Assembly (NCBI RefSeq): GCF_022832375.1
Contig: NZ_JALHLG010000003.1
Coordinates: 124,001 to 188,000 of the forward strand
Length of the DNA: 64,000 nucleotides
Direction: 5' to 3'
DNA from: Novosphingobium beihaiense
Lineage (GTDB): Bacteria; Pseudomonadota; Alphaproteobacteria; Sphingomonadales; Sphingomonadaceae
Shown piece after piece: positions 1-64,000 of the stretch. The notes beneath the pieces were generated by a model. It saw only the letters and a program-made list of their open reading frames with translations. It searched no databases and had not been told where the DNA came from. The position numbers and the translations under genes are program-made. Each line of letters starts with the position of its first letter. The first letter of the stretch is position 1.

Positions 1-1
1 G

Positions 2-1024
2 ACGCTTTATCGCGCAGGCAAGCAATCGGCGATCATCTCCGCCCTGATCAAGGCGGCGGAAGCGGGCAAATCGGTGACGGCCGTGGTCGAACTGAAAGCC
101 CGTTTCGACGAGGAGCAGAACCTGCTCTGGGCCAGCCAGCTCGAACGGGCAGGCGTGCAGGTGATCTACGGCTTCGTGGACTGGAAGACCCACGCCAAAG
201 TTTCGATGGTGGTCCGCCGCGAGGGAGACAGCCACCGCACCTACTGCCACTTCGGCACCGGCAACTATCACCCGGTCACGGCGCGCATCTATACCGACTT
301 GTCCTATTTCACCGCCGATCCCGCGGCCGGGCGCGATGCGGTGCGGCTGTTCAACTTCATCACCGGCTATGTCGAACCCAAGCGCACCGAAGTGCTGGCG
401 GTTTCTCCCATGGGCCTGCGCGCCAAGCTGGACGAGTGCATCGACGCCGAAATCGCCAATGCCCAGGCAGGCAAACCGGCGGCGATCTGGGCCAAGATGA
501 ACTCGCTGACCGATCCGCAACTGATCGACAAACTCTATGAAGCCAGCCAGGCGGGGGTGGACATCATCCTTGTCGTGCGCGGCATCTGCTGCCTGCGCCC
601 GGGCATCACGGGCCTGTCGGAGAACATCTCGGTCAAATCGGTGATCGGCCGCTTTCTGGAGCATTGCCGCATCTGGGTTTTCGCCAATGGCGCGCACCTG
701 CCCAACCGGCGTGCTCGGGTATTCCTCACCTCGGCTGACGGGATGAGCCGCAATCTTGACCGGCGCGTCGAAGTCATGGTGCCGATGCGCAACAAGACCG
801 TGCACGATCAGGTGCTCGATCAGGTCATGATGGCGAATCTGCTTGATACCGAACAGAGCTGGATTCTGGGGCCAGACGGCACTTATGAACGCGTGGGCGA
901 CGTGGAAAACCCGTTCAACCTGCACCGCTATTTCATGACCAATCCGTCACTTTCCGGGCGCGGGGCTGCAATTGCCAGTGGACGAAAGGTGCCAAAGCTC
1001 TCGCTAAGGCGCGGCAATATCTGA
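2..1024 (+). CDS. ppk1: Polyphosphate kinase 1, C-terminal part (5' end outside window)
   Basis: Makes and breaks inorganic polyphosphate from the gamma-phosphate of ATP. The frame is already open at base 2, so the N-terminal half lies upstream of the window. The visible part matches the PPK1 C-terminal phospholipase-D-like domains. [12 protein letters not shown] is followed by the KTHAKV stretch, which holds the histidine that is autophosphorylated in this family, and by HFGTGNYH. The second conserved histidine lies in [13 protein letters not shown]. It ends in TGA at 1022. The exopolyphosphatase gene follows in the same direction after about 55 bases, the usual pairing of synthesis and breakdown genes. 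Family assignment is secure. Confidence 0.95.
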
Positions 1025-1078
1025 CATAGGGGCCTCAGGCCGCCCGGACGACCCGGGCCTTACGAATCGCCTGGATTG

Positions 1079-2572
1079 ATGATCGGGATCAGCCACTCGA
1101 CCGAAAAACGCGCCATTATCGACATCGGGTCGAACACGGTGCGCCTCGTGGTCTACAACGGGCCGCCCCGCGCGCCGGTCGTGGTCCTCAATGAGAAAGT
1201 CAACGCGCGCCTCGGCCGCGATCTCAGCAAGACCGGCACCATTTCCGACAAGGCGATGCGCACCGCGCTCTCGGCGCTGGAACGGTTCGCCGGGGTGCTG
1301 CGGCTGCTCAAGGTCGGCAATGTCGAGTGCGTTGCCACCGCCGCCGCGCGCGATGCCAGCAACGGTCCCGAATTTCTCGAAGCCGTGCGCAGCTTCGGCC
1401 TGTCCCCCCGCCTGCTTTCGGGCGAGGAGGAAGCCCGCGCCAGTGCCGCTGGCGTAATTTCCGCCTTCCCGCACGCGCGCGGCGTGGCGGCAGATCTGGG
1501 CGGCGGCAGTCTGGAACTGGTGGAAATCGGCGGAGCCGAAGGCGGGGAAGTAATCGGTGGCGGCATCACCCTGCCCTTCGGCACGCTGCGCCTTCCCGAC
1601 ATACGCGCGGCCGGACCGGAAGCTCTCGCCAATGCCATGCGCGCGGGGCTGACGGAAAAGACCTGGGACAAAGGGCGCGGGCTGCCGCTCTACATCGTCG
1701 GCGGATCGTGGCGCGCGCTGGCACTGCAGGCGATGCGTGTGCTCGAATGGCCGGTGGACGATCCGCACGGCTTCGAACTGCCCGCTGAAGACGCCCTGCG
1801 CCTTGCGCGCCAGTTCGCGAAAGGCAAACCCGGCGATCCGGACCCGCGCATTTCCAATGCGCGCCTGACCACTTTGCCCGACGCCGCCGCTTTGCTGGTG
1901 CAGCTGATCACCTGCCTTGCCCCCTCGCATCTGGTGTTCTCTTCCTGGGGCCTGCGCGAAGGCCTGCTGCACATGCAGCTTCCCGCCCGCATCCGGCAGG
2001 AAAGCCCGATGCTCGCCAGCGTTGCCGGTTTTGCACTGGGCGCGCGGATTTCCTTCGACGATGCCGTGCGTGTGGCCGACTGGACCGCACCGGTCTGCCG
2101 CGACGAGCCGCAGGACGGCGAAGTGCGGCACGCGGCAACGCTGCTGGCGCTGGCCACGATGCGCACCGAACCCAACTTGCGCACCGAAGAAGCGCTGACC
2201 TGGGCGCTGCGCAAACGCTGGATCGGGCTCGACATGCACGGCCGCGCAATGATGGCGATGACGGTCTTCGCCAATACGGGGCTGACCGAAATCCCGTCCG
2301 AATTCCTGCGTCTGGCCGACCGGGCGGATCTCGATCGCGCCATCGGCTGGGGCCTGGCCGTGCGCCTGTGCCGCCGCCTTACCGCGTGCGCCGAAGCCGG
2401 GCTTGCCGCCGCTTCGCTGGCGATCCGGGACGGCAAGCTGGTACTCACGCTCGATGCGCTCGCCCGGCCGCTGTTCAGTTCCAGCAACAACAAGGACCTC
2501 AAGGCCCTGGCCGAATGGCTCAAGCTGGAAGCGGTGGTCGAAACGGACGAAGGCGCACTGGCAGCAAGCTGA
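1079..2572 (+). CDS. ppx: Exopolyphosphatase, Ppx/GppA family
   Basis: Hydrolyses terminal phosphates from polyphosphate (ppGpp phosphohydrolase activity is the alternative within the family). The 497-residue protein opens with AIIDIGSNTVRLVVY, the first phosphate-binding motif of the actin-like ASKHA fold. GEEEARASAAGV and ADLGGGSLELVEI (around residue 140-150) are the second motif. The C-terminal third is a helical Ppx extension. A TTG codon lies directly before the ATG chosen here; no strong ribosome site separates them. Downstream of ppk1 and convergent with the virB cluster, with only 24 bases between stop codons. Confidence 0.92.
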   Translation: MIGISHSTEKRAIIDIGSNTVRLVVYNGPPRAPVVVLNEKVNARLGRDLSKTGTISDKAMRTALSALERFAGVLRLLKVGNVECVATAAARDASNGPEFLEAVRSFGLSPRLLSGEEEARASAAGVISAFPHARGVAADLGGGSLELVEIGGAEGGEVIGGGITLPFGTLRLPDIRAAGPEALANAMRAGLTEKTWDKGRGLPLYIVGGSWRALALQAMRVLEWPVDDPHGFELPAEDALRLARQFAKGKPGDPDPRISNARLTTLPDAAALLVQLITCLAPSHLVFSSWGLREGLLHMQLPARIRQESPMLASVAGFALGARISFDDAVRVADWTAPVCRDEPQDGEVRHAATLLALATMRTEPNLRTEEALTWALRKRWIGLDMHGRAMMAMTVFANTGLTEIPSEFLRLADRADLDRAIGWGLAVRLCRRLTACAEAGLAAASLAIRDGKLVLTLDALARPLFSSSNNKDLKALAEWLKLEAVVETDEGALAAS

Positions 2573-2596
2573 CGCTCCCCGTCTCAGCTCATCCCG

Positions 2597-3643
2597 TCAT
2601 CCTACCAGCGTCTTGCTCTCCGCGATCTGGCTGATCCCGCGCTTGCCGTCCTGACGGTCAAGCTGGACGACGATGTCGATCACCGAAGCGGCATATTCCA
2701 GCGTTTCGGCGCGGGTGAGGCCAATCCCGGTCTGCATCGACATCAGCGCGATCTGCTCCAGCGCGCCGCGCGGCGTGTTCGCGTGAACGGTCGAGAACGA
2801 GCCGGGATGACCGGTGTTGATCGCGCGCAAGAAGCTCACCGTCTCGGTGCCGCGCAGCTCGCCCAGAACGATACGGTCGGGCCGCAGGCGCAACGCGGCT
2901 TGCAGCAGGTCGTTGGCGGAAACCTTCGCCTCGCCCAGTTCGCCCTTCACCGCGATCAGGCCGACGCCATTGGCGCCCGGCAAGTGCAGTTCGGCGGTAT
3001 CCTCCACCAGCACCACGCGTTCGTGGCCCGGAATTTCGGACAGCATGGCATTGAGGAACGTTGTCTTGCCGGTCGAGGTACCGCCCGAAATCAGGATCGT
3101 GCGGCGGCGGCGGATGGCATCGCGCAGGAACGCGATGGGCTCGGCCATGGCATCGGGCGCCGGTTCCTCACGCGGCGGCGTAATCGGGCCCCGGTCATAG
3201 GCATCGAGCGGCAGTTCGAGCAGGCGGTGGCGGCGGATCGCCATGGCCCAGTTGGCGCGCGTGGCAGGCGGACCGACAAGCTGGATACGCGCCCCGCTCT
3301 TGCCGCCATAGGCAGGCAGCGTGGCGGACAGCAGCGGATGTTCGCGGTTGATGCCCTGATGGCTGATGCGCGCCACCTGCTCGGCCAGCCGCTGCAACAG
3401 GCGGTTGTCCATCTCCGGCAGCAGAACATGCTGCATCCCGGGATGCGCGGCATCCTCGATCCAGACTTCGCCCGGCCGGTTGACGAGGATTTCCGTCACC
3501 GTCTCCCGGTCGAGCCAGGGGCGCAGCGGCGCCAGATAGGCATCGAGGTAGACGCTGCGCGGTGCCTGCGGCTCGGGGTTTGTGTCAGCCAAGGCCGCGC
3601 TCCCCGTACCGCGCTCGGGCTGCAAGGTAAGAACCTCCGCCAT
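2597..3643 (-). CDS. virB11: VirB11-type secretion ATPase
   Basis: Hexameric inner-face ATPase that powers assembly and substrate transfer in type IV secretion systems. The 348-residue protein has an N-terminal domain (DAYLAPLRPWLDRETVTEILVNRPGEVWI), a Walker A motif GGTSTGKTTFLN near residue 185, an Asp box region (VLVEDTAELHL) and a conserved block ELRGTETVSFLRAINTGHPG followed by STVHAN. No membrane segment is evident. It is the last gene of the minus-strand virB2-3-4-6-9-10-11 set; six bases separate it from virB10. Length and motifs are standard for VirB11. Confidence 0.93.
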   Translation of the reverse strand: MAEVLTLQPERGTGSAALADTNPEPQAPRSVYLDAYLAPLRPWLDRETVTEILVNRPGEVWIEDAAHPGMQHVLLPEMDNRLLQRLAEQVARISHQGINREHPLLSATLPAYGGKSGARIQLVGPPATRANWAMAIRRHRLLELPLDAYDRGPITPPREEPAPDAMAEPIAFLRDAIRRRRTILISGGTSTGKTTFLNAMLSEIPGHERVVLVEDTAELHLPGANGVGLIAVKGELGEAKVSANDLLQAALRLRPDRIVLGELRGTETVSFLRAINTGHPGSFSTVHANTPRGALEQIALMSMQTGIGLTRAETLEYAASVIDIVVQLDRQDGKRGISQIAESKTLVG

Positions 3644-3649
3644 GACAGG

Positions 3650-4735
3650 TCACTGGACCTCGCTGAAATCGAGATCCTTGGCCGTGAACACGCGGATCGG
3701 CTGGCCCTGACGCACGCGGATCGTTGGCCCCACGGAGGAGTTGTTCTGCACTGCCGCTGCCGCCGCCGACTGGCCGCCGCCGATCACGACATTCGCGCCG
3801 CTGGACGCCAGCGTGGAAAGGCCGCCCACCACCGAAAGCAGCATGGCTGAACCGAAACGTTCGAAGAAATGGCTGTTGACCTTGCCCGGCAGGCCGGTTT
3901 CGCCGCCAAAGGCAATTGCTGGCGAACCCAGGTTCACCGAAACCCCGTCCGGACGGATCAGGCGGGTCCAGATCACGTAAGCGCGCTTCTGCCCCGATGT
4001 CAGACCGCTCTTGTATTGGCCGATCAGCCGCGAGGAGCGCGGAACCAGCACGTTGCGCCCATCAAAGCTGCGCACGTCGGTGGAAACGATCGCGCGCACA
4101 TAGCCGGGCACGTCGGTATCGATCGCGGTTTCCAGAACCGCCGGGATCAGCGTGCCCTGCGTCACCGTGGTCGCGGGATCGAACGAGCTGGCCGCCGTCG
4201 CGGTCGTGCCGGTGCCGGAAAGGCGCGCGGCGAAATCCTCGTTGGCATTGCCGCCGCTCTTGGCTTCGGCCGCAGAGCCAGCCACGGCGGGAGCCGCACT
4301 GACACCTTTGTCGAAAACGACAGTCGGGCTAGCATAGGGATTCGCGGACGGAGCAGGCTTGGCGGCCGGCGGTGCGGCCAAAACCGGTGCCGGAGCCGGG
4401 GCAGGCAGCGGTGCCGGCACAGCAGGCTTCCGCTCGGGAACCGCCTCGGCAACAGCCGGGGCTTCGGGCTGCGGTGCGGGCGCCTTGTCCGCCCCCGGAT
4501 TGGAACCGGCCGAACTGTTGCGGACTGAATCCATCGACCACAAGGTCAGGCCGCCCAGAGCCGCGATGATCAGAACACCGGCAGCCAGGCCCAGCCCGTC
4601 CCCACGCTTGCGCTGCGTGACTTGCGGCAGGACATTGCGCGTGGCCAGATCGATGACCTGTGCCCCTTCGCCATCGCGCGGATCGGTCGCGGCATCGGGC
4701 GTCAGGCGTTCGCGCACGGATGAATTGGGCGCCAT
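3650..4735 (-). CDS. virB10: VirB10 / TrbI-type T4SS channel protein
   Basis: Spans from the inner membrane to the outer-membrane core of the type IV secretion channel. The 361-residue protein has a short cytoplasmic N-terminus, one hydrophobic segment around residues 48-66 (LGLAAGVLIIAALGGLTLW), a long Pro/Ala-rich periplasmic linker and a C-terminal TrbI domain. That domain starts near TQGTLIPAVLETAIDTDVPG and contains VPRSSRLIGQY and SHFFERFGSAMLLSV, which in the family forms the antenna helices of the outer-membrane pore. It sits between virB9 and virB11, each a few bases away. Confidence 0.93.
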   Translation of the reverse strand: MAPNSSVRERLTPDAATDPRDGEGAQVIDLATRNVLPQVTQRKRGDGLGLAAGVLIIAALGGLTLWSMDSVRNSSAGSNPGADKAPAPQPEAPAVAEAVPERKPAVPAPLPAPAPAPVLAAPPAAKPAPSANPYASPTVVFDKGVSAAPAVAGSAAEAKSGGNANEDFAARLSGTGTTATAASSFDPATTVTQGTLIPAVLETAIDTDVPGYVRAIVSTDVRSFDGRNVLVPRSSRLIGQYKSGLTSGQKRAYVIWTRLIRPDGVSVNLGSPAIAFGGETGLPGKVNSHFFERFGSAMLLSVVGGLSTLASSGANVVIGGGQSAAAAAVQNNSSVGPTIRVRQGQPIRVFTAKDLDFSEVQ

Positions 4736-4738
4736 CTC

Positions 4739-5548
4739 TTACTTCCCCTGTGCAATCGCGGATTGGGACGTGTTCGCAGCCATCGCTGCCCCCGAAGCGG
4801 CCGAAACCGGATGGGTGTTTTCCAGCACCGCGCTAGCCTTGCCCGAACGCAGGATGATCTTGCTGGGCACATCGGGCAGCACGATCGTGGATTCATGCAC
4901 CGAATAGTTGACCGGCCCTTCCTCGCCCTTCTCGTTCTCGATCAGGATGGCGGGAACTGCCGATTTCTCGGGCCAGACGAGGTATGTGGAATTGCCATCG
5001 TCATAGATGCGCGCGGGCAGCAGCTTGTCCGAACCCGAGCGCTTCCAAGCGAAATTCAGCTTCGCCGGATCGGCGGGCACGGCCATCGGATCGCCCGACG
5101 CCAGCGCTTCTTCCATGGGATTGAGCGCAGCCACGGCCGCGCCCGGAACAGGTGCCGTCTTCGGCTCGTCCTTGTAAGTGAAGCGCAGCATATAAAGCGG
5201 CTTGGACTTGGGCGAGGCCACGAGATCGAAGAAATAGGTATGGCGGTTGGTCACGACCGTCATATTGGTGCGCGCCGCCGTTTCGAGCGGCTTCACGAAC
5301 AGCAGATCCGCCCGCTTGTTCGGCGTGATCTGCCACGCCTGGGAATCGCCCACCGCCACATTCTCGATCGATTCGCCGTCGCCAAAGGCAATCGCGGCCT
5401 GGATACCCGCCTTGCCATCGATCCGCACCACTTCATTGTCGCTATAGGCGTGATCGACCAGGCGTGGATCCTCAGCCTGCGCCGGAACGGCCAGGGCGAG
5501 CAGAACAGGCGCGAGCAGCGCGGCGCGCGATACCATGGCGCGGGTCAT
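4739..5548 (-). CDS. virB9: VirB9 / TrbG-type T4SS outer-membrane-complex protein
   Basis: Periplasmic component that forms the outer-membrane core with VirB10. The 269-residue protein has a signal peptide (MTRAMVSRAALLAPVLLALAVPAQA, about 25 residues). A VirB9 N-terminal domain follows (ITPNKRADLLFVKPLE, NMTVVTNRHTYFFDL), then the C-terminal domain that binds VirB7/VirB10 in other systems (DDGNSTYLVWPEK, PVNYSVHEST). The reading frame stays open far upstream, but the signal peptide and the four-base ATGA overlap with the virB6 stop fix the start at 5548. No VirB7 lipoprotein gene is seen beside it. Confidence 0.9.
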   Translation of the reverse strand: MTRAMVSRAALLAPVLLALAVPAQAEDPRLVDHAYSDNEVVRIDGKAGIQAAIAFGDGESIENVAVGDSQAWQITPNKRADLLFVKPLETAARTNMTVVTNRHTYFFDLVASPKSKPLYMLRFTYKDEPKTAPVPGAAVAALNPMEEALASGDPMAVPADPAKLNFAWKRSGSDKLLPARIYDDGNSTYLVWPEKSAVPAILIENEKGEEGPVNYSVHESTIVLPDVPSKIILRSGKASAVLENTHPVSAASGAAMAANTSQSAIAQGK

Positions 5549-6777
5549 TGCATTTTCTCCTTTGCCAGCGTCCGGCCGGCATCGTTCGAGGCGCCGCGAA
5601 ACCGGCTGCCGATCCCGCGCGTGCGGGACGTATTGCTGCTGGCGTACATGGGCTCGATGCCGCCGCCCGTCACTTGCGTCACCACTGTACGGCGGTCGCT
5701 GCTGCGCGTTTCCGTGCCTGCGGATGGCTGCGAAACGTCGGCCATGGCGGTGGCACCAGCGCTGGCGATCCCCGAAGCGCGCCCCTGCACAGCGGCCGGA
5801 GCCGGTGCCGGCGTAAACGCGGGAACCGCCGTTCCCGCCGCCGCGTAACCGCTGCCCGCGCCTTGCGCCCGGCCATCTCCGGCAAGCCCGAAGACGCGCC
5901 AGCCCGCCGCCATTGTCGACGCGACCTTGACCACCATGATCATCAGCGCGACGTGAACGGCAGCAACCAGGAAAAAGGCCATGGCGGCCCGCGCATCCAC
6001 TTCCCCCAGCGCGGCGCTCTGCACCATGCCGGAAATGATCGGCACCAGCAGTTCCAGCGTGACCCCGCCGCCCAGCACCACGAACAGCGGCGTCACGGCC
6101 GTCAGCGCTACCCCGCGCAGCCAGCCCGCCGTGAGGCCGCGCGTGCCGTCGAACAGCCCGAAAATGATGAAGACCGGCCCGATGGCGAGCAGAACGGCCA
6201 GCGCGATCCGCGCCGTCAGCAGCACGCCCACGGTGCCCAGCAGCAGCAGCAGCGCGCCCATCCACATGATCGTATCCGGCGTCAGCAGCCCGGCCGCGCT
6301 CGTTGCCGCCTTGGCGGCCTCGCCGTTGCCCGCGCCCTGTGCGCTGCTGTTCGAGGCGATATCCGAGATCGCGCCGAAGACGATATCGATGCGGTCGCCG
6401 AAGATCGTGGTGGCAGAGCCCTTCACACCCATCAGCTGCGCCGCGATCCAGTCCGGCCCGCCCAGCGCGAGATTCCAGACGAACGTCTGGTATGCGGTCA
6501 GACTGGTCACGAGCACCAGGACGACGCCCAGACGCAACATGCGCGGCGTCAGCGCGGAAATGCCCAGGGTCGTGCGGCCGGTCAGCAGCGAATAGGCGAA
6601 GAACACGATGTAGAGCGTCAGCACGGCGGTGAGCACAGGCGCCATCGCCCCGCCCGCACCGAACAGGCGGCCAAAGGCGCTCCCGGCCATTTCGTTGGCC
6701 ACACAGTCGACCGCCCGCAGCGCCGGGGCGACCCCGGCGGAAGCGACTTCGGTCAGCTTGTCGCAAGTGCCCGCCAT
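5545..6777 (-). CDS. virB6: VirB6 / TrbL-type T4SS polytopic membrane protein
   Basis: Inner-membrane channel component of the secretion system. The 410-residue protein starts with a short Cys-containing N-terminus. Several strongly hydrophobic spans follow: VLTAVLTLYIVFFAYSLLTG, LRLGVVLVLVTSLTAYQTFV, IMWMGALLLLLGTVGVLL, IALAVLLAIGPVFIIFGLF and a late pair near AAMAFFLVAAVHVALMIMVV. After about residue 300 the protein becomes a soluble Ala/Gly/Pro-rich tail with RSSDRRTVVTQ. It lies five bases after virB4 and overlaps virB9 by four bases, so there is no room for a virB8 gene at the usual virB6-virB9 position. Confidence 0.87.
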   Translation of the reverse strand: MAGTCDKLTEVASAGVAPALRAVDCVANEMAGSAFGRLFGAGGAMAPVLTAVLTLYIVFFAYSLLTGRTTLGISALTPRMLRLGVVLVLVTSLTAYQTFVWNLALGGPDWIAAQLMGVKGSATTIFGDRIDIVFGAISDIASNSSAQGAGNGEAAKAATSAAGLLTPDTIMWMGALLLLLGTVGVLLTARIALAVLLAIGPVFIIFGLFDGTRGLTAGWLRGVALTAVTPLFVVLGGGVTLELLVPIISGMVQSAALGEVDARAAMAFFLVAAVHVALMIMVVKVASTMAAGWRVFGLAGDGRAQGAGSGYAAAGTAVPAFTPAPAPAAVQGRASGIASAGATAMADVSQPSAGTETRSSDRRTVVTQVTGGGIEPMYASSNTSRTRGIGSRFRGASNDAGRTLAKEKMQ

Positions 6778-6782
6778 ACCGC

Positions 6783-9203
6783 TTACTCGGCCGCCTCAAT
6801 CCAGAGCTGGCCGTCTTCGGCATCGCCCGGCCACTGCATGCCGGTGAGCACCGGATACCAGACCGCCGGATCGTCCCCGTAACTCTCGCGAAGCTGATCG
6901 AGCTTGCGCACCGTGCTTTCGCGGCCGGAGAGAACCGTGAGCACTTCGGGCATGCCCGAAAGATCGAGCCGGACCACCACCGAGGCATCCGACTGGCGAA
7001 TCAGGAAGCAGCGCGATTGCGCGGGCAGCGTACGGATCACATCCAGCTCGTGCTGCGTCAGGCCGAAGCCTTCGCAGTAATCCTCATACCGCGCGCGGGC
7101 ATTGGGCATGAACACCATCGTCGCGGTCTGTTCGACCAGCGCGGTTGCGATCTTGCTGTCCAGCGCATCGCGGGCCGACTGGGTGGCGAAACCCACCAGC
7201 GCATTGCGCTTACGCAGCGTCTTCAGCCAGTCGCGGATGCGCGCGGCGAAGACCTCGTCGTCGAGCGCTTTCCAGCCCTCGTCGATCAGGATCATCGTCG
7301 GCTCGCCGTCCAGCCGTTCCTCGATGCGGTGGAACAGGTACATCATGACCGGCGTGCGCAAGCGCGGGCTTTCGAGCAGCGCGGTCATGTCGAAACCGAG
7401 CACGCGGGCGGAAAGGTCGAGCTGATCGTGCTGGTTGTCGAACAGCCAGCCGTACTCCCCGCCTTCGATCCAGGCATCGAGCCGCGAGGCGAGATCGCCC
7501 GGCTCGGGACGGCGCGCGCCCGCCAGCAGTTCACGGAAGTGCGAAAGGCGGCGCAGCGAGGGATCGTTGTGATAGGCCGCGTCCACCGCATTGGCGATCG
7601 TCGCCAGTTCCTCCGGCCCTCTCGCTTCGAGCAGCACGCCCAGCCAGTCGCGCAGGAACGCGCGGTTGGTGGCGGAGTCGGGCAGCGAGAGCGGGTTGAA
7701 GCCGGTGGGATAGCCGGCGGCAATGCGGCTGTAGGTGCCGCCGATGCCGCGCAGAAACACTTCGGCGCCCCGGTCCTTGTCGAACAGGATGGTGCGCGGC
7801 GCGAACTTCTGCGCCTGGGCGGCGAGGAAGTTCATGACCACCGTTTTACCGGAACCCGACGGACCGATGACGGTAAAGTTACCGAGATCGCCCTGGTGGA
7901 AGTTGAAGAAGAACGGCGTCGAGCTGGTGGTGGAGAGCAGCGTGACCGCATCCCCCCAGTGATTCCCGCTCGCCTGCCCCATGGCAAAGCCGTGAAGGCT
8001 GCCGAAACAGGCCATATTGGCGCTCGAAATCATCGCCCGGCGGACAATGAAGCTCTCGTTCCCGGGCATCTGCCCCCAGAACGCAGGCTCCAGGTTCACG
8101 TCCTCGCGTACGGCGACGGCCCCGGCATCGGCCAGCGCGGCGGCACACGAAGCGGTCACTTCGTCCAGCGATTCGAGCGAATCGGCCCGCACCAGCACCG
8201 AGAGGTGATGATCGCCAAAGCCCACCGAGCCGGTGCCCAGTGCATCGCGCGCGGAACTCATTTCACGCCGTTCGGCCACGGCTTCCTCGTCCGCCGAGCG
8301 CAGGCGGCGAATGGCGAGATCGATGCGTTCGCGCGCGATCTGGCGGTCGCTGGGCGCGTAACTCTCGGTCAACACCAGTTCGCAAGGCAGGCGCAGCAGC
8401 GCGTCGGTCAGGCCCGGCGCAGTCGAATCGGGATAGTCCTTCAGGCTCACGATCGAACCGACCGTGCCGCGCCCGTTGGCGCCGCGCAGCTCCAGCGCGT
8501 CCATGCCGAAATTGATGCGGCGGTAGCCCAGCATATGGCCGACATCGGCATCCTCGGCAGGACGGCGCACCGGGCGCATCTCGCCGTTGTAAAGCGCGCT
8601 CAGCAGTTCGAGCACTTCCGAACAGGTGCCGGCCTGCCCTTCGTAATCCCCCAGCAGCCTTGCGCCATAGGCCCCGAGCGAGGCGGCCATGGCGCTGCCC
8701 GCAGCGCGCAAGGCCCGCACGTCGGCCGGATCGGCCTCTTGCGGGGCATAGCCCTTGTTCTTCATCATGCGCGAGAGCTTGTCCGCCCAGCCCGCCTTGC
8801 CGCGCGCGGGGCGGCGCACCAGGGTAATGAACTGGTCGTTGACGAAGAGCGCGCCGGAGCCCGTCCGCGCCCGCCAGCGTGCATCGATATGGGCGGCCAG
8901 AGGATCGTCGAAATGGCCCTCCATCTCGATTTCCACGCGGCGGCGGATCACGTGATGATAGAGCACGAACCGCGCATCGAGCGTGGAGCGCAGCAGCACC
9001 TCGCGCGTGGCGACATGGGCGTTAAGCTCGTCGGTATCGGCGGTTTCGAAGGCAAGCCCCGGCACCATCAGCGAGAACATCACCGAACCGTCGCGCAGCA
9101 GCAGGACGTTCTCGTCCACCAGCGCCGCATAGGGCAGCCGGTCGCCCACCAGCACTTCCCGGGCGCCCCAGCCCTTCAGCGGCGATTTCCTGCTCTTGCT
9201 CAT
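6783..9203 (-). CDS. virB4: VirB4 / CagE-type secretion ATPase
   Basis: Large energising ATPase of type IV secretion. The 806-residue protein shows the CagE/TrbE/VirB4 N-terminal domain (GDRLPYAALVDENVLLLRDGSV) and a Walker A motif GPSGSGKTVVMNF near residue 446. A Walker B-like ILIDEGWKAL and the C-terminal block LRKRNALVGFATQS follow. Length is normal for VirB4, with no VirB3 fusion, because virB3 is a separate gene just upstream. The ATG has a purine-rich GGGGGAC site two bases before it. Confidence 0.95.
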   Translation of the reverse strand: MSKSRKSPLKGWGAREVLVGDRLPYAALVDENVLLLRDGSVMFSLMVPGLAFETADTDELNAHVATREVLLRSTLDARFVLYHHVIRRRVEIEMEGHFDDPLAAHIDARWRARTGSGALFVNDQFITLVRRPARGKAGWADKLSRMMKNKGYAPQEADPADVRALRAAGSAMAASLGAYGARLLGDYEGQAGTCSEVLELLSALYNGEMRPVRRPAEDADVGHMLGYRRINFGMDALELRGANGRGTVGSIVSLKDYPDSTAPGLTDALLRLPCELVLTESYAPSDRQIARERIDLAIRRLRSADEEAVAERREMSSARDALGTGSVGFGDHHLSVLVRADSLESLDEVTASCAAALADAGAVAVREDVNLEPAFWGQMPGNESFIVRRAMISSANMACFGSLHGFAMGQASGNHWGDAVTLLSTTSSTPFFFNFHQGDLGNFTVIGPSGSGKTVVMNFLAAQAQKFAPRTILFDKDRGAEVFLRGIGGTYSRIAAGYPTGFNPLSLPDSATNRAFLRDWLGVLLEARGPEELATIANAVDAAYHNDPSLRRLSHFRELLAGARRPEPGDLASRLDAWIEGGEYGWLFDNQHDQLDLSARVLGFDMTALLESPRLRTPVMMYLFHRIEERLDGEPTMILIDEGWKALDDEVFAARIRDWLKTLRKRNALVGFATQSARDALDSKIATALVEQTATMVFMPNARARYEDYCEGFGLTQHELDVIRTLPAQSRCFLIRQSDASVVVRLDLSGMPEVLTVLSGRESTVRKLDQLRESYGDDPAVWYPVLTGMQWPGDAEDGQLWIEAAE

Positions 9204-9227
9204 AAGTCCCCCATCCCCGCTTGCTGC

Positions 9228-9509
9228 TCAGGGTGCGTAGCTGTTGCAGCCCCAGCGCTTCCAATTGGCAACGCGCGGGCACTTACTGACTTTGGCGATC
9301 CACAAGTCAAACACGCGCGGCTCCCGCAAGCAAGCGAGATAGCCCACGCCATGAATCACCGCCGCTGCGGGCAAGGCCCAGAAGCTCTTGGTGATGAGGA
9401 AGATTTCCGTCGTCACCGCGGCATTGATGATGAAATAGCTATAGGTGACACCCGCGAACATCTGCGGCCGCGTCAGCGCGCGATGGACGGGATAGCGGGC
9501 GAGCCCCAT
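9228..9509 (-). CDS. virB3: VirB3-type T4SS inner-membrane protein
   Basis: Small partner of VirB4 in pilus and channel assembly. The 93-residue protein has the VirB3 N-terminal signature VHRALTRPQMFAGV and then two hydrophobic stretches (YSYFIINAAVTTEIFLI and SFWALPAAAVIHGVGYLACL). Its C-terminal tail is DLWIAKVSKCPRVANWKRWG. The position between virB2 and virB4 is the standard order. Preceded by GGGGCGG eight bases or so before the ATG. Confidence 0.9.
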   Translation of the reverse strand: MGLARYPVHRALTRPQMFAGVTYSYFIINAAVTTEIFLITKSFWALPAAAVIHGVGYLACLREPRVFDLWIAKVSKCPRVANWKRWGCNSYAP

Positions 9510-9519
9510 CAGCCGCCCC

Positions 9520-9864
9520 TTAGCCTACTGCTGCCTGCTGAATGCCCGACACGATCGCGCCGGCACCGAACAGGATGAACACGCCGATGATGACCGTGGC
9601 GCCGAAGCGCCAGTTCAGGCGCCCCGTCAGCATCATGAAGCCGACGGCGGCCACCGCCATGACAGCAACCGCCGTGGCGACATTGCCCAGCAACGTGCCC
9701 TGCAGCCAGCCGAGAGCCGCCACGATCGGGCCGCTGCCCGCCGGATCATTAGCAACCGTCTGCGCCTGCGCGCCCATCGGGGCCAGCGCCGCGAAAACCG
9801 TAGCAAAAGCACTGAAAACACCGCCACGCTTGCGGCGCGAAATCTGAACGTATCGAATCACCAT
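9520..9864 (-). CDS. virB2: VirB2-type pilin
   Basis: Major pilin of the VirB system. It has a signal peptide ending at APMGAQAQ and then the usual two hydrophobic helices (VATAVAVMAVAAVGFMML and VIIGVFILFGAGAIV) joined by the short basic loop TGRLNWRFG. A longer frame from 9885 exists, but a GGAGGG site lies just before the ATG at 9864. The GTG at 9861, five bases past the site, is an equally good start. First gene of the virB cluster. The roughly 240 bases between it and the next gene upstream hold no recognisable gene; an AT-rich stretch near 10029-10040 is the only promoter-like sequence. Confidence 0.88.
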   Translation of the reverse strand: MVIRYVQISRRKRGGVFSAFATVFAALAPMGAQAQTVANDPAGSGPIVAALGWLQGTLLGNVATAVAVMAVAAVGFMMLTGRLNWRFGATVIIGVFILFGAGAIVSGIQQAAVG

Positions 9865-10108
9865 GCCCTCCGTATGAGCGCCCATTGCGCTATACTAATG
9901 ACAGGTATGTGACGATAACACGGCCAATCTTACACACGTGGAGCAAGCGTTTTCATCCTGCAGCACTGTAAAAGCGCAGAGGACGCCGGTTTCCACCAGC
10001 GCCCTCACCCCCGGCAAAAGCCTTCGCATATTTATATAGAACGCAACCCGAAGTGCAGCGGGACAAACGTGCGCGAAATCTCAATCCCAGACGATATCTG
10101 GGCGATAC

Positions 10109-10486
10109 TCAGCGCGAAGCCTGCGCGTTCGCGGACAGCAGCCTGTTGAGCGCAGTGCGCGCCGCCAGACGCGAATCCATCCAGGAACCGTCAGCCAATT
10201 CCAGCTCATACCGGTCGGAACTCGCCATTGCCGCGCGGTAAGATACGATGGCCTTGTCGGTCCGGCCTGCGGCTGCATAGGCAGCCCCCAGATTGATCAG
10301 TGCGGCAGGATCGCCCGCACGCACGGCGCTACTGGCCTCCAGTTTCCGCAAAGCCGCATCGGAGCGGCCACTGGCCAGTTCTTCATAGGCAACGTCCTGC
10401 ACCTTGCTGGCGGCAGGTGCTTCCACCGCAAGCGAGAAGGCGGACTGGCCAAGCAGTGCGGCGGTCATAAGGGCAGTAAGGGACAC
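10109..10486 (-). CDS. Small exported TPR-like protein
   Basis: Function unknown. About 125 residues with a probable signal peptide (start VSLTALMTAALLGQSAFSLAVEA). The rest is helical and resembles a short tetratricopeptide array: DVAYEELASGRSDAALRKLE and DPAALINLGAAYAAAGRTDKAIVSYRAAM each look like one repeat. GGGAGA lies six bases before the GTG at 10486, which favours it over the GTG at 10492. Divergent from the lipoprotein/TonB-receptor pair; the 294 bases between them carry several PhoB-box-like arrays, so shared phosphate control is possible. It could act as a periplasmic scaffold. Confidence 0.65.
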   Translation of the reverse strand: MSLTALMTAALLGQSAFSLAVEAPAASKVQDVAYEELASGRSDAALRKLEASSAVRAGDPAALINLGAAYAAAGRTDKAIVSYRAAMASSDRYELELADGSWMDSRLAARTALNRLLSANAQASR

Positions 10487-10563
10487 GGTCACTCTCCCGG
10501 TTTAGCTATCGATTGCAATGTATCCTCCACTTCCCGGGGCGATTTCGCAACAAAATGACGCAA

Positions 10564-10704
10564 GTGTCATAAAACTGCAATTTAATCGTGAATCGGCGGA
10601 AAAACCGCGAGTCGCGGAAGGCACACCACTGCCTGCGCACCGATGGTCATATTCAAGTCATATAAGTGAATATTATTGTCACTGTAGCGCCAACAAACTG
10701 TCAC
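10564..10704 (+). promoter_or_regulatory. Cluster of Pho-box-like direct repeats upstream of lipoprotein/TonB-receptor genes
   Basis: Three groups of 7-base half-sites with 4-base spacers, the layout of PhoB boxes. Group 1: GTGTCAT at 10564, CTGCAAT at 10575 and TCGTGAA at 10586. Group 2: TGGTCAT at 10644 and AAGTCAT at 10655. Group 3: TTGTCAC at 10676, a degenerate GCGCCAA at 10687, and CTGTCAC at 10698. Each step is exactly 11 bases. Group 3 ends 76 bases before the lipoprotein GTG. The orientation points to the plus-strand genes, though the divergent small gene could also respond. Confidence 0.72.
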
Positions 10705-10780
10705 CCCTGCCGCCTAGAGGCCCCTGCAACGAGGTGTGGAATCGCCGCCTCGTCCGCGACTCGAACACGGGGGAAACTAC

Positions 10781-12367
10781 GTGAAGAAAATTTCCGGTCT
10801 GCTGCTTGTTGGTTGCAGCGCTCTCGCTCTCGCCGGCTGCGGCGCTGATGATATCTCTTCGCCGGGTGCCGGCAGCATCACTGTCAACAACCCGGCCCCG
10901 ACTCCGGCTCCGACCCCCACGCCGACATCCGGCACGGTCACTGCCGCGGCCGACTGCCCCGCGATCGGCGCGACGACCCAGCTCAGCAACGACGGCACGA
11001 TCAGCGGTCCCGAAGGCACCTGGCGCGTTTGCACCCTGCCCGCGCTGATCGATGCGGACACCACGCTGCCGAAGATCGACGGCCTGCTCTATCGCCTTCA
11101 CGGCCGCGTTGACGTTGGCTGCGATGGCGGCTTCAACGCCCCCGCCACCGGCGCCGCCTACACCACGACGACCGCAAGCTGCAACGGCCGCTCGCTGACG
11201 TCGGACACGAACGTTACCCTGAAGATCAACCCCGGCGTCATCGTCTATGGCGAAAACGGTTCGGAAGCCGCCTGGCTCGCCGTCAACCGCGGCAACAAGA
11301 TCGACGCGCAGGGTACTGCCGCCCAGCCGATCATCTTCACCAGCGCGCAGAACGTGCGCGGCGAGAACGATGACACCGCGCAGGGCCAGTGGGGCGGCGT
11401 CGTCCTGATGGGCCGTGGCACCGTCACGGACTGCACCGTGGGTTCGATCGCCAACAGCAACTGCGAGCGCGACACCGAAGGTTCGGTCAACCCCGCCCGT
11501 TTCGGCGGCAACGACAACACCTACGACGCCGGCACCATGCGGTACTTCCAGATCCGCTACTCGGGCTACGTCCTGGGTTCGGACGTGGAACTTCAGTCGC
11601 TGACCGCAGAAGGCGTGGGCAGCGGCACGACGCTGGAATACTTCCAGAGCGTGAACAGCTCGGACGACGGCGCCGAGTTCTTCGGCGGCAACGTGGGCTT
11701 CAAGCACTACATCTCCGTGGGTGCCGACGACGACAGCCTCGACCTCGACACCGGCCTCCAGGGCAAGTTCCAGTACCTGCTGCTGCTGCAGCGCGACGGT
11801 GACGGCGACGCCCTGATGGAAATCGACAGCAACGGCGCCGAAAGCGACACCCCGCGCCAGAAAACCATCATCGCCAACTTCACTGGCGTTCAGCCCAGCG
11901 CGAACAACAACAGCGACGATGCTGCCGTGCTGATCCGCGGCAACTCGGACATCACCTGGGTCAACGGCATCCTCAACGTGCCGAACAACGAGTGTCTGCG
12001 TCTGAACGGTTCGGGCACCACCCCGGCCACTCTCACCGCCTACTCGACGGTGATGACCTGTAACGCTGCCAAGTACCTTGGCACCGGCTCCTACAGCGTC
12101 ACCGACACCCAGACCCAATTCGGTTCGGGTGCGAACGGCAACGACGACTCGTTCACTTCCACGCTGACTGACGCCTTTGTGAACGGCACCAACGAAAGCG
12201 GTGTAAGCCCGTTCGACGCCAGCACGCTCGACTCCTTCTTCGACACCACCGACTACATCGGCGCGGTCAAGAATGCGGCCGACACCTGGTATCAGGGCTG
12301 GACCTGCGACAGCTCGATCGCCGAATTCGGCTCGGGTGAAGCTTGCACGGCGCTGCCCACCACCTGA
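10781..12367 (+). CDS. Beta-helix-like surface or periplasmic lipoprotein paired with a TonB receptor
   Basis: Biochemical function unknown. The GTG start at 10781 follows GGGGGAAAC and gives a 528-residue lipoprotein (VKKISGLLLVGCSALALAGC, lipobox LAGC with Cys near residue 20). A Pro/Thr-rich linker (PAPTPAPTPTPTSG) comes next. The body has the pattern of repeated short strands seen in right-handed parallel beta-helices, including VIVYGENGSEAAWLAVNRG, AQPIIFTSAQN, GQWGGVVLMGRG, YFQIRYSGYVLG and DDGAEFFGGNVGFKHYISVG. Very similar repeats occur in uncharacterised lipoproteins of Bacteroidetes and other gammaproteobacteria that also sit beside TonB receptors (recalled, not searched). Asp-rich segments (GADDDSLDLDTG) suggest metal binding. 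Pho-box arrays lie upstream. Confidence 0.8.
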   Translation: MKKISGLLLVGCSALALAGCGADDISSPGAGSITVNNPAPTPAPTPTPTSGTVTAAADCPAIGATTQLSNDGTISGPEGTWRVCTLPALIDADTTLPKIDGLLYRLHGRVDVGCDGGFNAPATGAAYTTTTASCNGRSLTSDTNVTLKINPGVIVYGENGSEAAWLAVNRGNKIDAQGTAAQPIIFTSAQNVRGENDDTAQGQWGGVVLMGRGTVTDCTVGSIANSNCERDTEGSVNPARFGGNDNTYDAGTMRYFQIRYSGYVLGSDVELQSLTAEGVGSGTTLEYFQSVNSSDDGAEFFGGNVGFKHYISVGADDDSLDLDTGLQGKFQYLLLLQRDGDGDALMEIDSNGAESDTPRQKTIIANFTGVQPSANNNSDDAAVLIRGNSDITWVNGILNVPNNECLRLNGSGTTPATLTAYSTVMTCNAAKYLGTGSYSVTDTQTQFGSGANGNDDSFTSTLTDAFVNGTNESGVSPFDASTLDSFFDTTDYIGAVKNAADTWYQGWTCDSSIAEFGSGEACTALPTT

Positions 12368-12372
12368 TCGGG

Positions 12373-12402
12373 GACCGCCCGGAACATAGGGAGGGGGCGG
12401 TC
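12373..12402 (+). other. Stem-loop between lipoprotein and TonB receptor genes
   Basis: GACCGCCC at 12373 pairs with GGGCGGTC at 12395 around a 14-base loop, right after the lipoprotein stop. No T-run follows, so it is more likely an mRNA-stabilising or partly attenuating hairpin than a full terminator. It could set the ratio of lipoprotein to receptor. Confidence 0.55.
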
Positions 12403-12455
12403 GCTTATGGCCGCCCCTTCATTGCATTCAAAACCTGTTTTCAGGGGGAATTTAG

Positions 12456-15122
12456 ATGACCAAGCCGCGGCTAGTCTCGCTGCTGCTGCTTTCCACGTCG
12501 ATGCTTGTGCCGTCTCTGGCGCACGCGCAGGAAAGCACTCCGCCCGCCGACACAAGCACCCAGTCCTCCGCATCCGAAGCAGAAGACGCCCAGGACGATA
12601 CTCCCGACGTCTCCTTGCCCGGCGGTGAAATCATCGTCACCGGCAACCGCAAACGCAACATCGAGCAATATGCGCCGCAGGTCGTTTCCGTCCTTTCGAG
12701 CGCGGAAATCGCCCGCACCGGCGAAGGCGACATTGCCGGCGCTCTGGGCCGCGTGACCGGTCTTTCGGTTGTCGGCAACGGCTATGTCTACGTCCGCGGC
12801 CTGGGCGACCGCTATTCGCTGGCACTGCTCAACGGTTCGCCGCTGCCAAGCCCGGAACCACTCAAGCGCGTCGTTCCGCTCGATCTGTTCCCGACCAGCG
12901 TCATTGCCTCCTCGCTGGTGCAGAAGAGCTATTCGGTCAACTTCCCCGGCGAATTCGGCGGCGGCGTGATCAACCTCACCACCAAGGCCATTCCCACCGA
13001 GAGCTTCCTGACCATCGGCGGCGGCATCGGCTGGGACAGCGAGAGCACCAACAAGCTCGGCTATACTTACTACGGCAGCAAGACCGACTGGACGGGCTAC
13101 GACAACGGCAACCGCAACAAGTCGGTCGAACTCAAGCAGTACCTGAAGAGCGGCACGCTGCTCGACGGTTCGAGCGATGAAGCCAAGGCGATCGGCAGCA
13201 CCCTGATCAACGGGCGCAACGCCGTGGTCCAGACCGAAAAGAACCTGCCCGTCAACTTCTCCGGAAGCCTTTCGGCAGGCACCAGCTTCGACATGGGCGG
13301 CGCAACGCTGGGCGTGATCGGCGCGGCTGGCTACTCGAACAAGTGGCAGACCAAGGACATCACGCAGCAGCGCGTTGCCGGCCTTGAAGCCGATCAGTTT
13401 GCCCGCAACTTCCGCAATGTCGTTACCGACAACCACATTGTCGTCAACGGGCTGCTCGGGCTCGGGCTCGAATGGGGCGAGAACCAGCTGCGCTGGACCA
13501 ACCTCTATATCCACGACACCATCAAGCGGGCTGGCCTGCGCTCCGGCCAGCAGGACAACAATACCACGATCGACTATCTGTATCAGGATACCGGCTGGTA
13601 TGAACGTCAGCTCTTCGACACCCAGCTCGTCGGCGAATTCAAGTTTGGTGGCGACACGGAACTCGACTTGCGCGGCGGATACGCGAAATCGAAGCGCGAT
13701 GCGCCTTACGAGATCGAATTCCAGTACGTGCGCCTCAATTCGGGCGGCCCGTTCGGCGATTCCTACGTCAACCGTCTGGACGGCGGCAACCAGGGCGATG
13801 CCCGCGTGGCCTTCTCCAAGCTTGACGAAGATGTCTGGTCTGCCGGTGCCGACCTCTCGCACACGTTCGGGCCGGGCTGGACGGGCACGGTGGGCTATGC
13901 CTACCAGCTCAACGACCGCAGCACCTCGCGCCGCGCTTTCCAGTTCCGCGCCGCGGGTGACAACAACCTGATCTCGTCGTTCGGCCTGCTGCGTCCGGAC
14001 GTTCTGTTCCAGCCGGGCACCTTCTACGTCGACGACGTGGCCGGCCTGAACTATTCGATCCTGACCAACGAGATCGACTTTGGCGGCGCCGCCTTCGACG
14101 CATCGCTGAACAACCACGCCTGGTATGCCAAGCTGGCCGGTCAGCTGACGGATGCCCTCTCGTTCGATCTGGGCGTGCGTTGGGAATATGCCAACCAGAA
14201 GGCGGCCGTGGTCCCCGTCACCGGCACTACGACCTCGATCCCCGATACCGAACTCGAAAACGAGTACTGGCTCCCGGCACTCACCCTCACTTACGAAGTC
14301 CAGCCGGGCATGCAGGTCCGGGTCAGCGCCTCGAAAACGATCGCACGCCCGCAGTTCCGCGAGCTGCTGTACCAGACCTTCTTCGATCCGGACAGCAACC
14401 GCAGCTACCGGGGCAACCCGCTGCTGAAAGACAGCCAGCTGTACAATGCCGAAGGCCGTTTCGAATGGTACTTCGACCGTGACCAGCGGGTATCGGTCGG
14501 CGTGTTCTTCAAGCGCCTCGACAACCCGATCGAAACCTACCTGACCGACGTCAACAGCTTCATCACCAGCTATGCCAATGCACCGAAGGCTGACCTCTAC
14601 GGTGCCGAAGTCGAGCTGCAGAAGTACTTCGACCTGTTCGCCGACCGTCGCCTGCTGATCGGGGCGAACTACACCTACACCAAGTCGAAGATCAAAGTTG
14701 GCGCAAGCGACACCACGGACGTGTTCGGTGCTCCGAATTCCCCGGCCAGCGCCTACTTCCGTGATGGATCGCCGCTGACCGGCCAGTCCGAGCATATCGC
14801 CAACGTCCAGATCGGCCTGGAGCAGCAGGGCGGCCTGTCGCAGCAGACCTTCCTGTTCAACTATGCCAGCAAGCGTTCGATCAGCCGCGGTCTCGCCAAC
14901 TCCGGGCAGCCGGACTACGTCGAGAACCCCGGCCTCACCATCGACTTCGTTGCGCGCCAGGGCATCTATCTGGGCAGCAAGGAAATCGAGCTCAAGCTTG
15001 AGGCCCGGAACATCACCGGACGCAAGCACGAAGAATACCAGCTGCTTCCGACCGGCCGGATCGACGTCAACACCTACGACGTCGGCCGCGTGTTCTCGGC
15101 ATCGGCTTCGATCAAGTTCTAA
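12456..15122 (+). CDS. TonB-dependent outer-membrane receptor
   Basis: Outer-membrane active transporter of 888 residues; substrate unknown. It has a signal peptide of about 26 residues ending SLAHAQ and a Ser/Asp-rich spacer. The plug domain starts at GGEIIVTGNRKRNIEQYAPQ. Conserved plug segments include VYVRGLGDRYSLALLNGSPL and FPGEFGGGVINL; the 22-strand barrel ends in VFSASASIKF with the usual terminal Phe. The ATG has GGGGGAATTTAG before it and lies 88 bases after the lipoprotein gene in the same direction. The pair with a beta-helix lipoprotein and the upstream Pho boxes suggest uptake of a phosphorus compound; that is inference. A terminator follows. Confidence 0.9.
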   Translation: MTKPRLVSLLLLSTSMLVPSLAHAQESTPPADTSTQSSASEAEDAQDDTPDVSLPGGEIIVTGNRKRNIEQYAPQVVSVLSSAEIARTGEGDIAGALGRVTGLSVVGNGYVYVRGLGDRYSLALLNGSPLPSPEPLKRVVPLDLFPTSVIASSLVQKSYSVNFPGEFGGGVINLTTKAIPTESFLTIGGGIGWDSESTNKLGYTYYGSKTDWTGYDNGNRNKSVELKQYLKSGTLLDGSSDEAKAIGSTLINGRNAVVQTEKNLPVNFSGSLSAGTSFDMGGATLGVIGAAGYSNKWQTKDITQQRVAGLEADQFARNFRNVVTDNHIVVNGLLGLGLEWGENQLRWTNLYIHDTIKRAGLRSGQQDNNTTIDYLYQDTGWYERQLFDTQLVGEFKFGGDTELDLRGGYAKSKRDAPYEIEFQYVRLNSGGPFGDSYVNRLDGGNQGDARVAFSKLDEDVWSAGADLSHTFGPGWTGTVGYAYQLNDRSTSRRAFQFRAAGDNNLISSFGLLRPDVLFQPGTFYVDDVAGLNYSILTNEIDFGGAAFDASLNNHAWYAKLAGQLTDALSFDLGVRWEYANQKAAVVPVTGTTTSIPDTELENEYWLPALTLTYEVQPGMQVRVSASKTIARPQFRELLYQTFFDPDSNRSYRGNPLLKDSQLYNAEGRFEWYFDRDQRVSVGVFFKRLDNPIETYLTDVNSFITSYANAPKADLYGAEVELQKYFDLFADRRLLIGANYTYTKSKIKVGASDTTDVFGAPNSPASAYFRDGSPLTGQSEHIANVQIGLEQQGGLSQQTFLFNYASKRSISRGLANSGQPDYVENPGLTIDFVARQGIYLGSKEIELKLEARNITGRKHEEYQLLPTGRIDVNTYDVGRVFSASASIKF

Positions 15123-15168
15123 CCTGTTCCTCACCGGAAGGTCCCTGCCCTTCCGACGGCACCTATAC

Positions 15169-15204
15169 GGCCCGGCTGCAATCATGCGGCCGGGCCTTTT
15201 TTTT
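15169..15204 (+). terminator. Rho-independent terminator after TonB receptor
   Basis: GGCCCGGC at 15169 pairs with GCCGGGCC at 15189, loop of 12 bases, followed at once by eight T. It closes the lipoprotein/receptor unit before the manganese riboswitch. Confidence 0.92.
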
Positions 15205-15240
15205 GGCTTTCCCGCCCGGCAGGCATCGCGTAAGCGGGCC

Positions 15241-15360
15241 ATTGTCATCTGGGGAGTAGCCGTCCGCCCATTCCCGGCGGAACCTGCCGTCAACATACTT
15301 GGCCGAGAGGCCATGGCGCGCAGGAGAGTGGGATACCGCTCGGGCGAGACCAATGACGCT
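15241..15360 (+). ncRNA. yybP-ykoY manganese riboswitch
   Basis: Contains the invariant segments of this aptamer in order: GGGGAGTAGC at 15251, GTCAACATACT at 15289 and a GGGCGAGACC loop at 15342. The ends pair as P1 (GTCAT at 15244 with ATGAC at 15353). It precedes a GDT1-family gene, a known target. Between aptamer and start codon, GGCCGGGC at 15374 can pair with GCCCGGCC at 15412. That hairpin ends one base before the GGAGA ribosome site at 15421, so control of translation is likely: Mn(II) binding would be expected to free the site and turn export on. Confidence 0.92.
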
Positions 15361-15431
15361 TGCGGTTCCGTCTGGCCGGGCGGGTGCCGTATGCGTCGTT
15401 GCGTCCTGTCTGCCCGGCCCGGAGAATTTTC

Positions 15432-16004
15432 TTGGAAGCCCTTCTCACCTCCACCGCCGTCGTTGCCCTTGCGGAGATCGGCGACAAGACGCAGTTGCTG
15501 GCGATCGTGCTGGCTGCCCGCTTCCGCCGCCCCTGGCCCATCATCGCCGGTATTCTGGTGGCGACACTGGCCAACCATTTCCTGGCCGCGCTGGCAGGCG
15601 AACAGGCCGCCGCGCTCCTGGACGGGCGCTGGTTTCGCTATCTCATCGCGGCAAGTTTCATCGTCATGGCGGGATGGACGCTGATCCCCGATACATTCGA
15701 GGAAGACGACGAACCAAAGCCTGGCCGCTTCGGCCCGTTCCTGGCCACCACGATCGCGTTCTTCCTTGTCGAGATGGGCGACAAGACCCAGATCGCCACG
15801 ATCGCGCTCGGCGCCCGTTTCCAGAGCGTGCTGCCTGTGATGACCGGCACCACGCTGGGGATGATGATCGCCAATGCGCCGGCGGTGTTCCTGGGGCAGG
15901 AGATCGTCCGGCGCGTGCCGCTCGGCACGGTACGCATAATCGCCGCTTTGCTGTTCCTTGCCATCGGGCTGTGGCTGCTTGTGCAGACAACCGGCTGGGT
16001 TTGA
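15432..16004 (+). CDS. mneA: GDT1/TMEM165 (UPF0016) family manganese exporter
   Basis: Predicted cation exporter of the inner membrane, by family mainly Mn(II). The 190-residue protein has six hydrophobic helices and the two hallmark motifs EIGDKTQ (residues 15-21) and EMGDKTQ (from residue 114), which form the ion path. The TTG at 15432 sits six bases after GGAGA and starts exactly at the first helix. A longer frame from 15360 would add a polar stretch lying inside the riboswitch leader, so the short start is preferred. The riboswitch upstream supports the manganese role. The gene symbol follows the functional analogue and is tentative. Confidence 0.88.
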   Translation: MEALLTSTAVVALAEIGDKTQLLAIVLAARFRRPWPIIAGILVATLANHFLAALAGEQAAALLDGRWFRYLIAASFIVMAGWTLIPDTFEEDDEPKPGRFGPFLATTIAFFLVEMGDKTQIATIALGARFQSVLPVMTGTTLGMMIANAPAVFLGQEIVRRVPLGTVRIIAALLFLAIGLWLLVQTTGWV

Positions 16005-16232
16005 CAGGCGGGGCACAGAAAATCCGTTTCAAAACAGGCACTGCATCGTCCGTACTTTGACTGGAACGAGACTCCCCGCCTACGTGGGTCCGCGTAGGCC
16101 CGTTCAAACAGAAAACTCGCGTCCGTGCACTATTAGGGCGTGACAGTCATTTAACTTGACGAATGAATGACAACTTTGGCGAGGGCTTTTCAACCAGCAA
16201 TCAAGCCAGAGTTTTCCTGCAAGGAACGGCAC

Positions 16233-17648
16233 ATGCTTGAGTGGTTCGAAAAGAAAGCGCCCATACGCGAAAAGTTCAAAACGCTGCTGATTGTTCACAC
16301 GGGCCTGGGCCTTATCGGACTGGCTACGACGGCAGCGGCTGTATACAGCGACCTGCCTGCCATCCTCTTAATGGCGATCGCGGCGCTCACCTGCGCCGCC
16401 ATCACTGCGACTGTTCTGGTTTCCGGCGAGCGCATCTGTACGCCTTATGTGAATACCGTCGGCCGCATGGAGGCCCTGGCCGCCGGGGATACGAGCAGTG
16501 AAGTGCTCTATACCGATTACGAGGACTGCGTTGGCCGCATGACCAAGGCCATGGCGGCTTTCCGCGACAACGCCGTTCAGGTTCAGAAGAACCACGAAGG
16601 CCAGGAACTGGTGGTCGCCAGGCTCGGGCAGGCGCTCAAGGCGTTGTCGAACAATCGCCTCGATTGCGAGATCCGCGAAACCTTCCCCGCGGAATACGAA
16701 GCGCTGCGCCAGGACTTCAACCGCGCGGTGGAATCGCTGACCGATACGATCTCAACGGTGCAGCGGACAGCGAATGCCGTGCTGACCGGCTCCTCCGAAA
16801 TCCATACCGCGTCGGACGACCTGTCGCGCCGTAACGAACAGCAGGCCGCCAGCCTCGAAGAGACCACTGCGGCCATGAATCAGGTGACGCAGGGCGTCAA
16901 CGAAACGGCCACTTCCGCCGTCGGCGCTCAGAACACCATCTCCAATGCCCACCGCGAAGCGACCGAAGGCGGTGCCGTCGTCGACCGCGCCGTGCAGGCC
17001 ATGGGCGCAATCGAGCATTCCGCGCAGGAAATCAGCCAGATCATCGGCGTGATTGACGGGATCGCCTTCCAGACCAACCTCCTGGCACTTAACGCCGGGG
17101 TGGAAGCCGCCCGCGCCGGTGATGCGGGCAAGGGCTTCGCGGTCGTCGCCAACGAAGTGCGGGCGCTCGCCCAGCGCTCGGCCGATGCCGCCAAGGACAT
17201 CGGCGCGCTGATCACGGCATCGACCGAACAGGTGGAAAGCGGTGTGAAGCTGGTCGGCGAAACCGGCGAACTGCTCTCCAAGATCATGACCCGCATCAGC
17301 GATGTGAACGAACAGATCGCAGGCATTGCGGAAACCTCGCAGAGCCAGGCCGCAGGCCTCAGCCAGGTCAATACCGCCATGAGCGAACTCGATCAGGTTA
17401 CGCAGCAGAACGCCGCCATGGTGGAAGAAGCCAGCGCCGCGACCCGCTCTCTGGCGGACGAGGCGCGCGAACTTTCGCATGTCGTGGGCCGGTTCAGCTT
17501 CTCCGGCGCAAAGGCCCCGGTTCAGACCGTCACGGCTGCCAAGAGCGCTAAGTCCCCGCGGCCCGCCGCCGCCCGGCCTGCTCCGGCCTTTGAGGGCAAC
17601 CTGGCGCTCAAACAGGCGCCTGCTACTGAAGACTGGTCGGAATTCTAA
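16233..17648 (+). CDS. Methyl-accepting chemotaxis protein with minimal periplasmic part
   Basis: Chemoreceptor signalling to CheA/CheW. The 471-residue protein has two close membrane segments (about 17-38 and 41-64) with almost no periplasmic loop, so it probably senses an internal or membrane cue. A HAMP domain follows (CTPYVNTVGRMEALAAGDTS), with a second HAMP-like stretch near LVVARLGQALKALSNNRLDC. The long coiled-coil signalling domain has the hairpin tip IDGIAFQTNLLALNAGVEAA. The C-terminus reads EDWSEF, matching the xWxxF tether that binds CheR in receptors with a flexible tail. ATG at 16233 has AAGGAAC five bases before it. No che genes are nearby. Confidence 0.93.
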   Translation: MLEWFEKKAPIREKFKTLLIVHTGLGLIGLATTAAAVYSDLPAILLMAIAALTCAAITATVLVSGERICTPYVNTVGRMEALAAGDTSSEVLYTDYEDCVGRMTKAMAAFRDNAVQVQKNHEGQELVVARLGQALKALSNNRLDCEIRETFPAEYEALRQDFNRAVESLTDTISTVQRTANAVLTGSSEIHTASDDLSRRNEQQAASLEETTAAMNQVTQGVNETATSAVGAQNTISNAHREATEGGAVVDRAVQAMGAIEHSAQEISQIIGVIDGIAFQTNLLALNAGVEAARAGDAGKGFAVVANEVRALAQRSADAAKDIGALITASTEQVESGVKLVGETGELLSKIMTRISDVNEQIAGIAETSQSQAAGLSQVNTAMSELDQVTQQNAAMVEEASAATRSLADEARELSHVVGRFSFSGAKAPVQTVTAAKSAKSPRPAAARPAPAFEGNLALKQAPATEDWSEF

Positions 17649-17705
17649 TCCGCCGCACCGGCTGGAGACAGTATAGCCAGGGGGACTTGAGCGCCCCTTG
17701 GCCGC

Positions 17706-18380
17706 CTACACCGCGTCGAACACATATCCCAGCGAGCGTACTGTGCGCAGCGGATTACCCGCTCCTGCGCTTTTGAGGGCGCGGCGCAGACGGCCAATCC
17801 ATACATCGACGGTGCGCTCGTCCACCGGCGGTTCCTGCTTGCCGAGCGCGGCGATAAGCTGCCCCCGGCTGAACACGCGCCCCGGATGCTCGATGAAATA
17901 GCGCAGCAGGCGCAGTTCGTTGGGCATCAGCGGGATCGGCTTGCCCTGCCAGCGCGCCTGGAACGCCGCAACATCCACCGTAAGATCGCCTTGCGCGACC
18001 ATACGGATGCCCGCACTGTCCTGATCGCCCAGATTGGCGCCCAGCACCCGGTCGAGCAGCGCGGTACGGGTGAGCGGACCGACCATATAGTCGTCCGCGC
18101 CCATGCGCAGCGCGCGCTTGCGGTCCTCCAGATTGTCTTCCTCAAGCACCATGGTGACATGGGCATGGGCCGTCAGCGGATCGGCGCGCAGGCGGCGGCA
18201 CAGCTCCAGCCCCGACATTTCGGGCAGAACCCAGTCGACGAAGATCCACAGTGCCCCTTCGATCAGGGGAAGTTCGGCGAAATCCGTCCAACGGTGCAGG
18301 ACAACGTCGAATTCGTCATGCCGGAAAGCTGCCAGCCCTCCGGAAAGCTCACTGGCCAGTAATATATCGATCCGCCGCAT
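17706..18380 (-). CDS. PhoB-like winged-helix regulator with atypical receiver
   Basis: OmpR/PhoB-type DNA-binding regulator of 224 residues. The C-terminal winged helix (RLLRYFIEHPGRVFSRGQL, DERTVDVWIGRLRRAL, RTVRSLGYVFD) is close to that of the phoB product encoded at 24712-25398, including the recognition region. The N-terminal receiver keeps the phosphoacceptor position (D49 in FVDWVLPEMSG). The switch Thr is Leu (L79), the invariant Lys of the KPF motif is Gly (G101 in VGPL), and the N-terminal acidic pair is altered. Phosphorylation control is therefore doubtful. Start ATG 18380 begins MRRIDILL. Its promoter region carries four Pho-box half-sites. Confidence 0.85.
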   Translation of the reverse strand: MRRIDILLASELSGGLAAFRHDEFDVVLHRWTDFAELPLIEGALWIFVDWVLPEMSGLELCRRLRADPLTAHAHVTMVLEEDNLEDRKRALRMGADDYMVGPLTRTALLDRVLGANLGDQDSAGIRMVAQGDLTVDVAAFQARWQGKPIPLMPNELRLLRYFIEHPGRVFSRGQLIAALGKQEPPVDERTVDVWIGRLRRALKSAGAGNPLRTVRSLGYVFDAV

Positions 18381-18423
18381 TGCCCCTGCCCGGTTAACTT
18401 GGCGGGCTGTCTGCCCTCCGATT

Positions 18424-18463
18424 ATGACGAACGGGTGACGTATCGGTGACGGGAGTGTGAAAA
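18424..18463 (-). promoter_or_regulatory. Four-repeat Pho-box array in front of the PhoB-like regulator gene
   Basis: On the minus strand, four 7-base half-sites with 4-base spacers: TTTTCAC, CCGTCAC, ACGTCAC and TCGTCAT. Their plus-strand starts are 18457, 18446, 18435 and 18424, an exact 11-base period. The array ends 43 bases before the ATG at 18380, a normal position for a PhoB-activated promoter. Confidence 0.75.
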
Positions 18464-18490
18464 CTTCTATCCCGCAGCCGCGTATGTGGA

Positions 18491-18519
18491 TTGTCATTGA
18501 ACTGACCCGCAAACGTCAC
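18491..18519 (+). promoter_or_regulatory. Pho box upstream of plcP-agt
   Basis: TTGTCAT at 18491, CTGACCC at 18502 and ACGTCAC at 18513: three half-sites, 11-base period, plus-strand orientation. It ends 59 bases before the plcP ATG. It lies only 27 bases from the oppositely oriented array serving the divergent regulator. Confidence 0.72.
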
Positions 18520-18578
18520 GGCGGCGCAACGCCATTCTGCCAAGGAACGCATCGCGAGCAACCGGGGGCAACCGAGCG

Positions 18579-19493
18579 ATGCGAACCGACATGGATACTC
18601 TTCTCGATCAGTACACCCGCCCGGCGGCCGGTATTCCAGCCTGGCTCGACCTTCCCGATCCCAAGGGCTTTCGGCCCAAGCGCAAGTACCGCACGATCTG
18701 GATTTCGGACATCCACCTCGGCACGCGCGGCTGCAACGCGGCGTTGCTGGTCGATTTCCTGCGGTCGGTTGAGTGCAAGACGCTCTATCTGGTGGGCGAC
18801 ATCGTCGATGGCTGGCGGCTGCGCAAGGGCTGGTACTGGCCCGATGCCCACAACGAAGTGGTGCGCCGCATCCTGAAAATGGCGCATCGCGGCACCCGCG
18901 TGGTGTTCATCGCTGGCAACCATGACGAAATCCTGCGTGACTATGCGGGGCTGACTTTCGGCGGCGTCGAACTCGCGCTCGAAGCGGTTCACGAGACAGT
19001 GGACGGGCGCAAGCTGCTGATCACCCATGGCGACGCATTCGATGGCGTCGTGCTCTACCACAAGTGGCTCGCCTTCCTGGGTGACCAGGCCTACGGCATG
19101 CTGCTGCGCGCCAACATCGCCTTCAACGCCGTGCGCCGCCGCCTGAAAATGCCCTACTGGTCGCTTTCGGCCTACATGAAGAAGAAGGTCAAGAACGCGG
19201 TCCAGTACGTGTGCAGCTATGAAGAGGCTGTTGCGTCCGAAGCGGTGAGCCGTGGGTTCGACGGCGTGGTCTGCGGTCACATCCACTGCGCCGAGATCCG
19301 CCAGTTCGGCGGCATCACGTATTATAACGACGGCGACTGGGTGGAAAGCTGCACCGCGCTGGCCGAAGACTTCGAAGGCAACATCGCAATCATCGATTGG
19401 GTCGCCGAGACCGGCGGCCATGCCAGCGAGGTTGCCGTCAGCGAGCTGGGCGCCGCGGCCGCAGCCGAAGCACCGGCTGGAGCAAACGCGTGA
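18579..19493 (+). CDS. plcP: PlcP-type phospholipase C (calcineurin-like metallophosphoesterase)
   Basis: By family and neighbour, cleaves phosphatidylcholine and related phospholipids to diacylglycerol during phosphate shortage. The protein of 304 residues shows the full metallophosphoesterase motif set: SDIHLGTRG, GDIVDGW, GNHDE, THGDAFD and GHIHCAEIR. PlcP resembles LpxH (UDP-2,3-diacylglucosamine hydrolase) and is often annotated so. The translational coupling to a GT4 glycosyltransferase and the Pho box upstream favour PlcP, because plcP-agt pairs are the known lipid-remodelling unit of rhizobia and marine bacteria. ATG 18579 follows GGGGGC; ATG 18591 is an alternative. Confidence 0.85.
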   Translation: MRTDMDTLLDQYTRPAAGIPAWLDLPDPKGFRPKRKYRTIWISDIHLGTRGCNAALLVDFLRSVECKTLYLVGDIVDGWRLRKGWYWPDAHNEVVRRILKMAHRGTRVVFIAGNHDEILRDYAGLTFGGVELALEAVHETVDGRKLLITHGDAFDGVVLYHKWLAFLGDQAYGMLLRANIAFNAVRRRLKMPYWSLSAYMKKKVKNAVQYVCSYEEAVASEAVSRGFDGVVCGHIHCAEIRQFGGITYYNDGDWVESCTALAEDFEGNIAIIDWVAETGGHASEVAVSELGAAAAAEAPAGANA

Positions 19494-20560
19494 AACTGGC
19501 TCTGGCGACCGACGCCTGGCTGCCTCAGGTCAACGGTGTCGTCCGCTCGCTTTCCGCCACACTCGATGAACTGCGCGCACGCGGTCACAGTGTCGAGACG
19601 ATCACGCCCGACCGGTTCCTGACCGTGCCGATGCCCGGCTATGCCTCGATCCGGCTGGCGATGGCTCCGCGCTTCGGCGTGCGCCGGATGCTCGACCGGG
19701 CCGCTCCGGAAATCGTCCATATCGCCACTGAAGGGCCGATCGGCTGGGCCGCGCGCGGCTGGTGTCTTTCACGCGGGGTGCCGTTCACCTCTGCCTTCCA
19801 TACCCGCTTTCCCGAATATGCCGCTGTGCGCACCGGGCTTTCGGCCGAATACTTCTGGCCGATCCTGCAGCGCTTCCACGCACCAAGCAGCGCCGTGCTC
19901 GTCTCCACCCGAAGCCTGGCAGACGAACTGGCCGGACGCGGTATCGCCCACACGCGGCCGTGGAGCCGCGGCATCGACCACACCCTGTTCAAACCGGAAG
20001 GCCCGCGCCATCCGGCCATGACCGCCCTGCCCGGTCCGGTTCTGCTGAATGTCGGACGCGTCGCGCCGGAAAAGAACCTTGAGGCATTTCTCTCCGCCGA
20101 TGTGCCCGGCAGCAAGGTCGTGGTAGGCGATGGCCCCGCGCTCGAAAGCCTGAAGCGCCGCTATCCCGGCGTGCTGTTCCTCGGCGCGCTGGCGGGCGAG
20201 GAACTCGCGTCTGCCTACCGCGCCGCCGATTGCTTCGTGTTCCCGAGCCTGACCGACACTTTCGGCCTCGTCGTGATCGAGGCGCTGGCCTGCGGCACGC
20301 CTGTGGCGGCCTATCCAGTAACAGGCCCGATCGACATCCTCGGCCCCGATGGCTGCGGTGTCGAAACACGCCTGCCCCACCCGGGCGGCGCCATCTCCAA
20401 CGATCTGGAACAGGCCATCACTGCCGCCTTGCGCGTCGAACGCGAACAGGCAGCGGCGATGGGCGCGCTCTATTCGTGGGAACGGGCCACCGGCCAGTTC
20501 CTTCGTGCCATCGTGGCGGCGGTCAATGGCCAGGGCCCCGCGCTGAAAAGCGCCGCATAA
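19490..20560 (+). CDS. agt: GT4 glycosyltransferase, likely diacylglycerol glycosyltransferase Agt
   Basis: Predicted to add sugar or glucuronate to the diacylglycerol released by PlcP, giving phosphorus-free glycolipids. The 356-residue protein has the GT-B layout: N-terminal acceptor domain from VKLALATDAWLPQVNGVVRS, then a donor domain with LLNVGRVAPEKNLEAFL, VVVGDGPA and the EX7E segment around FVFPSLTDTFGLVVIEALACG. The GTG start overlaps the plcP stop (GTGA), so translation is coupled. A hairpin (AAGCGCC at 20548, GGCGCTT at 20561) spans the stop codon. Sugar specificity cannot be read from sequence. Confidence 0.83.
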   Translation: MKLALATDAWLPQVNGVVRSLSATLDELRARGHSVETITPDRFLTVPMPGYASIRLAMAPRFGVRRMLDRAAPEIVHIATEGPIGWAARGWCLSRGVPFTSAFHTRFPEYAAVRTGLSAEYFWPILQRFHAPSSAVLVSTRSLADELAGRGIAHTRPWSRGIDHTLFKPEGPRHPAMTALPGPVLLNVGRVAPEKNLEAFLSADVPGSKVVVGDGPALESLKRRYPGVLFLGALAGEELASAYRAADCFVFPSLTDTFGLVVIEALACGTPVAAYPVTGPIDILGPDGCGVETRLPHPGGAISNDLEQAITAALRVEREQAAAMGALYSWERATGQFLRAIVAAVNGQGPALKSAA

Positions 20561-20643
20561 GGCGCTTGCCCGTTCCCGGGGTTTGACCGTCCCTGCCGAT
20601 TGCTGTTCCTTCTTCCGCAAAGGGATTCGGGAGAGGGAATTTC

Positions 20644-22551
20644 ATGAAGCCGCATCGCGCGCTGCCTCCGCCAAGACTGGCGCCTTTGGCCTTCGGGCTG
20701 CTGGCCATTCTCCTGGCCGCCGCAGGCTCCTTCGCCGGTGCTGCCTCTGCAGAGACCGTGAAGAACACTCCGGGCGTCACCCCGGCAGGCGAGAAGTTTC
20801 CCGAAGGCGCCCAGGTCTATCGCACCGCATGCGCGGCCTGCCATGAAACCGGCGCGGGCCGGGCGCCTGCGCGTGTGTTGCTGAGCTACATGACGCCCGA
20901 TGCCATTGTCACGGCACTGACCAGCGGCGCCATGCAGGCGCAAGGTTCCGCGCTCAGCCGCGAACAGAAAGTAAAAGTGGCCGAACACCTTTCCGGCCAG
21001 GCCCTTGGCACCGCGCAGGCGGCGCTGCCGGAACCGCCGCCTTGTGCCCCAGACCACGCAGCGTTCGACCGCAGGCAGATCCCCGCCTTCGCCGGAGCAG
21101 GACTGGACCATGCCGCGACTCATTCGATCTCCACCGCGCAGGCCGGGATCGGCAAGACGAACGTGAGGAGGCTCCGGCTGAAATGGGCCTTCGGCTTCCC
21201 GCAGGCCAGCCGCGCCCGCTCGCAACCGGCGCTGGGCGGCGGCGCGATCTTCGCGGGCAGCCACGGCGGCAAGGTCTATGCGCTCGACCGCGAAACCGGC
21301 TGCATGCGCTGGACATTCGACGCCGGCGCGGAAGTGCGCACCGCCATCGTCCTCTCTCCTTGGGAAGCAGGCGATGCCGGTGCCGTGCCCCTCGCCTATT
21401 TCGGCGACTGGGCAGGCAACGCCTATGCCGTAGAGGCCTTTACCGGCAAGCTGGTTTGGAAAGTCCATGCAGACGAACATCCTGCCGCCGTCATCACCGC
21501 CAGCCCGGCGCTCCATGGCGATACGCTCTACGTGCCGGTTTCTTCACTGGAAGAGGCCGCAGCGGCCACGCCGGGCTACAAGTGCTGCTCGTTCCGTGGC
21601 TCGGTGCTTGCGCTGGATGCCCGCACGGGCGCCGAAAAGTGGCGGACCTGGCTGGTGGGCGAACCCAGGCCGCAACCCGGTGGAAATACCCTCGGCCCCT
21701 CGGGCGTGCCGGTCTGGGCAGGCATCGCCATCGACCGCAAGCGCGGCAACCTGATCGTGGCGACAGGCGACAATTACACCCATCCGGCAACGGACCTGTC
21801 CGACGCGCTTGTCGCGATGGACTTGCGCACAGGCGCGATCCGCTGGCATTTTCAGGCGCTCGCAGGCGATGCCTGGAATGTCGATTGCGTCACGCCAGAT
21901 CCCGATAATTGCCCCGAAGACGCCGGGCCGGACTATGACTTCGGCGCTCTCCCTGTTCTCGCCACGGGCAAAGACGGACGAGACTATGTCCTTGGCGGAC
22001 AGAAATCGGGCCAAGTCTGGGCCGTGGATGCACAGACCGGCAAGCTGGCCTGGCACCGGCAGGTGGGGCGCGGCGGTATGGCGGGCGGCGTGCACTTCGG
22101 CCTCGCGGCGGACAGCGGCCGCGTCTACGTTGCCATCAGCGACATGCCCGATTTCGTCGACCGCCCTTTCCCGCCAGCCCCCGGCCTCCATGCGCTCAAT
22201 CTTGCGGCCGGAACGCCGCTGTGGAGTGCCCCCGCGCCTGACGAAGTCTGCAAGGGCCGCCCGCTCTGCGTGCCCGGCAACAGCGGCGCCTTTACCGTAA
22301 CGCCCGAACTGGTGCTGGCAGGAGGAGATGATGGCTACGTGCGCATCCTCGATGCCGAAACCGGCGCACAACTCTGGCAGTTCGACACTGCCCAGGACTT
22401 TACCACCGTCAATGGGGTGCCCGCCAAAGGCGGCGCGATGAGCGGCGGGGCGGCGCCGGTGGCGGACCGCGGCCAGCTCATCGTCTCGTCAGGCTATGGC
22501 TTCGTTTCGAAGATGCCGGGCAATGTACTGCTGGTATTCGAGGTGGAATAG
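20644..22551 (+). CDS. Quinohemoprotein dehydrogenase (cytochrome c + PQQ propeller), PVA-dehydrogenase-like
   Basis: Periplasmic PQQ-dependent alcohol oxidase passing electrons to a fused c-type heme. The 635-residue protein has a signal peptide of about 36 residues. A small cytochrome c domain carries heme motif CAACH (C63-H67), with a possible Met ligand in YMTPDAI. An eight-bladed propeller follows with repeats such as GKVYALDRETGCMRWTFDAG and GYVRILDAETGAQLWQFD. Adjacent C314-C315 match the vicinal disulfide of PQQ alcohol dehydrogenases. Heme domain first, propeller second, is the order of sphingomonad polyvinyl-alcohol dehydrogenase. No oxidised-PVA hydrolase gene is adjacent, so another secondary alcohol is possible. 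Confidence 0.82.
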   Translation: MKPHRALPPPRLAPLAFGLLAILLAAAGSFAGAASAETVKNTPGVTPAGEKFPEGAQVYRTACAACHETGAGRAPARVLLSYMTPDAIVTALTSGAMQAQGSALSREQKVKVAEHLSGQALGTAQAALPEPPPCAPDHAAFDRRQIPAFAGAGLDHAATHSISTAQAGIGKTNVRRLRLKWAFGFPQASRARSQPALGGGAIFAGSHGGKVYALDRETGCMRWTFDAGAEVRTAIVLSPWEAGDAGAVPLAYFGDWAGNAYAVEAFTGKLVWKVHADEHPAAVITASPALHGDTLYVPVSSLEEAAAATPGYKCCSFRGSVLALDARTGAEKWRTWLVGEPRPQPGGNTLGPSGVPVWAGIAIDRKRGNLIVATGDNYTHPATDLSDALVAMDLRTGAIRWHFQALAGDAWNVDCVTPDPDNCPEDAGPDYDFGALPVLATGKDGRDYVLGGQKSGQVWAVDAQTGKLAWHRQVGRGGMAGGVHFGLAADSGRVYVAISDMPDFVDRPFPPAPGLHALNLAAGTPLWSAPAPDEVCKGRPLCVPGNSGAFTVTPELVLAGGDDGYVRILDAETGAQLWQFDTAQDFTTVNGVPAKGGAMSGGAAPVADRGQLIVSSGYGFVSKMPGNVLLVFEVE

Positions 22552-22610
22552 GCCGCTTCTGCGCCTCAACACGAACGGAACGTGGTGCTGATTGAGACGC
22601 GGCCCCTAAA

Positions 22611-23420
22611 TCACCGGAACCCCAGGCTGCGAGAGATCGCGGCAGCCTCGTCCAGCACCAGCCCAGCCAGTTCATCCAGACGGCCCTGCGCACGCTCGCT
22701 GGGCGCTGCAACCACCAATGCGCCAACCACGCCGCCTGCCGCATCGCGGATCACACTGGCAGTGCCGGTCACGCCGTCCGCCGCCTGATCAACGGTCTGT
22801 GCGAAACCGTCGCGGCGGGCCTGTTCTACCGCCCCGGCCAAGGCAACAGGATCGATCTCGGTAGTGCGGGCCAGGCGTTCGGGGGCCACGCGCTTGAGGT
22901 AGGACTTCACGGCCTCCGGCGAACAGGTCGCCAGCAACGCACGGCCGCCTGCCGTTGCGTAGAACGGGCGCCGGTCTCCGATCGAGACCGAATAGCGCAC
23001 GACATTGCGGCTCTCGACGAGATCAACATAAGTCACCATGCCGCCCTCATGATCGCCCACGGCCAGCAGCACGGTCTCGCCTGTCCGCTCGCACAGGCGG
23101 CGCATACCTTCGCGGACCAGATCGGAACTGTGCAGGCGGCGGCGCGCTTCTGTAAGCGCGCTGCCCAGCCCGAAAGCGCCGGGGCCAAGCCGCCAGGCAC
23201 CATCCGCCGCTATCACCAGATCCTCATCGGCAAGGCCGCGCAGCAGAGCGGCAAGGCTGCTCTTGGGCGTGGCAAGACGGCGGCTGAGATCAGCCAGTGA
23301 AACCGGTTCGTTGCTGGCGCACAGAGCCTCCAGCAGGCGGATGACGCGCGTCACCGACTGCGGGCTGCCTCCGCCACGGCGTTCGCCGCCTGCCCCTGTT
23401 TCCCGTGCCCCGCTCGTCAA
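22611..23420 (-). CDS. IclR-family transcriptional regulator
   Basis: DNA-binding regulator of 269 residues. It has an N-terminal winged helix (SVTRVIRLLEALCASNEPVS, LADLSRRLATPKSSLAALL) and a C-terminal IclR effector domain (VTYVDLVESRNVVRYSVSIG, FYATAGGRALLA). The start is TTG at 23420, seven bases after the stop of the oxidoreductase gene upstream, with GAGGG just before it. The two minus-strand genes form a unit, so the regulator probably controls that oxidoreductase or a catabolic gene elsewhere. It converges with the quinohemoprotein gene. Ligand unknown. Confidence 0.88.
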   Translation of the reverse strand: MTSGARETGAGGERRGGGSPQSVTRVIRLLEALCASNEPVSLADLSRRLATPKSSLAALLRGLADEDLVIAADGAWRLGPGAFGLGSALTEARRRLHSSDLVREGMRRLCERTGETVLLAVGDHEGGMVTYVDLVESRNVVRYSVSIGDRRPFYATAGGRALLATCSPEAVKSYLKRVAPERLARTTEIDPVALAGAVEQARRDGFAQTVDQAADGVTGTASVIRDAAGGVVGALVVAAPSERAQGRLDELAGLVLDEAAAISRSLGFR

Positions 23421-23427
23421 TTCGCCC

Positions 23428-24435
23428 TCACCGGAATGCCGGGATCACTTCCCGTGCAAAGGTCTGCGCATAGGCGAGGAAGCGCTCCGCCGGAAGTCCG
23501 GGTGGCTTCATCATCGTGAAATGCTCCACCGGCGCCTGTTCCAGCAGACGGGTGAAGTAGCCTATCGCCTCGTCCGGCGTCAGGATCTGCATGATGCCGC
23601 TGGCTTTGAAAGCATCGAGGTCCATGGGCTTCATCGCCGCATCGTCGAGCCCGATCGCCTTGTCCTCGTTCATCCATTCGCCGTAGGCATTGCTGACGTG
23701 GTGATAGTAGGGCGCGAGTTCGTCCAGCGCCGCCTGCTTGTCATGCGCGACCACCATCATCAGGCCTTGAATCCAGATCCTGGCCTGCGCCGGGTCCTTG
23801 CCCTGCTCTTCCAGCTTCTGCTTGTAGAGCGGCCAGATATCCGCGTTGCCGAAGTAGCCATCGCCATATTTCGCCACGCGCGCCATGGCCTTGGGCGCAA
23901 AGCCGCCGATGTAGAGCGGAATCTGTCCCCGGCTGGAAAGCGGACGGGCCTTGGCGCCTTTCAGGTTGAAGAACTTGCCTTCGAAATCGACCGTCTCGCC
24001 GTCCCACAAGCGGCGCACGATGTGCAGGAATTCATCGAAGCGCGCGCCCCGCTTGGTGAAATCGAGCCCGTGCGCGGCATATTCGCGGGCCCGGTAGCCG
24101 ATCGCCAGCCCCATCGCGAGCCGCCCGCCAGACAGCGTATCGAGCACCGCGCAATCCTCGGCAAAGCGCAGCGGTTCGTAGAGCGGCCCCAGCGCGATGC
24201 CGGAACCGATCCGCATCCGGCTGGTCCGCGCGGCGATGGCCGCCAGCGCCACCATCGGCGAGGACATGTAGCCATCGTCCGCCAGATGATGCTCGGGCAC
24301 CCAGGCGCCGTCGAAGCCCAGCGCCTCGGTCTCGGCGATAGCGTCCAGGGTTTCGCTGTAGAGCGCTTCGGGCGCTTGCTGCCACTGTGCCGGATTGCGG
24401 AAATCGTAAAGGTAGCCGAAGCCTATGCCCGTCAT
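23428..24435 (-). CDS. LLM-class (luciferase-like) flavin-dependent oxidoreductase
   Basis: Bacterial-luciferase-fold monooxygenase or F420/FMN oxidoreductase of 335 residues; substrate unknown. Family features are the N-terminal strand-helix with TEALGFDGAWVPEHHL, then SGIALGPLYEPLRFAEDCAVLDTLSGGRLAMGLAIGYRAREY cut across residues 90-135, and IPLYIGGFAPKAMARVAKYGDG. It is the first gene of a two-gene unit with the IclR regulator. ATG at 24435 is the only reasonable start. Confidence 0.85.
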   Translation of the reverse strand: MTGIGFGYLYDFRNPAQWQQAPEALYSETLDAIAETEALGFDGAWVPEHHLADDGYMSSPMVALAAIAARTSRMRIGSGIALGPLYEPLRFAEDCAVLDTLSGGRLAMGLAIGYRAREYAAHGLDFTKRGARFDEFLHIVRRLWDGETVDFEGKFFNLKGAKARPLSSRGQIPLYIGGFAPKAMARVAKYGDGYFGNADIWPLYKQKLEEQGKDPAQARIWIQGLMMVVAHDKQAALDELAPYYHHVSNAYGEWMNEDKAIGLDDAAMKPMDLDAFKASGIMQILTPDEAIGYFTRLLEQAPVEHFTMMKPPGLPAERFLAYAQTFAREVIPAFR

Positions 24436-24525
24436 GCGCCTGTCCCGTGGATATGGTTCGGCAGCGACATTAGTGGGCTGGCATGCCCCGGCAAGGCGCA
24501 GGGGCGATCAGTGGCCCCGCCCTTC

Positions 24526-24637
24526 CCGTTCGTGTCGAGCGAAGTCGAGACACGTTGGCACAGTGCTGGCGTGTCTCGATTTCGGGCTTTCAGCCCGAAG
24601 TTTATCCTGAGCGCGTCGAAGGGCTCGACACGAACGG
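24526..24637. repeat. Interspersed inverted-repeat element
   Basis: A 112-base element bounded by CCGTTCGTGTCGAGC at 24526 and its exact complement GCTCGACACGAACGG at 24623. Inner pairs include GAGACACG with CGTGTCTC and CGGGCTTTCAGCCCG. This pattern (GTGTCGAGCGAAGTCGAGACAC) is familiar as a dispersed palindromic repeat in sphingomonad genomes; copy number was not checked. It lies in the gap between the oxidoreductase start and the end of phoB and may end or stabilise the pst-phoB transcript. The rest of this 276-base gap holds nothing recognisable. Confidence 0.8.
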
Positions 24638-24711
24638 ACGGAATTTGCCGGACGTAAGACCTCGCTCAGGACAAGCGGAGACAATTCAAAACGCGGCCTG
24701 AAAGCCTCGCC

Positions 24712-25398
24712 TCAATTCACGTCCATCGCGTAACCGGCGGCGCGCACGGTGCGGATGGGATCGGTGTCGCCATCGCGGTTGATCGCCTTGCGCAGGCGGC
24801 GAATGTGGACGTCCACGGTGCGCTCGTCGATGTCCGAGTCCATGCCCCAGACGCCATCGAGAATCTGCTGGCGCGAGACAACGCGGTTCGGGCGTTCCAT
24901 GAAATAGCGCAGCAGGCGGAATTCGGTGGGGCCAAGGTGCAGCGGCTCGCCGCCCCGCCGCACGCGGTGGCTGGTGGCGTCCAGCTCGATATCGCCCCAT
25001 TGCAGCACATTGCCTGCCAGCGACGGGCGGGAACGGCGCAGCAGCGCCTCGATCCGGGCCATCAGTTCGCGCGGGGAGAACGGCTTGGTGACGTAATCAT
25101 CCGCGCCGGTCTTGAGCCCGCGGATCATGTCTTCTTCCTCGCCGCGCGCGGTGAGCATGATGACCGGGATCTGCGCAGTCTCCTTGTCCTTGCGCAGCTG
25201 GCGGCAGACTTCGATGCCCGGCACCTGCTCGATCATCCAGTCCAGCACGATGGCATCGGGCATCTGCTCACGCACCATCAGCAGCGCTTCCTCACCATCG
25301 GCGGTGGAACGCACTTCATAGCCTTCGGCGCTGAGATTCCAGGTCAGCAACTCGCACAGGGCCGTATCGTCCTCGACGACAAGAACGGTGGGGTTCAT
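24712..25398 (-). CDS. phoB: Phosphate regulon response regulator PhoB
   Basis: Activator of the Pho regulon, phosphorylated by PhoR. The 228-residue protein has a complete receiver: LVVEDDTALC, phosphoacceptor in IVLDWMIEQVPG, MLTARGEE and DDYVTKPF. The winged helix follows with RLLRYFMERPNRVVSRQQI, DERTVDVHIRRLRKAI and RTVRAAGYAMD. It ends the pstS-C-A-B-phoU-phoB run; its ATG overlaps the phoU stop (ATGA). phoR is 8 kb away, on the far side of the porin genes, on the same strand. Confidence 0.95.
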   Translation of the reverse strand: MNPTVLVVEDDTALCELLTWNLSAEGYEVRSTADGEEALLMVREQMPDAIVLDWMIEQVPGIEVCRQLRKDKETAQIPVIMLTARGEEEDMIRGLKTGADDYVTKPFSPRELMARIEALLRRSRPSLAGNVLQWGDIELDATSHRVRRGGEPLHLGPTEFRLLRYFMERPNRVVSRQQILDGVWGMDSDIDERTVDVHIRRLRKAINRDGDTDPIRTVRAAGYAMDVN

Positions 25399-26090
25399 GC
25401 GCTCAGCCCCGTATCGTCGGTCTGGCTGTCACGCTCGGTGCAGTATTCGCCGGTGGCAGCGTAGTATACCATCTCGGCGACGTTGGTCGCATGGTCGCCG
25501 ATGCGTTCCAGATTGCGGGCGATGAACAGCAGCTGCGCGGCGCTGGTGATGGTGGCCGGGTTTTCCATCATGTGCGTCAACAGCGAGCGGAACAGCGTGT
25601 TGTAGAACTGATCGAGCTTCTGATCGCGCCGGATCACTTCCACCGCCAGCGCCGCATCGCGCGAGCCATAGGCGTTGAGAACGTCGCGCACCATGCTCTC
25701 GGCGATCTCGGCCATTGTCGGCACCAGCGTCACCGGCTCGATCTTGTAGCGCCCTTCCAGCGCATTGACGCGCTTGGCGATGTTCTTGGCATAGTCGCCG
25801 ATACGCTCGATCACACCTGAAATCTTGAGCGCGGCGATCACATCGCGCAGATCGTCGGCCATCGGCGCGCGCAGGGCGATGGTGCGCACCGCAAGGCGAT
25901 CCACTTCGGCTTCCAGCGCATCGAGCTTGGCATCGGCGGCCACGACCCGCTCGGCCAGGTCCTCGTCATGCTGGGTGAGCGCGGTGATGGCATCGCGGAT
26001 GGCCACTTCGGCCAGGCCGCCCATTTCCGCGACGAGGCCGCGAAGCTGGCCGATCTCCGAATCGAATGCCTTGACGGTATGGTCTACCAT
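25395..26090 (-). CDS. phoU: Phosphate signalling protein PhoU
   Basis: Cytoplasmic adaptor that links the Pst transporter to PhoR and damps signalling when phosphate is ample. The 231-residue protein is two three-helix bundles, with PhoU repeats IGQLRGLVAEMGGLAEVAIRD in the first and PTMAEIAESMVRDVLNAYGS in the second. Metal-binding acidic positions are visible in ISGVIERIGDYAKNIAKR and IARNLERIGDHATNVAEM. ATG 26090 begins MVDHTVKAF with AAGGAACACGCC before it; the frame extends further only as an overlap into pstB. Between pstB and phoB. Confidence 0.95.
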   Translation of the reverse strand: MVDHTVKAFDSEIGQLRGLVAEMGGLAEVAIRDAITALTQHDEDLAERVVAADAKLDALEAEVDRLAVRTIALRAPMADDLRDVIAALKISGVIERIGDYAKNIAKRVNALEGRYKIEPVTLVPTMAEIAESMVRDVLNAYGSRDAALAVEVIRRDQKLDQFYNTLFRSLLTHMMENPATITSAAQLLFIARNLERIGDHATNVAEMVYYAATGEYCTERDSQTDDTGLSA

Positions 26091-26103
26091 GGCGTGTTCC
26101 TTC

Positions 26104-26865
26104 TCAGCCGTAGCGGCCGGTAATATAGTCCTTGGTCTTCTCTTCGCGCGGGTTGGTGAAGATCTCGCTGGTCTCACCATACTCCACAAGGTTGCCAAGG
26201 TGGAAGAAAGCCGTGCGCTGGGAAACGCGGGCGGCCTGCTGCATCGAGTGGGTGACGATCACGATCGCATAGTTTTCCTTCAGCTCGTCGATCAGTTCCT
26301 CGATCTTGGCCGTCGCGATCGGGTCGAGCGCCGAACAGGGCTCGTCCATCAGGATCACTTCGGGGCTGACGGCGATCGCGCGGGCAATGCACAGGCGCTG
26401 CTGCTGGCCGCCCGATAGCGCGGTTCCGGCGTCGGAAAGACGATCCTTCACTTCGTCCCACAGGCCCGCCTTGGTCAGCGAGCTTTCGATCACCGCATCC
26501 ATCTCCGCCTTGGAAGAGGCAAGGCCATGAATGCGCGGGCCGTAAGCGATGTTCTCGTAGATCGTCTTGGGAAACGGGTTCGGCTTCTGGAACACCATGC
26601 CGACGCGGGCGCGCAGGGCCACCGGGTCCATCGACGGGGCGTAGATATCCTCACCGTCGAGCAGGATCTCCCCCGTCACGCGGGCCCCGGCGATCGTGTC
26701 GTTCATGCGGTTGAGCGAACGCAGGAACGTCGACTTGCCGCACCCCGAAGGGCCGATGAAGGCAGTGACGATGCCATTGTCGATATCGATCGATACGTTG
26801 TCTATGGCCTTCTTTGGGCCATAGTACACGTCGACGTTGCGGGCTGTAAGCTTGGTTTCGGTCAT
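26104..26865 (-). CDS. pstB: Phosphate ABC transporter ATP-binding protein
   Basis: ATPase of the PstSCAB high-affinity phosphate importer. The 253-residue protein carries Walker [10 protein letters not shown] (39-47), a Q-loop in VFQKPNPFP, the signature LSGGQQQR, Walker [14 protein letters not shown] and the switch histidine in [12 protein letters not shown] 26865 ([16 protein letters not shown]) follows TAGGGAC and lies four bases after the pstA stop; an in-frame upstream start would overlap pstA. Confidence 0.97.
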
Positions 26866-26869
26866 GTCC

Positions 26870-27760
26870 CTACCAGCGCACTTCGAACTTGTTTCGAAGG
26901 TAGATCGCAAGGCCATTCATCACCAGCAGGAAGACCAGCAGGACGATGATGGCGGCGGAAGTGTTCTGGACGAAAGCCTTGTCGATCTCGTCAGACCACA
27001 GGAAAATCTGCATCGGCAGCACGCTGGAAGGATCGGTGACCCCGCCCGGCGGCGTGACGATGAAGGCGCGCATGCCGATCATCAGCAGCGGCGCGGTCTC
27101 ACCCAGCGCGCGGGCCATGCCGATGATGGTGCCGGTGAGGATGCCGGGCAGCGCGAGCGGCAGCACATGGTGGAACACCGCCTGCACCTTGGAAGCGCCC
27201 ACTGCCAGCGCGGCATCGCGGATCGAGGGCGGAACCGCCTTGATCGCGTTGCGGCCGGAGATGACAATGACTGGCATCGTCATCAGTGCCAGCGTCAACC
27301 CGCCCACAAGCGGCGAGGAGCGCGGCAGGTTCAGCGTGTTGATGAAGACGGCAAGGCCCAGCAGGCCGAAGATGATCGAAGGCACCGCCGCCAGATTGTT
27401 GATCGAGACTTCGACCAGCTCGATCCAGCGCGAGCGCGGCGCGAATTCCTCAAGGTAGATCGCCGCCAGCACGCCCATCGGGAACGAGAGCAGCAGCGTC
27501 ACCAGCATCGTCAGGATCGAGCCCTTGGCCGCGCTCCAGATACCGGCCGTGTGCGGATCGGTGGAATCCGAACCTGACAGGAAATTCCAGTTCAGGCCGC
27601 CCAGCCCGTTGTGCATCATGATGAACAGCAGCAGCGCCAGAAAGGCGAGGCTGAGCACAATGGCGCCCAGGCCGATGAGCTTGAAGCGGCGCTCTGCCGC
27701 GTGGCGGCGGGCCAGGCGCTTCGCGAACGCCGGCGAGCTGAAAGTGGAGTTATTACTCAT
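26870..27760 (-). CDS. pstA: Phosphate ABC transporter permease PstA
   Basis: One of the two transmembrane subunits of the Pst importer. The 296 residues show six hydrophobic spans, from [20 protein letters not shown] to [22 protein letters not shown] (cut here). The EAA-type coupling loop is [20 protein letters not shown]. The N-terminus is short and basic. Overlaps the end of pstC by eight bases. Confidence 0.95.
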
Positions 27761-29126
27761 AAGCTTCGCGGAACCGTTTGACGACGCGCAGGGCGATGAT
27801 GTTGAGGATCAAAGTGACGATGAACAGCACCAGCCCCAGCGCGAAAGCGGAGAGGGTCTTGGGGCTGTTGAACTCCTGATCGCCCGTCAGCATCTGGACG
27901 ATCTGGTAGGTCACCGTGGTCATCGAGGCGAGCGGGTTGGCGCTGAGACGCGCAGAGGCACCGGCGGCCATGACCACGATCATGGTCTCACCGATCGCAC
28001 GGCTGATCGCCAGCATCACACCGGCGACGATGCCGGGCAGCGCGGCGGGCAGCAGCACTTTCTTGATCGTTTCCGAACGGGTCGCGCCCAGTGCCAGCGA
28101 ACCATCGCTCATCGCGCGCGGCACGGCGGCCAGCGCATCGTCGGCCATCGAGGAGACGAAGGGGATGATCATCACGCCCATGACAAGGCCCGCGGCCAGC
28201 GCGCTCTCGGTCGAAGGGTTGGCGACGCCGAGCGAAGCGGCGGTGTCGCGGATCAGCGGCGCCACCGTCAGCGCGGCGAAGTAGCCGTAGACCACCGTGG
28301 GAATACCGGCGAGGATTTCGAGGATCGGCTTCACCCATTTGCGGATCGTGCTCGATGCATATTGCGTGAGGTAGATCGCGCTCATCAGCCCGAGCGGGAT
28401 CGCCACGATCATGGCGATGATCGCACCGATATAGATCGTGCCCCAGAACAGCGGCACCGCGCCGAAGTTGCCATCGATATCGACGCCGCGCGCATTGCCC
28501 GGCGCCCAATGGGTGCCGGTGAGGAAGGCGATCGGGGATACATCCTTGAAGAACAGCCCGGCCTCGAACAACAGCGAGGCAACGATGCCGAACGTCGTCA
28601 GGATCGCCATCAGCGAGGCAATCAGCAGGAGCGCCAGAATCGCCCGTTCGACATGGGTCCGCGCCGGGAAGCCCGCACGGACGCGGGTGAAGCCGTAGCC
28701 GCCGCCCGCCAGCGCGACGATCAGCACCAGCAGCGCACCAATCGCACTGAAACGCCCCTGTGCCGCGCGCATCGGCTTGGCCAGTTCCTCGGCCAGCGGA
28801 TCGAAAGCCACGGCGTCTGGATTGGCGGCAAGGTTGCGGGCATCGGCCAGCACCGCCGCCCGGTGCATGTCACCGGCGGGAAGCTGCACAGCGGCTGGAT
28901 CGGCCATGACGGCCCCATCGACGAGCCCGGGCATGATCATCGACCATGCAGACCAGGCCAGCAGCGCCGGAACCAGGATCCACAGCGCCATGTGCCAGCC
29001 GTGGTAGCCAGGCATCGAATGCATCGATCCCCGGCCGGTATAGAGCAGCCGGGCCCGGCCCCGTGCGGCAAACCAGCCGACAAGGCCCAGGCCGATCACG
29101 GCCAGGAGAACTCCTGAGAGAATCAT
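27753..29126 (-). CDS. pstC: Phosphate ABC transporter permease PstC with N-terminal extension
   Basis: Second permease of the Pst importer. At 457 residues it is well above the roughly 320 of E. coli PstC. The extra part holds two hydrophobic segments (about 2-19 and 45-65), then some 60 polar residues (PGLVDGAVMADPAAVQLPAG onward) and a third span, before the standard permease core begins near THVERAILALLLIASLMAIL. The core has the coupling loop LALGATRSETIKKVLLPAAL. The extension is typical of several alphaproteobacterial PstC proteins and may form a periplasmic loop with a sensing or docking role. Confidence 0.93.
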   Translation of the reverse strand: MILSGVLLAVIGLGLVGWFAARGRARLLYTGRGSMHSMPGYHGWHMALWILVPALLAWSAWSMIMPGLVDGAVMADPAAVQLPAGDMHRAAVLADARNLAANPDAVAFDPLAEELAKPMRAAQGRFSAIGALLVLIVALAGGGYGFTRVRAGFPARTHVERAILALLLIASLMAILTTFGIVASLLFEAGLFFKDVSPIAFLTGTHWAPGNARGVDIDGNFGAVPLFWGTIYIGAIIAMIVAIPLGLMSAIYLTQYASSTIRKWVKPILEILAGIPTVVYGYFAALTVAPLIRDTAASLGVANPSTESALAAGLVMGVMIIPFVSSMADDALAAVPRAMSDGSLALGATRSETIKKVLLPAALPGIVAGVMLAISRAIGETMIVVMAAGASARLSANPLASMTTVTYQIVQMLTGDQEFNSPKTLSAFALGLVLFIVTLILNIIALRVVKRFREAYE

Positions 29127-29168
29127 AACTGGCCGTAACGTCCTTTACTTCTGGGCATTCAGGCTTGC

Positions 29169-29191
29169 GGGGCAGCCCGGCGGGCCGCCCC
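29169..29191 (-). other. Stem-loop between pstS and pstC
   Basis: GGGGCAGCCC at 29169 pairs with GGGCCGCCCC at 29182 (one mismatch) with a three-base loop. It lies just after the pstS stop on the minus strand and has no T-run. Such hairpins commonly protect the abundant binding-protein mRNA and reduce transcription into the permease genes. Confidence 0.6.
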
Positions 29192-29214
29192 TGCGCACAA
29201 AGTGTCTGCGGATC

Positions 29215-30258
29215 TTACTTCAGCACGCTCGGATCGAGCGGCGTCATGTTGGCAATGACCTCGGCATTCTTCTTGCGCACGTCTTCGGTGGCAATGATCA
29301 TGCCCTTCGGCTTGAGGTAGCCATCGGGGCCCCAGGCCTGGGTCCAGGCCTCGGCATAGGCCTTGAGGTCCTTGATCGGGCCGAGGTGCTGCTTCTTGAT
29401 GTAGATGTAGAGCGGACGCGCGCCGGGATAGCTGAAGTTCGCAATGGCGTCGTAAGTCGGCTTCACGCCCGAAAGCGGGATGCCGTTCAGCGTGTTGATG
29501 TTCTCTTCCAGATAGGAATAGCCGAAGATGCCGATGGCCTTGGGGTTCTGCGACAGCTTCTGAACGATCAGATTGTCGTTCTCGCCCGCATCCACATAGG
29601 GACCGTCCTCACGGATGTCGTGGCAGACCGCCTCGTACTTGTCCTTATCGCTCTTCTTGAGCTCGCCCATTGCCGGGTCGGTATCGCAGCCGGCCTGCAG
29701 GATCAGCTCCTTGAGCGCATCGCGCGTGCCCGAAGTCGAGGGCGGGCCGTAGACGAGGATCGGCTCGGCGGGCAGCGAAGGATTCACATCCTTCCAGGTC
29801 TTGGACGTGTTGGGCTTGCCGAACGGATTGGCGGCCAGCGCCTTGTAGATATCGGTCGGGGTCAGCTCGAAGCCAGGCCCCTTCTTGTCTTCGGCGAAGG
29901 CGATGCCGTCGATGCCGACCTGCACTTCGACGATGTCGGTCACACCGTTCTTCTGGCACAGTTCGTATTCCGACTTCTTCATGCGGCGCGAAGCATCCTC
30001 GATGTCGGGATTCTGAGCACCGATGCCCGCGCAGAACAGCTTCATGCCCGCGCCGGTGCCGGTCGATTCGATGACCGGAGACTTGTGTCCGGACTTGGCG
30101 AACTCTTCCGCCACGGCGGTGGCGAACGGATAGACCGTGGAAGACCCCACGGCCGTCACGTAATCGCGCGCACCGGAACCGGATCCGCCCGAGCCGCCGC
30201 AGGCGCTGAGCGCGAGGACGGAAACGGCAGCGAAGATGAATGTGTTGGTCGAACGCAT
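29215..30258 (-). CDS. pstS: Phosphate-binding lipoprotein PstS
   Basis: Captures phosphate in the periplasm for PstCAB. The 347-residue protein has a lipoprotein signal (lipobox LSAC, Cys 20), then a Gly/Ser linker. The PstS fold follows with the phosphate-contact segment GSSTVYPF (about 38-45), ESTGTGAGMKLFCAG and PPSTSGTRDALKEL. AAGGGG lies seven bases before the ATG, and a three-repeat Pho box lies 48 bases upstream. First gene of the pst run. Confidence 0.96.
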   Translation of the reverse strand: MRSTNTFIFAAVSVLALSACGGSGGSGSGARDYVTAVGSSTVYPFATAVAEEFAKSGHKSPVIESTGTGAGMKLFCAGIGAQNPDIEDASRRMKKSEYELCQKNGVTDIVEVQVGIDGIAFAEDKKGPGFELTPTDIYKALAANPFGKPNTSKTWKDVNPSLPAEPILVYGPPSTSGTRDALKELILQAGCDTDPAMGELKKSDKDKYEAVCHDIREDGPYVDAGENDNLIVQKLSQNPKAIGIFGYSYLEENINTLNGIPLSGVKPTYDAIANFSYPGARPLYIYIKKQHLGPIKDLKAYAEAWTQAWGPDGYLKPKGMIIATEDVRKKNAEVIANMTPLDPSVLK

Positions 30259-30305
30259 AGACTTACCCCTTGGGCTTTATTCTGGAACGCCCCTATTGGG
30301 GTACA

Positions 30306-30334
30306 ATGACACTTCCATGACGAAGACATGACAT
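30306..30334 (-). promoter_or_regulatory. Pho box upstream of pstS
   Basis: On the minus strand: ATGTCAT, TCGTCAT and GTGTCAT (plus-strand starts 30328, 30317, 30306), 4-base spacers, exact 11-base period. It is the clearest PhoB site in the window and supports reading the others. A CCCC-AATA-GGGG palindrome at 30290-30301 lies where the -10 region would be. Confidence 0.9.
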
Positions 30335-30445
30335 TGTATGCCGATTCCGGAAATTGCTGAAAAATGCTTGGTTTTTGGCCAATTTCTGCGACATTTTGCG
30401 ACAAGAAACCCAACGGGCCCGGTCTAGGCGCAGGAACGCCAGGTT

Positions 30446-30489
30446 GCAAGCGCGGGCAGAGCGCAGTGCCCGGCCTTGCCAGCGCTTGC
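30446..30489 (-). other. Stem-loop after the pstS-proximal porin gene
   Basis: GCAAGCGC at 30446 pairs with GCGCTTGC at 30482, with an inner pair CGGGCA / TGCCCG. It lies seven bases downstream of the porin stop codon. No T-run, so a Rho-assisted terminator or mRNA-end hairpin is more likely than a simple intrinsic terminator. Confidence 0.5.
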
Positions 30490-30496
30490 TACGGAA

Positions 30497-31900
30497 TCAG
30501 AAGTCGAACTGCGCGCGCATGCCCATGGCATCCGCGCCATAGCTGGCATCGCCATTGGCCGTGACCGGCGCGTCCTTCACCCAGACATGCCCGTAATCGA
30601 GGATAAAGCGCACATAGTCCGTGGGAATCCACAGCGCGGAAATCCCGGCGGTCTGCTGGCGTCCGCCACGGATTCCGGCATCCGTCAGATCCAGCCAGTC
30701 GTAACGGGCATTGATCTGCACCGCGCCGAGGCCGCCGCTGTCGAGACCATGCTTGGGCTTGATGCGGCCATAGGTGCCGTTCTTGTAGGCGGTCGTATCG
30801 TCCGTCAGCAGGTAACCCACTTCCGCGTAACCGCCATTGAAAGTGGGATCCTTGAAGCCGGTGCGGCGAACGGTCTGCCAGAAGCTTTCCGCCGTCGCGT
30901 GGAAGCGGCCCTTGATATAGGCAGCTTCAAGCCCCAGCCCGCGCTCCTGCGTGGCGCTGCCAATGCCCGCCTTCACGAAGCGCAGATCGGTCGTGTGGAC
31001 GAACGGACGGGTCTGATACGTGACGGTCGGTATTGTATCATTGAGCGTGCGCACATGAACCGAGCCGCCCAGATGCAGCGTGCCCCCCGCAACCCTGGGC
31101 ATCGCGGCCAGACGGCCATCGACGCTCCACGACTTGTCGCTGTCGCTGCCCAGCGACTTGGGATCGTCGGCAAAGACGCCCAGTTGCGCAACCACGCCCT
31201 TGCCCAGATATTGAGCATTGAGGCCGATCCGCCGCTCGAAACCGAACGCCTGCGAGAAGCTGGCGCGCTCCTGGAAGCTGGTGAACAGATCGGAGGTCAT
31301 TTCCTCCAGCCCCCAGTTCGGTTTCTGGTTGCCCAGCGTCAGGGTGACATTCCTGCCCGCCTGATAGGTCAGGTACATGTCGTTGATCGACACATCGGAA
31401 TTGGCGACGTTGATCTCCGCCCGGTAGCCGAAACCGCCCGGCATCGAACCGTCGAAGCCCAGATAGACCCGGCGGAACTCGACGCTGGAGCCAAGGTGCG
31501 CCTGCTCGCCCACCGTCAGCCCCGAAGGCCCGTTCACACTGCCGAAATCGACCTGCATGCGGCCGCGCGGCTTGAAGCTCCAGCCGTCGTCCGTGCTGAT
31601 CTGCGGGGCGCCCTTGAACGCGATCTTCACCGGCGGTTCCTTGGCAGCGGCAGTCTGCGCGGCGGCGGCGGCCTGCGTCGCATCCCCGGCAACCTGTGCA
31701 GCGGAAGCCGCTTCGGCCTTGGCGGTGGCCAGTTCCTCTTCCAGCGAATCGATCCGCTGCGCCATCGCCTGCATCTGCGCACGCATCGCCGCGAGTTCTT
31801 CCTGAATGGATGCCGCATCGGCGGCACTGGCCTGAGTGGGCAGCGCCCAACCGGCGGAAACGGCCAAAGCGACCGTCGAAACGCGAATGATAGCCCTCAC
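30497..31900 (-). CDS. oprP: OprO/OprP-type phosphate-selective porin, copy 1
   Basis: Trimeric outer-membrane porin for phosphate or polyphosphate. It has a signal peptide of about 26 residues, then a coiled-coil neck (IQEELAAMRAQMQAMAQRID, to about residue 80) as in other OprO/P proteins. The barrel has YDWLDLTDAGIRGGRQQTAG and ends in MRAQFDF. GTG 31900 is preferred because AAGGGG lies eight bases before it; GTG 31909 directly abuts that site. Length 467. A Pho box is 48 bases upstream and pstS follows downstream, so a phosphate role is well supported. Confidence 0.88.
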   Translation of the reverse strand: MRAIIRVSTVALAVSAGWALPTQASAADAASIQEELAAMRAQMQAMAQRIDSLEEELATAKAEAASAAQVAGDATQAAAAAQTAAAKEPPVKIAFKGAPQISTDDGWSFKPRGRMQVDFGSVNGPSGLTVGEQAHLGSSVEFRRVYLGFDGSMPGGFGYRAEINVANSDVSINDMYLTYQAGRNVTLTLGNQKPNWGLEEMTSDLFTSFQERASFSQAFGFERRIGLNAQYLGKGVVAQLGVFADDPKSLGSDSDKSWSVDGRLAAMPRVAGGTLHLGGSVHVRTLNDTIPTVTYQTRPFVHTTDLRFVKAGIGSATQERGLGLEAAYIKGRFHATAESFWQTVRRTGFKDPTFNGGYAEVGYLLTDDTTAYKNGTYGRIKPKHGLDSGGLGAVQINARYDWLDLTDAGIRGGRQQTAGISALWIPTDYVRFILDYGHVWVKDAPVTANGDASYGADAMGMRAQFDF

Positions 31901-31947
31901 TTCCAGCACCCCTTATGAACACTAGGTTACAATTTGGCGACGCCAGT

Positions 31948-31976
31948 ATGACTGTTATATTTCACTTTGATGACGG
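31948..31976 (-). promoter_or_regulatory. Pho box upstream of oprP copy 1
   Basis: On the minus strand: CCGTCAT, GTGAAAT and CAGTCAT (plus-strand starts 31970, 31959, 31948), 4-base spacers, 11-base period. It shows that copy 1 has its own PhoB-driven promoter between the two porin genes. Confidence 0.78.
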
Positions 31977-32062
31977 ACGGAACGTAAATCGTCCAGGCCC
32001 GGACGCAGGCTTACAGTCCCCGCGTGCCGCCGTATTGCGAAAATCGCCGGGAAGCCTCGGGC

Positions 32063-32102
32063 CAAAGACAAAAGGCAGGAACCGGGGATCCGGCCCTGCC
32101 TT
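32063..32102 (-). terminator. Rho-independent terminator after porin copy 2
   Basis: Read on the minus strand, AAGGCAGG (32102-32095) pairs with CCTGCCTT (32079-32072) around a 15-base loop and is followed by TTTTGTCTTTG. It separates the transcript of copy 2 from the Pho-controlled copy 1. Confidence 0.82.
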
Positions 32103-32204
32103 CAGATATCGCGATCCCCGGAACAACCGGATCAATGCGATCCAGCTGCCCCGGGGCCCCAGCGAAGGCCGCCCGGACAAGCCGGAAGCGGCCTTGGAAA
32201 GGGA

Positions 32205-33602
32205 TCAGAAATCGATTTGCGCGCGCATTCCCATGGAATCGATGCCGTAGGAACCGTCACCATCGGCCGTAACCGCGGCGTCATCGACCCAGGAGTGGCC
32301 GTAGTTCACGAGCAGACGAAGGTTGCTGACGGGGATCCAGACAAGCGACAGTCCGGCCGTCTTCTGGCGCCCGCCCATAATGCCACCATCGACAAGATCG
32401 ACCCAGTCATAGCGCGCATTGACCTGCACGGCGCCCATGCCTCCCTTGTCCAGCCCGTGCCGGGGCTTGATCCGCTTGAAGACACCGCCGGAATAGGCCG
32501 TCGTATCGTCGGTCAGCAGATAGCCCACTTCGCCATACCCGCCGGTGAAAGTGGAATTGGCCACTCCAGGACGGCTCACTTTCATCCAGCGCGATTCGGC
32601 GGACGCATGGAAGCGGCCGGAAATCCAGGCACCTTCGAGCATCAGCTGGGTTTCGCTATCCGCCGCAAGCGTGCCGGTATCGACAAGGCGCAGGTCGGTC
32701 GAATGCAGGAACGGGCGCGCACGGTAGCGGGACGAAACCACGGAACCGCCCAGTTCCTTGTAGTGCGCCGAGCCGCCCAGATGCAGCGTGCTGCTGCCCA
32801 GCTTGGGCGCGAAAACGACACGGCCGTCCACGCTCCAGACTTTGGCGGTATCGGCACTGATCGTCGAAAGATTGTCGCTGAACACGCCGCCCTGAACGAT
32901 TACATCGCCGCTGGTATACTGCGCGCTCAGGCCAAGGCGGCGCTCGAAGCCGAACGCCTCGCTGACAGCGGAACGCTCGGTAAAACTGGTATAGAGGTTT
33001 GCCGTCAGGTCTTCGAGGCCGGTAAACGGTTTCTGGTTGCCCAGCTTCAAAGTGACGTGCCTGCCTGCCTTGTAGGACACGAAGGCATCGGCCAGCGATA
33101 CCGACGAACCGCCGACGCTCACGTCCACCCGGTAGCCCACGCCGCCCGGCATGGCGCCTTCGAACCCGATCCAGGCGCGGCGCAGTTCGGTGCCGACGCC
33201 CAGACGGTCATTGCCCGAGCCGGACAGGCCGGAAGGCGCATTGATGCCGCCTGCGTCAAGCTGAACACGGCCGCGCGGCTTGAAACGCCAGCCGCCCTCA
33301 CCGCTGAATTCGGGCGCGCCCTTGAAAGCCACCTGCACGGGCGGAGCCTTTTCGGCCGTGGCCTTGGCTTCGGTTGCGGTCTGTGCTGCCACCTGTGCGG
33401 CCTGGCTGGCGGTATCCGCCTTGGCGTTGGCCTCGGCCAGTTCCCCTTCCAGCGTATCGATACGCTGGGCCATGGCCTGCATCTGCGCGCGCATCGCCGC
33501 GAGTTCTTCCTGCACCGATGCGGCATCGGCCGCATGCGCGGGCATCGCCCAGCCAGCCGAAACGGCCAGCGCAAGCGCCGAAGTGCGAAGCGTAATATTC
33601 AC
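32205..33602 (-). CDS. OprO/OprP-type porin, copy 2
   Basis: Paralogue of the porin at 30497-31900 with the same build: signal peptide ending AMPAHA, coiled coil VQEELAAMRAQMQAMAQRID, barrel with YDWVDLVDGGIMGGRQKTAG and end MRAQIDF. GTG 33602 has GGGGGG eight bases before it, mirroring copy 1; 465 residues. It lies 145 bases after phoR on the same strand. That gap has a 16-base perfect palindrome (CGGACATCGATGTCCG, 33638) but no Pho box that I can see, so regulation may differ from copy 1. Substrate could be phosphate or polyphosphate. Confidence 0.85.
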   Translation of the reverse strand: MNITLRTSALALAVSAGWAMPAHAADAASVQEELAAMRAQMQAMAQRIDTLEGELAEANAKADTASQAAQVAAQTATEAKATAEKAPPVQVAFKGAPEFSGEGGWRFKPRGRVQLDAGGINAPSGLSGSGNDRLGVGTELRRAWIGFEGAMPGGVGYRVDVSVGGSSVSLADAFVSYKAGRHVTLKLGNQKPFTGLEDLTANLYTSFTERSAVSEAFGFERRLGLSAQYTSGDVIVQGGVFSDNLSTISADTAKVWSVDGRVVFAPKLGSSTLHLGGSAHYKELGGSVVSSRYRARPFLHSTDLRLVDTGTLAADSETQLMLEGAWISGRFHASAESRWMKVSRPGVANSTFTGGYGEVGYLLTDDTTAYSGGVFKRIKPRHGLDKGGMGAVQVNARYDWVDLVDGGIMGGRQKTAGLSLVWIPVSNLRLLVNYGHSWVDDAAVTADGDGSYGIDSMGMRAQIDF

Positions 33603-33747
33603 TATCAAAACCCCCCTGAACCTTCCTAGCAACCGGACGGACATCGATGTCCGCCCGGCTGCCGCGCAAGGCCCTGCAGAGGGGAGCAACACCCGCCCCC
33701 GTTATCGCGACCCGCGACGGCAAGGGGCAGCTTATGCGGGAAAGAAG

Positions 33748-34734
33748 CTAAACTTCCTTAAGCGGCAGCATAAGGGAAGCTGTCGTCCCCGCTCCTAACC
33801 GGCTCTCAACATCGAAGCGGCCGCGATGGCGTTCGACGATGTGCTTGACGATGGAAAGCCCCAGGCCGGTTCCCCCAGCCGCCCGGCTGCGGCTGGTATC
33901 GGCGCGGTAGAAGCGTTCGGTGATGCGCGGCAGGTGCTCGGGCGGAATCCCTTCGCCTTCGTCCTGGACCGAAACCAGCACCCAGCCGGTGCTGGCCGCC
34001 TCGACCGAAACCATGACCGCCCCGCCCGGCTTGCCGTACTTGAGCGCATTGTCGATCAGGTTGCGCAGCACTTGCGAAAGCTGCCCGCGGTCCCCGGCAA
34101 TCACGGCATCGGTACAATTGGCCGTAACCGAAACCTGTCCGCCGCTGCGGAATTCCCCCACCACTTCGTGCGCCAGCGCGACCAGATCGATCTGGTCCGA
34201 GGGCACCTCGTGCTTCACCGCCTCGATCCGCGACAGGGACATGAGATCGCCAATCAGTGCCTGCATGCGCTGCGCTTCATGGCGGATCGTGCCGAGGAAA
34301 CGGTTGCGCACCGTCTCGTCACCGCCCGCCTTGGGGTTTAGCAGCGTTTCCACGTAGCCCAGCACATTGGCCAGCGGCGTGCGCAGTTCATGGCTGGCAT
34401 TGGCCACGAAATCGGCATGGGATTTGGCGACGCTGACCCGCTCGGAAAGATCGTAGAGGCTAACCAGCCGGTCGGTCGGGCTCAGCGCCCTGCAATCCAC
34501 TTCCCAAACCGAGCCGCCGGTCGAAAGGCCGGTCACTTGCGCCAGACCGCCAGTATCGCTCAGGATTGCAGCCACTGCCTTGGGATCGCGGATGGCGATG
34601 CGCACGTCCTGCCCGATAATATGCGCGCCCAGCAATCCCTGGGCCGCACTGTTGGCAAAGCGCACCTGCCCCCGCGATACGACAAGCGCAGGCGTCTGCA
34701 ACTGTTCGAGGAGGTAGACTCCCTCGACGGTCAT
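33748..34734 (-). CDS. phoR: PhoR-type sensor histidine kinase without membrane segment
   Basis: Kinase for PhoB. The 328-residue protein has an N-terminal PAS-like domain (LLEQLQTPALVVSRGQVRFA) and an HisKA domain with phosphoacceptor H115 in FVANASHELRTPL. The ATPase domain has N box QVLRNLIDNALKYG, G1 VQDEGEGIP and G2 GGTGLGLSIVKHI. ATG 34734 follows AAGGGG by ten bases. A frame from ATG 34758 adds eight residues, and a TAA lies six codons before it, so no transmembrane N-terminus is encoded. That differs from most PhoR proteins. Near the porins and pst genes, but not beside phoB. The 297-base gap to zwf shows no clear Pho box. Confidence 0.88.
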   Translation of the reverse strand: MTVEGVYLLEQLQTPALVVSRGQVRFANSAAQGLLGAHIIGQDVRIAIRDPKAVAAILSDTGGLAQVTGLSTGGSVWEVDCRALSPTDRLVSLYDLSERVSVAKSHADFVANASHELRTPLANVLGYVETLLNPKAGGDETVRNRFLGTIRHEAQRMQALIGDLMSLSRIEAVKHEVPSDQIDLVALAHEVVGEFRSGGQVSVTANCTDAVIAGDRGQLSQVLRNLIDNALKYGKPGGAVMVSVEAASTGWVLVSVQDEGEGIPPEHLPRITERFYRADTSRSRAAGGTGLGLSIVKHIVERHRGRFDVESRLGAGTTASLMLPLKEV

Positions 34735-35031
34735 GTGTTCATTTCCCCTTTCCGGCATCCTCTTGCCACACTGTTACCATATGGCTGCCACGCACGAAGG
34801 TCCGTCCTTACTATTTGAAAGAGACAGTCCAGTGGCAATGGCAATACCGAGGCAATTCCGCAATCAAATCCACAAACTGCTTGCAGCAGGGGGCTCTTGC
34901 CCGCTGGCCAACCGCCCAGACAGTGGTTATGCTGCGTGCGCGAGAGCCGAACGGGTGACGACCATCCCCGGGAGGCCCCCCGTTCACAAGGCCGCGAGGA
35001 GGAGCGCGGTTTTCCCGATGGAAAGGTTTTC

Positions 35032-36474
35032 GTGACGAAATTCACTTCCGATCGCTTGCTCCTCTTCGGCGCCACCGGCGATCTTTCCCGCAGGATGCTC
35101 CTGCCTTCCCTCTGCGCGCTCGACGCCGAGGATCTGCTCGATCCGCAGATCGAGATTATCGGCACGGCCCGGTCGGACATGGACGATCTCGGCTTCCGCA
35201 ACTTCGCGCGCGAATCGCTCGAACAGTTCCTGCCGGCCAACCGGCGGGGCGGCATGGCCACGTTCCTCAACCGGCTGAGCTATCAGCAGCTCGACGCCAA
35301 CGATCTTTCCGGTTTCGACGCGCTGGCCAACAAGGTGGGCACGCCGCAGGAAGGGCTTTCGATATTCCTGTCGACCGCGCCCAGCCTGTTCGAACCCACC
35401 ATCCACGGCCTTTCCAGCAGTGGCCTGGCGGGAGAGCGCGTGCGCATTGGCCTCGAAAAGCCGCTGGGTATCGATCTCGCCTCCAGCAAGGTGATCAACG
35501 ACGCGGTTTCCGCCGCTTTCCCCGAAGACCGGATCTACCGGATCGACCATTATCTGGGCAAGGAAACCGTGCAGAACCTGCTGGCGCTGCGCTTTGCCAA
35601 CCTGATGTTCGAGCCGCTGTGGAACGCGGCCCATATCGATCATGTCCAGATCACCGTGTCCGAGACGGTCGGGCTGGAATCGCGCGTGGCCTATTATGAC
35701 GATTCGGGCGCCCTGCGCGACATGGTGCAGAACCACATGCTGCAGCTTCTCGCGCTCGTGGCGATGGAACCGCCCGTCTCCTATGACGCAACCAACGTGC
35801 GCGACGAGAAGGTAAAGGTTCTGCGCGCGCTGCGGGCGGTGAAGACCGGCGAAACCGTCACTGGCCAGTACCGCGCAGGCGCCATCGGCGGGCAGGCGGT
35901 ACCCGGATACGACGAGGAACTCGGCAAGGATTCGGACACCGAAACCTTCGTCGCGATCAAGGCGCATATCGACAACTGGCGCTGGCAGGGCGTGCCGTTC
36001 TATCTGCGCACGGGCAAACGCCTGCCGCGCCGCACGACTGAGATCATCGTCCAGTTCCGCCCGGTGCCGCATTCGATCTTCACCGGGCGCGGGGCTAAGA
36101 CCGTGGCCAACCGGCTCGTCATCGGCATCCAGCCGAGCGAGAACATCACGCTCTCGTTGATGGCCAAAGTGCCTGGCCTCGACCGTGAGGGGATCGGCTT
36201 GCGCTCAATCCCGCTGGAAATCTCGATGGCGGATGCCTTTGCCGGGCCGCAGCGGCGCATCGCCTACGAACGCCTGCTGCTCGACCTGATCGAGGGCGAC
36301 CAGACCCTGTTCGTCCGCCGTGACGAAGTGGAGGCCCAATGGGAATGGATCGATGCGATCCGCGCCGGCTGGGAGGAACAGCAGCTTGAGCCCAAGACTT
36401 ATACAGCCGGAAGCTGGGGCCCGTCGGCCGCCATCGCGCTTGCCGAGCGCGACGGCGTGACCTGGCACGAATAG
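35032..36474 (+). CDS. zwf: Glucose-6-phosphate dehydrogenase
   Basis: Oxidises glucose 6-phosphate to 6-phosphogluconolactone with NAD(P), the entry to the Entner-Doudoroff route. It has the nucleotide-binding [15 protein letters not shown] near the start, the active-site block [13 protein letters not shown] and a C-terminal domain with [12 protein letters not shown]-type sequence. GTG 35032 follows GGAAAGG and gives a normal 480 residues; the frame is open further upstream, but that part is arginine-rich and non-homologous. First gene of zwf-edd-glk-eda. No lactonase gene lies between zwf and edd. Confidence 0.95.
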
Positions 36475-36583
36475 CCCTCCTTCCGGAACACAGTTTGAAT
36501 TGATCCCGGCCGTCAGGGCCGCCCCGCTAGTGGCGCCTCCGGCGAGCCCTCGCGGCCGGGCCAGAAAAGATCAGGAGAAGCCC

Positions 36584-38410
36584 ATGAGCCATCTCAACCC
36601 CGTGGTCGCGCGTGTAACCGACCGCATCATCGAGCGTTCCAAGCCCACGCGCGACCGCTATCTTGGCCTTGTAGAACAGGAGCGGGACCGTCATTCCGAC
36701 CGCAGCTTCCTGTCATGCTCCAACCTTGCCCACGGCTTCGCCGCCTCGGGCGAGGACAAGCCCGCCATCGCCACCGGTGGCGCCATCAACCTCGGCATCG
36801 TCACCGCCTACAACGACATGCTCAGCGCCCATCAGCCCTATGGCCGCTACCCTGAGCAGATGAAGCTCTTCGCCCGCGAAGTGGGCGCGACGGCGCAAGT
36901 CGCGGGTGGCGTGCCCGCCATGTGCGACGGCGTGACGCAGGGTTTTGACGGCATGGAGCTGTCGCTGTTCAGCCGCGATACCATTGCCCTGTCCACCGGC
37001 GTCGCGCTGAGCCATGCGATGTTCGACGGCGTGGCGCTGCTCGGCATCTGCGACAAGATCGTGCCCGGTCTGGTCATGGGCGCGCTGCGCTTCGGCCATC
37101 TGCCCGCCGTCTTCATCCCCTCGGGCCCGATGCCCAGCGGCATTTCCAACAAGGAAAAGCAGAAGACCCGCCAGCTCTACGCCGAAGGCAAGGTGGGCCG
37201 CGAGGATCTGCTCGCGAGCGAGAGCGCCAGCTATCATGCGCCGGGCACCTGCACGTTCTACGGCACCGCCAACTCCAACCAGATGATGATGGAGATGATG
37301 GGCCTGCACGTGCCGGGCGCCGCTTTCGTGCCGCCGAACACGCCGCTGCGCCAGGCCCTCACCCGCGCCGCCGTGCAGCGGCTGGCGGCCATGACCAAGA
37401 AGGGCAACGATTACCGCCCGCTGGCCGAAGTCGTGAACGAAAAGGCCATCGTCAATGCCGTGATCGGCCTGCTTGCCACCGGCGGCTCCACCAACCATGC
37501 GATCCACCTGCCCGCCATGGCGCGCGCAGCAGGCATCGTGATCGACTGGGAGGATTTCGACGAGCTGTCTGCCGCCGTTCCCCTCCTCACCCGCGTCTAT
37601 CCCAACGGCTCGGGCGACGTGAACCACTTCCACGCCGCAGGCGGCATGGCCTGGGTGGTAAAGGAACTGCTCGGCGCGGGGCTCGCCCATGGCGATATCC
37701 TCACCGTGGCCGAAGGCGGGATGAGCGCCTATGCCAGCGAACCGGTGCTGATGGACGATACCCTCGCCTGGACCCCCGCCCCCGCCGAAACCGGCGACGA
37801 CACCATGCTGCGCCCCGTTTCCGACCCGTTCCAGCCTGATGGCGGCATGCGTCTCGTCTCGGGCAATCTCGGGCGCGGCACCTTCAAGACCAGCGCGGTC
37901 GACAAGGAGCGCTGGACCATCGAGGCGCCCTGCCGCGTGTTCGACACGCAGGAAGCGGTCAGCGCCGCATTCAAGGCAGGCGAGCTGGACAAGGACGTGG
38001 TCGTCGTCGTGCGTTTCCAGGGCCCGCGCGCCAATGGCATGCCCGAACTGCACAAGCTGACGCCGCCGCTCGGCGTGCTGCAGGATCGCGGCTTCAAGGT
38101 CGCCCTCGTCACCGACGGGCGCATGTCGGGCGCATCGGGCAAAGTCCCCGCCGCCATCCACGTCACGCCCGAAGCGCTGGCCAAGGACGGCAAGCCCGGC
38201 CCGCTCGCCTATCTGCGCGATGGCGATGTGGTGCGCCTGTCCGCCGAGGACGGTTCGCTTTCGACCGCCGCCGATCTTACAGGCCGCGAACCGGCAGCGG
38301 CACCTGCCGAAGCCATAGGCATGGGCCGCGAACTCTTCGCGATGTTCCGCATGGGCGCAGGCGGCGCCGAACAGGGCGGCTCGGCCATGCTGGAGGCGGC
38401 AGGGCTATGA
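36584..38410 (+). CDS. edd: Phosphogluconate dehydratase
   Basis: Dehydrates 6-phosphogluconate to KDPG, the defining Entner-Doudoroff step. The 608-residue IlvD/Edd-family protein has iron-sulfur cysteine contexts in [19 protein letters not shown] and GICDKIVPG, plus [18 protein letters not shown] and the C-terminal [23 protein letters not shown] lies six bases before ATG 36584. Followed by glk after a 153-base gap filled with a repeat element. Confidence 0.97.
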
Positions 38411-38427
38411 CAGCGATCACGCCACAA

Positions 38428-38559
38428 AATCCTCCCTGTCCCCGCAGGGGATGGGGAGGTGGCGCGCACGAAGTGCGTGACGGAGGGGTTTCTGCCCCCT
38501 CCACCACCCGCTGCGCGGGCGGTCCCCCTCCCCATTCCGCAAGCGGAACAGGGAGGATT
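38428..38559. repeat. Palindromic interspersed repeat between edd and glk
   Basis: A 132-base element bounded by AATCCTCCCTG at 38428 and its complement CAGGGAGGATT at 38549. Inner inverted pairs include GGGGATGGGGAGG with CCCCTCCCC and CACGAAGTGCGTGACGGAG, the latter characteristic of a dispersed alphaproteobacterial repeat. Its right end supplies GGGAGG at 38551-38556, seven bases before the glk start, so the element provides the glk ribosome site and could fold it away by pairing with its left end. Confidence 0.82.
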
Positions 38560-38563
38560 GAAG

Positions 38564-39550
38564 ATGGAGAGCGGCATGACTGAACTCGTCGCCGTCGATA
38601 TCGGCGGCACCCACGCCCGCTTCGCCATCGCCACTGTGGCGCCGGACGGCACGATCACGCTGGGCGAACCGGCCACCCTCCACACCAAGGACCACGGCAG
38701 CTTCCAGCTCGCCTGGCAGGCCTTTCGCGAGATGAACGGCGGCACCCTGCCCCCGTCCGTCGCGATGTCCGTCGCCGGGCCGGTGGGCGGAGAGATCATC
38801 AAGTTCACCAACAACCCCTGGATCCTGCGCCCCGGCCGCATCGAAGAGATGCTCGGCCCCACGCGCCACACCATCGTCAACGATTTCGCCGCCGTCGGCC
38901 ATGCCGTCGCCCGCGCGCATGAGGATGACTACATCCACCTCACCGGGCCCGAAACGCCGCTGCCCGCCTCGGGCACGCTGAGCGTGCTGGGCCCCGGCAC
39001 CGGCCTCGGCGTCGCCCATGTCTGGCGCGACGGAAAGGGCGGCTACCATGTGCAGGCGACCGAAGGCGGCCATATCGACTTCGCGCCGCTCGACCTGATC
39101 GAGGACGCCATCCTCGCCCGGCTGCGCAAGCGCCATAACCGAGTCTCGGTGGAGCGCGTCGTCTCTGGCCCCGCCATTGTCGATATCTACCAGACGCTGG
39201 CCGCCATGGAGCACCGCGCGGTCGTGGAACTGAGCGATGTCGAAATCTGGACGGCGGGCACTTCGGGCGAAGACAGCCTTGCCGCTGCCGCCGTCGACCG
39301 GTTCTGCCTGTCGCTGGGCGCAGCGGCGGGCGACTATGCCCTGGCGCAGGGCGCCTCGGGCGTCGTGATCGCGGGCGGGCTTGGCTACCGTATCCGCGAG
39401 ACCATCCAGAAATCGGGCTTTGCGGAACGTTTCCGCGCCAAGGGCCGTTTTGCCAGCATGATGGCGGGGCTTCCCGTCAAGCTTATCACTCATCCGCAGC
39501 CCGGCCTGTTCGGCGCGGCTGCCGCTTTCGCCAGGGAGCATCTGCAATAA
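38564..39550 (+). CDS. glk: Glucokinase
   Basis: Phosphorylates glucose with ATP, feeding zwf. The 328-residue ROK-unrelated bacterial Glk has VAVDIGGTHARFAIA (phosphate 1), SVAGPVGGEIIKFTNNPW with the sugar-binding region, and LGPGTGLGVAHV (phosphate 2). ATG 38564 (MESGMTEL) is seven bases from GGGAGG in the adjoining repeat; ATG 38576 is possible but further away. Its TAA overlaps the eda ATG by one base. Confidence 0.93.
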   Translation: MESGMTELVAVDIGGTHARFAIATVAPDGTITLGEPATLHTKDHGSFQLAWQAFREMNGGTLPPSVAMSVAGPVGGEIIKFTNNPWILRPGRIEEMLGPTRHTIVNDFAAVGHAVARAHEDDYIHLTGPETPLPASGTLSVLGPGTGLGVAHVWRDGKGGYHVQATEGGHIDFAPLDLIEDAILARLRKRHNRVSVERVVSGPAIVDIYQTLAAMEHRAVVELSDVEIWTAGTSGEDSLAAAAVDRFCLSLGAAAGDYALAQGASGVVIAGGLGYRIRETIQKSGFAERFRAKGRFASMMAGLPVKLITHPQPGLFGAAAAFAREHLQ

Positions 39551-40176
39551 TGACCACTTCATCCGCCGCCGTCGAAAAGGTCATGCTTCTGGCCCCGGTC
39601 ATCCCGGTGCTGGTGATCGAGGATATCGAACACGCGCTGCCCATCGCCGAAGCGCTGGTCGCAGGCGGGCTGCCCGCGCTGGAAGTCACGCTGCGCACCG
39701 AATGCGCGATCGAGGCGATCAAGGTGATGAAGCAGGTTCCCGGCGCCGTCGTCGGCGCAGGCACCGTACTCACGCCCGAAGATCTGGCGAAGTCGATCGA
39801 CGCGGGCGCCGAGTTCATCGTCTCGCCGGGCCTCACGCCCAAGCTGGGCGAAGCCGCCGCCAAGTCCGGCATCCCCTTCCTGCCCGGGACCGCCAATGCC
39901 AGCGACGTGATGTTCGCGCTCGAACTCGGATTCGACCGGCTGAAGTTCTTCCCCGCCATGGCGGCGGGCGGCCCGCCCGCGCTGAAGGCGATCTCGGCCC
40001 CGCTGGCGGCCGCGAAGTTCTGCCCCACCGGCGGCGTAACCATGGACAACGCGCCGGACTGGCTGGCCCTCGATGCCGTGCTCTGCGTGGGCGGAAGCTG
40101 GATGGTACCCAAGGGGGCGCCCGATGTGGCCAGGATCGAGGCGACGGCCCGCGCGGCGGCAGGGCTCGCTCGATGA
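39550..40176 (+). CDS. eda: KDPG aldolase
   Basis: Splits 2-keto-3-deoxy-6-phosphogluconate into pyruvate and glyceraldehyde 3-phosphate. The 208-residue barrel has catalytic Glu in LEVTLRTE, GAGTVLTPED, SPGLTPKL and the Schiff-base Lys in LKFFPAM. The ATG overlaps the glk stop and the TGA overlaps the next ATG, so the genes are translationally coupled. Confidence 0.96.
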   Translation: MTTSSAAVEKVMLLAPVIPVLVIEDIEHALPIAEALVAGGLPALEVTLRTECAIEAIKVMKQVPGAVVGAGTVLTPEDLAKSIDAGAEFIVSPGLTPKLGEAAAKSGIPFLPGTANASDVMFALELGFDRLKFFPAMAAGGPPALKAISAPLAAAKFCPTGGVTMDNAPDWLALDAVLCVGGSWMVPKGAPDVARIEATARAAAGLAR

Positions 40177-42962
40177 CCGGCCCGGCGCTCTCCACCGTCG
40201 CGGATCTCGAAGCCCGTCTTCAGGAACTCCACAAGCTGACGGCGCAGACGCCGCTTTACAATCCGGTCTTCCAGCTCGGCATAGAACTGTCGCGCAAGCT
40301 GGAAAACGGCGAAATGAGCCTCGACGATATCGAGGCTCTCGTGGCCGAGATGGAATGCGAGGGGCTGCGCGCCCGCGCCATCCGCCTCGGCCGCGTGCTC
40401 GAAACTGTCTCTCTCGAAGAAAACGACGCCCGGCTCGACGCGGCGGCGGATGAAGACGACTTCACCGCGTTCGCCGTGCGCTGGCAGCGTCCGGCCGCGC
40501 ATGTCGTCTTCACCGCGCATCCCACGTTCCTGCTCACCAGCGCGCAGACCGAAGCCGTCGCCCGTTCGGCCTCGACCGGCGATCACAGCGATGCCACCGT
40601 TTGCGTCGCTTCGGCCGAGCGCGACACCATCACGCTCGATCTCGAACACGAAAAGGCCATGGCCGCCATCGCCAAGGGTCAGAAAGCGCGCGACCGCATC
40701 TGCGCCCGCCTGTTCGACATCGCCGCCGCCCGCTGGCCCAAGCGCTGGAAAAGCCTGCAACCGATGCCGGTGCGCTTCGCCTCCTGGGTCGGTTATGACA
40801 TGGACGGGCGCACCGATATCGGCTGGTCCACCTCGATCCGCTACCGCCTGCAGGAAAAGGCGCAGCGCCTGTCCGGCTATGCCAAGAGCCTCGAAGGGCT
40901 GGAGCCCGAAATCGCCGCCCGCCTCGCCCGCGCGGCGGCGCATACGGCGGAAATGGCCGCCAATTTCAGCCGGGACCTGAGCGAGCCCGAAGCGCTTTCC
41001 GCCGCTGCCAATGCGCTGACGGCCGATCATCCGGACAAGCTCACCAGCCTCTCCGGCGTGATTGCGGAGCTGGAGGAAGAGGCCCGCCACGCCGGGCAGG
41101 AGGCCGCCTGCAAGCTGCTCGTCACCGCCGCCGCCATGCGCGCGGACGGCCTCGGCATGGGCTGGATTCACTTCCGCGTGAATGCCTCGCAGCTCCAGAA
41201 CGCGATCCGCCGCCGCATCGATCCGGACGGCAAGCTCAGCCTCGCCAGCCAGGCCGCACTGATGAAAATGCGCGAGCTGCTGGCGGACGTGAAACCGCTG
41301 AAGTCCAATTTCGCCGCGCTCGCGATCGAGAACAGCACCGCCGTGCGCCAGTTCCTCGCCATGGCGCAGATCCTTGGCCATATCGACGCCGATGCGCCGA
41401 TCCGGATGCTGGTGGCCGAGTGCGAACAGCCGACCACCGTGCTGGCCGCGCTCTATTTCGCCAAGAAATTCGGGATCGAGGACAAGGTGGACGTCTCCCC
41501 CCTGTTCGAGACCGAATCCGCGCTGGAACACGGCGGCCGCTTCCTCGATGCGGTGCTGTCCGAACCGGCCTACCGCGAATACGCCAAGAAGCGCGGGCGC
41601 ATCTCGATCCAGACGGGCTTTTCGGACGCGGGCCGCTTCGTCGGCCAGATCCCGGCGGCGCTTGCCATCGAGCGCCTGCACGGGCGCCTGGCCGAGGCCA
41701 TGGTGGCCAACGGGCTCACCGATGTCGCCGCGCTGATCTTCAACACCGGCGGCGAATCGATGGGCCGCGGCTGCCACCCCTCCAGCGTGGACGACCGTTT
41801 CGACTGGCAGATGCCGCCCTGGGCCCGCCGCCGCTTCCTGCGCGCCGGGATCCGGCTGGAGCCCGAAGTCTCGTTTCAGGGCGGCGACGGCTATCTGTGG
41901 TTCGGTTCAGACGAGCTGGCGCTGGCGATGCTCACCCGCATGGCCGAAAAGCCGCTATGGGGTGCGGACATCAACGCGCCGACCGACGTGTTCTACCGCC
42001 GCACCGACCTTAGCCTCGATTTCTACCGCGCGATCCGCCGGGTGCAGCACGAACACCTCGAAAGCGCGACCTACAGCCGGGCGATCACGGCTTTCGGCCT
42101 CGGCCTGCTCAACGATACCGGGAGCCGCAAGTCGCGCCGCCAGTCGGACCTTGCCGCCGACCGCACGATGAGCCTGCGCCAGATCCGCGCGATCCCGCAC
42201 AACGCGATCCTCCAGCAGCTCGGCTATCCGGTCAACGTGATCGCGGGCATGGGCACCGCGTCGGACGGCAACCGCGAGGAGATCGCCGAAATGCTGACCG
42301 AAAGCGCGCGCGGGCGGCAACTGGTGCGACTGGTGCGCGCGGCGAACGCGCTCGCCTCGATCAAGACGGCGGCGGCCTATGGCGAGCTGTTCAATTCGGC
42401 CTACTGGGCCAGCCGCCCCTATCGCGGGCACGAGCAGCACATTTCCGAGGCCTGCCTGACGCTGGCGGAATACCTCACCAAGGATGACCGCACCGGCGTG
42501 TTCCGCCGCCTCGCCTCGCGCCTGCGCGTCGATGCGCTGAAACTGCACAAGCTGCTCGACCTGATCCCGGACGAAGACCCGCCGATCAAGGACCGCGAAC
42601 ACACCCGCCGCAGCCTCGGCGCGCTGCAGGCGCTGCGCATCGCGCTGTTCAAGCACATGTTCCTGCGCGCGGTCATGGTCCCGCCTTTCAGCCGCGCCAA
42701 CGACATCAGCCGCGACGACGTGCTGGAGATGTTCTTCAGCCTGCGCGTGGAAGACGGCCTTGCCCAGCTGCGCCGCGCCTTCCCGGTCCACTTCCCCTCG
42801 ATCAGCGACTTCGCCATCGACGCGCCGAGCGAGTACCCGGATTCCAGCGCGGCAGGCTATGCACAGATCCACAAGGACTTCATCGATCCGATCGCGCGCT
42901 CACACGCCCTGTCGCTCCGGATCACCACGGCGCTGGCGAACGAGTTTGGCGCGCATGGGTAA
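40173..42962 (+). CDS. Divergent phosphoenolpyruvate-carboxylase-like protein
   Basis: Belongs to the PEPC family by length (929 residues) and overall order of motifs, and PEPC would suit the operon (oxaloacetate from Entner-Doudoroff PEP). Key sites differ from E. coli PEPC. The TAHPT histidine is kept (H116). The GYSDSAKD Lys is Arg (GFSDAGR, R488). The HGRGG motif reads FNTGGESMGRG (523-533), losing H579 and R581 equivalents but keeping the second Arg. The C-terminal domain has GYPVNVIAGMG. ATG 40173 overlaps the eda stop (ATGA). It may be a PEPC of altered kinetics or a protein with another activity. Confidence 0.75.
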   Translation: MTGPALSTVADLEARLQELHKLTAQTPLYNPVFQLGIELSRKLENGEMSLDDIEALVAEMECEGLRARAIRLGRVLETVSLEENDARLDAAADEDDFTAFAVRWQRPAAHVVFTAHPTFLLTSAQTEAVARSASTGDHSDATVCVASAERDTITLDLEHEKAMAAIAKGQKARDRICARLFDIAAARWPKRWKSLQPMPVRFASWVGYDMDGRTDIGWSTSIRYRLQEKAQRLSGYAKSLEGLEPEIAARLARAAAHTAEMAANFSRDLSEPEALSAAANALTADHPDKLTSLSGVIAELEEEARHAGQEAACKLLVTAAAMRADGLGMGWIHFRVNASQLQNAIRRRIDPDGKLSLASQAALMKMRELLADVKPLKSNFAALAIENSTAVRQFLAMAQILGHIDADAPIRMLVAECEQPTTVLAALYFAKKFGIEDKVDVSPLFETESALEHGGRFLDAVLSEPAYREYAKKRGRISIQTGFSDAGRFVGQIPAALAIERLHGRLAEAMVANGLTDVAALIFNTGGESMGRGCHPSSVDDRFDWQMPPWARRRFLRAGIRLEPEVSFQGGDGYLWFGSDELALAMLTRMAEKPLWGADINAPTDVFYRRTDLSLDFYRAIRRVQHEHLESATYSRAITAFGLGLLNDTGSRKSRRQSDLAADRTMSLRQIRAIPHNAILQQLGYPVNVIAGMGTASDGNREEIAEMLTESARGRQLVRLVRAANALASIKTAAAYGELFNSAYWASRPYRGHEQHISEACLTLAEYLTKDDRTGVFRRLASRLRVDALKLHKLLDLIPDEDPPIKDREHTRRSLGALQALRIALFKHMFLRAVMVPPFSRANDISRDDVLEMFFSLRVEDGLAQLRRAFPVHFPSISDFAIDAPSEYPDSSAAGYAQIHKDFIDPIARSHALSLRITTALANEFGAHG

Positions 42963-43902
42963 ACTGAATTGGCTTGGCGCTGTGGCCGCCCTTGCGATGC
43001 ATGCGGTTCCTGACGGTGCCGCATACGCCGACACACGCCAGACGGCGGAAATTCGCACCAGTGACGTCGCAAGATTCTATGCCATCTACGACGCTGCCAA
43101 AGGCAAGCCTTCGGCAGAAGTTCTGCAACGGGAGTATATCGAAGGCGGCACCGACGGTGTTCGCCAGTTCGTGCCGTACCGGATCGTCTCGGGCGAAGCG
43201 CTGGCCAAAGCTATTGCCGGGAACCCCGAGGTCTATGATCATGCACGCCAATGCTTGAATGTTCTGCCCACAGTATCGGCTCGACTTAAAAACGCCTTTC
43301 GCAAGTTGGCCGAACTCGATCCAGACGCAACGTTCCCCCCCGTGACCATTTTGATCGGCCGCAACAACAGTGGTGGAACGACCGGCGAATCCGGCGTGCT
43401 GATTGGATTGGAAGTGACTTGCCGTTCGAACTGGCTGGAAGCCGATCTCTCCGACCGGCTCTTGCATCTGATTGCGCATGAATATGGGCACATCCAGCAG
43501 GCGCCCGAACTCAATGACGGAACAATTCCGGCAAACCTCCTCAAGCAATCGCTGACCGAGGGCGTGGCGGAACTGATGGCCTGGCTCACCTCCGGCAGCG
43601 TGAGCAACACACATCTCGCGAACTGGACCAAGGGGCACGAGCGAGAGATCGAGGGAAAATTCCTTCTGGACAAGGACAGTACCGATATCTCCGCCTGGCT
43701 CTACAATGGCCCGGGGACGCCCGAGCATCCCGGCGATCTCGGCTATTGGGTCGGATACCGCATTGCGAAAGCCTACTACCAGAAAGCCAAGGACAAGCGC
43801 GCGGCCCTTCGCGTGCTGCTAAAGCTCGAAGACCCTGACGCCATTCTGGCACAGAGCGGCTGGCATCCTGGCATGACGGACGAAACACAGCCACCAGCCT
43901 AG
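42955..43902 (+). CDS. Exported zinc-metalloprotease-like protein (HExxH)
   Basis: Predicted secreted or periplasmic peptidase-like protein of 315 residues, possibly DUF2268-related. Signal peptide ends near GAAYA. The zinc motif HEYGH lies in LLHLIAHEYGHIQQAP, with a downstream Glu in LTEGVAELMAWL as likely third ligand, the gluzincin pattern. LGYWVGYRIAKAYYQKAKD near the end also recalls DUF2268. ATG 42955 overlaps the last codons of the PEPC-like gene by eight bases, so it is coupled to a carbon-metabolism operon with no obvious link. Its base composition is a little less GC-rich than its neighbours. Confidence 0.72.
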   Translation: MGKLNWLGAVAALAMHAVPDGAAYADTRQTAEIRTSDVARFYAIYDAAKGKPSAEVLQREYIEGGTDGVRQFVPYRIVSGEALAKAIAGNPEVYDHARQCLNVLPTVSARLKNAFRKLAELDPDATFPPVTILIGRNNSGGTTGESGVLIGLEVTCRSNWLEADLSDRLLHLIAHEYGHIQQAPELNDGTIPANLLKQSLTEGVAELMAWLTSGSVSNTHLANWTKGHEREIEGKFLLDKDSTDISAWLYNGPGTPEHPGDLGYWVGYRIAKAYYQKAKDKRAALRVLLKLEDPDAILAQSGWHPGMTDETQPPA

Positions 43903-43917
43903 CCCGGCACGCTGTTT

Positions 43918-44721
43918 CTATCCCTCGGTCGCCAGCAGCAGGAACGACTTCGCCACACTCTCCAGCATCGCCGTATCCGCGCTGCCGGGCAAGATGCTGG
44001 CAAGCAGGTTGGTGTCCTTGAGCAGCATCTTCGCGCCGTGTTCGAACGCGCGCGGCTCAGGAATGCGGGCATAGACTTCGAAACCAAAGCTGCGGCCGGA
44101 GCTGGCCTTGACCAGTTCGGCGAGCGCCTTGCGGTCCACACCCAGCGCCTCGCCCGCCTGCAGCGCGGCCTGTGCCAGGCCCATGTTGGCGGCCATCAGC
44201 GTGTTGTTGACGATCTTGGCTTTCTGCCCCGCGCCCGCGCCGCCGAGCAGCACGATCAGCTTGCCGAAGCTTTCGAACACCGGCTTTGCCTGATCGAAAG
44301 CCGCCTGCGATCCGCCGCACATCACCGTCATCGTGCCTGCCTCGGCGCCCGGCGCGCCGCCGCTGACGGGGGCATCGACCATGGCCACGCCATGGCTGCC
44401 GCACAGCGCCTCCACCCTGATCGCGGTTTCGGGCAGGATCGTGGAATGCAGCGCCAGCAGGCTGCCCGGCTTCATCGCGGGCACCAGCCGCCCGCAAATT
44501 TCCAGCACGTCGGCATCGTTGACCACGCACAGTCCTACGTGATCGCAAGCCGCGCCCAATTCCTCAACGCTAGCCGCGACGGTCGCGCCTTTTTCGGCAA
44601 ATTCTGCGGTCACTTCCGGGCGCCGCGCCCAGACCGTGAGCGGAAAGCGCAGCAGCATCCGGTGCGCCATCGGCCCGCCCTGACTGCCAATTCCAATAAA
44701 ACCCGTGCTGATCGCCGCCAT
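43918..44721 (-). CDS. NAD-binding beta-hydroxyacid dehydrogenase (HIBADH family)
   Basis: Oxidises or reduces a short beta-hydroxyacid, such as 3-hydroxyisobutyrate or tartronate semialdehyde; exact substrate open. The 267-residue protein has a Rossmann motif FIGIGSQGGPMA, the substrate motif DAPVSGGAPGAE and catalytic Lys in GAGQKAKIVNN. ATG 44721 (MAAISTGFIG) follows GAAGGAAAAG. Divergent from the arginine cluster by 216 bases and convergent with the metalloprotease-like gene. Confidence 0.85.
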   Translation of the reverse strand: MAAISTGFIGIGSQGGPMAHRMLLRFPLTVWARRPEVTAEFAEKGATVAASVEELGAACDHVGLCVVNDADVLEICGRLVPAMKPGSLLALHSTILPETAIRVEALCGSHGVAMVDAPVSGGAPGAEAGTMTVMCGGSQAAFDQAKPVFESFGKLIVLLGGAGAGQKAKIVNNTLMAANMGLAQAALQAGEALGVDRKALAELVKASSGRSFGFEVYARIPEPRAFEHGAKMLLKDTNLLASILPGSADTAMLESVAKSFLLLATEG

Positions 44722-44937
44722 GTGCTTTTCCTTCTCCCGCCGATGCGGCGTTTCTCGCCATGGAAGCGTCTGGACGGGAGCCTGTCCAGTCATCGGAGCC
44801 CAAGACCGCCGTGCATCGCCGGGGCGTCATCCCCCTTTGGGAAGGTTATCCCGCCCCCAGACCGGCGGCGCATGGACTTCCCCCTGCCAAGTTCCTAATG
44901 TTCCGCCCACACGCAACAATTGAACAACGAGGATGTC

Positions 44938-45969
44938 ATGGCTCCCCCCACTGCCAATGCCGCCCACGATGCGGAAACACTCGCACACCTGCTCGCTGCC
45001 GCGGTTGGCGAGGCCCGCGCCGCATGGACGCTGGAAACACTGGCCATCGCGCCGGACTTGCGCGGCAGCTCCAGCCGCCCCAGCCGCGCACACGTGGCCA
45101 TAGCGCTCAATGCGGCGCTGTTCCTCGATCTGGTGGACCGCGTGCCCACCGCCGCCCGCTATGTGCAAGCCGTGCGTGCCACGGGTGAGCCAATCGTCTT
45201 CGATCACGGCGCCCTGCGCACGATCGATGGCCCTTGCGGTGCGCTGCCCCGGGGCTACACCGCCTTCGCGCGCATTCTGGCGCCTCTGGGCTATGAAGTG
45301 GGCGGCCTCTATCCCCTGCCCGCCCTGAAGATGACCGGCCGCGCTTTCGTGCACCGCGATTTTCCGGAAACGATCCCGCAGTTCTTTGTTTCCGAATTGC
45401 ACGTCAGCGAACTGCCCGAGGCGGCTCAGGCCGCGGCGGAACGGATTTTCGGCGCCTCCAGCGATCCGCTGGGCAAGGCCGAACAGGCCGCGCTCGACAC
45501 TCTGGCCCGCGACGGCACCTGCTCAATGGAAGAAGCCGAAACCATCGTGAAAGGCCTGCTGCGCGCCTTCGGCCGGCAGCACCCGGCCCCTGCGCTGGAG
45601 GATTACCGCGCGCTGCTGGAACACAGCAAGGAAGGCGGCTGGATCGCCACCGAAGGCAATGCCTTCAACCACGCCACCACCCGCGTGCCCGATGTCACCG
45701 CGCTGGCCAAAGAGTTGAAAGCGGAAGGCTATCCGATGAAGCCCGCCGTCGAAGTCTCGCAGAACGGCCGCGTGCGCCAGACCGCGATCCTCGCCGACAC
45801 CGTCAGCCGCCCGTTCCGGCTGCCCGACGGCAGCGAGACGGTGATGGACGTGCCGGGATCGTTCTACGAATTCATCACCCGCGATACTGACCCGGCCACC
45901 GGCCTGCTCGACCTCACGTTCGACAGCGGCAACGCCACCGGTATCTTCGCAGTCACGAGAGCCCAATGA
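44938..45969 (+). CDS. DUF1338 / HglS-type 2-oxoadipate dioxygenase-decarboxylase family protein
   Basis: Family members are Fe(II) enzymes of vicinal-oxygen-chelate fold that convert 2-oxoadipate to D-2-hydroxyglutarate. This 343-residue protein keeps H90 and R94 in IVFDHGALRTI, a second His in NAFNHATTRVP and a C-terminal Glu in SFYEFITRD, consistent with the metal and substrate sites. ATG 44938 follows GAGG. It opens a tightly coupled set with astD, an M20 hydrolase and astA. Why a lysine-pathway type enzyme sits with arginine-succinyl genes is unclear; it may act on another 2-oxoacid. Confidence 0.82.
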   Translation: MAPPTANAAHDAETLAHLLAAAVGEARAAWTLETLAIAPDLRGSSSRPSRAHVAIALNAALFLDLVDRVPTAARYVQAVRATGEPIVFDHGALRTIDGPCGALPRGYTAFARILAPLGYEVGGLYPLPALKMTGRAFVHRDFPETIPQFFVSELHVSELPEAAQAAAERIFGASSDPLGKAEQAALDTLARDGTCSMEEAETIVKGLLRAFGRQHPAPALEDYRALLEHSKEGGWIATEGNAFNHATTRVPDVTALAKELKAEGYPMKPAVEVSQNGRVRQTAILADTVSRPFRLPDGSETVMDVPGSFYEFITRDTDPATGLLDLTFDSGNATGIFAVTRAQ

Positions 45970-47387
45970 CCACTATGCTGCAATCCTTCGATCCCGCCAC
46001 CGGCGATCTCGTCTGGGAAGGCGAAATGGCCAGCCGCGATCAGGTGACCGCCGCCCTGCACCGCGCCCGCAGCGCCTTCCCGCAATGGGCAGCGCTGCCC
46101 GTGGAAGCGCGCGTGGAAGCCGTGCAGCGCTTCAAGGCCGCACTCGAAACCCGCAAGGAGGCCTTGGCCGAAACGATTTGCCGCGAAACCGGCAAGCCGC
46201 GCTGGGAAGGTCTTGCCGAAGCGGGCTCGATGATCGGCAAAGTCGGCATCTCCATCGCCGCGCAGGCCGAGCGTGCGGGCGAGAAGCATACGGACATGCC
46301 CTTCGGCCAGGCCGTGCTGCGCCACCGCCCGCATGGGGTGATGGCCGTGCTGGGCCCGTTCAACTTCCCCGGCCACTTGCCCAACGGCCACATCGTCCCG
46401 GCCCTGCTCGCGGGCAACACGGTGGTGTTCAAGCCGAGCGAAATGACCCCGGCGACCGGCGCGGCGATGGCCGAATGCTGGGCGGAAGCGGGCCTGCCGG
46501 ACGGCGTGTTCCAGATCCTGCAAGGCGCACGCGAAACCGGCGAGGCGCTGGTCTCCGGCCCGATCGACGGACTGCTCTTCACTGGCTCGGCGGCGGCAGG
46601 CGCGCATTTCCGCCGCATCTTCGCGGACCGGCCCGACGTGATCCTGGCGCTCGAACTGGGCGGCAACAATCCGCTCGTCGCATGGGACGGCGATGTGGAC
46701 GAAGCCGCCGCCATCGTCGTCCAGTCCGCCTTCGTCACCACCGGCCAGCGCTGCTCCTGCGCGCGGCGGCTGATCGTGCCGGACAATGATTTCGGCACTG
46801 CACTCACCGCCGCCGTCGAGGAACTTGCCGGACGGCTGGCCATCGGTGCATGGAACGAGACGCCAGAACCCTACATCGGCCCGCTGATCTCCGATGCCGC
46901 CGCCACGTCGGCCATGGCCCGCGCCGAAGCGCTGGTGGAGCACGGCGCGAAAGTGATCCGCCCCTTCACCGGGATCGAGGGGCGCAGCGCCGCCTTCGTC
47001 ACCCCGGCGCTGTTCGATGTCACCGGCGTGGGCGTGCCGGACGAGGAGATTTTCGCGCCCGTCCTGCAAGTGCGCCGCGTCGCGGATTTCGATGCTGCTC
47101 TCATGGCCGCGAACCACACCCGCTTTGGCCTCTCTGCGGGCCTGATCAGCGGTGACGACGGGCTATGGCAACGCTTCATCCACGAATGCCGTGCCGGGGT
47201 GGTCAACCGCAACCGGCCCACCACCGGTGCTGCCGGATCGATGCCGTTCGGCGGCCTGGGCGACAGCGGCAACCACCGCCCCAGCGCCTATTACGCGGCC
47301 GATTACTGTGCCTATCCCGTCGCCAGCTTCGAAGCCGCGAGCGCCGCAGGCAACACCGGCGCTCTTTCGGGAAAACTGCGCGCATGA
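45966..47387 (+). CDS. astD: Succinylglutamate-semialdehyde dehydrogenase
   Basis: Oxidises N-succinylglutamate semialdehyde in the arginine succinyltransferase pathway. The 473-residue aldehyde dehydrogenase has the cofactor region LGPFNFPGHLPNGHIVPALL, the general base in LALELGGNNPL and nucleophile Cys in TTGQRCSCARRL. The close match of GHLPNGHI and GQRCSCARR favours AstD over other aldehyde dehydrogenases, as does astA two genes on. ATG overlaps the preceding stop. Confidence 0.9.
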   Translation: MTTMLQSFDPATGDLVWEGEMASRDQVTAALHRARSAFPQWAALPVEARVEAVQRFKAALETRKEALAETICRETGKPRWEGLAEAGSMIGKVGISIAAQAERAGEKHTDMPFGQAVLRHRPHGVMAVLGPFNFPGHLPNGHIVPALLAGNTVVFKPSEMTPATGAAMAECWAEAGLPDGVFQILQGARETGEALVSGPIDGLLFTGSAAAGAHFRRIFADRPDVILALELGGNNPLVAWDGDVDEAAAIVVQSAFVTTGQRCSCARRLIVPDNDFGTALTAAVEELAGRLAIGAWNETPEPYIGPLISDAAATSAMARAEALVEHGAKVIRPFTGIEGRSAAFVTPALFDVTGVGVPDEEIFAPVLQVRRVADFDAALMAANHTRFGLSAGLISGDDGLWQRFIHECRAGVVNRNRPTTGAAGSMPFGGLGDSGNHRPSAYYAADYCAYPVASFEAASAAGNTGALSGKLRA

Positions 47388-48589
47388 GCGGCCTGACGCC
47401 CGAAGAACAGGCCCTCATCGCCCCCATCGAGCGCGCGCCGATTCTGGAGCGCACGTTGGAATGGGCCGCCATCAACAGCGGCACGACCCATCTCGATGGC
47501 CTCGCTGCCATGGCCGCGAAGCTGGCCGAGGCCTTCGCCGTGCTGCCGGGCGAAGTGCGCCTCGCCGAACCCGTGCCGGTGGAGAAAGCCGACAGCGAAG
47601 GCCACATGCGCGCCGTCGCCCATGGCCGCCATCTCGTCGTCTCGGTGCGCCCGGAGGCCGAACGCCGGGTGATCCTGACCGGCCACATGGACACGGTCTA
47701 TGCCAAGGATCACCCCTTCCAGACCTGCGACTGGCTCGACGAGGACACCCTGCACGGCCCCGGCACGGCCGACATGAAAGGCGGCCTCTCGCTGATGCTG
47801 GCCGGTCTTGCCGCTTATGAACGCGGCAATCCCACGCTCGGCTACGACGTCCTCATCAACAGCGACGAGGAGACCGGCTCGCTCTCCTCCTCAGCGCTGA
47901 TCGCGCAGCTCGCGCGCGGCAAGATGGCGGCGCTGACTTACGAACCTGCCCTGCCCGACGGCTCGATGGCCCGCGCGCGGCCCGGCTCGGGCAACTATGC
48001 CGCGATAATCCACGGCAAGTCCGCCCATGCGGGCCGCAATCCGCAGGACGGGCGCAATGCCGTCGTCGCGGCGGGCGATCTCGCCCTGAAACTGGCGGCC
48101 GGACGGCGCGAGGGGCTCTCGGTCAATCCGGCGCGGATCGAGGGCGGCGCGCCCAACAACACGGTGCCCGATCTCGCCATTCTCCATTTCAACCTGCGCC
48201 CGCGCACGCCGGAACTGGCCGAGGTGGCTCAGGCGATGATCGATGCCGCCATTGCCGAAGTGGCAGCGGAACACGACGTCTCGATCCACCTTACCGGCGG
48301 CGTATCGCGCCCGCCCAAACCGATCGGCTCCGAAACCGAGGCGCTCTACGGCCTCGTCTCGCAGGCCGCCGCCGACCTCGGGCAGGCGATGCGCTGGAAG
48401 GACACCGGCGGCGTGTGCGACGGCAACAACATCGCCGCCTGCGGCGTGCCGGTGCTAGACACCATGGGCGCGCTCGGCGGCTCCATCCACTCCCCGGACG
48501 AATTCCTGCTCGCCAGTTCGCTCGACGCCCGCGCACGGCTGACGGCCCTGGTCATGCACCGTCTGGACCGGCAGGGTATCACTCTATGA
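47384..48589 (+). CDS. M20-family metallohydrolase
   Basis: Zinc amidohydrolase or peptidase of 401 residues (carboxypeptidase G2-like). Metal ligands appear in LTGHMDTVYA, GTADMKGGL, the catalytic pair SDEETGS and a C-terminal His in GGSIHSPDEF; the dimerisation lid is ARPGSGNYAAIIHGKSAHAG. ATGA overlaps on both sides couple it to astD and astA. Since no astE is present here, it may take the place of succinylglutamate desuccinylase; that is inference. Confidence 0.85.
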   Translation: MSGLTPEEQALIAPIERAPILERTLEWAAINSGTTHLDGLAAMAAKLAEAFAVLPGEVRLAEPVPVEKADSEGHMRAVAHGRHLVVSVRPEAERRVILTGHMDTVYAKDHPFQTCDWLDEDTLHGPGTADMKGGLSLMLAGLAAYERGNPTLGYDVLINSDEETGSLSSSALIAQLARGKMAALTYEPALPDGSMARARPGSGNYAAIIHGKSAHAGRNPQDGRNAVVAAGDLALKLAAGRREGLSVNPARIEGGAPNNTVPDLAILHFNLRPRTPELAEVAQAMIDAAIAEVAAEHDVSIHLTGGVSRPPKPIGSETEALYGLVSQAAADLGQAMRWKDTGGVCDGNNIAACGVPVLDTMGALGGSIHSPDEFLLASSLDARARLTALVMHRLDRQGITL

Positions 48590-49605
48590 GCTTTCTCCTC
48601 AGAACCGCCCGCGAAAAAGACCTCGACGCGCTCTACCGCATGGCCAAGGGCACCGGCGGCGGCTTCACCAACCTGCCGCCCGACAAACCGACGCTGCAGG
48701 AGAAGCTGCACCGCGCCGCCATGGCCTTCGCCCGGCCCGAAGATACGCTGAACAATGATCTGTTCGTCTTCATCCTCGAAGACACCGAGACCGGCAAAGT
48801 GCGCGGCACCTGCCAGATCATGTCGCAAGTGGGCACCGAGCTGCCGTTCTACTCCTACCGCATCGGCCGCATCACCCAGCATTCCAAGGAACTGGACCGC
48901 ACGTTCCGCGCCGAGATGCTCACTTTGTGCACCGATCTCGACGGATCGAGCGAAGTGGGCGGGCTCTATCTCGATCCTACCGAGCGCTCTTCGGGCGTGG
49001 GCAAGCTGCTGGCGCGCAGCCGCTACCTGTTCATCCGCGCCCACCGCGCCCGCTTCGCCGACCGCACCCTGGCCGAACTGCGCGGCGCGATCGACGATGC
49101 CGGCAACTCGCCGTTCTGGGACGGCCTTGCCGGGCGCTTCTTCGACATGAGCTTTCGCGATGCCGACGAATTCAACGCAAGGCACGGCAACCAGTTCATC
49201 GCCGATCTCATGCCCAAGCACCCGATCTACACCGCGCTGCTTTCCGAAGGCGCGCGGCAAGTCATGGGCCAGCCGCACTATTCGGGCCGCCCGGCAATGC
49301 GGATGCTGGAGAACGAGGGCTTCAAGTTCCAGAATTATATCGACATCTTCGACGGCGGCCCCTCGATGATGGCCGATACCGACCGCATCCGCACTGTCCG
49401 CGAAGCCAAGGATGCAACAGTGACGGCGCTGGTCTCAGCGGAAGACGACAGCCCTACGCACATCGTCTCCTGCGGCCGCCTTGCAGATTTCCGCGCCTGC
49501 CTGGGGCATGCACGCGAAACCGAAGGCGGCGTGGCGCTCGACGAGCAGGCGGCCGGACTGCTGGGCGTGAGTGCGGGCGATATCATCACTTACGCCCCGG
49601 CCTGA
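48586..49605 (+). CDS. astA: Arginine N-succinyltransferase
   Basis: Transfers succinate from succinyl-CoA to arginine, first step of the AST pathway. The 339-residue protein matches AstA in length and in MSFLLRTAREKDLDALYRMAK, GGGFTNLPPD, YSYRIGRITQHSKEL, SEVGGLYLDP, LAELRG and LLSEGARQVMGQPH. Last gene of the four-gene cluster; astB and astC are not in the window. Converges with the ATPase operon, 26 bases between stops. Confidence 0.95.
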   Translation: MSFLLRTAREKDLDALYRMAKGTGGGFTNLPPDKPTLQEKLHRAAMAFARPEDTLNNDLFVFILEDTETGKVRGTCQIMSQVGTELPFYSYRIGRITQHSKELDRTFRAEMLTLCTDLDGSSEVGGLYLDPTERSSGVGKLLARSRYLFIRAHRARFADRTLAELRGAIDDAGNSPFWDGLAGRFFDMSFRDADEFNARHGNQFIADLMPKHPIYTALLSEGARQVMGQPHYSGRPAMRMLENEGFKFQNYIDIFDGGPSMMADTDRIRTVREAKDATVTALVSAEDDSPTHIVSCGRLADFRACLGHARETEGGVALDEQAAGLLGVSAGDIITYAPA

Positions 49606-49631
49606 GGGGCCGTCTTTCCCACTTGCAACCG

Positions 49632-50498
49632 TCAATCGCGCACAGCGCCTGCCAGTTCGATCAGTTCCTCGGTGATCTGCTCTTGCCGCAGGCGGCGCGA
49701 GGTGGCGGTCAGTTCGTCGAGCTTGCGGCCGACATTTTCACGCGCGGCGATCATCGCGCGCATCCGGGCGTCGTTCTCGGCAGCGTAGGACAGAGTGACC
49801 GCCTCGCATAGCTCAGCGAAGACATATTCGTCGGTCAGCCGCGCCAGCAGCAGCGGAGCGGGCAAGTGCACCAGCGGCGGCTGCGTCAGATTGGCTGGAG
49901 AAAAACGCGCAAAATCGAAGGGAAACACGGTCTGGCGCGTCACCGTATACGGTGCCGCATGCGCCTCGTCGGGCCGGGCGCTGACGATCACGACACGGCT
50001 CGCCCTCCCCTCCTGAAGGCGTGAAAACAGCCTGTCCGCCAGACGGTTGGCCAGCGCCGCCAATTGATCCGCATGCCCTGCCATCGCCATGCAATCGACA
50101 GGTTCCAGCCCGCGCTCGCGCGCTGCCCCCACGCCCCGGCTGCCGACCATCAGCAAGTCGGCCCGCTCCATGCCTACGGTTTCGACCAGTGCCTGCACCG
50201 CATCCAGAACATGGGTATTGAAGGCACCGACAAAGCCCTGTTCGGCGCACAGAGCCACGATGAACAGGCGGCCGGTATCGCTCCCGTCGCTGCCGGGACC
50301 GGCGCCATCCTCCGTATAGAGCGCCAGGGCCTGCGCAATCGCGCTGCCGATGGTGTCTGCATATTCACGGATGCCCGCCAGCCGCGCATTGGCCTCGCGG
50401 CTGCGCACGGCGGCGATGCCGCGCATGGCGGAGATCACCGAGGAGAGCTGGCGAACGCTGTCGATCCGGTCTTCGACATCGCTCAGCCGCTCAGCCAT
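49632..50498 (-). CDS. atpG: N-type ATPase gamma subunit
   Basis: Central rotor stalk of the F1 part. The 288-residue protein has the N-terminal helix [20 protein letters not shown] and the C-terminal helix [20 protein letters not shown], which form the coiled-coil shaft. The middle domain ([17 protein letters not shown]) is recognisably gamma but short. ATG 50498 overlaps the atpA end by eight bases; the longer upstream frame is antisense noise in atpA. Last gene of atpDCQRBEFAG. Confidence 0.9.
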
Positions 50499-52017
50499 GA
50501 GCGGCCCCCGTGAGCGAGCGAACGGCGTTTGCCAGCCGCTCCAGCGCGGCATCGTCAAGCGTTTCGTTCGCTTCGACCGCCGCCACCAGATCGCCCGCCG
50601 CACCATCAAGCGCAGCCCCGATCCGGGGCCGCAACGCGGCGATGGCATCGGGCTCCAGTGCATCGAGCACCCCGGCATCGAGCGCGGCCAGCAGCGCCAC
50701 CTGATCGGCCTGCCGCATTGGGCTGAAACGCGGCTGAGCCAGCACCGCGCGGATGCGCTCGCCGCGTGTCAGTGTCGCCTTGAAGCGCGGATCGGAGACG
50801 CCGCCAAGGCGGGTGAACATCTCCAGTTCGAGGAACTGCGCATAGTCGAGCCTGATCCGCCCCGAGACCTGCCGCAGCGCCCGCTTCTGCGCCTTGCCGC
50901 CAACGCGGCTGACCGAAAGGCCGACATCGACCGCAGGCCGCTGGTTCGCGGCGAACAGGCGGCTGTCGAGCACGATCTGCCCATCGGTGATCGAGATCAG
51001 GTTGGTGGGGATATAGGCAGAGAGGTTGCCCGCGTCGGTCTCGGCAATCGGCAGCGCGGTGAGCGAGCCGCCGCCCAGTTCGGGCGAGAGCCGCGCGGCG
51101 CGTTCGAGCAGGCGGGCGTGAAGGTAGAAGATGTCCCCCGGATAGGCCTCGCGCCCCGGCGGTTCGCGCGTGAGCAGGGCGAGTTCGCGGTGGGTGGCGG
51201 CGTGGCGGGTGAGATCGTCGATCACGATCAGCGCGTGCTGGCCCTTGTCGCGGAAATATTCAGCCATGGTGAAGCCCGCGAAAGGGGCCAGCCATTGCAG
51301 CCCCGGCGCTTCGGCGGCGGAGGCGACCACGAAGATGCAGCGTTCGGGGGCTCCGTGGGCTTTCACCGCCTCGATCGCGCGGTCTATGGCGCTCGCCCGC
51401 TGGCCCACCGCGACATAGACGCAGAAGACGTCCGAGTTCTTCTGGTTGATGATCGCGTCGAGCGCGACAGAAGTCTTGCCGGTGGCGCGGTCGCCGATGA
51501 TCAACTCACGCTGCCCGCGCCCGAGCGCGAAGAGGGCATCGACCACCAACACGCCCGTCTCGACCGGCTGCGAGACGAGATCGCGGTCAATGATCGCGGG
51601 CGCCGGGCGTTCGACTGGTAAGCGCCCGGCCTCCTCTATTGGATCGCCATCATCGAGCGGACGGCCCAGCGGATCGACCACCCGGCCCAGCAGCCCTTCC
51701 CCCACCGGCACGCGTACCACTTCGCCGGTGCCCGAAACGCGCATCCCCGCCTCGATTCCGGCGGCATTGTCGAGAATGACCGCACTGATCGCATCGGCAT
51801 CAAGCGTGAGGGCAAGGCCCATCTCGCCGCCTTCGAAGCGCAGTTGCTCGTTGAGGCGGACATCGGGCAGGCCGGAAATGCGGGCAATGCCATCGGCCAC
51901 TTCTTCTACCACGCCGAAAGTTTCGGCATGGGGGGTGAGATCGACTGTCTTCAGCCGCTCGCGGCCCTGCTCCAGCCAGCGGGTGCCGAGGTCCGCCGGG
52001 AAAGCCGCGTCATCCAT
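50491..52017 (-). CDS. atpA: N-type ATPase alpha subunit
   Basis: Non-catalytic nucleotide-binding subunit of F1. The 508-residue protein has the P-loop [13 protein letters not shown], the conserved [19 protein letters not shown] segment and [10 protein letters not shown]. It overlaps atpF by eight bases and atpG by eight bases. Confidence 0.95.
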
Positions 52018-52750
52018 CCTGCTTGTCCAGCCTGGCCGTCACGCGGTTCAGATCCGCACGCAAGTTGACATCGAGCACGGCCATGCCGCCGCTCAGCCGA
52101 AGCCCGGCGATCAGGGCGGGATCGCTATCGAAGGCCAGGGCAGCCTCATGCGCCAGCGCCCGTTCGATCGTGTCGCGCGCCATGTTCTTCTCCTCATCCG
52201 CCAGTGGGCGGGCGCTGACGAGCGAGGCCGGAGATGCACTGGTGGCAAGCGTTTCGCGCGTCGCTTCGGGCAGCGCGGCCAGCGCCTGTTCCAGTTCCGG
52301 CAGGAAGGCGGACAGCGGCAATTTCGCGCCCGGCCCTTCGAGCAGGCGGGCGGCCATGTCGGCGGCCAGTTCGTTGGCATGGCGGGTCATCTGCGCCTCG
52401 GCCTGCCCGCGCGCATGGGCGATGGCCATTTCGGCATCGGCGCGCTGCCGCTGGGCCTCGGCATGGGCCGCCTCGACAAGCTTGGCGCGCTGGCCTTCCG
52501 CCTCCTTGCGCGCGGCATCCAGCGCGGCTTCGCGGGCGGCCACAGTGCGTTCACGCTCAGCTTCCGCTTCGCGGATGGCCTCTGCCGCCTTGTCTTGCAC
52601 CGCCTTGGCATCATCGAGCAGCGCGTTCGCCGCAGCCTGCCGGTCGGCCACGACTTTCGCCATGGGCCGGAAGAAGAACCGCCCCAGCAGCCAGAGCAGC
52701 ACCACCAGATTGATGGTCTGCAGGCCGATGGTCCACCAGTCGATGCGCAT
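52010..52750 (-). CDS. atpF: N-type ATPase b subunit with delta-like tail
   Basis: Peripheral stalk. At 246 residues it is longer than the usual 156-170 of F-type b. It has one N-terminal membrane helix ([20 protein letters not shown]), a long charged coiled coil to about residue 140, then a folded tail. The end [20 protein letters not shown] resembles the C-terminus of the delta subunit, where GGV and VID-like strands occur. The operon has no separate atpH, so the tail probably stands in for delta. Confidence 0.88.
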
Positions 52751-52768
52751 GGGCCGCGCGCTCCCGCC

Positions 52769-53011
52769 TTACTTCACGAAAGGATTGGCGAAGAGCACCA
52801 GCAGCGCGACCACCAGACAGTAGATCGCCATGGTCTCGATCATGGCGAGCCCCACGAAGAGCGTGCGCGAGATCGTGCCCGCCGATTCCGGCTGGCGGGC
52901 AATGGCATCGAGCGCGGCGGCCACGGCCCGGCCTTCGCCCAGCCCCGGCCCCAGCGCCCCGAAGGACACGGCGATGGCCGCCGAAAGCACGCTGATTTCT
53001 TCAATTGTCAT
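52769..53011 (-). CDS. atpE: N-type ATPase c subunit
   Basis: Rotor-ring hairpin of 80 residues. Helix 1 holds GPGLGEGRA with a carboxylate at E26 where Na+-binding rings have Gln; helix 2 holds IETMAIY with the ion carboxylate E59, T60 and Y64. Two carboxylates per site are seen in N-ATPase rings such as that of Burkholderia. The ATG overlaps the atpB stop by four bases. Confidence 0.95.
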
Positions 53012-53700
53012 GGAGCACTCCGTTCAGGGGAACCGGCTTCGCGGCCTTCGCTGACCGCGGCGCCGATGAAGACGCAGCCAAGAATGGCAAAGATATAGGC
53101 CTGCACCGCGCCCGTCAGCAGATCGAGCGCCATCAACGGGATCGGCACCAGCAGCCCCGCAAGCGAGAGCATGATGCCGATCACGAAGACGCCGCTCATC
53201 ACATTGCCGAACAGGCGGATGATCAGGCTGAATGTGCGGGTGATCTGCTCGACGAGGTTGAGCGGAATCATCACCCAGGTGGGCTGGGCGAAAGTCTTGA
53301 GATAACCGATGAAACCATTCGAGCGCACGCCATGGTAGAGCGTGGCCACGAAGACCATGAGCGCCAGCGCGGCATCGGTTTCGAGATGCGCAGTGGGCGG
53401 CTCCACCCCCGGCAGCGCGCCCGACCAGTTGGCGATCAGCACGAAGAGGAAGATCGTGCCGATCAGCACCCGGTACGGCGCCGGATCGGACTGCACGACA
53501 TCGCGGATCTGATCGTCGAGCGCGCCCGTAACCAGTTCGGCAACCACCTGCACTTTGCCCGGACGCTGCTTCAGATGGCGCTTCAACAGGAGCGCACCAA
53601 GCACCATCACCGCCATGATCACCCATGTCGCCACCACCGGCTGGGTGACCGGCACCGGGCCGATGTGAAACATCGGTTCGACGATGAGCGGAGACTTCAT
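53008..53700 (-). CDS. atpB: N-type ATPase a subunit
   Basis: Membrane stator subunit with the two half-channels. The 230-residue protein has the essential arginine R162 in [13 protein letters not shown] and C-terminal helices [20 protein letters not shown] and [23 protein letters not shown] overlaps with atpR and atpE. Confidence 0.95.
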
Positions 53701-53975
53701 GGTTCCCTCCGCGCGCGGCGCAGCACCACGGCGCGAGCGATAACGATGCCCAGCGCGCCCGCCAGCAGCGGGATCGCGCCCAATTTCACCAGCGCGAACA
53801 GCACTGCCGCCATCACCGCCATGCGCAGGAGATGCACGGCCACAGCGCGCCCGGTGCGCCCGTTCAGGTAATCCTCGCTCACCGAAGCCAGCGTGCCGAA
53901 ATGCACGAACCCCAGCACCAGTCCCAGCAGCAGGGCGCCCACGGCTTCGATCCAGACGAGCGGTTCGGGCATCAT
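53697..53975 (-). CDS. atpR: N-ATPase-specific membrane subunit AtpR
   Basis: Small hydrophobic protein found only in N-ATPase operons and implied in c-ring assembly. About 92 residues with three membrane segments (VGALLLGLVLGFVHFGTL, AVAVHLLRMAVMAAVLFALV and IPLLAGALGIVIARAVVL). AGGA lies seven bases before ATG 53975, which overlaps the atpQ stop (ATGA). Confidence 0.88.
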   Translation of the reverse strand: MMPEPLVWIEAVGALLLGLVLGFVHFGTLASVSEDYLNGRTGRAVAVHLLRMAVMAAVLFALVKLGAIPLLAGALGIVIARAVVLRRARREP

Positions 53976-54249
53976 GATACGTTCCTGTGCATCCAACGCC
54001 ATGCCAGCACGAAGCCGATCACCGCGCCCAGCATCAGCGCCGGGGCGGAAAAGAAAATGCCGGTGCCGAAATGCCGGTCAAGCCAGCGCCCGGCCAGCAG
54101 GCATAGCAGGATCGGCAGCACCACCATCCAGCCCAGCACGCCGATCTGCGCGAAACGCGTGCCCAGCGAAGGCTCGGGATCGGCCCGCCCCGCCTTCTCC
54201 CGCTCCGAGGCCTGCCGCGCGGCTTCGGCCATGGGATCGAGATCGGCGG

Positions 54250-54253
<4 letters not shown>
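53972..54253 (-). CDS. atpQ: AtpQ (AtpI/AtpZ-like) subunit of N-ATPase
   Basis: Second small N-ATPase-specific membrane protein, 93 residues. A charged N-terminus (MAEAARQASEREKAGRADPE) precedes two hydrophobic segments: FAQIGVLGWMVVLPILLCLL and ALMLGAVIGFVLAWRWM. Related to the AtpI/AtpZ family. ATGA overlaps with atpC and atpR. Confidence 0.88.
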
Positions 54254-56466
<2,213 letters not shown>

Positions 56467-58851
56467 ATGAAGTTCAGCAAAACCCTGGCCCTCGCCGCAT
56501 CTGCGGCAGCATTGTCCTATGCACAGGCCGCCCTGGCGCAGGATGCCGCAGGCACAGCGCCTGACGATGAAATCATCGTGACGGGCACGCGTGTGGAAGG
56601 CCGCTCGCGTCTCGACACGGCATCGCCGGTCGATGTCATCTCCGCAAAGAGCCTGCAACAGCAGGGCACTACCGAACTGGCCACGGCCCTGGCCGCAGTG
56701 ACCCCTGCTATCGACTTCCCGCGCCCCGCGGTGACCGACGGCACCGACGCCATCCGCCCTGCCACGCTGCGCGGCATGTCCCCCGACCAGACGCTGGTGC
56801 TGATCAACGGCGTGCGCGGCCACACTTCGGCGCTGCTCAACGTCAACGGCTCGGTCGGCCGCGGCTCGGCCGCCGTCGACCTCAACTCCATTCCCTCCAC
56901 CGCCTTGCAGTCCATCGAAGTCCTGCGCGACGGCGCTTCGGCGCAGTACGGCTCGGATGCCATTGCCGGCGTCGTCAACCTGCGCCTGCGCGAAGCCAGC
57001 TCGGGCGGCGGCGCGACGGTGACCTACGGCATTCACGACACCCAGGTCGATACCTCGCGCGGCAATCGCCATGTCACGGGCGAAAGCACGATCACGGCAG
57101 CAGGCTGGCAGGGCATGTCGCTCGGCAGCGATGGCTTTGTCACCCTTTCGGGCGAATATACCCACCGCAACCCCACCAGCCGCGGCGGCGAGGACCCGCG
57201 CCTTGATCCCCCGGCCGTCAACAGCCGCTTCGGCGATCCGGAGGTCGATTCCTACTCGGTCTACGTGAACACCGCGAAGCCCCTCGACGATATCTGGGAG
57301 CTTTACGGCTGGGGCGGCTATCAGAAGCGCAACAGCAAGTCTGCCGCCTTCCCGCGCACGCCGAGCCGCGTCGCCGACAACGGACTGTCTTCCATCTATC
57401 CGGACGGTTTCCTTCCGCTGATCAACACCAAGTCGGCCGATCTCACGCTCACCGGAGGGCTGCGCGGCGACATCAGCGACTGGCACCTGGATTTCAACGT
57501 CAGCTACGGCCGCAACAAGCTCAAGTACTACACCCGCAACTCGGCCAATTTCTCGCTGGGCACGGATACGCCGTTCGACTTCTACGACGGTTCGCTGACC
57601 TATGACCAGCTCGTCTGGGGCGCCGATGTCACCCGCCAGTTCGACGTGTTCCAGTCCCTCAACGTCGCCTTCGGCGTCGAAGGGCGGCGCGAAGGGTACA
57701 AGATCGGAGCCGGTGAAGAGAACAGCTACTTCGGCAGCGGCGCGCAGGGCTTCCCCGGCTTCACCCCGGACAACGTTGTTTCACGGCACCGGACCAACGC
57801 TTCGGCCTATGTCGACCTCGAAGCGCAAGTGACCGACAAGTTCCTGCTCGGCCTCGCCGGACGCGGAGAACGCTATTCGGACTTCGGCACCACCGGGACC
57901 GGCAAGATTTCCGCCCGCTACGACTTCACGCCCAGCTTCGCGATCCGCGGCACCGCCTCGACCGGTTTCCGCGCGCCTTCTCTGCAACAGCAATACTTCA
58001 CCTCGGTGGCATCGGTCATCGTGGACAACGAAGTTGTCCTGACCGGCACGTTCCCGGCAACCTCAGGCGTATCTCAGGCGCTCGGCGGCAAGGCGCTCCA
58101 GCCTGAAAAATCGACGAACCTGTCTGCCGGGTTCGTGTTCCGTTCGGGCAACTTCGACCTCACCGTCGATGGGTATCGCATCCATGTCCGCGATCAGCTT
58201 GGTCTTTCCGAGAACATCCGTGTGGTGGACGGCATGACCGACCATGACGCAGAGTTCCTTGGCAACTTGCTGGCCGAGAACAACGCATCGGCCGCGCGGT
58301 TCTTCATCAATGGCCTGGCCACCACGACCAAGGGCATCGATGCCGTCGCCCACTACAAGCTCGTGACTGACAAGGCCGGCGTGTTCGACTTCACTCTGGC
58401 TGGCAACGTCAACGACGTGAAAGTCACCAAGGTGCCCGAAACGACAACGGTCACTTCGCAGCTCGACAACCCTCCCACGCTTTTCGCACGCAGCCGCATC
58501 AACACGATGGAAACCGGCACGCCGGGTGAGAAGGTATCGGGCTCGATCGTCTGGTCCGGGGACAAGCTCGGCGCGACGGCGCGCGTGACCTACTATGGCA
58601 ATGTCATTCAGCCCGGCAGCACCGCGGCTGCGGACAACCGGACCGGCTCGCACGCGATTACCGATCTGGAACTGCGCTATGAAGGCAAGGAAGGTCTCGA
58701 TCTGGCCATCGGCGCGAACAACCTGTTCGACGTCTATCCCGATGCCATTCCGGCCGAACGCAACTCGATCGGTCTGGTCAGCTTTCCGTTCTTCTCGCCA
58801 TTCGGCTTCAACGGGCGCTATCTCTACGTCCGCGCGGGCCTGAGCTGGTAA
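56467..58851 (+). CDS. TonB-dependent outer-membrane receptor
   Basis: Outer-membrane transporter of 794 residues, substrate unknown. Signal peptide ends AAALAQ. The TonB-box-like DEIIVTGTRVEGR precedes the plug (LRGMSPDQTLVLINGVRGHT, VLRDGASAQYGSDAIAGVVN). The barrel ends in YVRAGLSW with terminal Trp. AGGAG lies seven bases before the ATG. Followed in the same direction by gamma-glutamyltransferase; hairpins lie between. Confidence 0.92.
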   Translation: MKFSKTLALAASAAALSYAQAALAQDAAGTAPDDEIIVTGTRVEGRSRLDTASPVDVISAKSLQQQGTTELATALAAVTPAIDFPRPAVTDGTDAIRPATLRGMSPDQTLVLINGVRGHTSALLNVNGSVGRGSAAVDLNSIPSTALQSIEVLRDGASAQYGSDAIAGVVNLRLREASSGGGATVTYGIHDTQVDTSRGNRHVTGESTITAAGWQGMSLGSDGFVTLSGEYTHRNPTSRGGEDPRLDPPAVNSRFGDPEVDSYSVYVNTAKPLDDIWELYGWGGYQKRNSKSAAFPRTPSRVADNGLSSIYPDGFLPLINTKSADLTLTGGLRGDISDWHLDFNVSYGRNKLKYYTRNSANFSLGTDTPFDFYDGSLTYDQLVWGADVTRQFDVFQSLNVAFGVEGRREGYKIGAGEENSYFGSGAQGFPGFTPDNVVSRHRTNASAYVDLEAQVTDKFLLGLAGRGERYSDFGTTGTGKISARYDFTPSFAIRGTASTGFRAPSLQQQYFTSVASVIVDNEVVLTGTFPATSGVSQALGGKALQPEKSTNLSAGFVFRSGNFDLTVDGYRIHVRDQLGLSENIRVVDGMTDHDAEFLGNLLAENNASAARFFINGLATTTKGIDAVAHYKLVTDKAGVFDFTLAGNVNDVKVTKVPETTTVTSQLDNPPTLFARSRINTMETGTPGEKVSGSIVWSGDKLGATARVTYYGNVIQPGSTAAADNRTGSHAITDLELRYEGKEGLDLAIGANNLFDVYPDAIPAERNSIGLVSFPFFSPFGFNGRYLYVRAGLSW

Positions 58852-58864
58852 TGTGGCTCCCGGC

Positions 58865-58997
58865 GCCGGTGCTTGCCGCGAACGCAGGCACCGGCCGCGA
58901 TAGCAGGCCTTGCCATGTCAGCATGATGACAAGGATGGGCTGTTATCGCCGGTGAATTCAGGACATGCCCGGCACGGCTTGCAAACCGCGCCGGGCA
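58865..58997 (+). other. Two stem-loops between TonB receptor and ggt
   Basis: First: GCCGGTGC at 58865 with GCACCGGC at 58888. Second: TGCCCGGC at 58966 with GCCGGGCA at 58990. Both have perfect 8-base stems and 15-16 base loops. Neither is followed directly by a T-run, although CTTTTCTCT lies 13 bases after the second. They could be partial terminators that lower ggt expression relative to the receptor. Confidence 0.5.
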
Positions 58998-59037
58998 CGT
59001 CTCTATACGGCTTTTCTCTAATATCCGGAGGTTGCCC

Positions 59038-60768
59038 TTGCGCCGACTGTCCCTGTTTGCCGGTGCCGCATCGCTGGCACTCGCATCCCTTAACGGTATC
59101 GCCCCCACCGCCACGGCTGCAAAGGCAGAGGCTCCGGCCCATCCGGAAAAACAATCCGGTTTCGCCCGCCATGCGATGGTAGCCGCCGCCAATCCTCTGG
59201 CGACGCAGACCGGCGTGGACATCCTTCGAAAAGGCGGCTCCGCCGTCGACGCGGCCGTGGCGATTCAGGCGGTTCTGGGCCTTGTCGAGCCGCAAAGCTC
59301 GGGCCTCGGCGGCGGCTCCTTCATGGTTTACTACGACGCCAAGACCCACAAGGTTACGGCCTACGACGGGCGAGAAAAGGCCCCGATGGGTGCGACCAAG
59401 CGCCTGTTCGTGGACGATAGCGGCAAGCCCCTCCCCTTCTTCGACGCGGTACTGGGCGGCATCTCCACGGGCGTGCCCGGCGCCATCGCCATGCTCGACA
59501 TGGCACACCACGATCACGGCAAGCTGCCCTGGGCGGACTTGTTCAAGCCCGCCGAAAAGCTCGCCTCTGACGGTTTCATCGTCAGCCCCCGCCTTGCCGG
59601 GATGATCCGGCTCAAGCAGGCACCGCAACCTTCCGCGCCCGATGCCAAGCGCTATTTCACCAAGGCCGACGGCACCCCCTATGCCGCGGGGGACAGGCTG
59701 AAGAACCCGGCCTACGCCAGCACCCTGCAGCGCATCGGCAAATTCGGGGCCTCCGGCCTGCTGACCGGCCCCATTGCGCAGGATATCGTCAACCGCGTGC
59801 ACGAGGGCCCGCGCCCCAGCACGCTGACACTGGCCGACCTAGCCGCCTATCGCCCGACCAAGCAGAGCGCATTGTGCGAGCCTTTCCTGACCTATGTCGT
59901 GTGCACCCCGCAGGCGCCCTCAGGCGGTCCGGGCCTGCAAATCGCGCTCGGCGTGCTCAACCAGACCGACATCGCCAAGCGCGGGCCGGACGATGCGAAA
60001 GCCTGGTTCGAATTCGGGCAGGCCAGCCGCCTCGCCTATGCCGACCGGGACCGCTACATCGGCGATCCTGCTTTCGTGAAAGTGCCGGTCAAGGGGCTGC
60101 TCGATCCCGCCTACCTCAAGAAACGCGCCGCGCTGATCGGCGAGAAGGCCGGGCCCATAACCTTCGGGATGCCGGAAGGCGCGCCCGATGTCGGGCCGGA
60201 CGCCACGGCGGAGCCGGGCGGCACCAGCCACTTCGTGATCGTCGATGCGCAAGGCAATGTCGTCTCAATGACGACCACGGTCGAGAGCATCTTCGGATCG
60301 GGCCGCATGGTCGATGGCTTCTTCCTCAACAACCAGCTTACCGACTTCTCGTTCTCCCCCAACGACAAGGACGGAACGCCCGCCGCCAATGCCCCCGCCC
60401 CCGGCAAGCGCCCGCGTTCGAGCATGGCGCCCGCCATCGTGCTGACGCCGGGCGGCAAGTTCGTGGCGGCGGCCGGATCGCCCGGTGGCTCTTCGATCCA
60501 GGCCTATAACCTCAAGGTTCTGGTCGCCCTGCTCGGCTGGAAAATGAGCCCGCAAGCCGCCGTTTCACTGCCCAACCTCGTGGCCCGGGGCGACCGTTAT
60601 AGTGCCGATCCCTTCCCCGAGCCGATCATGCAGGCACTTGCCGCACGCGACATGCCGCTGTCTACGGCACGCGGGGAGAACTCGGGCCTGCAGGCCATCA
60701 TCGTCAAGAACGGCGGCTATGAAGGCGGCGCCGACCCCCGCCGCGAAGGCACAGCGCGCGGGTTCTGA
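59038..60768 (+). CDS. ggt: Gamma-glutamyltransferase (Ntn hydrolase), exported
   Basis: Cleaves glutathione and other gamma-glutamyl compounds in the periplasm. The 576-residue proenzyme has a signal peptide (about 29 residues), GLGGGSFMVYYD and the self-cleavage nucleophile T396 in GGTSHFVIVDAQGNVVSMT. It also has GSGRMVDGFFLNNQL and SMAPAIVLTPGG with the substrate-binding loop. TTG 59038 is the likely start: GGAGG ends at 59031, six bases before it, whereas TTG 59032 abuts the site. Downstream of the TonB receptor. Confidence 0.93.
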   Translation: MRRLSLFAGAASLALASLNGIAPTATAAKAEAPAHPEKQSGFARHAMVAAANPLATQTGVDILRKGGSAVDAAVAIQAVLGLVEPQSSGLGGGSFMVYYDAKTHKVTAYDGREKAPMGATKRLFVDDSGKPLPFFDAVLGGISTGVPGAIAMLDMAHHDHGKLPWADLFKPAEKLASDGFIVSPRLAGMIRLKQAPQPSAPDAKRYFTKADGTPYAAGDRLKNPAYASTLQRIGKFGASGLLTGPIAQDIVNRVHEGPRPSTLTLADLAAYRPTKQSALCEPFLTYVVCTPQAPSGGPGLQIALGVLNQTDIAKRGPDDAKAWFEFGQASRLAYADRDRYIGDPAFVKVPVKGLLDPAYLKKRAALIGEKAGPITFGMPEGAPDVGPDATAEPGGTSHFVIVDAQGNVVSMTTTVESIFGSGRMVDGFFLNNQLTDFSFSPNDKDGTPAANAPAPGKRPRSSMAPAIVLTPGGKFVAAAGSPGGSSIQAYNLKVLVALLGWKMSPQAAVSLPNLVARGDRYSADPFPEPIMQALAARDMPLSTARGENSGLQAIIVKNGGYEGGADPRREGTARGF

Positions 60769-60790
60769 CGTCCGGTTTTGCCTCCGCACG

Positions 60791-61663
60791 CTATCCCCGG
60801 GCGCACCCGCGCACCGCCTGCTGCACCAGATCGGCAACGATCCGCGCCGCAGGCGAGCGGGTGCGGCCCGCCAGCGTGATCATGCAGATGCGGCTTTTCG
60901 CGAGAGCGCGGCCTTCCACGGCCAGCGCTTTCATCCGGCCTTCGGCGAGTTCCTGCCGCACGAAAGCCGGTGCTGTGATCCAGGTGCAATCGGTGGCGAG
61001 CGCCGTTTCCCGCAGGATATGAAAATTGTCGCAGATGAAGGCCCCAGCATCGGCCTTCCCCGTGGTCATCCCGACCGGACGGGCGGCGGGATAGGCAGCG
61101 AGGTCCTCGGGCGTAACCTGGTCCAGCCGCGCCAGAGGATGATCGCCGCGCACGACATGGGCGAGATCCAGCAAGGCGATTTCCTCGATAGCGATGCCCG
61201 AAGCATCGGCCACCTGCCAATCGGTGCCGATGATCATTTCGATCGAATCGTCGTACAGATCGGGAAGCAGGTCCACCGCCGGTTTTATGAGAGTGGCGAT
61301 CTCCAGACTGGGACTGGCCGCCAGCAGACGGCTGCCTAGCCCCGGCAGAACCAGACTCGCGAGCAAAGGACCGATCCCGAACGCCACCCGCCCAGCCGCA
61401 CCTTGCGCATAGAGGCGCACGTTGCGCGCGAATTCGTCCGATGCCCGGATCAGCGCGCGGGCCTCTCCCACCACGAATTCCCCAGCGGGCGTGACGGTCA
61501 CCCCGCCGCGCCCGCGGTCGAACAGTTTGAGGCTGTGCCGGGCCTCGAACGCGGCAATGCTGCGGCTGAGCGCGGGCTGGGTAATGTTCTGCTGCTCGGC
61601 CGCGCGCGAAAAGCTCAAGGTATCGGCAACGGCGGCGATGTGGCGGAGACGGGTGATATCCAT
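60791..61663 (-). CDS. LysR-family transcriptional regulator
   Basis: DNA-binding regulator, about 290 residues. Winged-helix N-terminus is MDITRLRHIAAVADTLSFSR with QPALSRSIAAFEARHSLKLF; the effector domain has VAFGIGPLLASLVLPGL. Starts at 61672 and 61681 are also possible; no clear ribosome site decides. It is divergent from the sulfatase gene, with a LysR-type operator candidate between them. Likely a regulator of the sulfatase and perhaps of ggt. Confidence 0.9.
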   Translation of the reverse strand: MDITRLRHIAAVADTLSFSRAAEQQNITQPALSRSIAAFEARHSLKLFDRGRGGVTVTPAGEFVVGEARALIRASDEFARNVRLYAQGAAGRVAFGIGPLLASLVLPGLGSRLLAASPSLEIATLIKPAVDLLPDLYDDSIEMIIGTDWQVADASGIAIEEIALLDLAHVVRGDHPLARLDQVTPEDLAAYPAARPVGMTTGKADAGAFICDNFHILRETALATDCTWITAPAFVRQELAEGRMKALAVEGRALAKSRICMITLAGRTRSPAARIVADLVQQAVRGCARG

Positions 61664-61666
61664 ATC

Positions 61667-61681
61667 ATGCATCAATAGCAT
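61667..61681. promoter_or_regulatory. Candidate LysR-type operator (ATGC-N7-GCAT)
   Basis: Inverted repeat ATGC at 61667 and GCAT at 61678, fitting the T-N11-A rule of LysR sites. It lies right before the lysR start and 81 bases before the sulfatase ATG. A second ATGCAT occurs at 61698. Short, so chance is possible. Confidence 0.4.
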
Positions 61682-61761
61682 GGAATGATGATTTCATATG
61701 CATTGGACGTTATGCTTTATAGACCTATCCTGTCTGCGACCGAGGTGGGAAGGATTTTCGT

Positions 61762-64000
61762 ATGGGTATGCCGACATTCCGGCCGCTGAAACTGGCCGCT
61801 GCCGGACTCGCGATCGGGACCTGCACGCCCGCGATCGCGCAAGCGGACCGCACCGTCCTGCCCATCCCGCGCGCGCCATTCACCGGCACGATGGCGGACA
61901 ACGTGCTCGACGCGACTCCTTCGCCGTCCGCGCCGGTGCGGGCGCCGCAGGGCGCGCCCAACGTGCTGCTGTTCATGTCCGACGATGTGGGCTTCGCGAT
62001 GTCCAGCGCTTTCGGCGGCCCGGTGCCCACGCCCAATTTCGACCGGCTTGCGCGCACCGGCGAACGTTTCAACCGGTTCAACACCACCGGCATCTGCTCC
62101 CCCAGCCGCGCGGCGCTCCTGACCGGGCGCAATCACCACAACGCGGGCGTCGGCTGGCTGAGCGACCTTTCCACCGGCTTTCCCGGCTATAACGGCCGGA
62201 TGCAGCCCGACACCGCCACGGTCGCCCAGATCCTGCGGCTCAACGGCTACAACACGGCGATGTTCGGCAAGCACCACAATATCCCGGCGCAGGAACGCAG
62301 CGAGGCTGGCCCCTTCGATGCCTGGCCGACGGGTCTGGGCTTCGAATACTTCTTCGGCTTCCCCAATGGCGATAGCGACCAGTATTCGCCCGAACTCTAC
62401 CGCGGCATCTCCCGCGTCGGTCCCGGCGACGGGGAAGGCAAGATGCTGGATGAGCGCCTGGCCGATGATCTGATCCGCTGGGTTCACAACCAGCAGGCCG
62501 GCGCCCCCGGCAAGCCGTTCCTCGCCTATCTCGCCCCGGGATCGGCGCACGCGCCGCACCAGGTGCCGCCCGAATGGATCGCCCGCTTCAAGGGCCAGTT
62601 CGATCAGGGCTGGGACGCGATGCGCATCGAGACATGGCGCCGCCAGCTGTCCATGGGGATCATTCCCAAGGGCACCAAGCTGACGCCTCGCCCCACAGAA
62701 ATCCCCGCGTGGGACACACTTTCTCCGCAGGAAAAGGCCTTTCACGCGCGCACCATGGAAGTCGCCGCCGCGCAGCTCGCCTTTCAGGATGCCCAGCTCG
62801 GCCGCGTGATCGACGAGCTGCAGCGCATGGGGCTGCTGAACAACACGCTGGTGGCCGTCGTGCTTGGCGATAACGGCGCCAGCGGCGAGGCCGGGCCCGA
62901 AGGCACGATCGACGAACTGCGCGGCATGGACCACATTCCCGAGCGCAAGGCCTGGATGCTCGCCAATATCGACAAGCTGGGCGGACCGGAGACTTACGAA
63001 AACTATTCGGTCGGCTGGGCCTGGGCGATGAACACCCCGTTCCGCTGGGTGAAACAATATGCTGACATGCTGGGCGGCATCCGCAACGGCATGATCCTGA
63101 ACTGGGCCGGGCATGTCGCTGATCCGGGATCCATCTGCGGCGAATTCTCCCACCTGATCGACATTACCCCCACCATTCTCGACGCGGCCCGCCTGCCCGC
63201 CCCCAAGGAGGTTCTGGGCACCATGCAAAAGCCGATGGACGGGACCAGCCTGCTGCCCGCCCTGCAAACCTGCGAGGCGGACAAGCCGCGCACGCAGTAT
63301 TTCGAGATCGGCGGCAAGATGGGCCTCTATCACGATGGCTGGTTCCTCAGCGGCGAGGATGGCCGCACGTCGTGGGAGAACGTGCCGCCGGGCGGCCCCA
63401 AGCCCAAAATCACCTGGACACTCTACAACCTCGACAAGGATTTCTCGCAGTCCACCGATCTCTCGGCCCAATATCCGAAGCGTCTGGAAACGATGAAGGC
63501 GCTGTTCCACAAGGAGGGCGAGAAGAACAACGTCTTCCCGATCGACCACCGCTTCGGCATGGCCCGCGCCATGGCTGTGATGCACCCAGACCCGCGCAAG
63601 CATTTCGATTTCTGGGGAAAGGACGTTTCGATCCCGGCGGTCGGCGGGCCGGTGCTGATGGCTCGCCCTTTCACACTCAAGGCCGATCTCAGACTGGACA
63701 GCGCGCAGGCCTCGGGCGCGGTGGTGGCGCTGGGAAGCTGGTTTGGCGGCTGGAGCCTCTATCTCGATCAGGGCCACCCAGCTTTCGTCTGGGCCCGGTC
63801 CACCGATCCGCAGGAGACGTTCAGGGTGGTGTCGGACAAGACCCTGCCGCAAGGCGCCAGCACGCTGACCCTGCGCTTCCAAACGCAGAAGCCCGGAGGC
63901 CCGGCACAGATCGTGCTGAACGCGGACGGGCAGGACTATGCGCGGCTGGACGTGCCGGTGAACTATTTCCAGCCTGCTGGGAATGGCGAGTCACTCGACG
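61762..64000 (+). CDS. Arylsulfatase-type sulfatase (3' end outside window)
   Basis: Hydrolyses sulfate esters in the periplasm. The frame is open to base 64000 (746 codons) without a stop. A signal peptide ends near PAIAQA. Metal ligands appear in NVLLFMSDDVGFA. The formylglycine site is C112 in CSPSRAALLTGR, the type I sulfatase motif CxPxR. GYNTAMFGKHHN holds catalytic Lys/His, and VVLGDNGASGEAG more metal ligands. AAGGA lies seven bases before ATG 61762. The extra C-terminal domain after about residue 620 looks like a beta-sandwich. Confidence 0.93.
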   Translation, partial: MGMPTFRPLKLAAAGLAIGTCTPAIAQADRTVLPIPRAPFTGTMADNVLDATPSPSAPVRAPQGAPNVLLFMSDDVGFAMSSAFGGPVPTPNFDRLARTGERFNRFNTTGICSPSRAALLTGRNHHNAGVGWLSDLSTGFPGYNGRMQPDTATVAQILRLNGYNTAMFGKHHNIPAQERSEAGPFDAWPTGLGFEYFFGFPNGDSDQYSPELYRGISRVGPGDGEGKMLDERLADDLIRWVHNQQAGAPGKPFLAYLAPGSAHAPHQVPPEWIARFKGQFDQGWDAMRIETWRRQLSMGIIPKGTKLTPRPTEIPAWDTLSPQEKAFHARTMEVAAAQLAFQDAQLGRVIDELQRMGLLNNTLVAVVLGDNGASGEAGPEGTIDELRGMDHIPERKAWMLANIDKLGGPETYENYSVGWAWAMNTPFRWVKQYADMLGGIRNGMILNWAGHVADPGSICGEFSHLIDITPTILDAARLPAPKEVLGTMQKPMDGTSLLPALQTCEADKPRTQYFEIGGKMGLYHDGWFLSGEDGRTSWENVPPGGPKPKITWTLYNLDKDFSQSTDLSAQYPKRLETMKALFHKEGEKNNVFPIDHRFGMARAMAVMHPDPRKHFDFWGKDVSIPAVGGPVLMARPFTLKADLRLDSAQASGAVVALGSWFGGWSLYLDQGHPAFVWARSTDPQETFRVVSDKTLPQGASTLTLRFQTQKPGGPAQIVLNADGQDYARLDVPVNYFQPAGNGESLD

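Follow-up and report, generated by a model that had tools for sequence, protein, structure and literature searches.

A Pho-box-preceded lipoprotein and TonB-dependent receptor pair of the ElpS/CC0171 type in a sphingomonad, a candidate system for phosphorus uptake

The window analysed, a 64 kb stretch of the Novosphingobium beihaiense genome, carries on its forward strand a gene for a predicted 528 aa ElpS-family lipoprotein (10781..12367), with a GTG start and a lipobox, LAGC, ending at Cys20. It is followed on the same strand by the gene for its CC0171-like partner, an 888 aa TonB-dependent receptor (12456..15122) with the Plug and beta-barrel domains (Pfam PF07715 and PF00593), in agreement with a preliminary description of this DNA that had placed a lipoprotein before a large TonB receptor. 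The receptor also matched TIGR01782, at a score below the cut-off. The same description had listed an intergenic hairpin and a strong terminator as closing the unit, and both structures are present: an RNA hairpin with a 12-bp stem at about 12391..12420 (+; fold z −2.8) and an intrinsic terminator with a 12-bp stem and T8 after the receptor gene (15169..15196, +). However, the hairpin is situated in the gap separating the genes and lacks a T run, and hence is not a terminator in its own right. Divergently from the intergenic region upstream of the lipoprotein gene, a small TPR protein with weak TPR scores is encoded at 10109..10492 (−), and it is a conserved neighbour of the pair.

As had been anticipated, further members of a local Pho regulon are found in the window, namely a phosphate-selective porin, a histidine kinase and a pstSCAB-phoU-phoB operon (24712..30258, −) in which pstS is preceded by a Pho box; the canonical phoB of this operon (24712-25398) scores above the family cut-off. 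A second PhoB-like response regulator, with a degenerate receiver, is encoded at 17706..18512 (−) and is a neighbour in about half (about 30) of the family loci. It keeps the phospho-acceptor Asp, but Leu replaces the switch Thr, Gly replaces the conserved Lys, and Thr stands at the position of the first acidic residue in most cases; it is a candidate for a phosphorylation-independent Pho modulator. Beside it, a PlcP-like phosphoesterase and a family 4 glycosyltransferase (18579-20560, +) likely form a lipid-remodelling pair; PlcP together with a glycosyltransferase is known as a lipid-remodelling pair of phosphate starvation. No good Pho box was found in the short gap upstream of these two genes.

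Comparison with known systems showed that the window pair is the sphingomonad form of an already described and partly studied pair, ElpS/CC0171, which is related to FI, FII and FIII of Flavobacterium johnsoniae. In Caulobacter crescentus elpS (cc0170) is followed by cc0171 and lies upstream of type II secretion genes, and relatives were reported in Sphingopyxis (then Sphingomonas) alaskensis, Xanthomonas, Hyphomonas, Shewanella and Bacteroides (PMC2996285). Like ElpS, the window protein is a lipobox lipoprotein without any known sequence domain (no match in Pfam, NCBIfam or among PDB sequences), with a TonB-dependent receptor encoded immediately downstream and a phosphate-starvation context; its target membrane is taken from the relatives. 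It is 35-41% identical over most of its length to members from Caulobacter sp. (L134), Brevundimonas and Xanthomonas (L128). The link to CC_0170 is drawn through homologous neighbours in Caulobacteraceae and through the published gene order, C. crescentus itself not being among the 80 listed loci mentioned below. The preliminary description had regarded the lipoprotein as belonging to an uncharacterised group that is paired with TonB receptors in other phyla; the pairing was found in Bacteroidota and Gammaproteobacteria, but the family had been described before, as ElpS/CC0171 and FI-FIII, and is known to be induced by phosphate starvation in those cases.

To follow the pair through other genomes, we used the lipoprotein as a query and obtained matches, mostly full length, in 86 of 120 genomes of the family. 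The receptor gene lies directly 3' of the lipoprotein gene in 59 of the 60 family loci examined and in at least 76 loci of named genomes (76/80 among the matches listed); three of the four listed loci without this order are short contigs. Plasmid-borne pairs occur in Pseudoalteromonas, where exbB, exbD and tonB genes adjoin, and in Indioceanicola, Parabacteroides and Hymenobacter, so that the pairing spans phyla. Homologous pairs in Caulobacteraceae, Xanthomonas and Sphingopyxis show the published order, and the pair is found directly upstream of type II secretion (gsp) genes in Caulobacter sp., Brevundimonas, Phenylobacterium, Xanthomonas, Luteimonas and Sphingopyxis; such genes adjoin it in at least 40 of the 80 listed named loci. 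This accompanying trait does not define the family, and many true homologues are without it. The window pair differs from ElpS/CC_0171 in this respect, since it lies between a VirB-type cluster and the PhoB-like regulator, and no type II secretion genes were found in the 64 kb. A scan of the genome for secretins gave only weak secretin-domain matches and no close type II secretin, suggesting that release into the medium as in Caulobacter may not occur here. At other loci pst, phoU or phoB genes (L055, L068, L082, L157, L161, L171) or the PlcP/glycosyltransferase genes (L166, L167, L193) directly adjoin the pair, which is independent support for a phosphate role.

The region between the TPR and lipoprotein genes (10493-10780) was scanned with a model of the CTGTCAY half-site at 11-nt spacing, the weights of which come from the general alphaproteobacterial consensus and were not fitted to these data. 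All three groups of 7+4 spaced half-sites noted beforehand (10564, 10644 and 10676) were recovered on the forward strand. The distal box, GTGTCAT aaaa CTGCAAT (10564..10581), scores 15.3 bits, this best single pair having a shuffle P of 0.0015, and is followed by a weaker third half-site at 10586; the middle box, TGGTCAT attc AAGTCAT (10644..10661), scores 10.9 bits; and the proximal half-sites, TTGTCAC and GCGCCAA caaa CTGTCAC (10676..10704), score 8.4 bits at 10676 and 9.0 bits at 10687. The summed score of the region was matched by none of 2000 dinucleotide shuffles, and the groups form the highest-scoring 150-bp one-strand cluster of 11-nt-spaced repeats in the whole window. Without conservation, only the box at 10564 stands out individually, and the other single boxes would not.

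Conservation of the arrays upstream of orthologues was evident. A score of at least 13 bits at 11-nt spacing was reached by 45 of 58 upstream regions from the same family, as compared with 8% of control windows of matched GC content taken from the same loci and a mean of 3/58 for permuted motifs. At the other spacings from 7 to 18, between 0 and 20 of the 58 regions reached this score, the higher counts at spacings 8 and 9 being without explanation. The orthologue boxes are mainly oriented with the lipoprotein gene (40 forward, 7 reverse), and in a wider set 29 of 68 upstream regions reached 13 bits versus 3% of random windows. In most family orthologues an equivalent of the distal box is located at about −180 to −260, and relatives have counterparts of the middle box, resembling YTGTCAYnnnnCGGTCAT, at about −126 to −154. 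In aligned relatives the best-conserved part is the proximal element, TTGCAAAGAAACTGTCAC, then CCGCCTAG, and the distal box is also kept; the window's own proximal element, GCGCCAACAAACTGTCAC, is degenerate. An alignment of five relatives places CCGCCTAG at 10710..10717 (+), 3' of the proximal box, as a candidate core promoter element that could serve as the −10 element, and the proximal half-sites are most likely an activator site adjoining the core promoter. Taken together, the conserved 11-nt direct repeats and the neighbourhood strongly support Pho control of the pair.

The three conserved groups suggest that the two genes share one promoter here, whereas cc0171 was expressed alike in rich and poor medium, unlike elpS (PMC2996285), and this reported constitutive expression weakens the case for a shared promoter. 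Also counting against Pho control, the upstream regions of Brevundimonas and of a Caulobacter sp. MAG contain almost no Pho box under this motif model, although C. crescentus elpS itself is induced by starvation. Our literature search yielded nothing usable on expression of the pair in sphingomonads.

The beta-helix-like character ascribed to the lipoprotein in the preliminary description was upheld by structure prediction. The AlphaFold model (pLDDT 86.9) is a beta-rich solenoid, and VIA-align 2 matched it to parallel beta-helix enzymes and tailspikes with Z values up to 22.7 over about 284 residues, at about 10% identity, while Foldseek alone gave no match with E<0.001. The fold is thus predicted to be a pectin-lyase-like right-handed parallel beta-helix, as in alginate epimerases and lyases, GH28 polygalacturonases and tailspike depolymerases, from which the protein differs in having no match to a family profile. 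An assignment to GH28 was not adopted, as there is no Pfam match and the resemblance is one of fold only; nor was one to any other known enzyme family, given that neither Pfam nor NCBIfam matched and that the structural matches span many enzyme classes without choosing among them. A SusD-like protein was likewise rejected, since there is no Pfam match and the model is a beta-rich solenoid instead of the SusD helical repeat fold. The SusD/SusC and PusD/PusC systems are therefore alike only in working principle, a surface lipoprotein with a TonB-dependent transporter. FI-FIII, reported as ElpS relatives, share the pectin-lyase-like fold, and FI and FII lie in clusters with induced receptors (PUSIII/PUSIV; PMC8115612). 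They belong to another phylum, have another gene order and are expected to carry a different tether sequence.

The Asp-rich loops described earlier proved to be real and invariant in 49 aligned homologues drawn from Sphingomonadales, Caulobacterales and Xanthomonadales. E233, E270, D295, D296, E299, D317, D321, D323 and E347 are identical in all of them, position 318 is always D or E, and eight cysteines are likewise fully or almost fully conserved. Conserved basic residues are few, so a metal-mediated ligand site appears likelier than direct binding of phosphate. A further conserved element is the tether motif CGADDISSPG (10838..10867, +), directly 3' of the lipidation site, in which Cys20 and Ser27-Pro28-Gly29 are invariant in 49/49 homologues, while the linker after it is variable. 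The motif was absent from the Pseudoalteromonas and Bacteroidota homologues examined, and the exact SPG motif was not found in the other lipoproteins sampled. Lipoproteins retrieved by N-terminal similarity are not homologues and share only the lipobox and a Pro/Thr-rich linker.

From these results we consider it probable that the window encodes a PhoB-induced surface lipoprotein that binds, and possibly cleaves, a phosphorus-containing ligand, together with a receptor that imports the product. Regulation and pairing are the well-supported parts of this reading. Phosphate-starvation induction has been demonstrated by others in relatives: Caulobacter ElpS is produced only under these conditions and is a surface-exposed outer-membrane lipoprotein whose release depends on type II secretion (PMC2996285), and FI, FII and FIII are strongly induced by phosphate depletion (PMC8115612). 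In the sphingomonad, PhoB encoded about 10 kb away would bind the three Pho-box groups under phosphate starvation and turn on both genes from one promoter, and the intergenic hairpin would probably allow more lipoprotein than receptor to be made. Anchored in the outer membrane and facing outwards, the lipoprotein would most likely hold metal ions along the invariant acidic row of its beta-helix and would bind, or possibly cleave, a phosphorus-containing polymer or complex, the released product of which the receptor would import with TonB energy. The earlier suggestion that the pair takes up or processes an organic or complexed phosphorus source appears reasonable. Counting against this reading, purified ElpS was without phosphatase activity and the Caulobacter work demonstrated no import (PMC2996285).

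It is quite possible, though we lean against it, that the lipoprotein is an enzyme, or an enzyme activator, and not the receptor's binding partner. It would act on a polymer of the cell surface or the environment (a glycan, a teichoic-like polymer or a nucleic acid) and free phosphate esters from it, with the receptor importing either the product or something else. The structural matches are mostly polysaccharide lyases, epimerases, polygalacturonases and phage depolymerases, the invariant acids are placed about one turn apart (D295/D296, then D317/D318/D321), and FI-FIII were modelled as polygalacturonase-like (PMC8115612). Overproduction of ElpS led to higher extracellular alkaline phosphatase activity; however, purified ElpS had no phosphatase activity of its own (PMC2996285). 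A common fold, moreover, does not show a function, and the lack of any Pfam or NCBIfam enzyme family match also speaks against a catalytic role.

We regard as distinctly unlikely that the pair takes up, in place of phosphorus, a metal or metal complex required during phosphate starvation, such as the iron or calcium used by PhoX and other phosphatases. Metal complexes are the classical cargo of TonB receptors, the many invariant acids and scarce conserved basic residues of the binding face fit metals more readily than bare phosphate, and Pho control is compatible with such a support role. Against this, Caulobacter elpS does not respond to iron, iron limitation did not induce the Flavobacterium relatives (PMC8115612), and the neighbours are phosphate and lipid-remodelling genes, with no metal genes among them. 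Still less probable is that the Pho boxes have decayed or drive only the divergent TPR gene, the pair being controlled otherwise, for instance by the neighbouring atypical regulator: the intergenic region is indeed common to a divergent conserved gene, the middle and proximal boxes are individually weak, and the regulator, which has a DNA-binding domain like that of PhoB, is conserved beside the pair, but the boxes are present also in loci with no TPR gene detected nearby, lie mainly on the lipoprotein strand, and include a proximal element that holds its position in aligned relatives.

Phosphorus binding and import under PhoB control remains our preferred reading, and it can be elaborated into a scheme that is rather unlikely as a whole. 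An acid-rich, metal-bridged beta-helix groove would capture phosphorylated polymers for the TonB receptor, the CGxDDxxSPG tether would act in Proteobacteria as a surface-sorting or receptor-docking signal in place of the Bacteroidota lipoprotein export signal, and the non-canonical PhoB-like neighbour would fine-tune those same Pho boxes with no need for ordinary phosphorylation. A sorting or docking role for the tether is a guess on our part. We found no description of either the tether motif or the degenerate PhoB-like neighbour in the literature searched; the SPG tether, the family-wide acidic ladder and the conserved PhoB-like neighbour with its degenerate receiver may be new details, and the tether and the regulator are specific leads open to test. 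A phosphate-starvation-linked pair of surface lipoprotein and receptor spans Proteobacteria and Bacteroidota, and the sphingomonad locus, as a compact version controlled by Pho boxes, makes substrate, metal dependence and surface export of the lipoprotein testable.

Two further observations concern individual loci. One homologue (L103, 8790-11684, minus strand) has 965 residues and two tandem ElpS-like domains, and adjoins a receptor gene and type II secretion genes. The VirB-type secretion cluster of the window (2597-9885, −) encodes VirB2, VirB3, VirB4 and a VirB11-like ATPase; many family members keep a cluster of this type upstream of the pair, and in four Phenylobacterium/alphaproteobacterial MAG loci it is found on either side.
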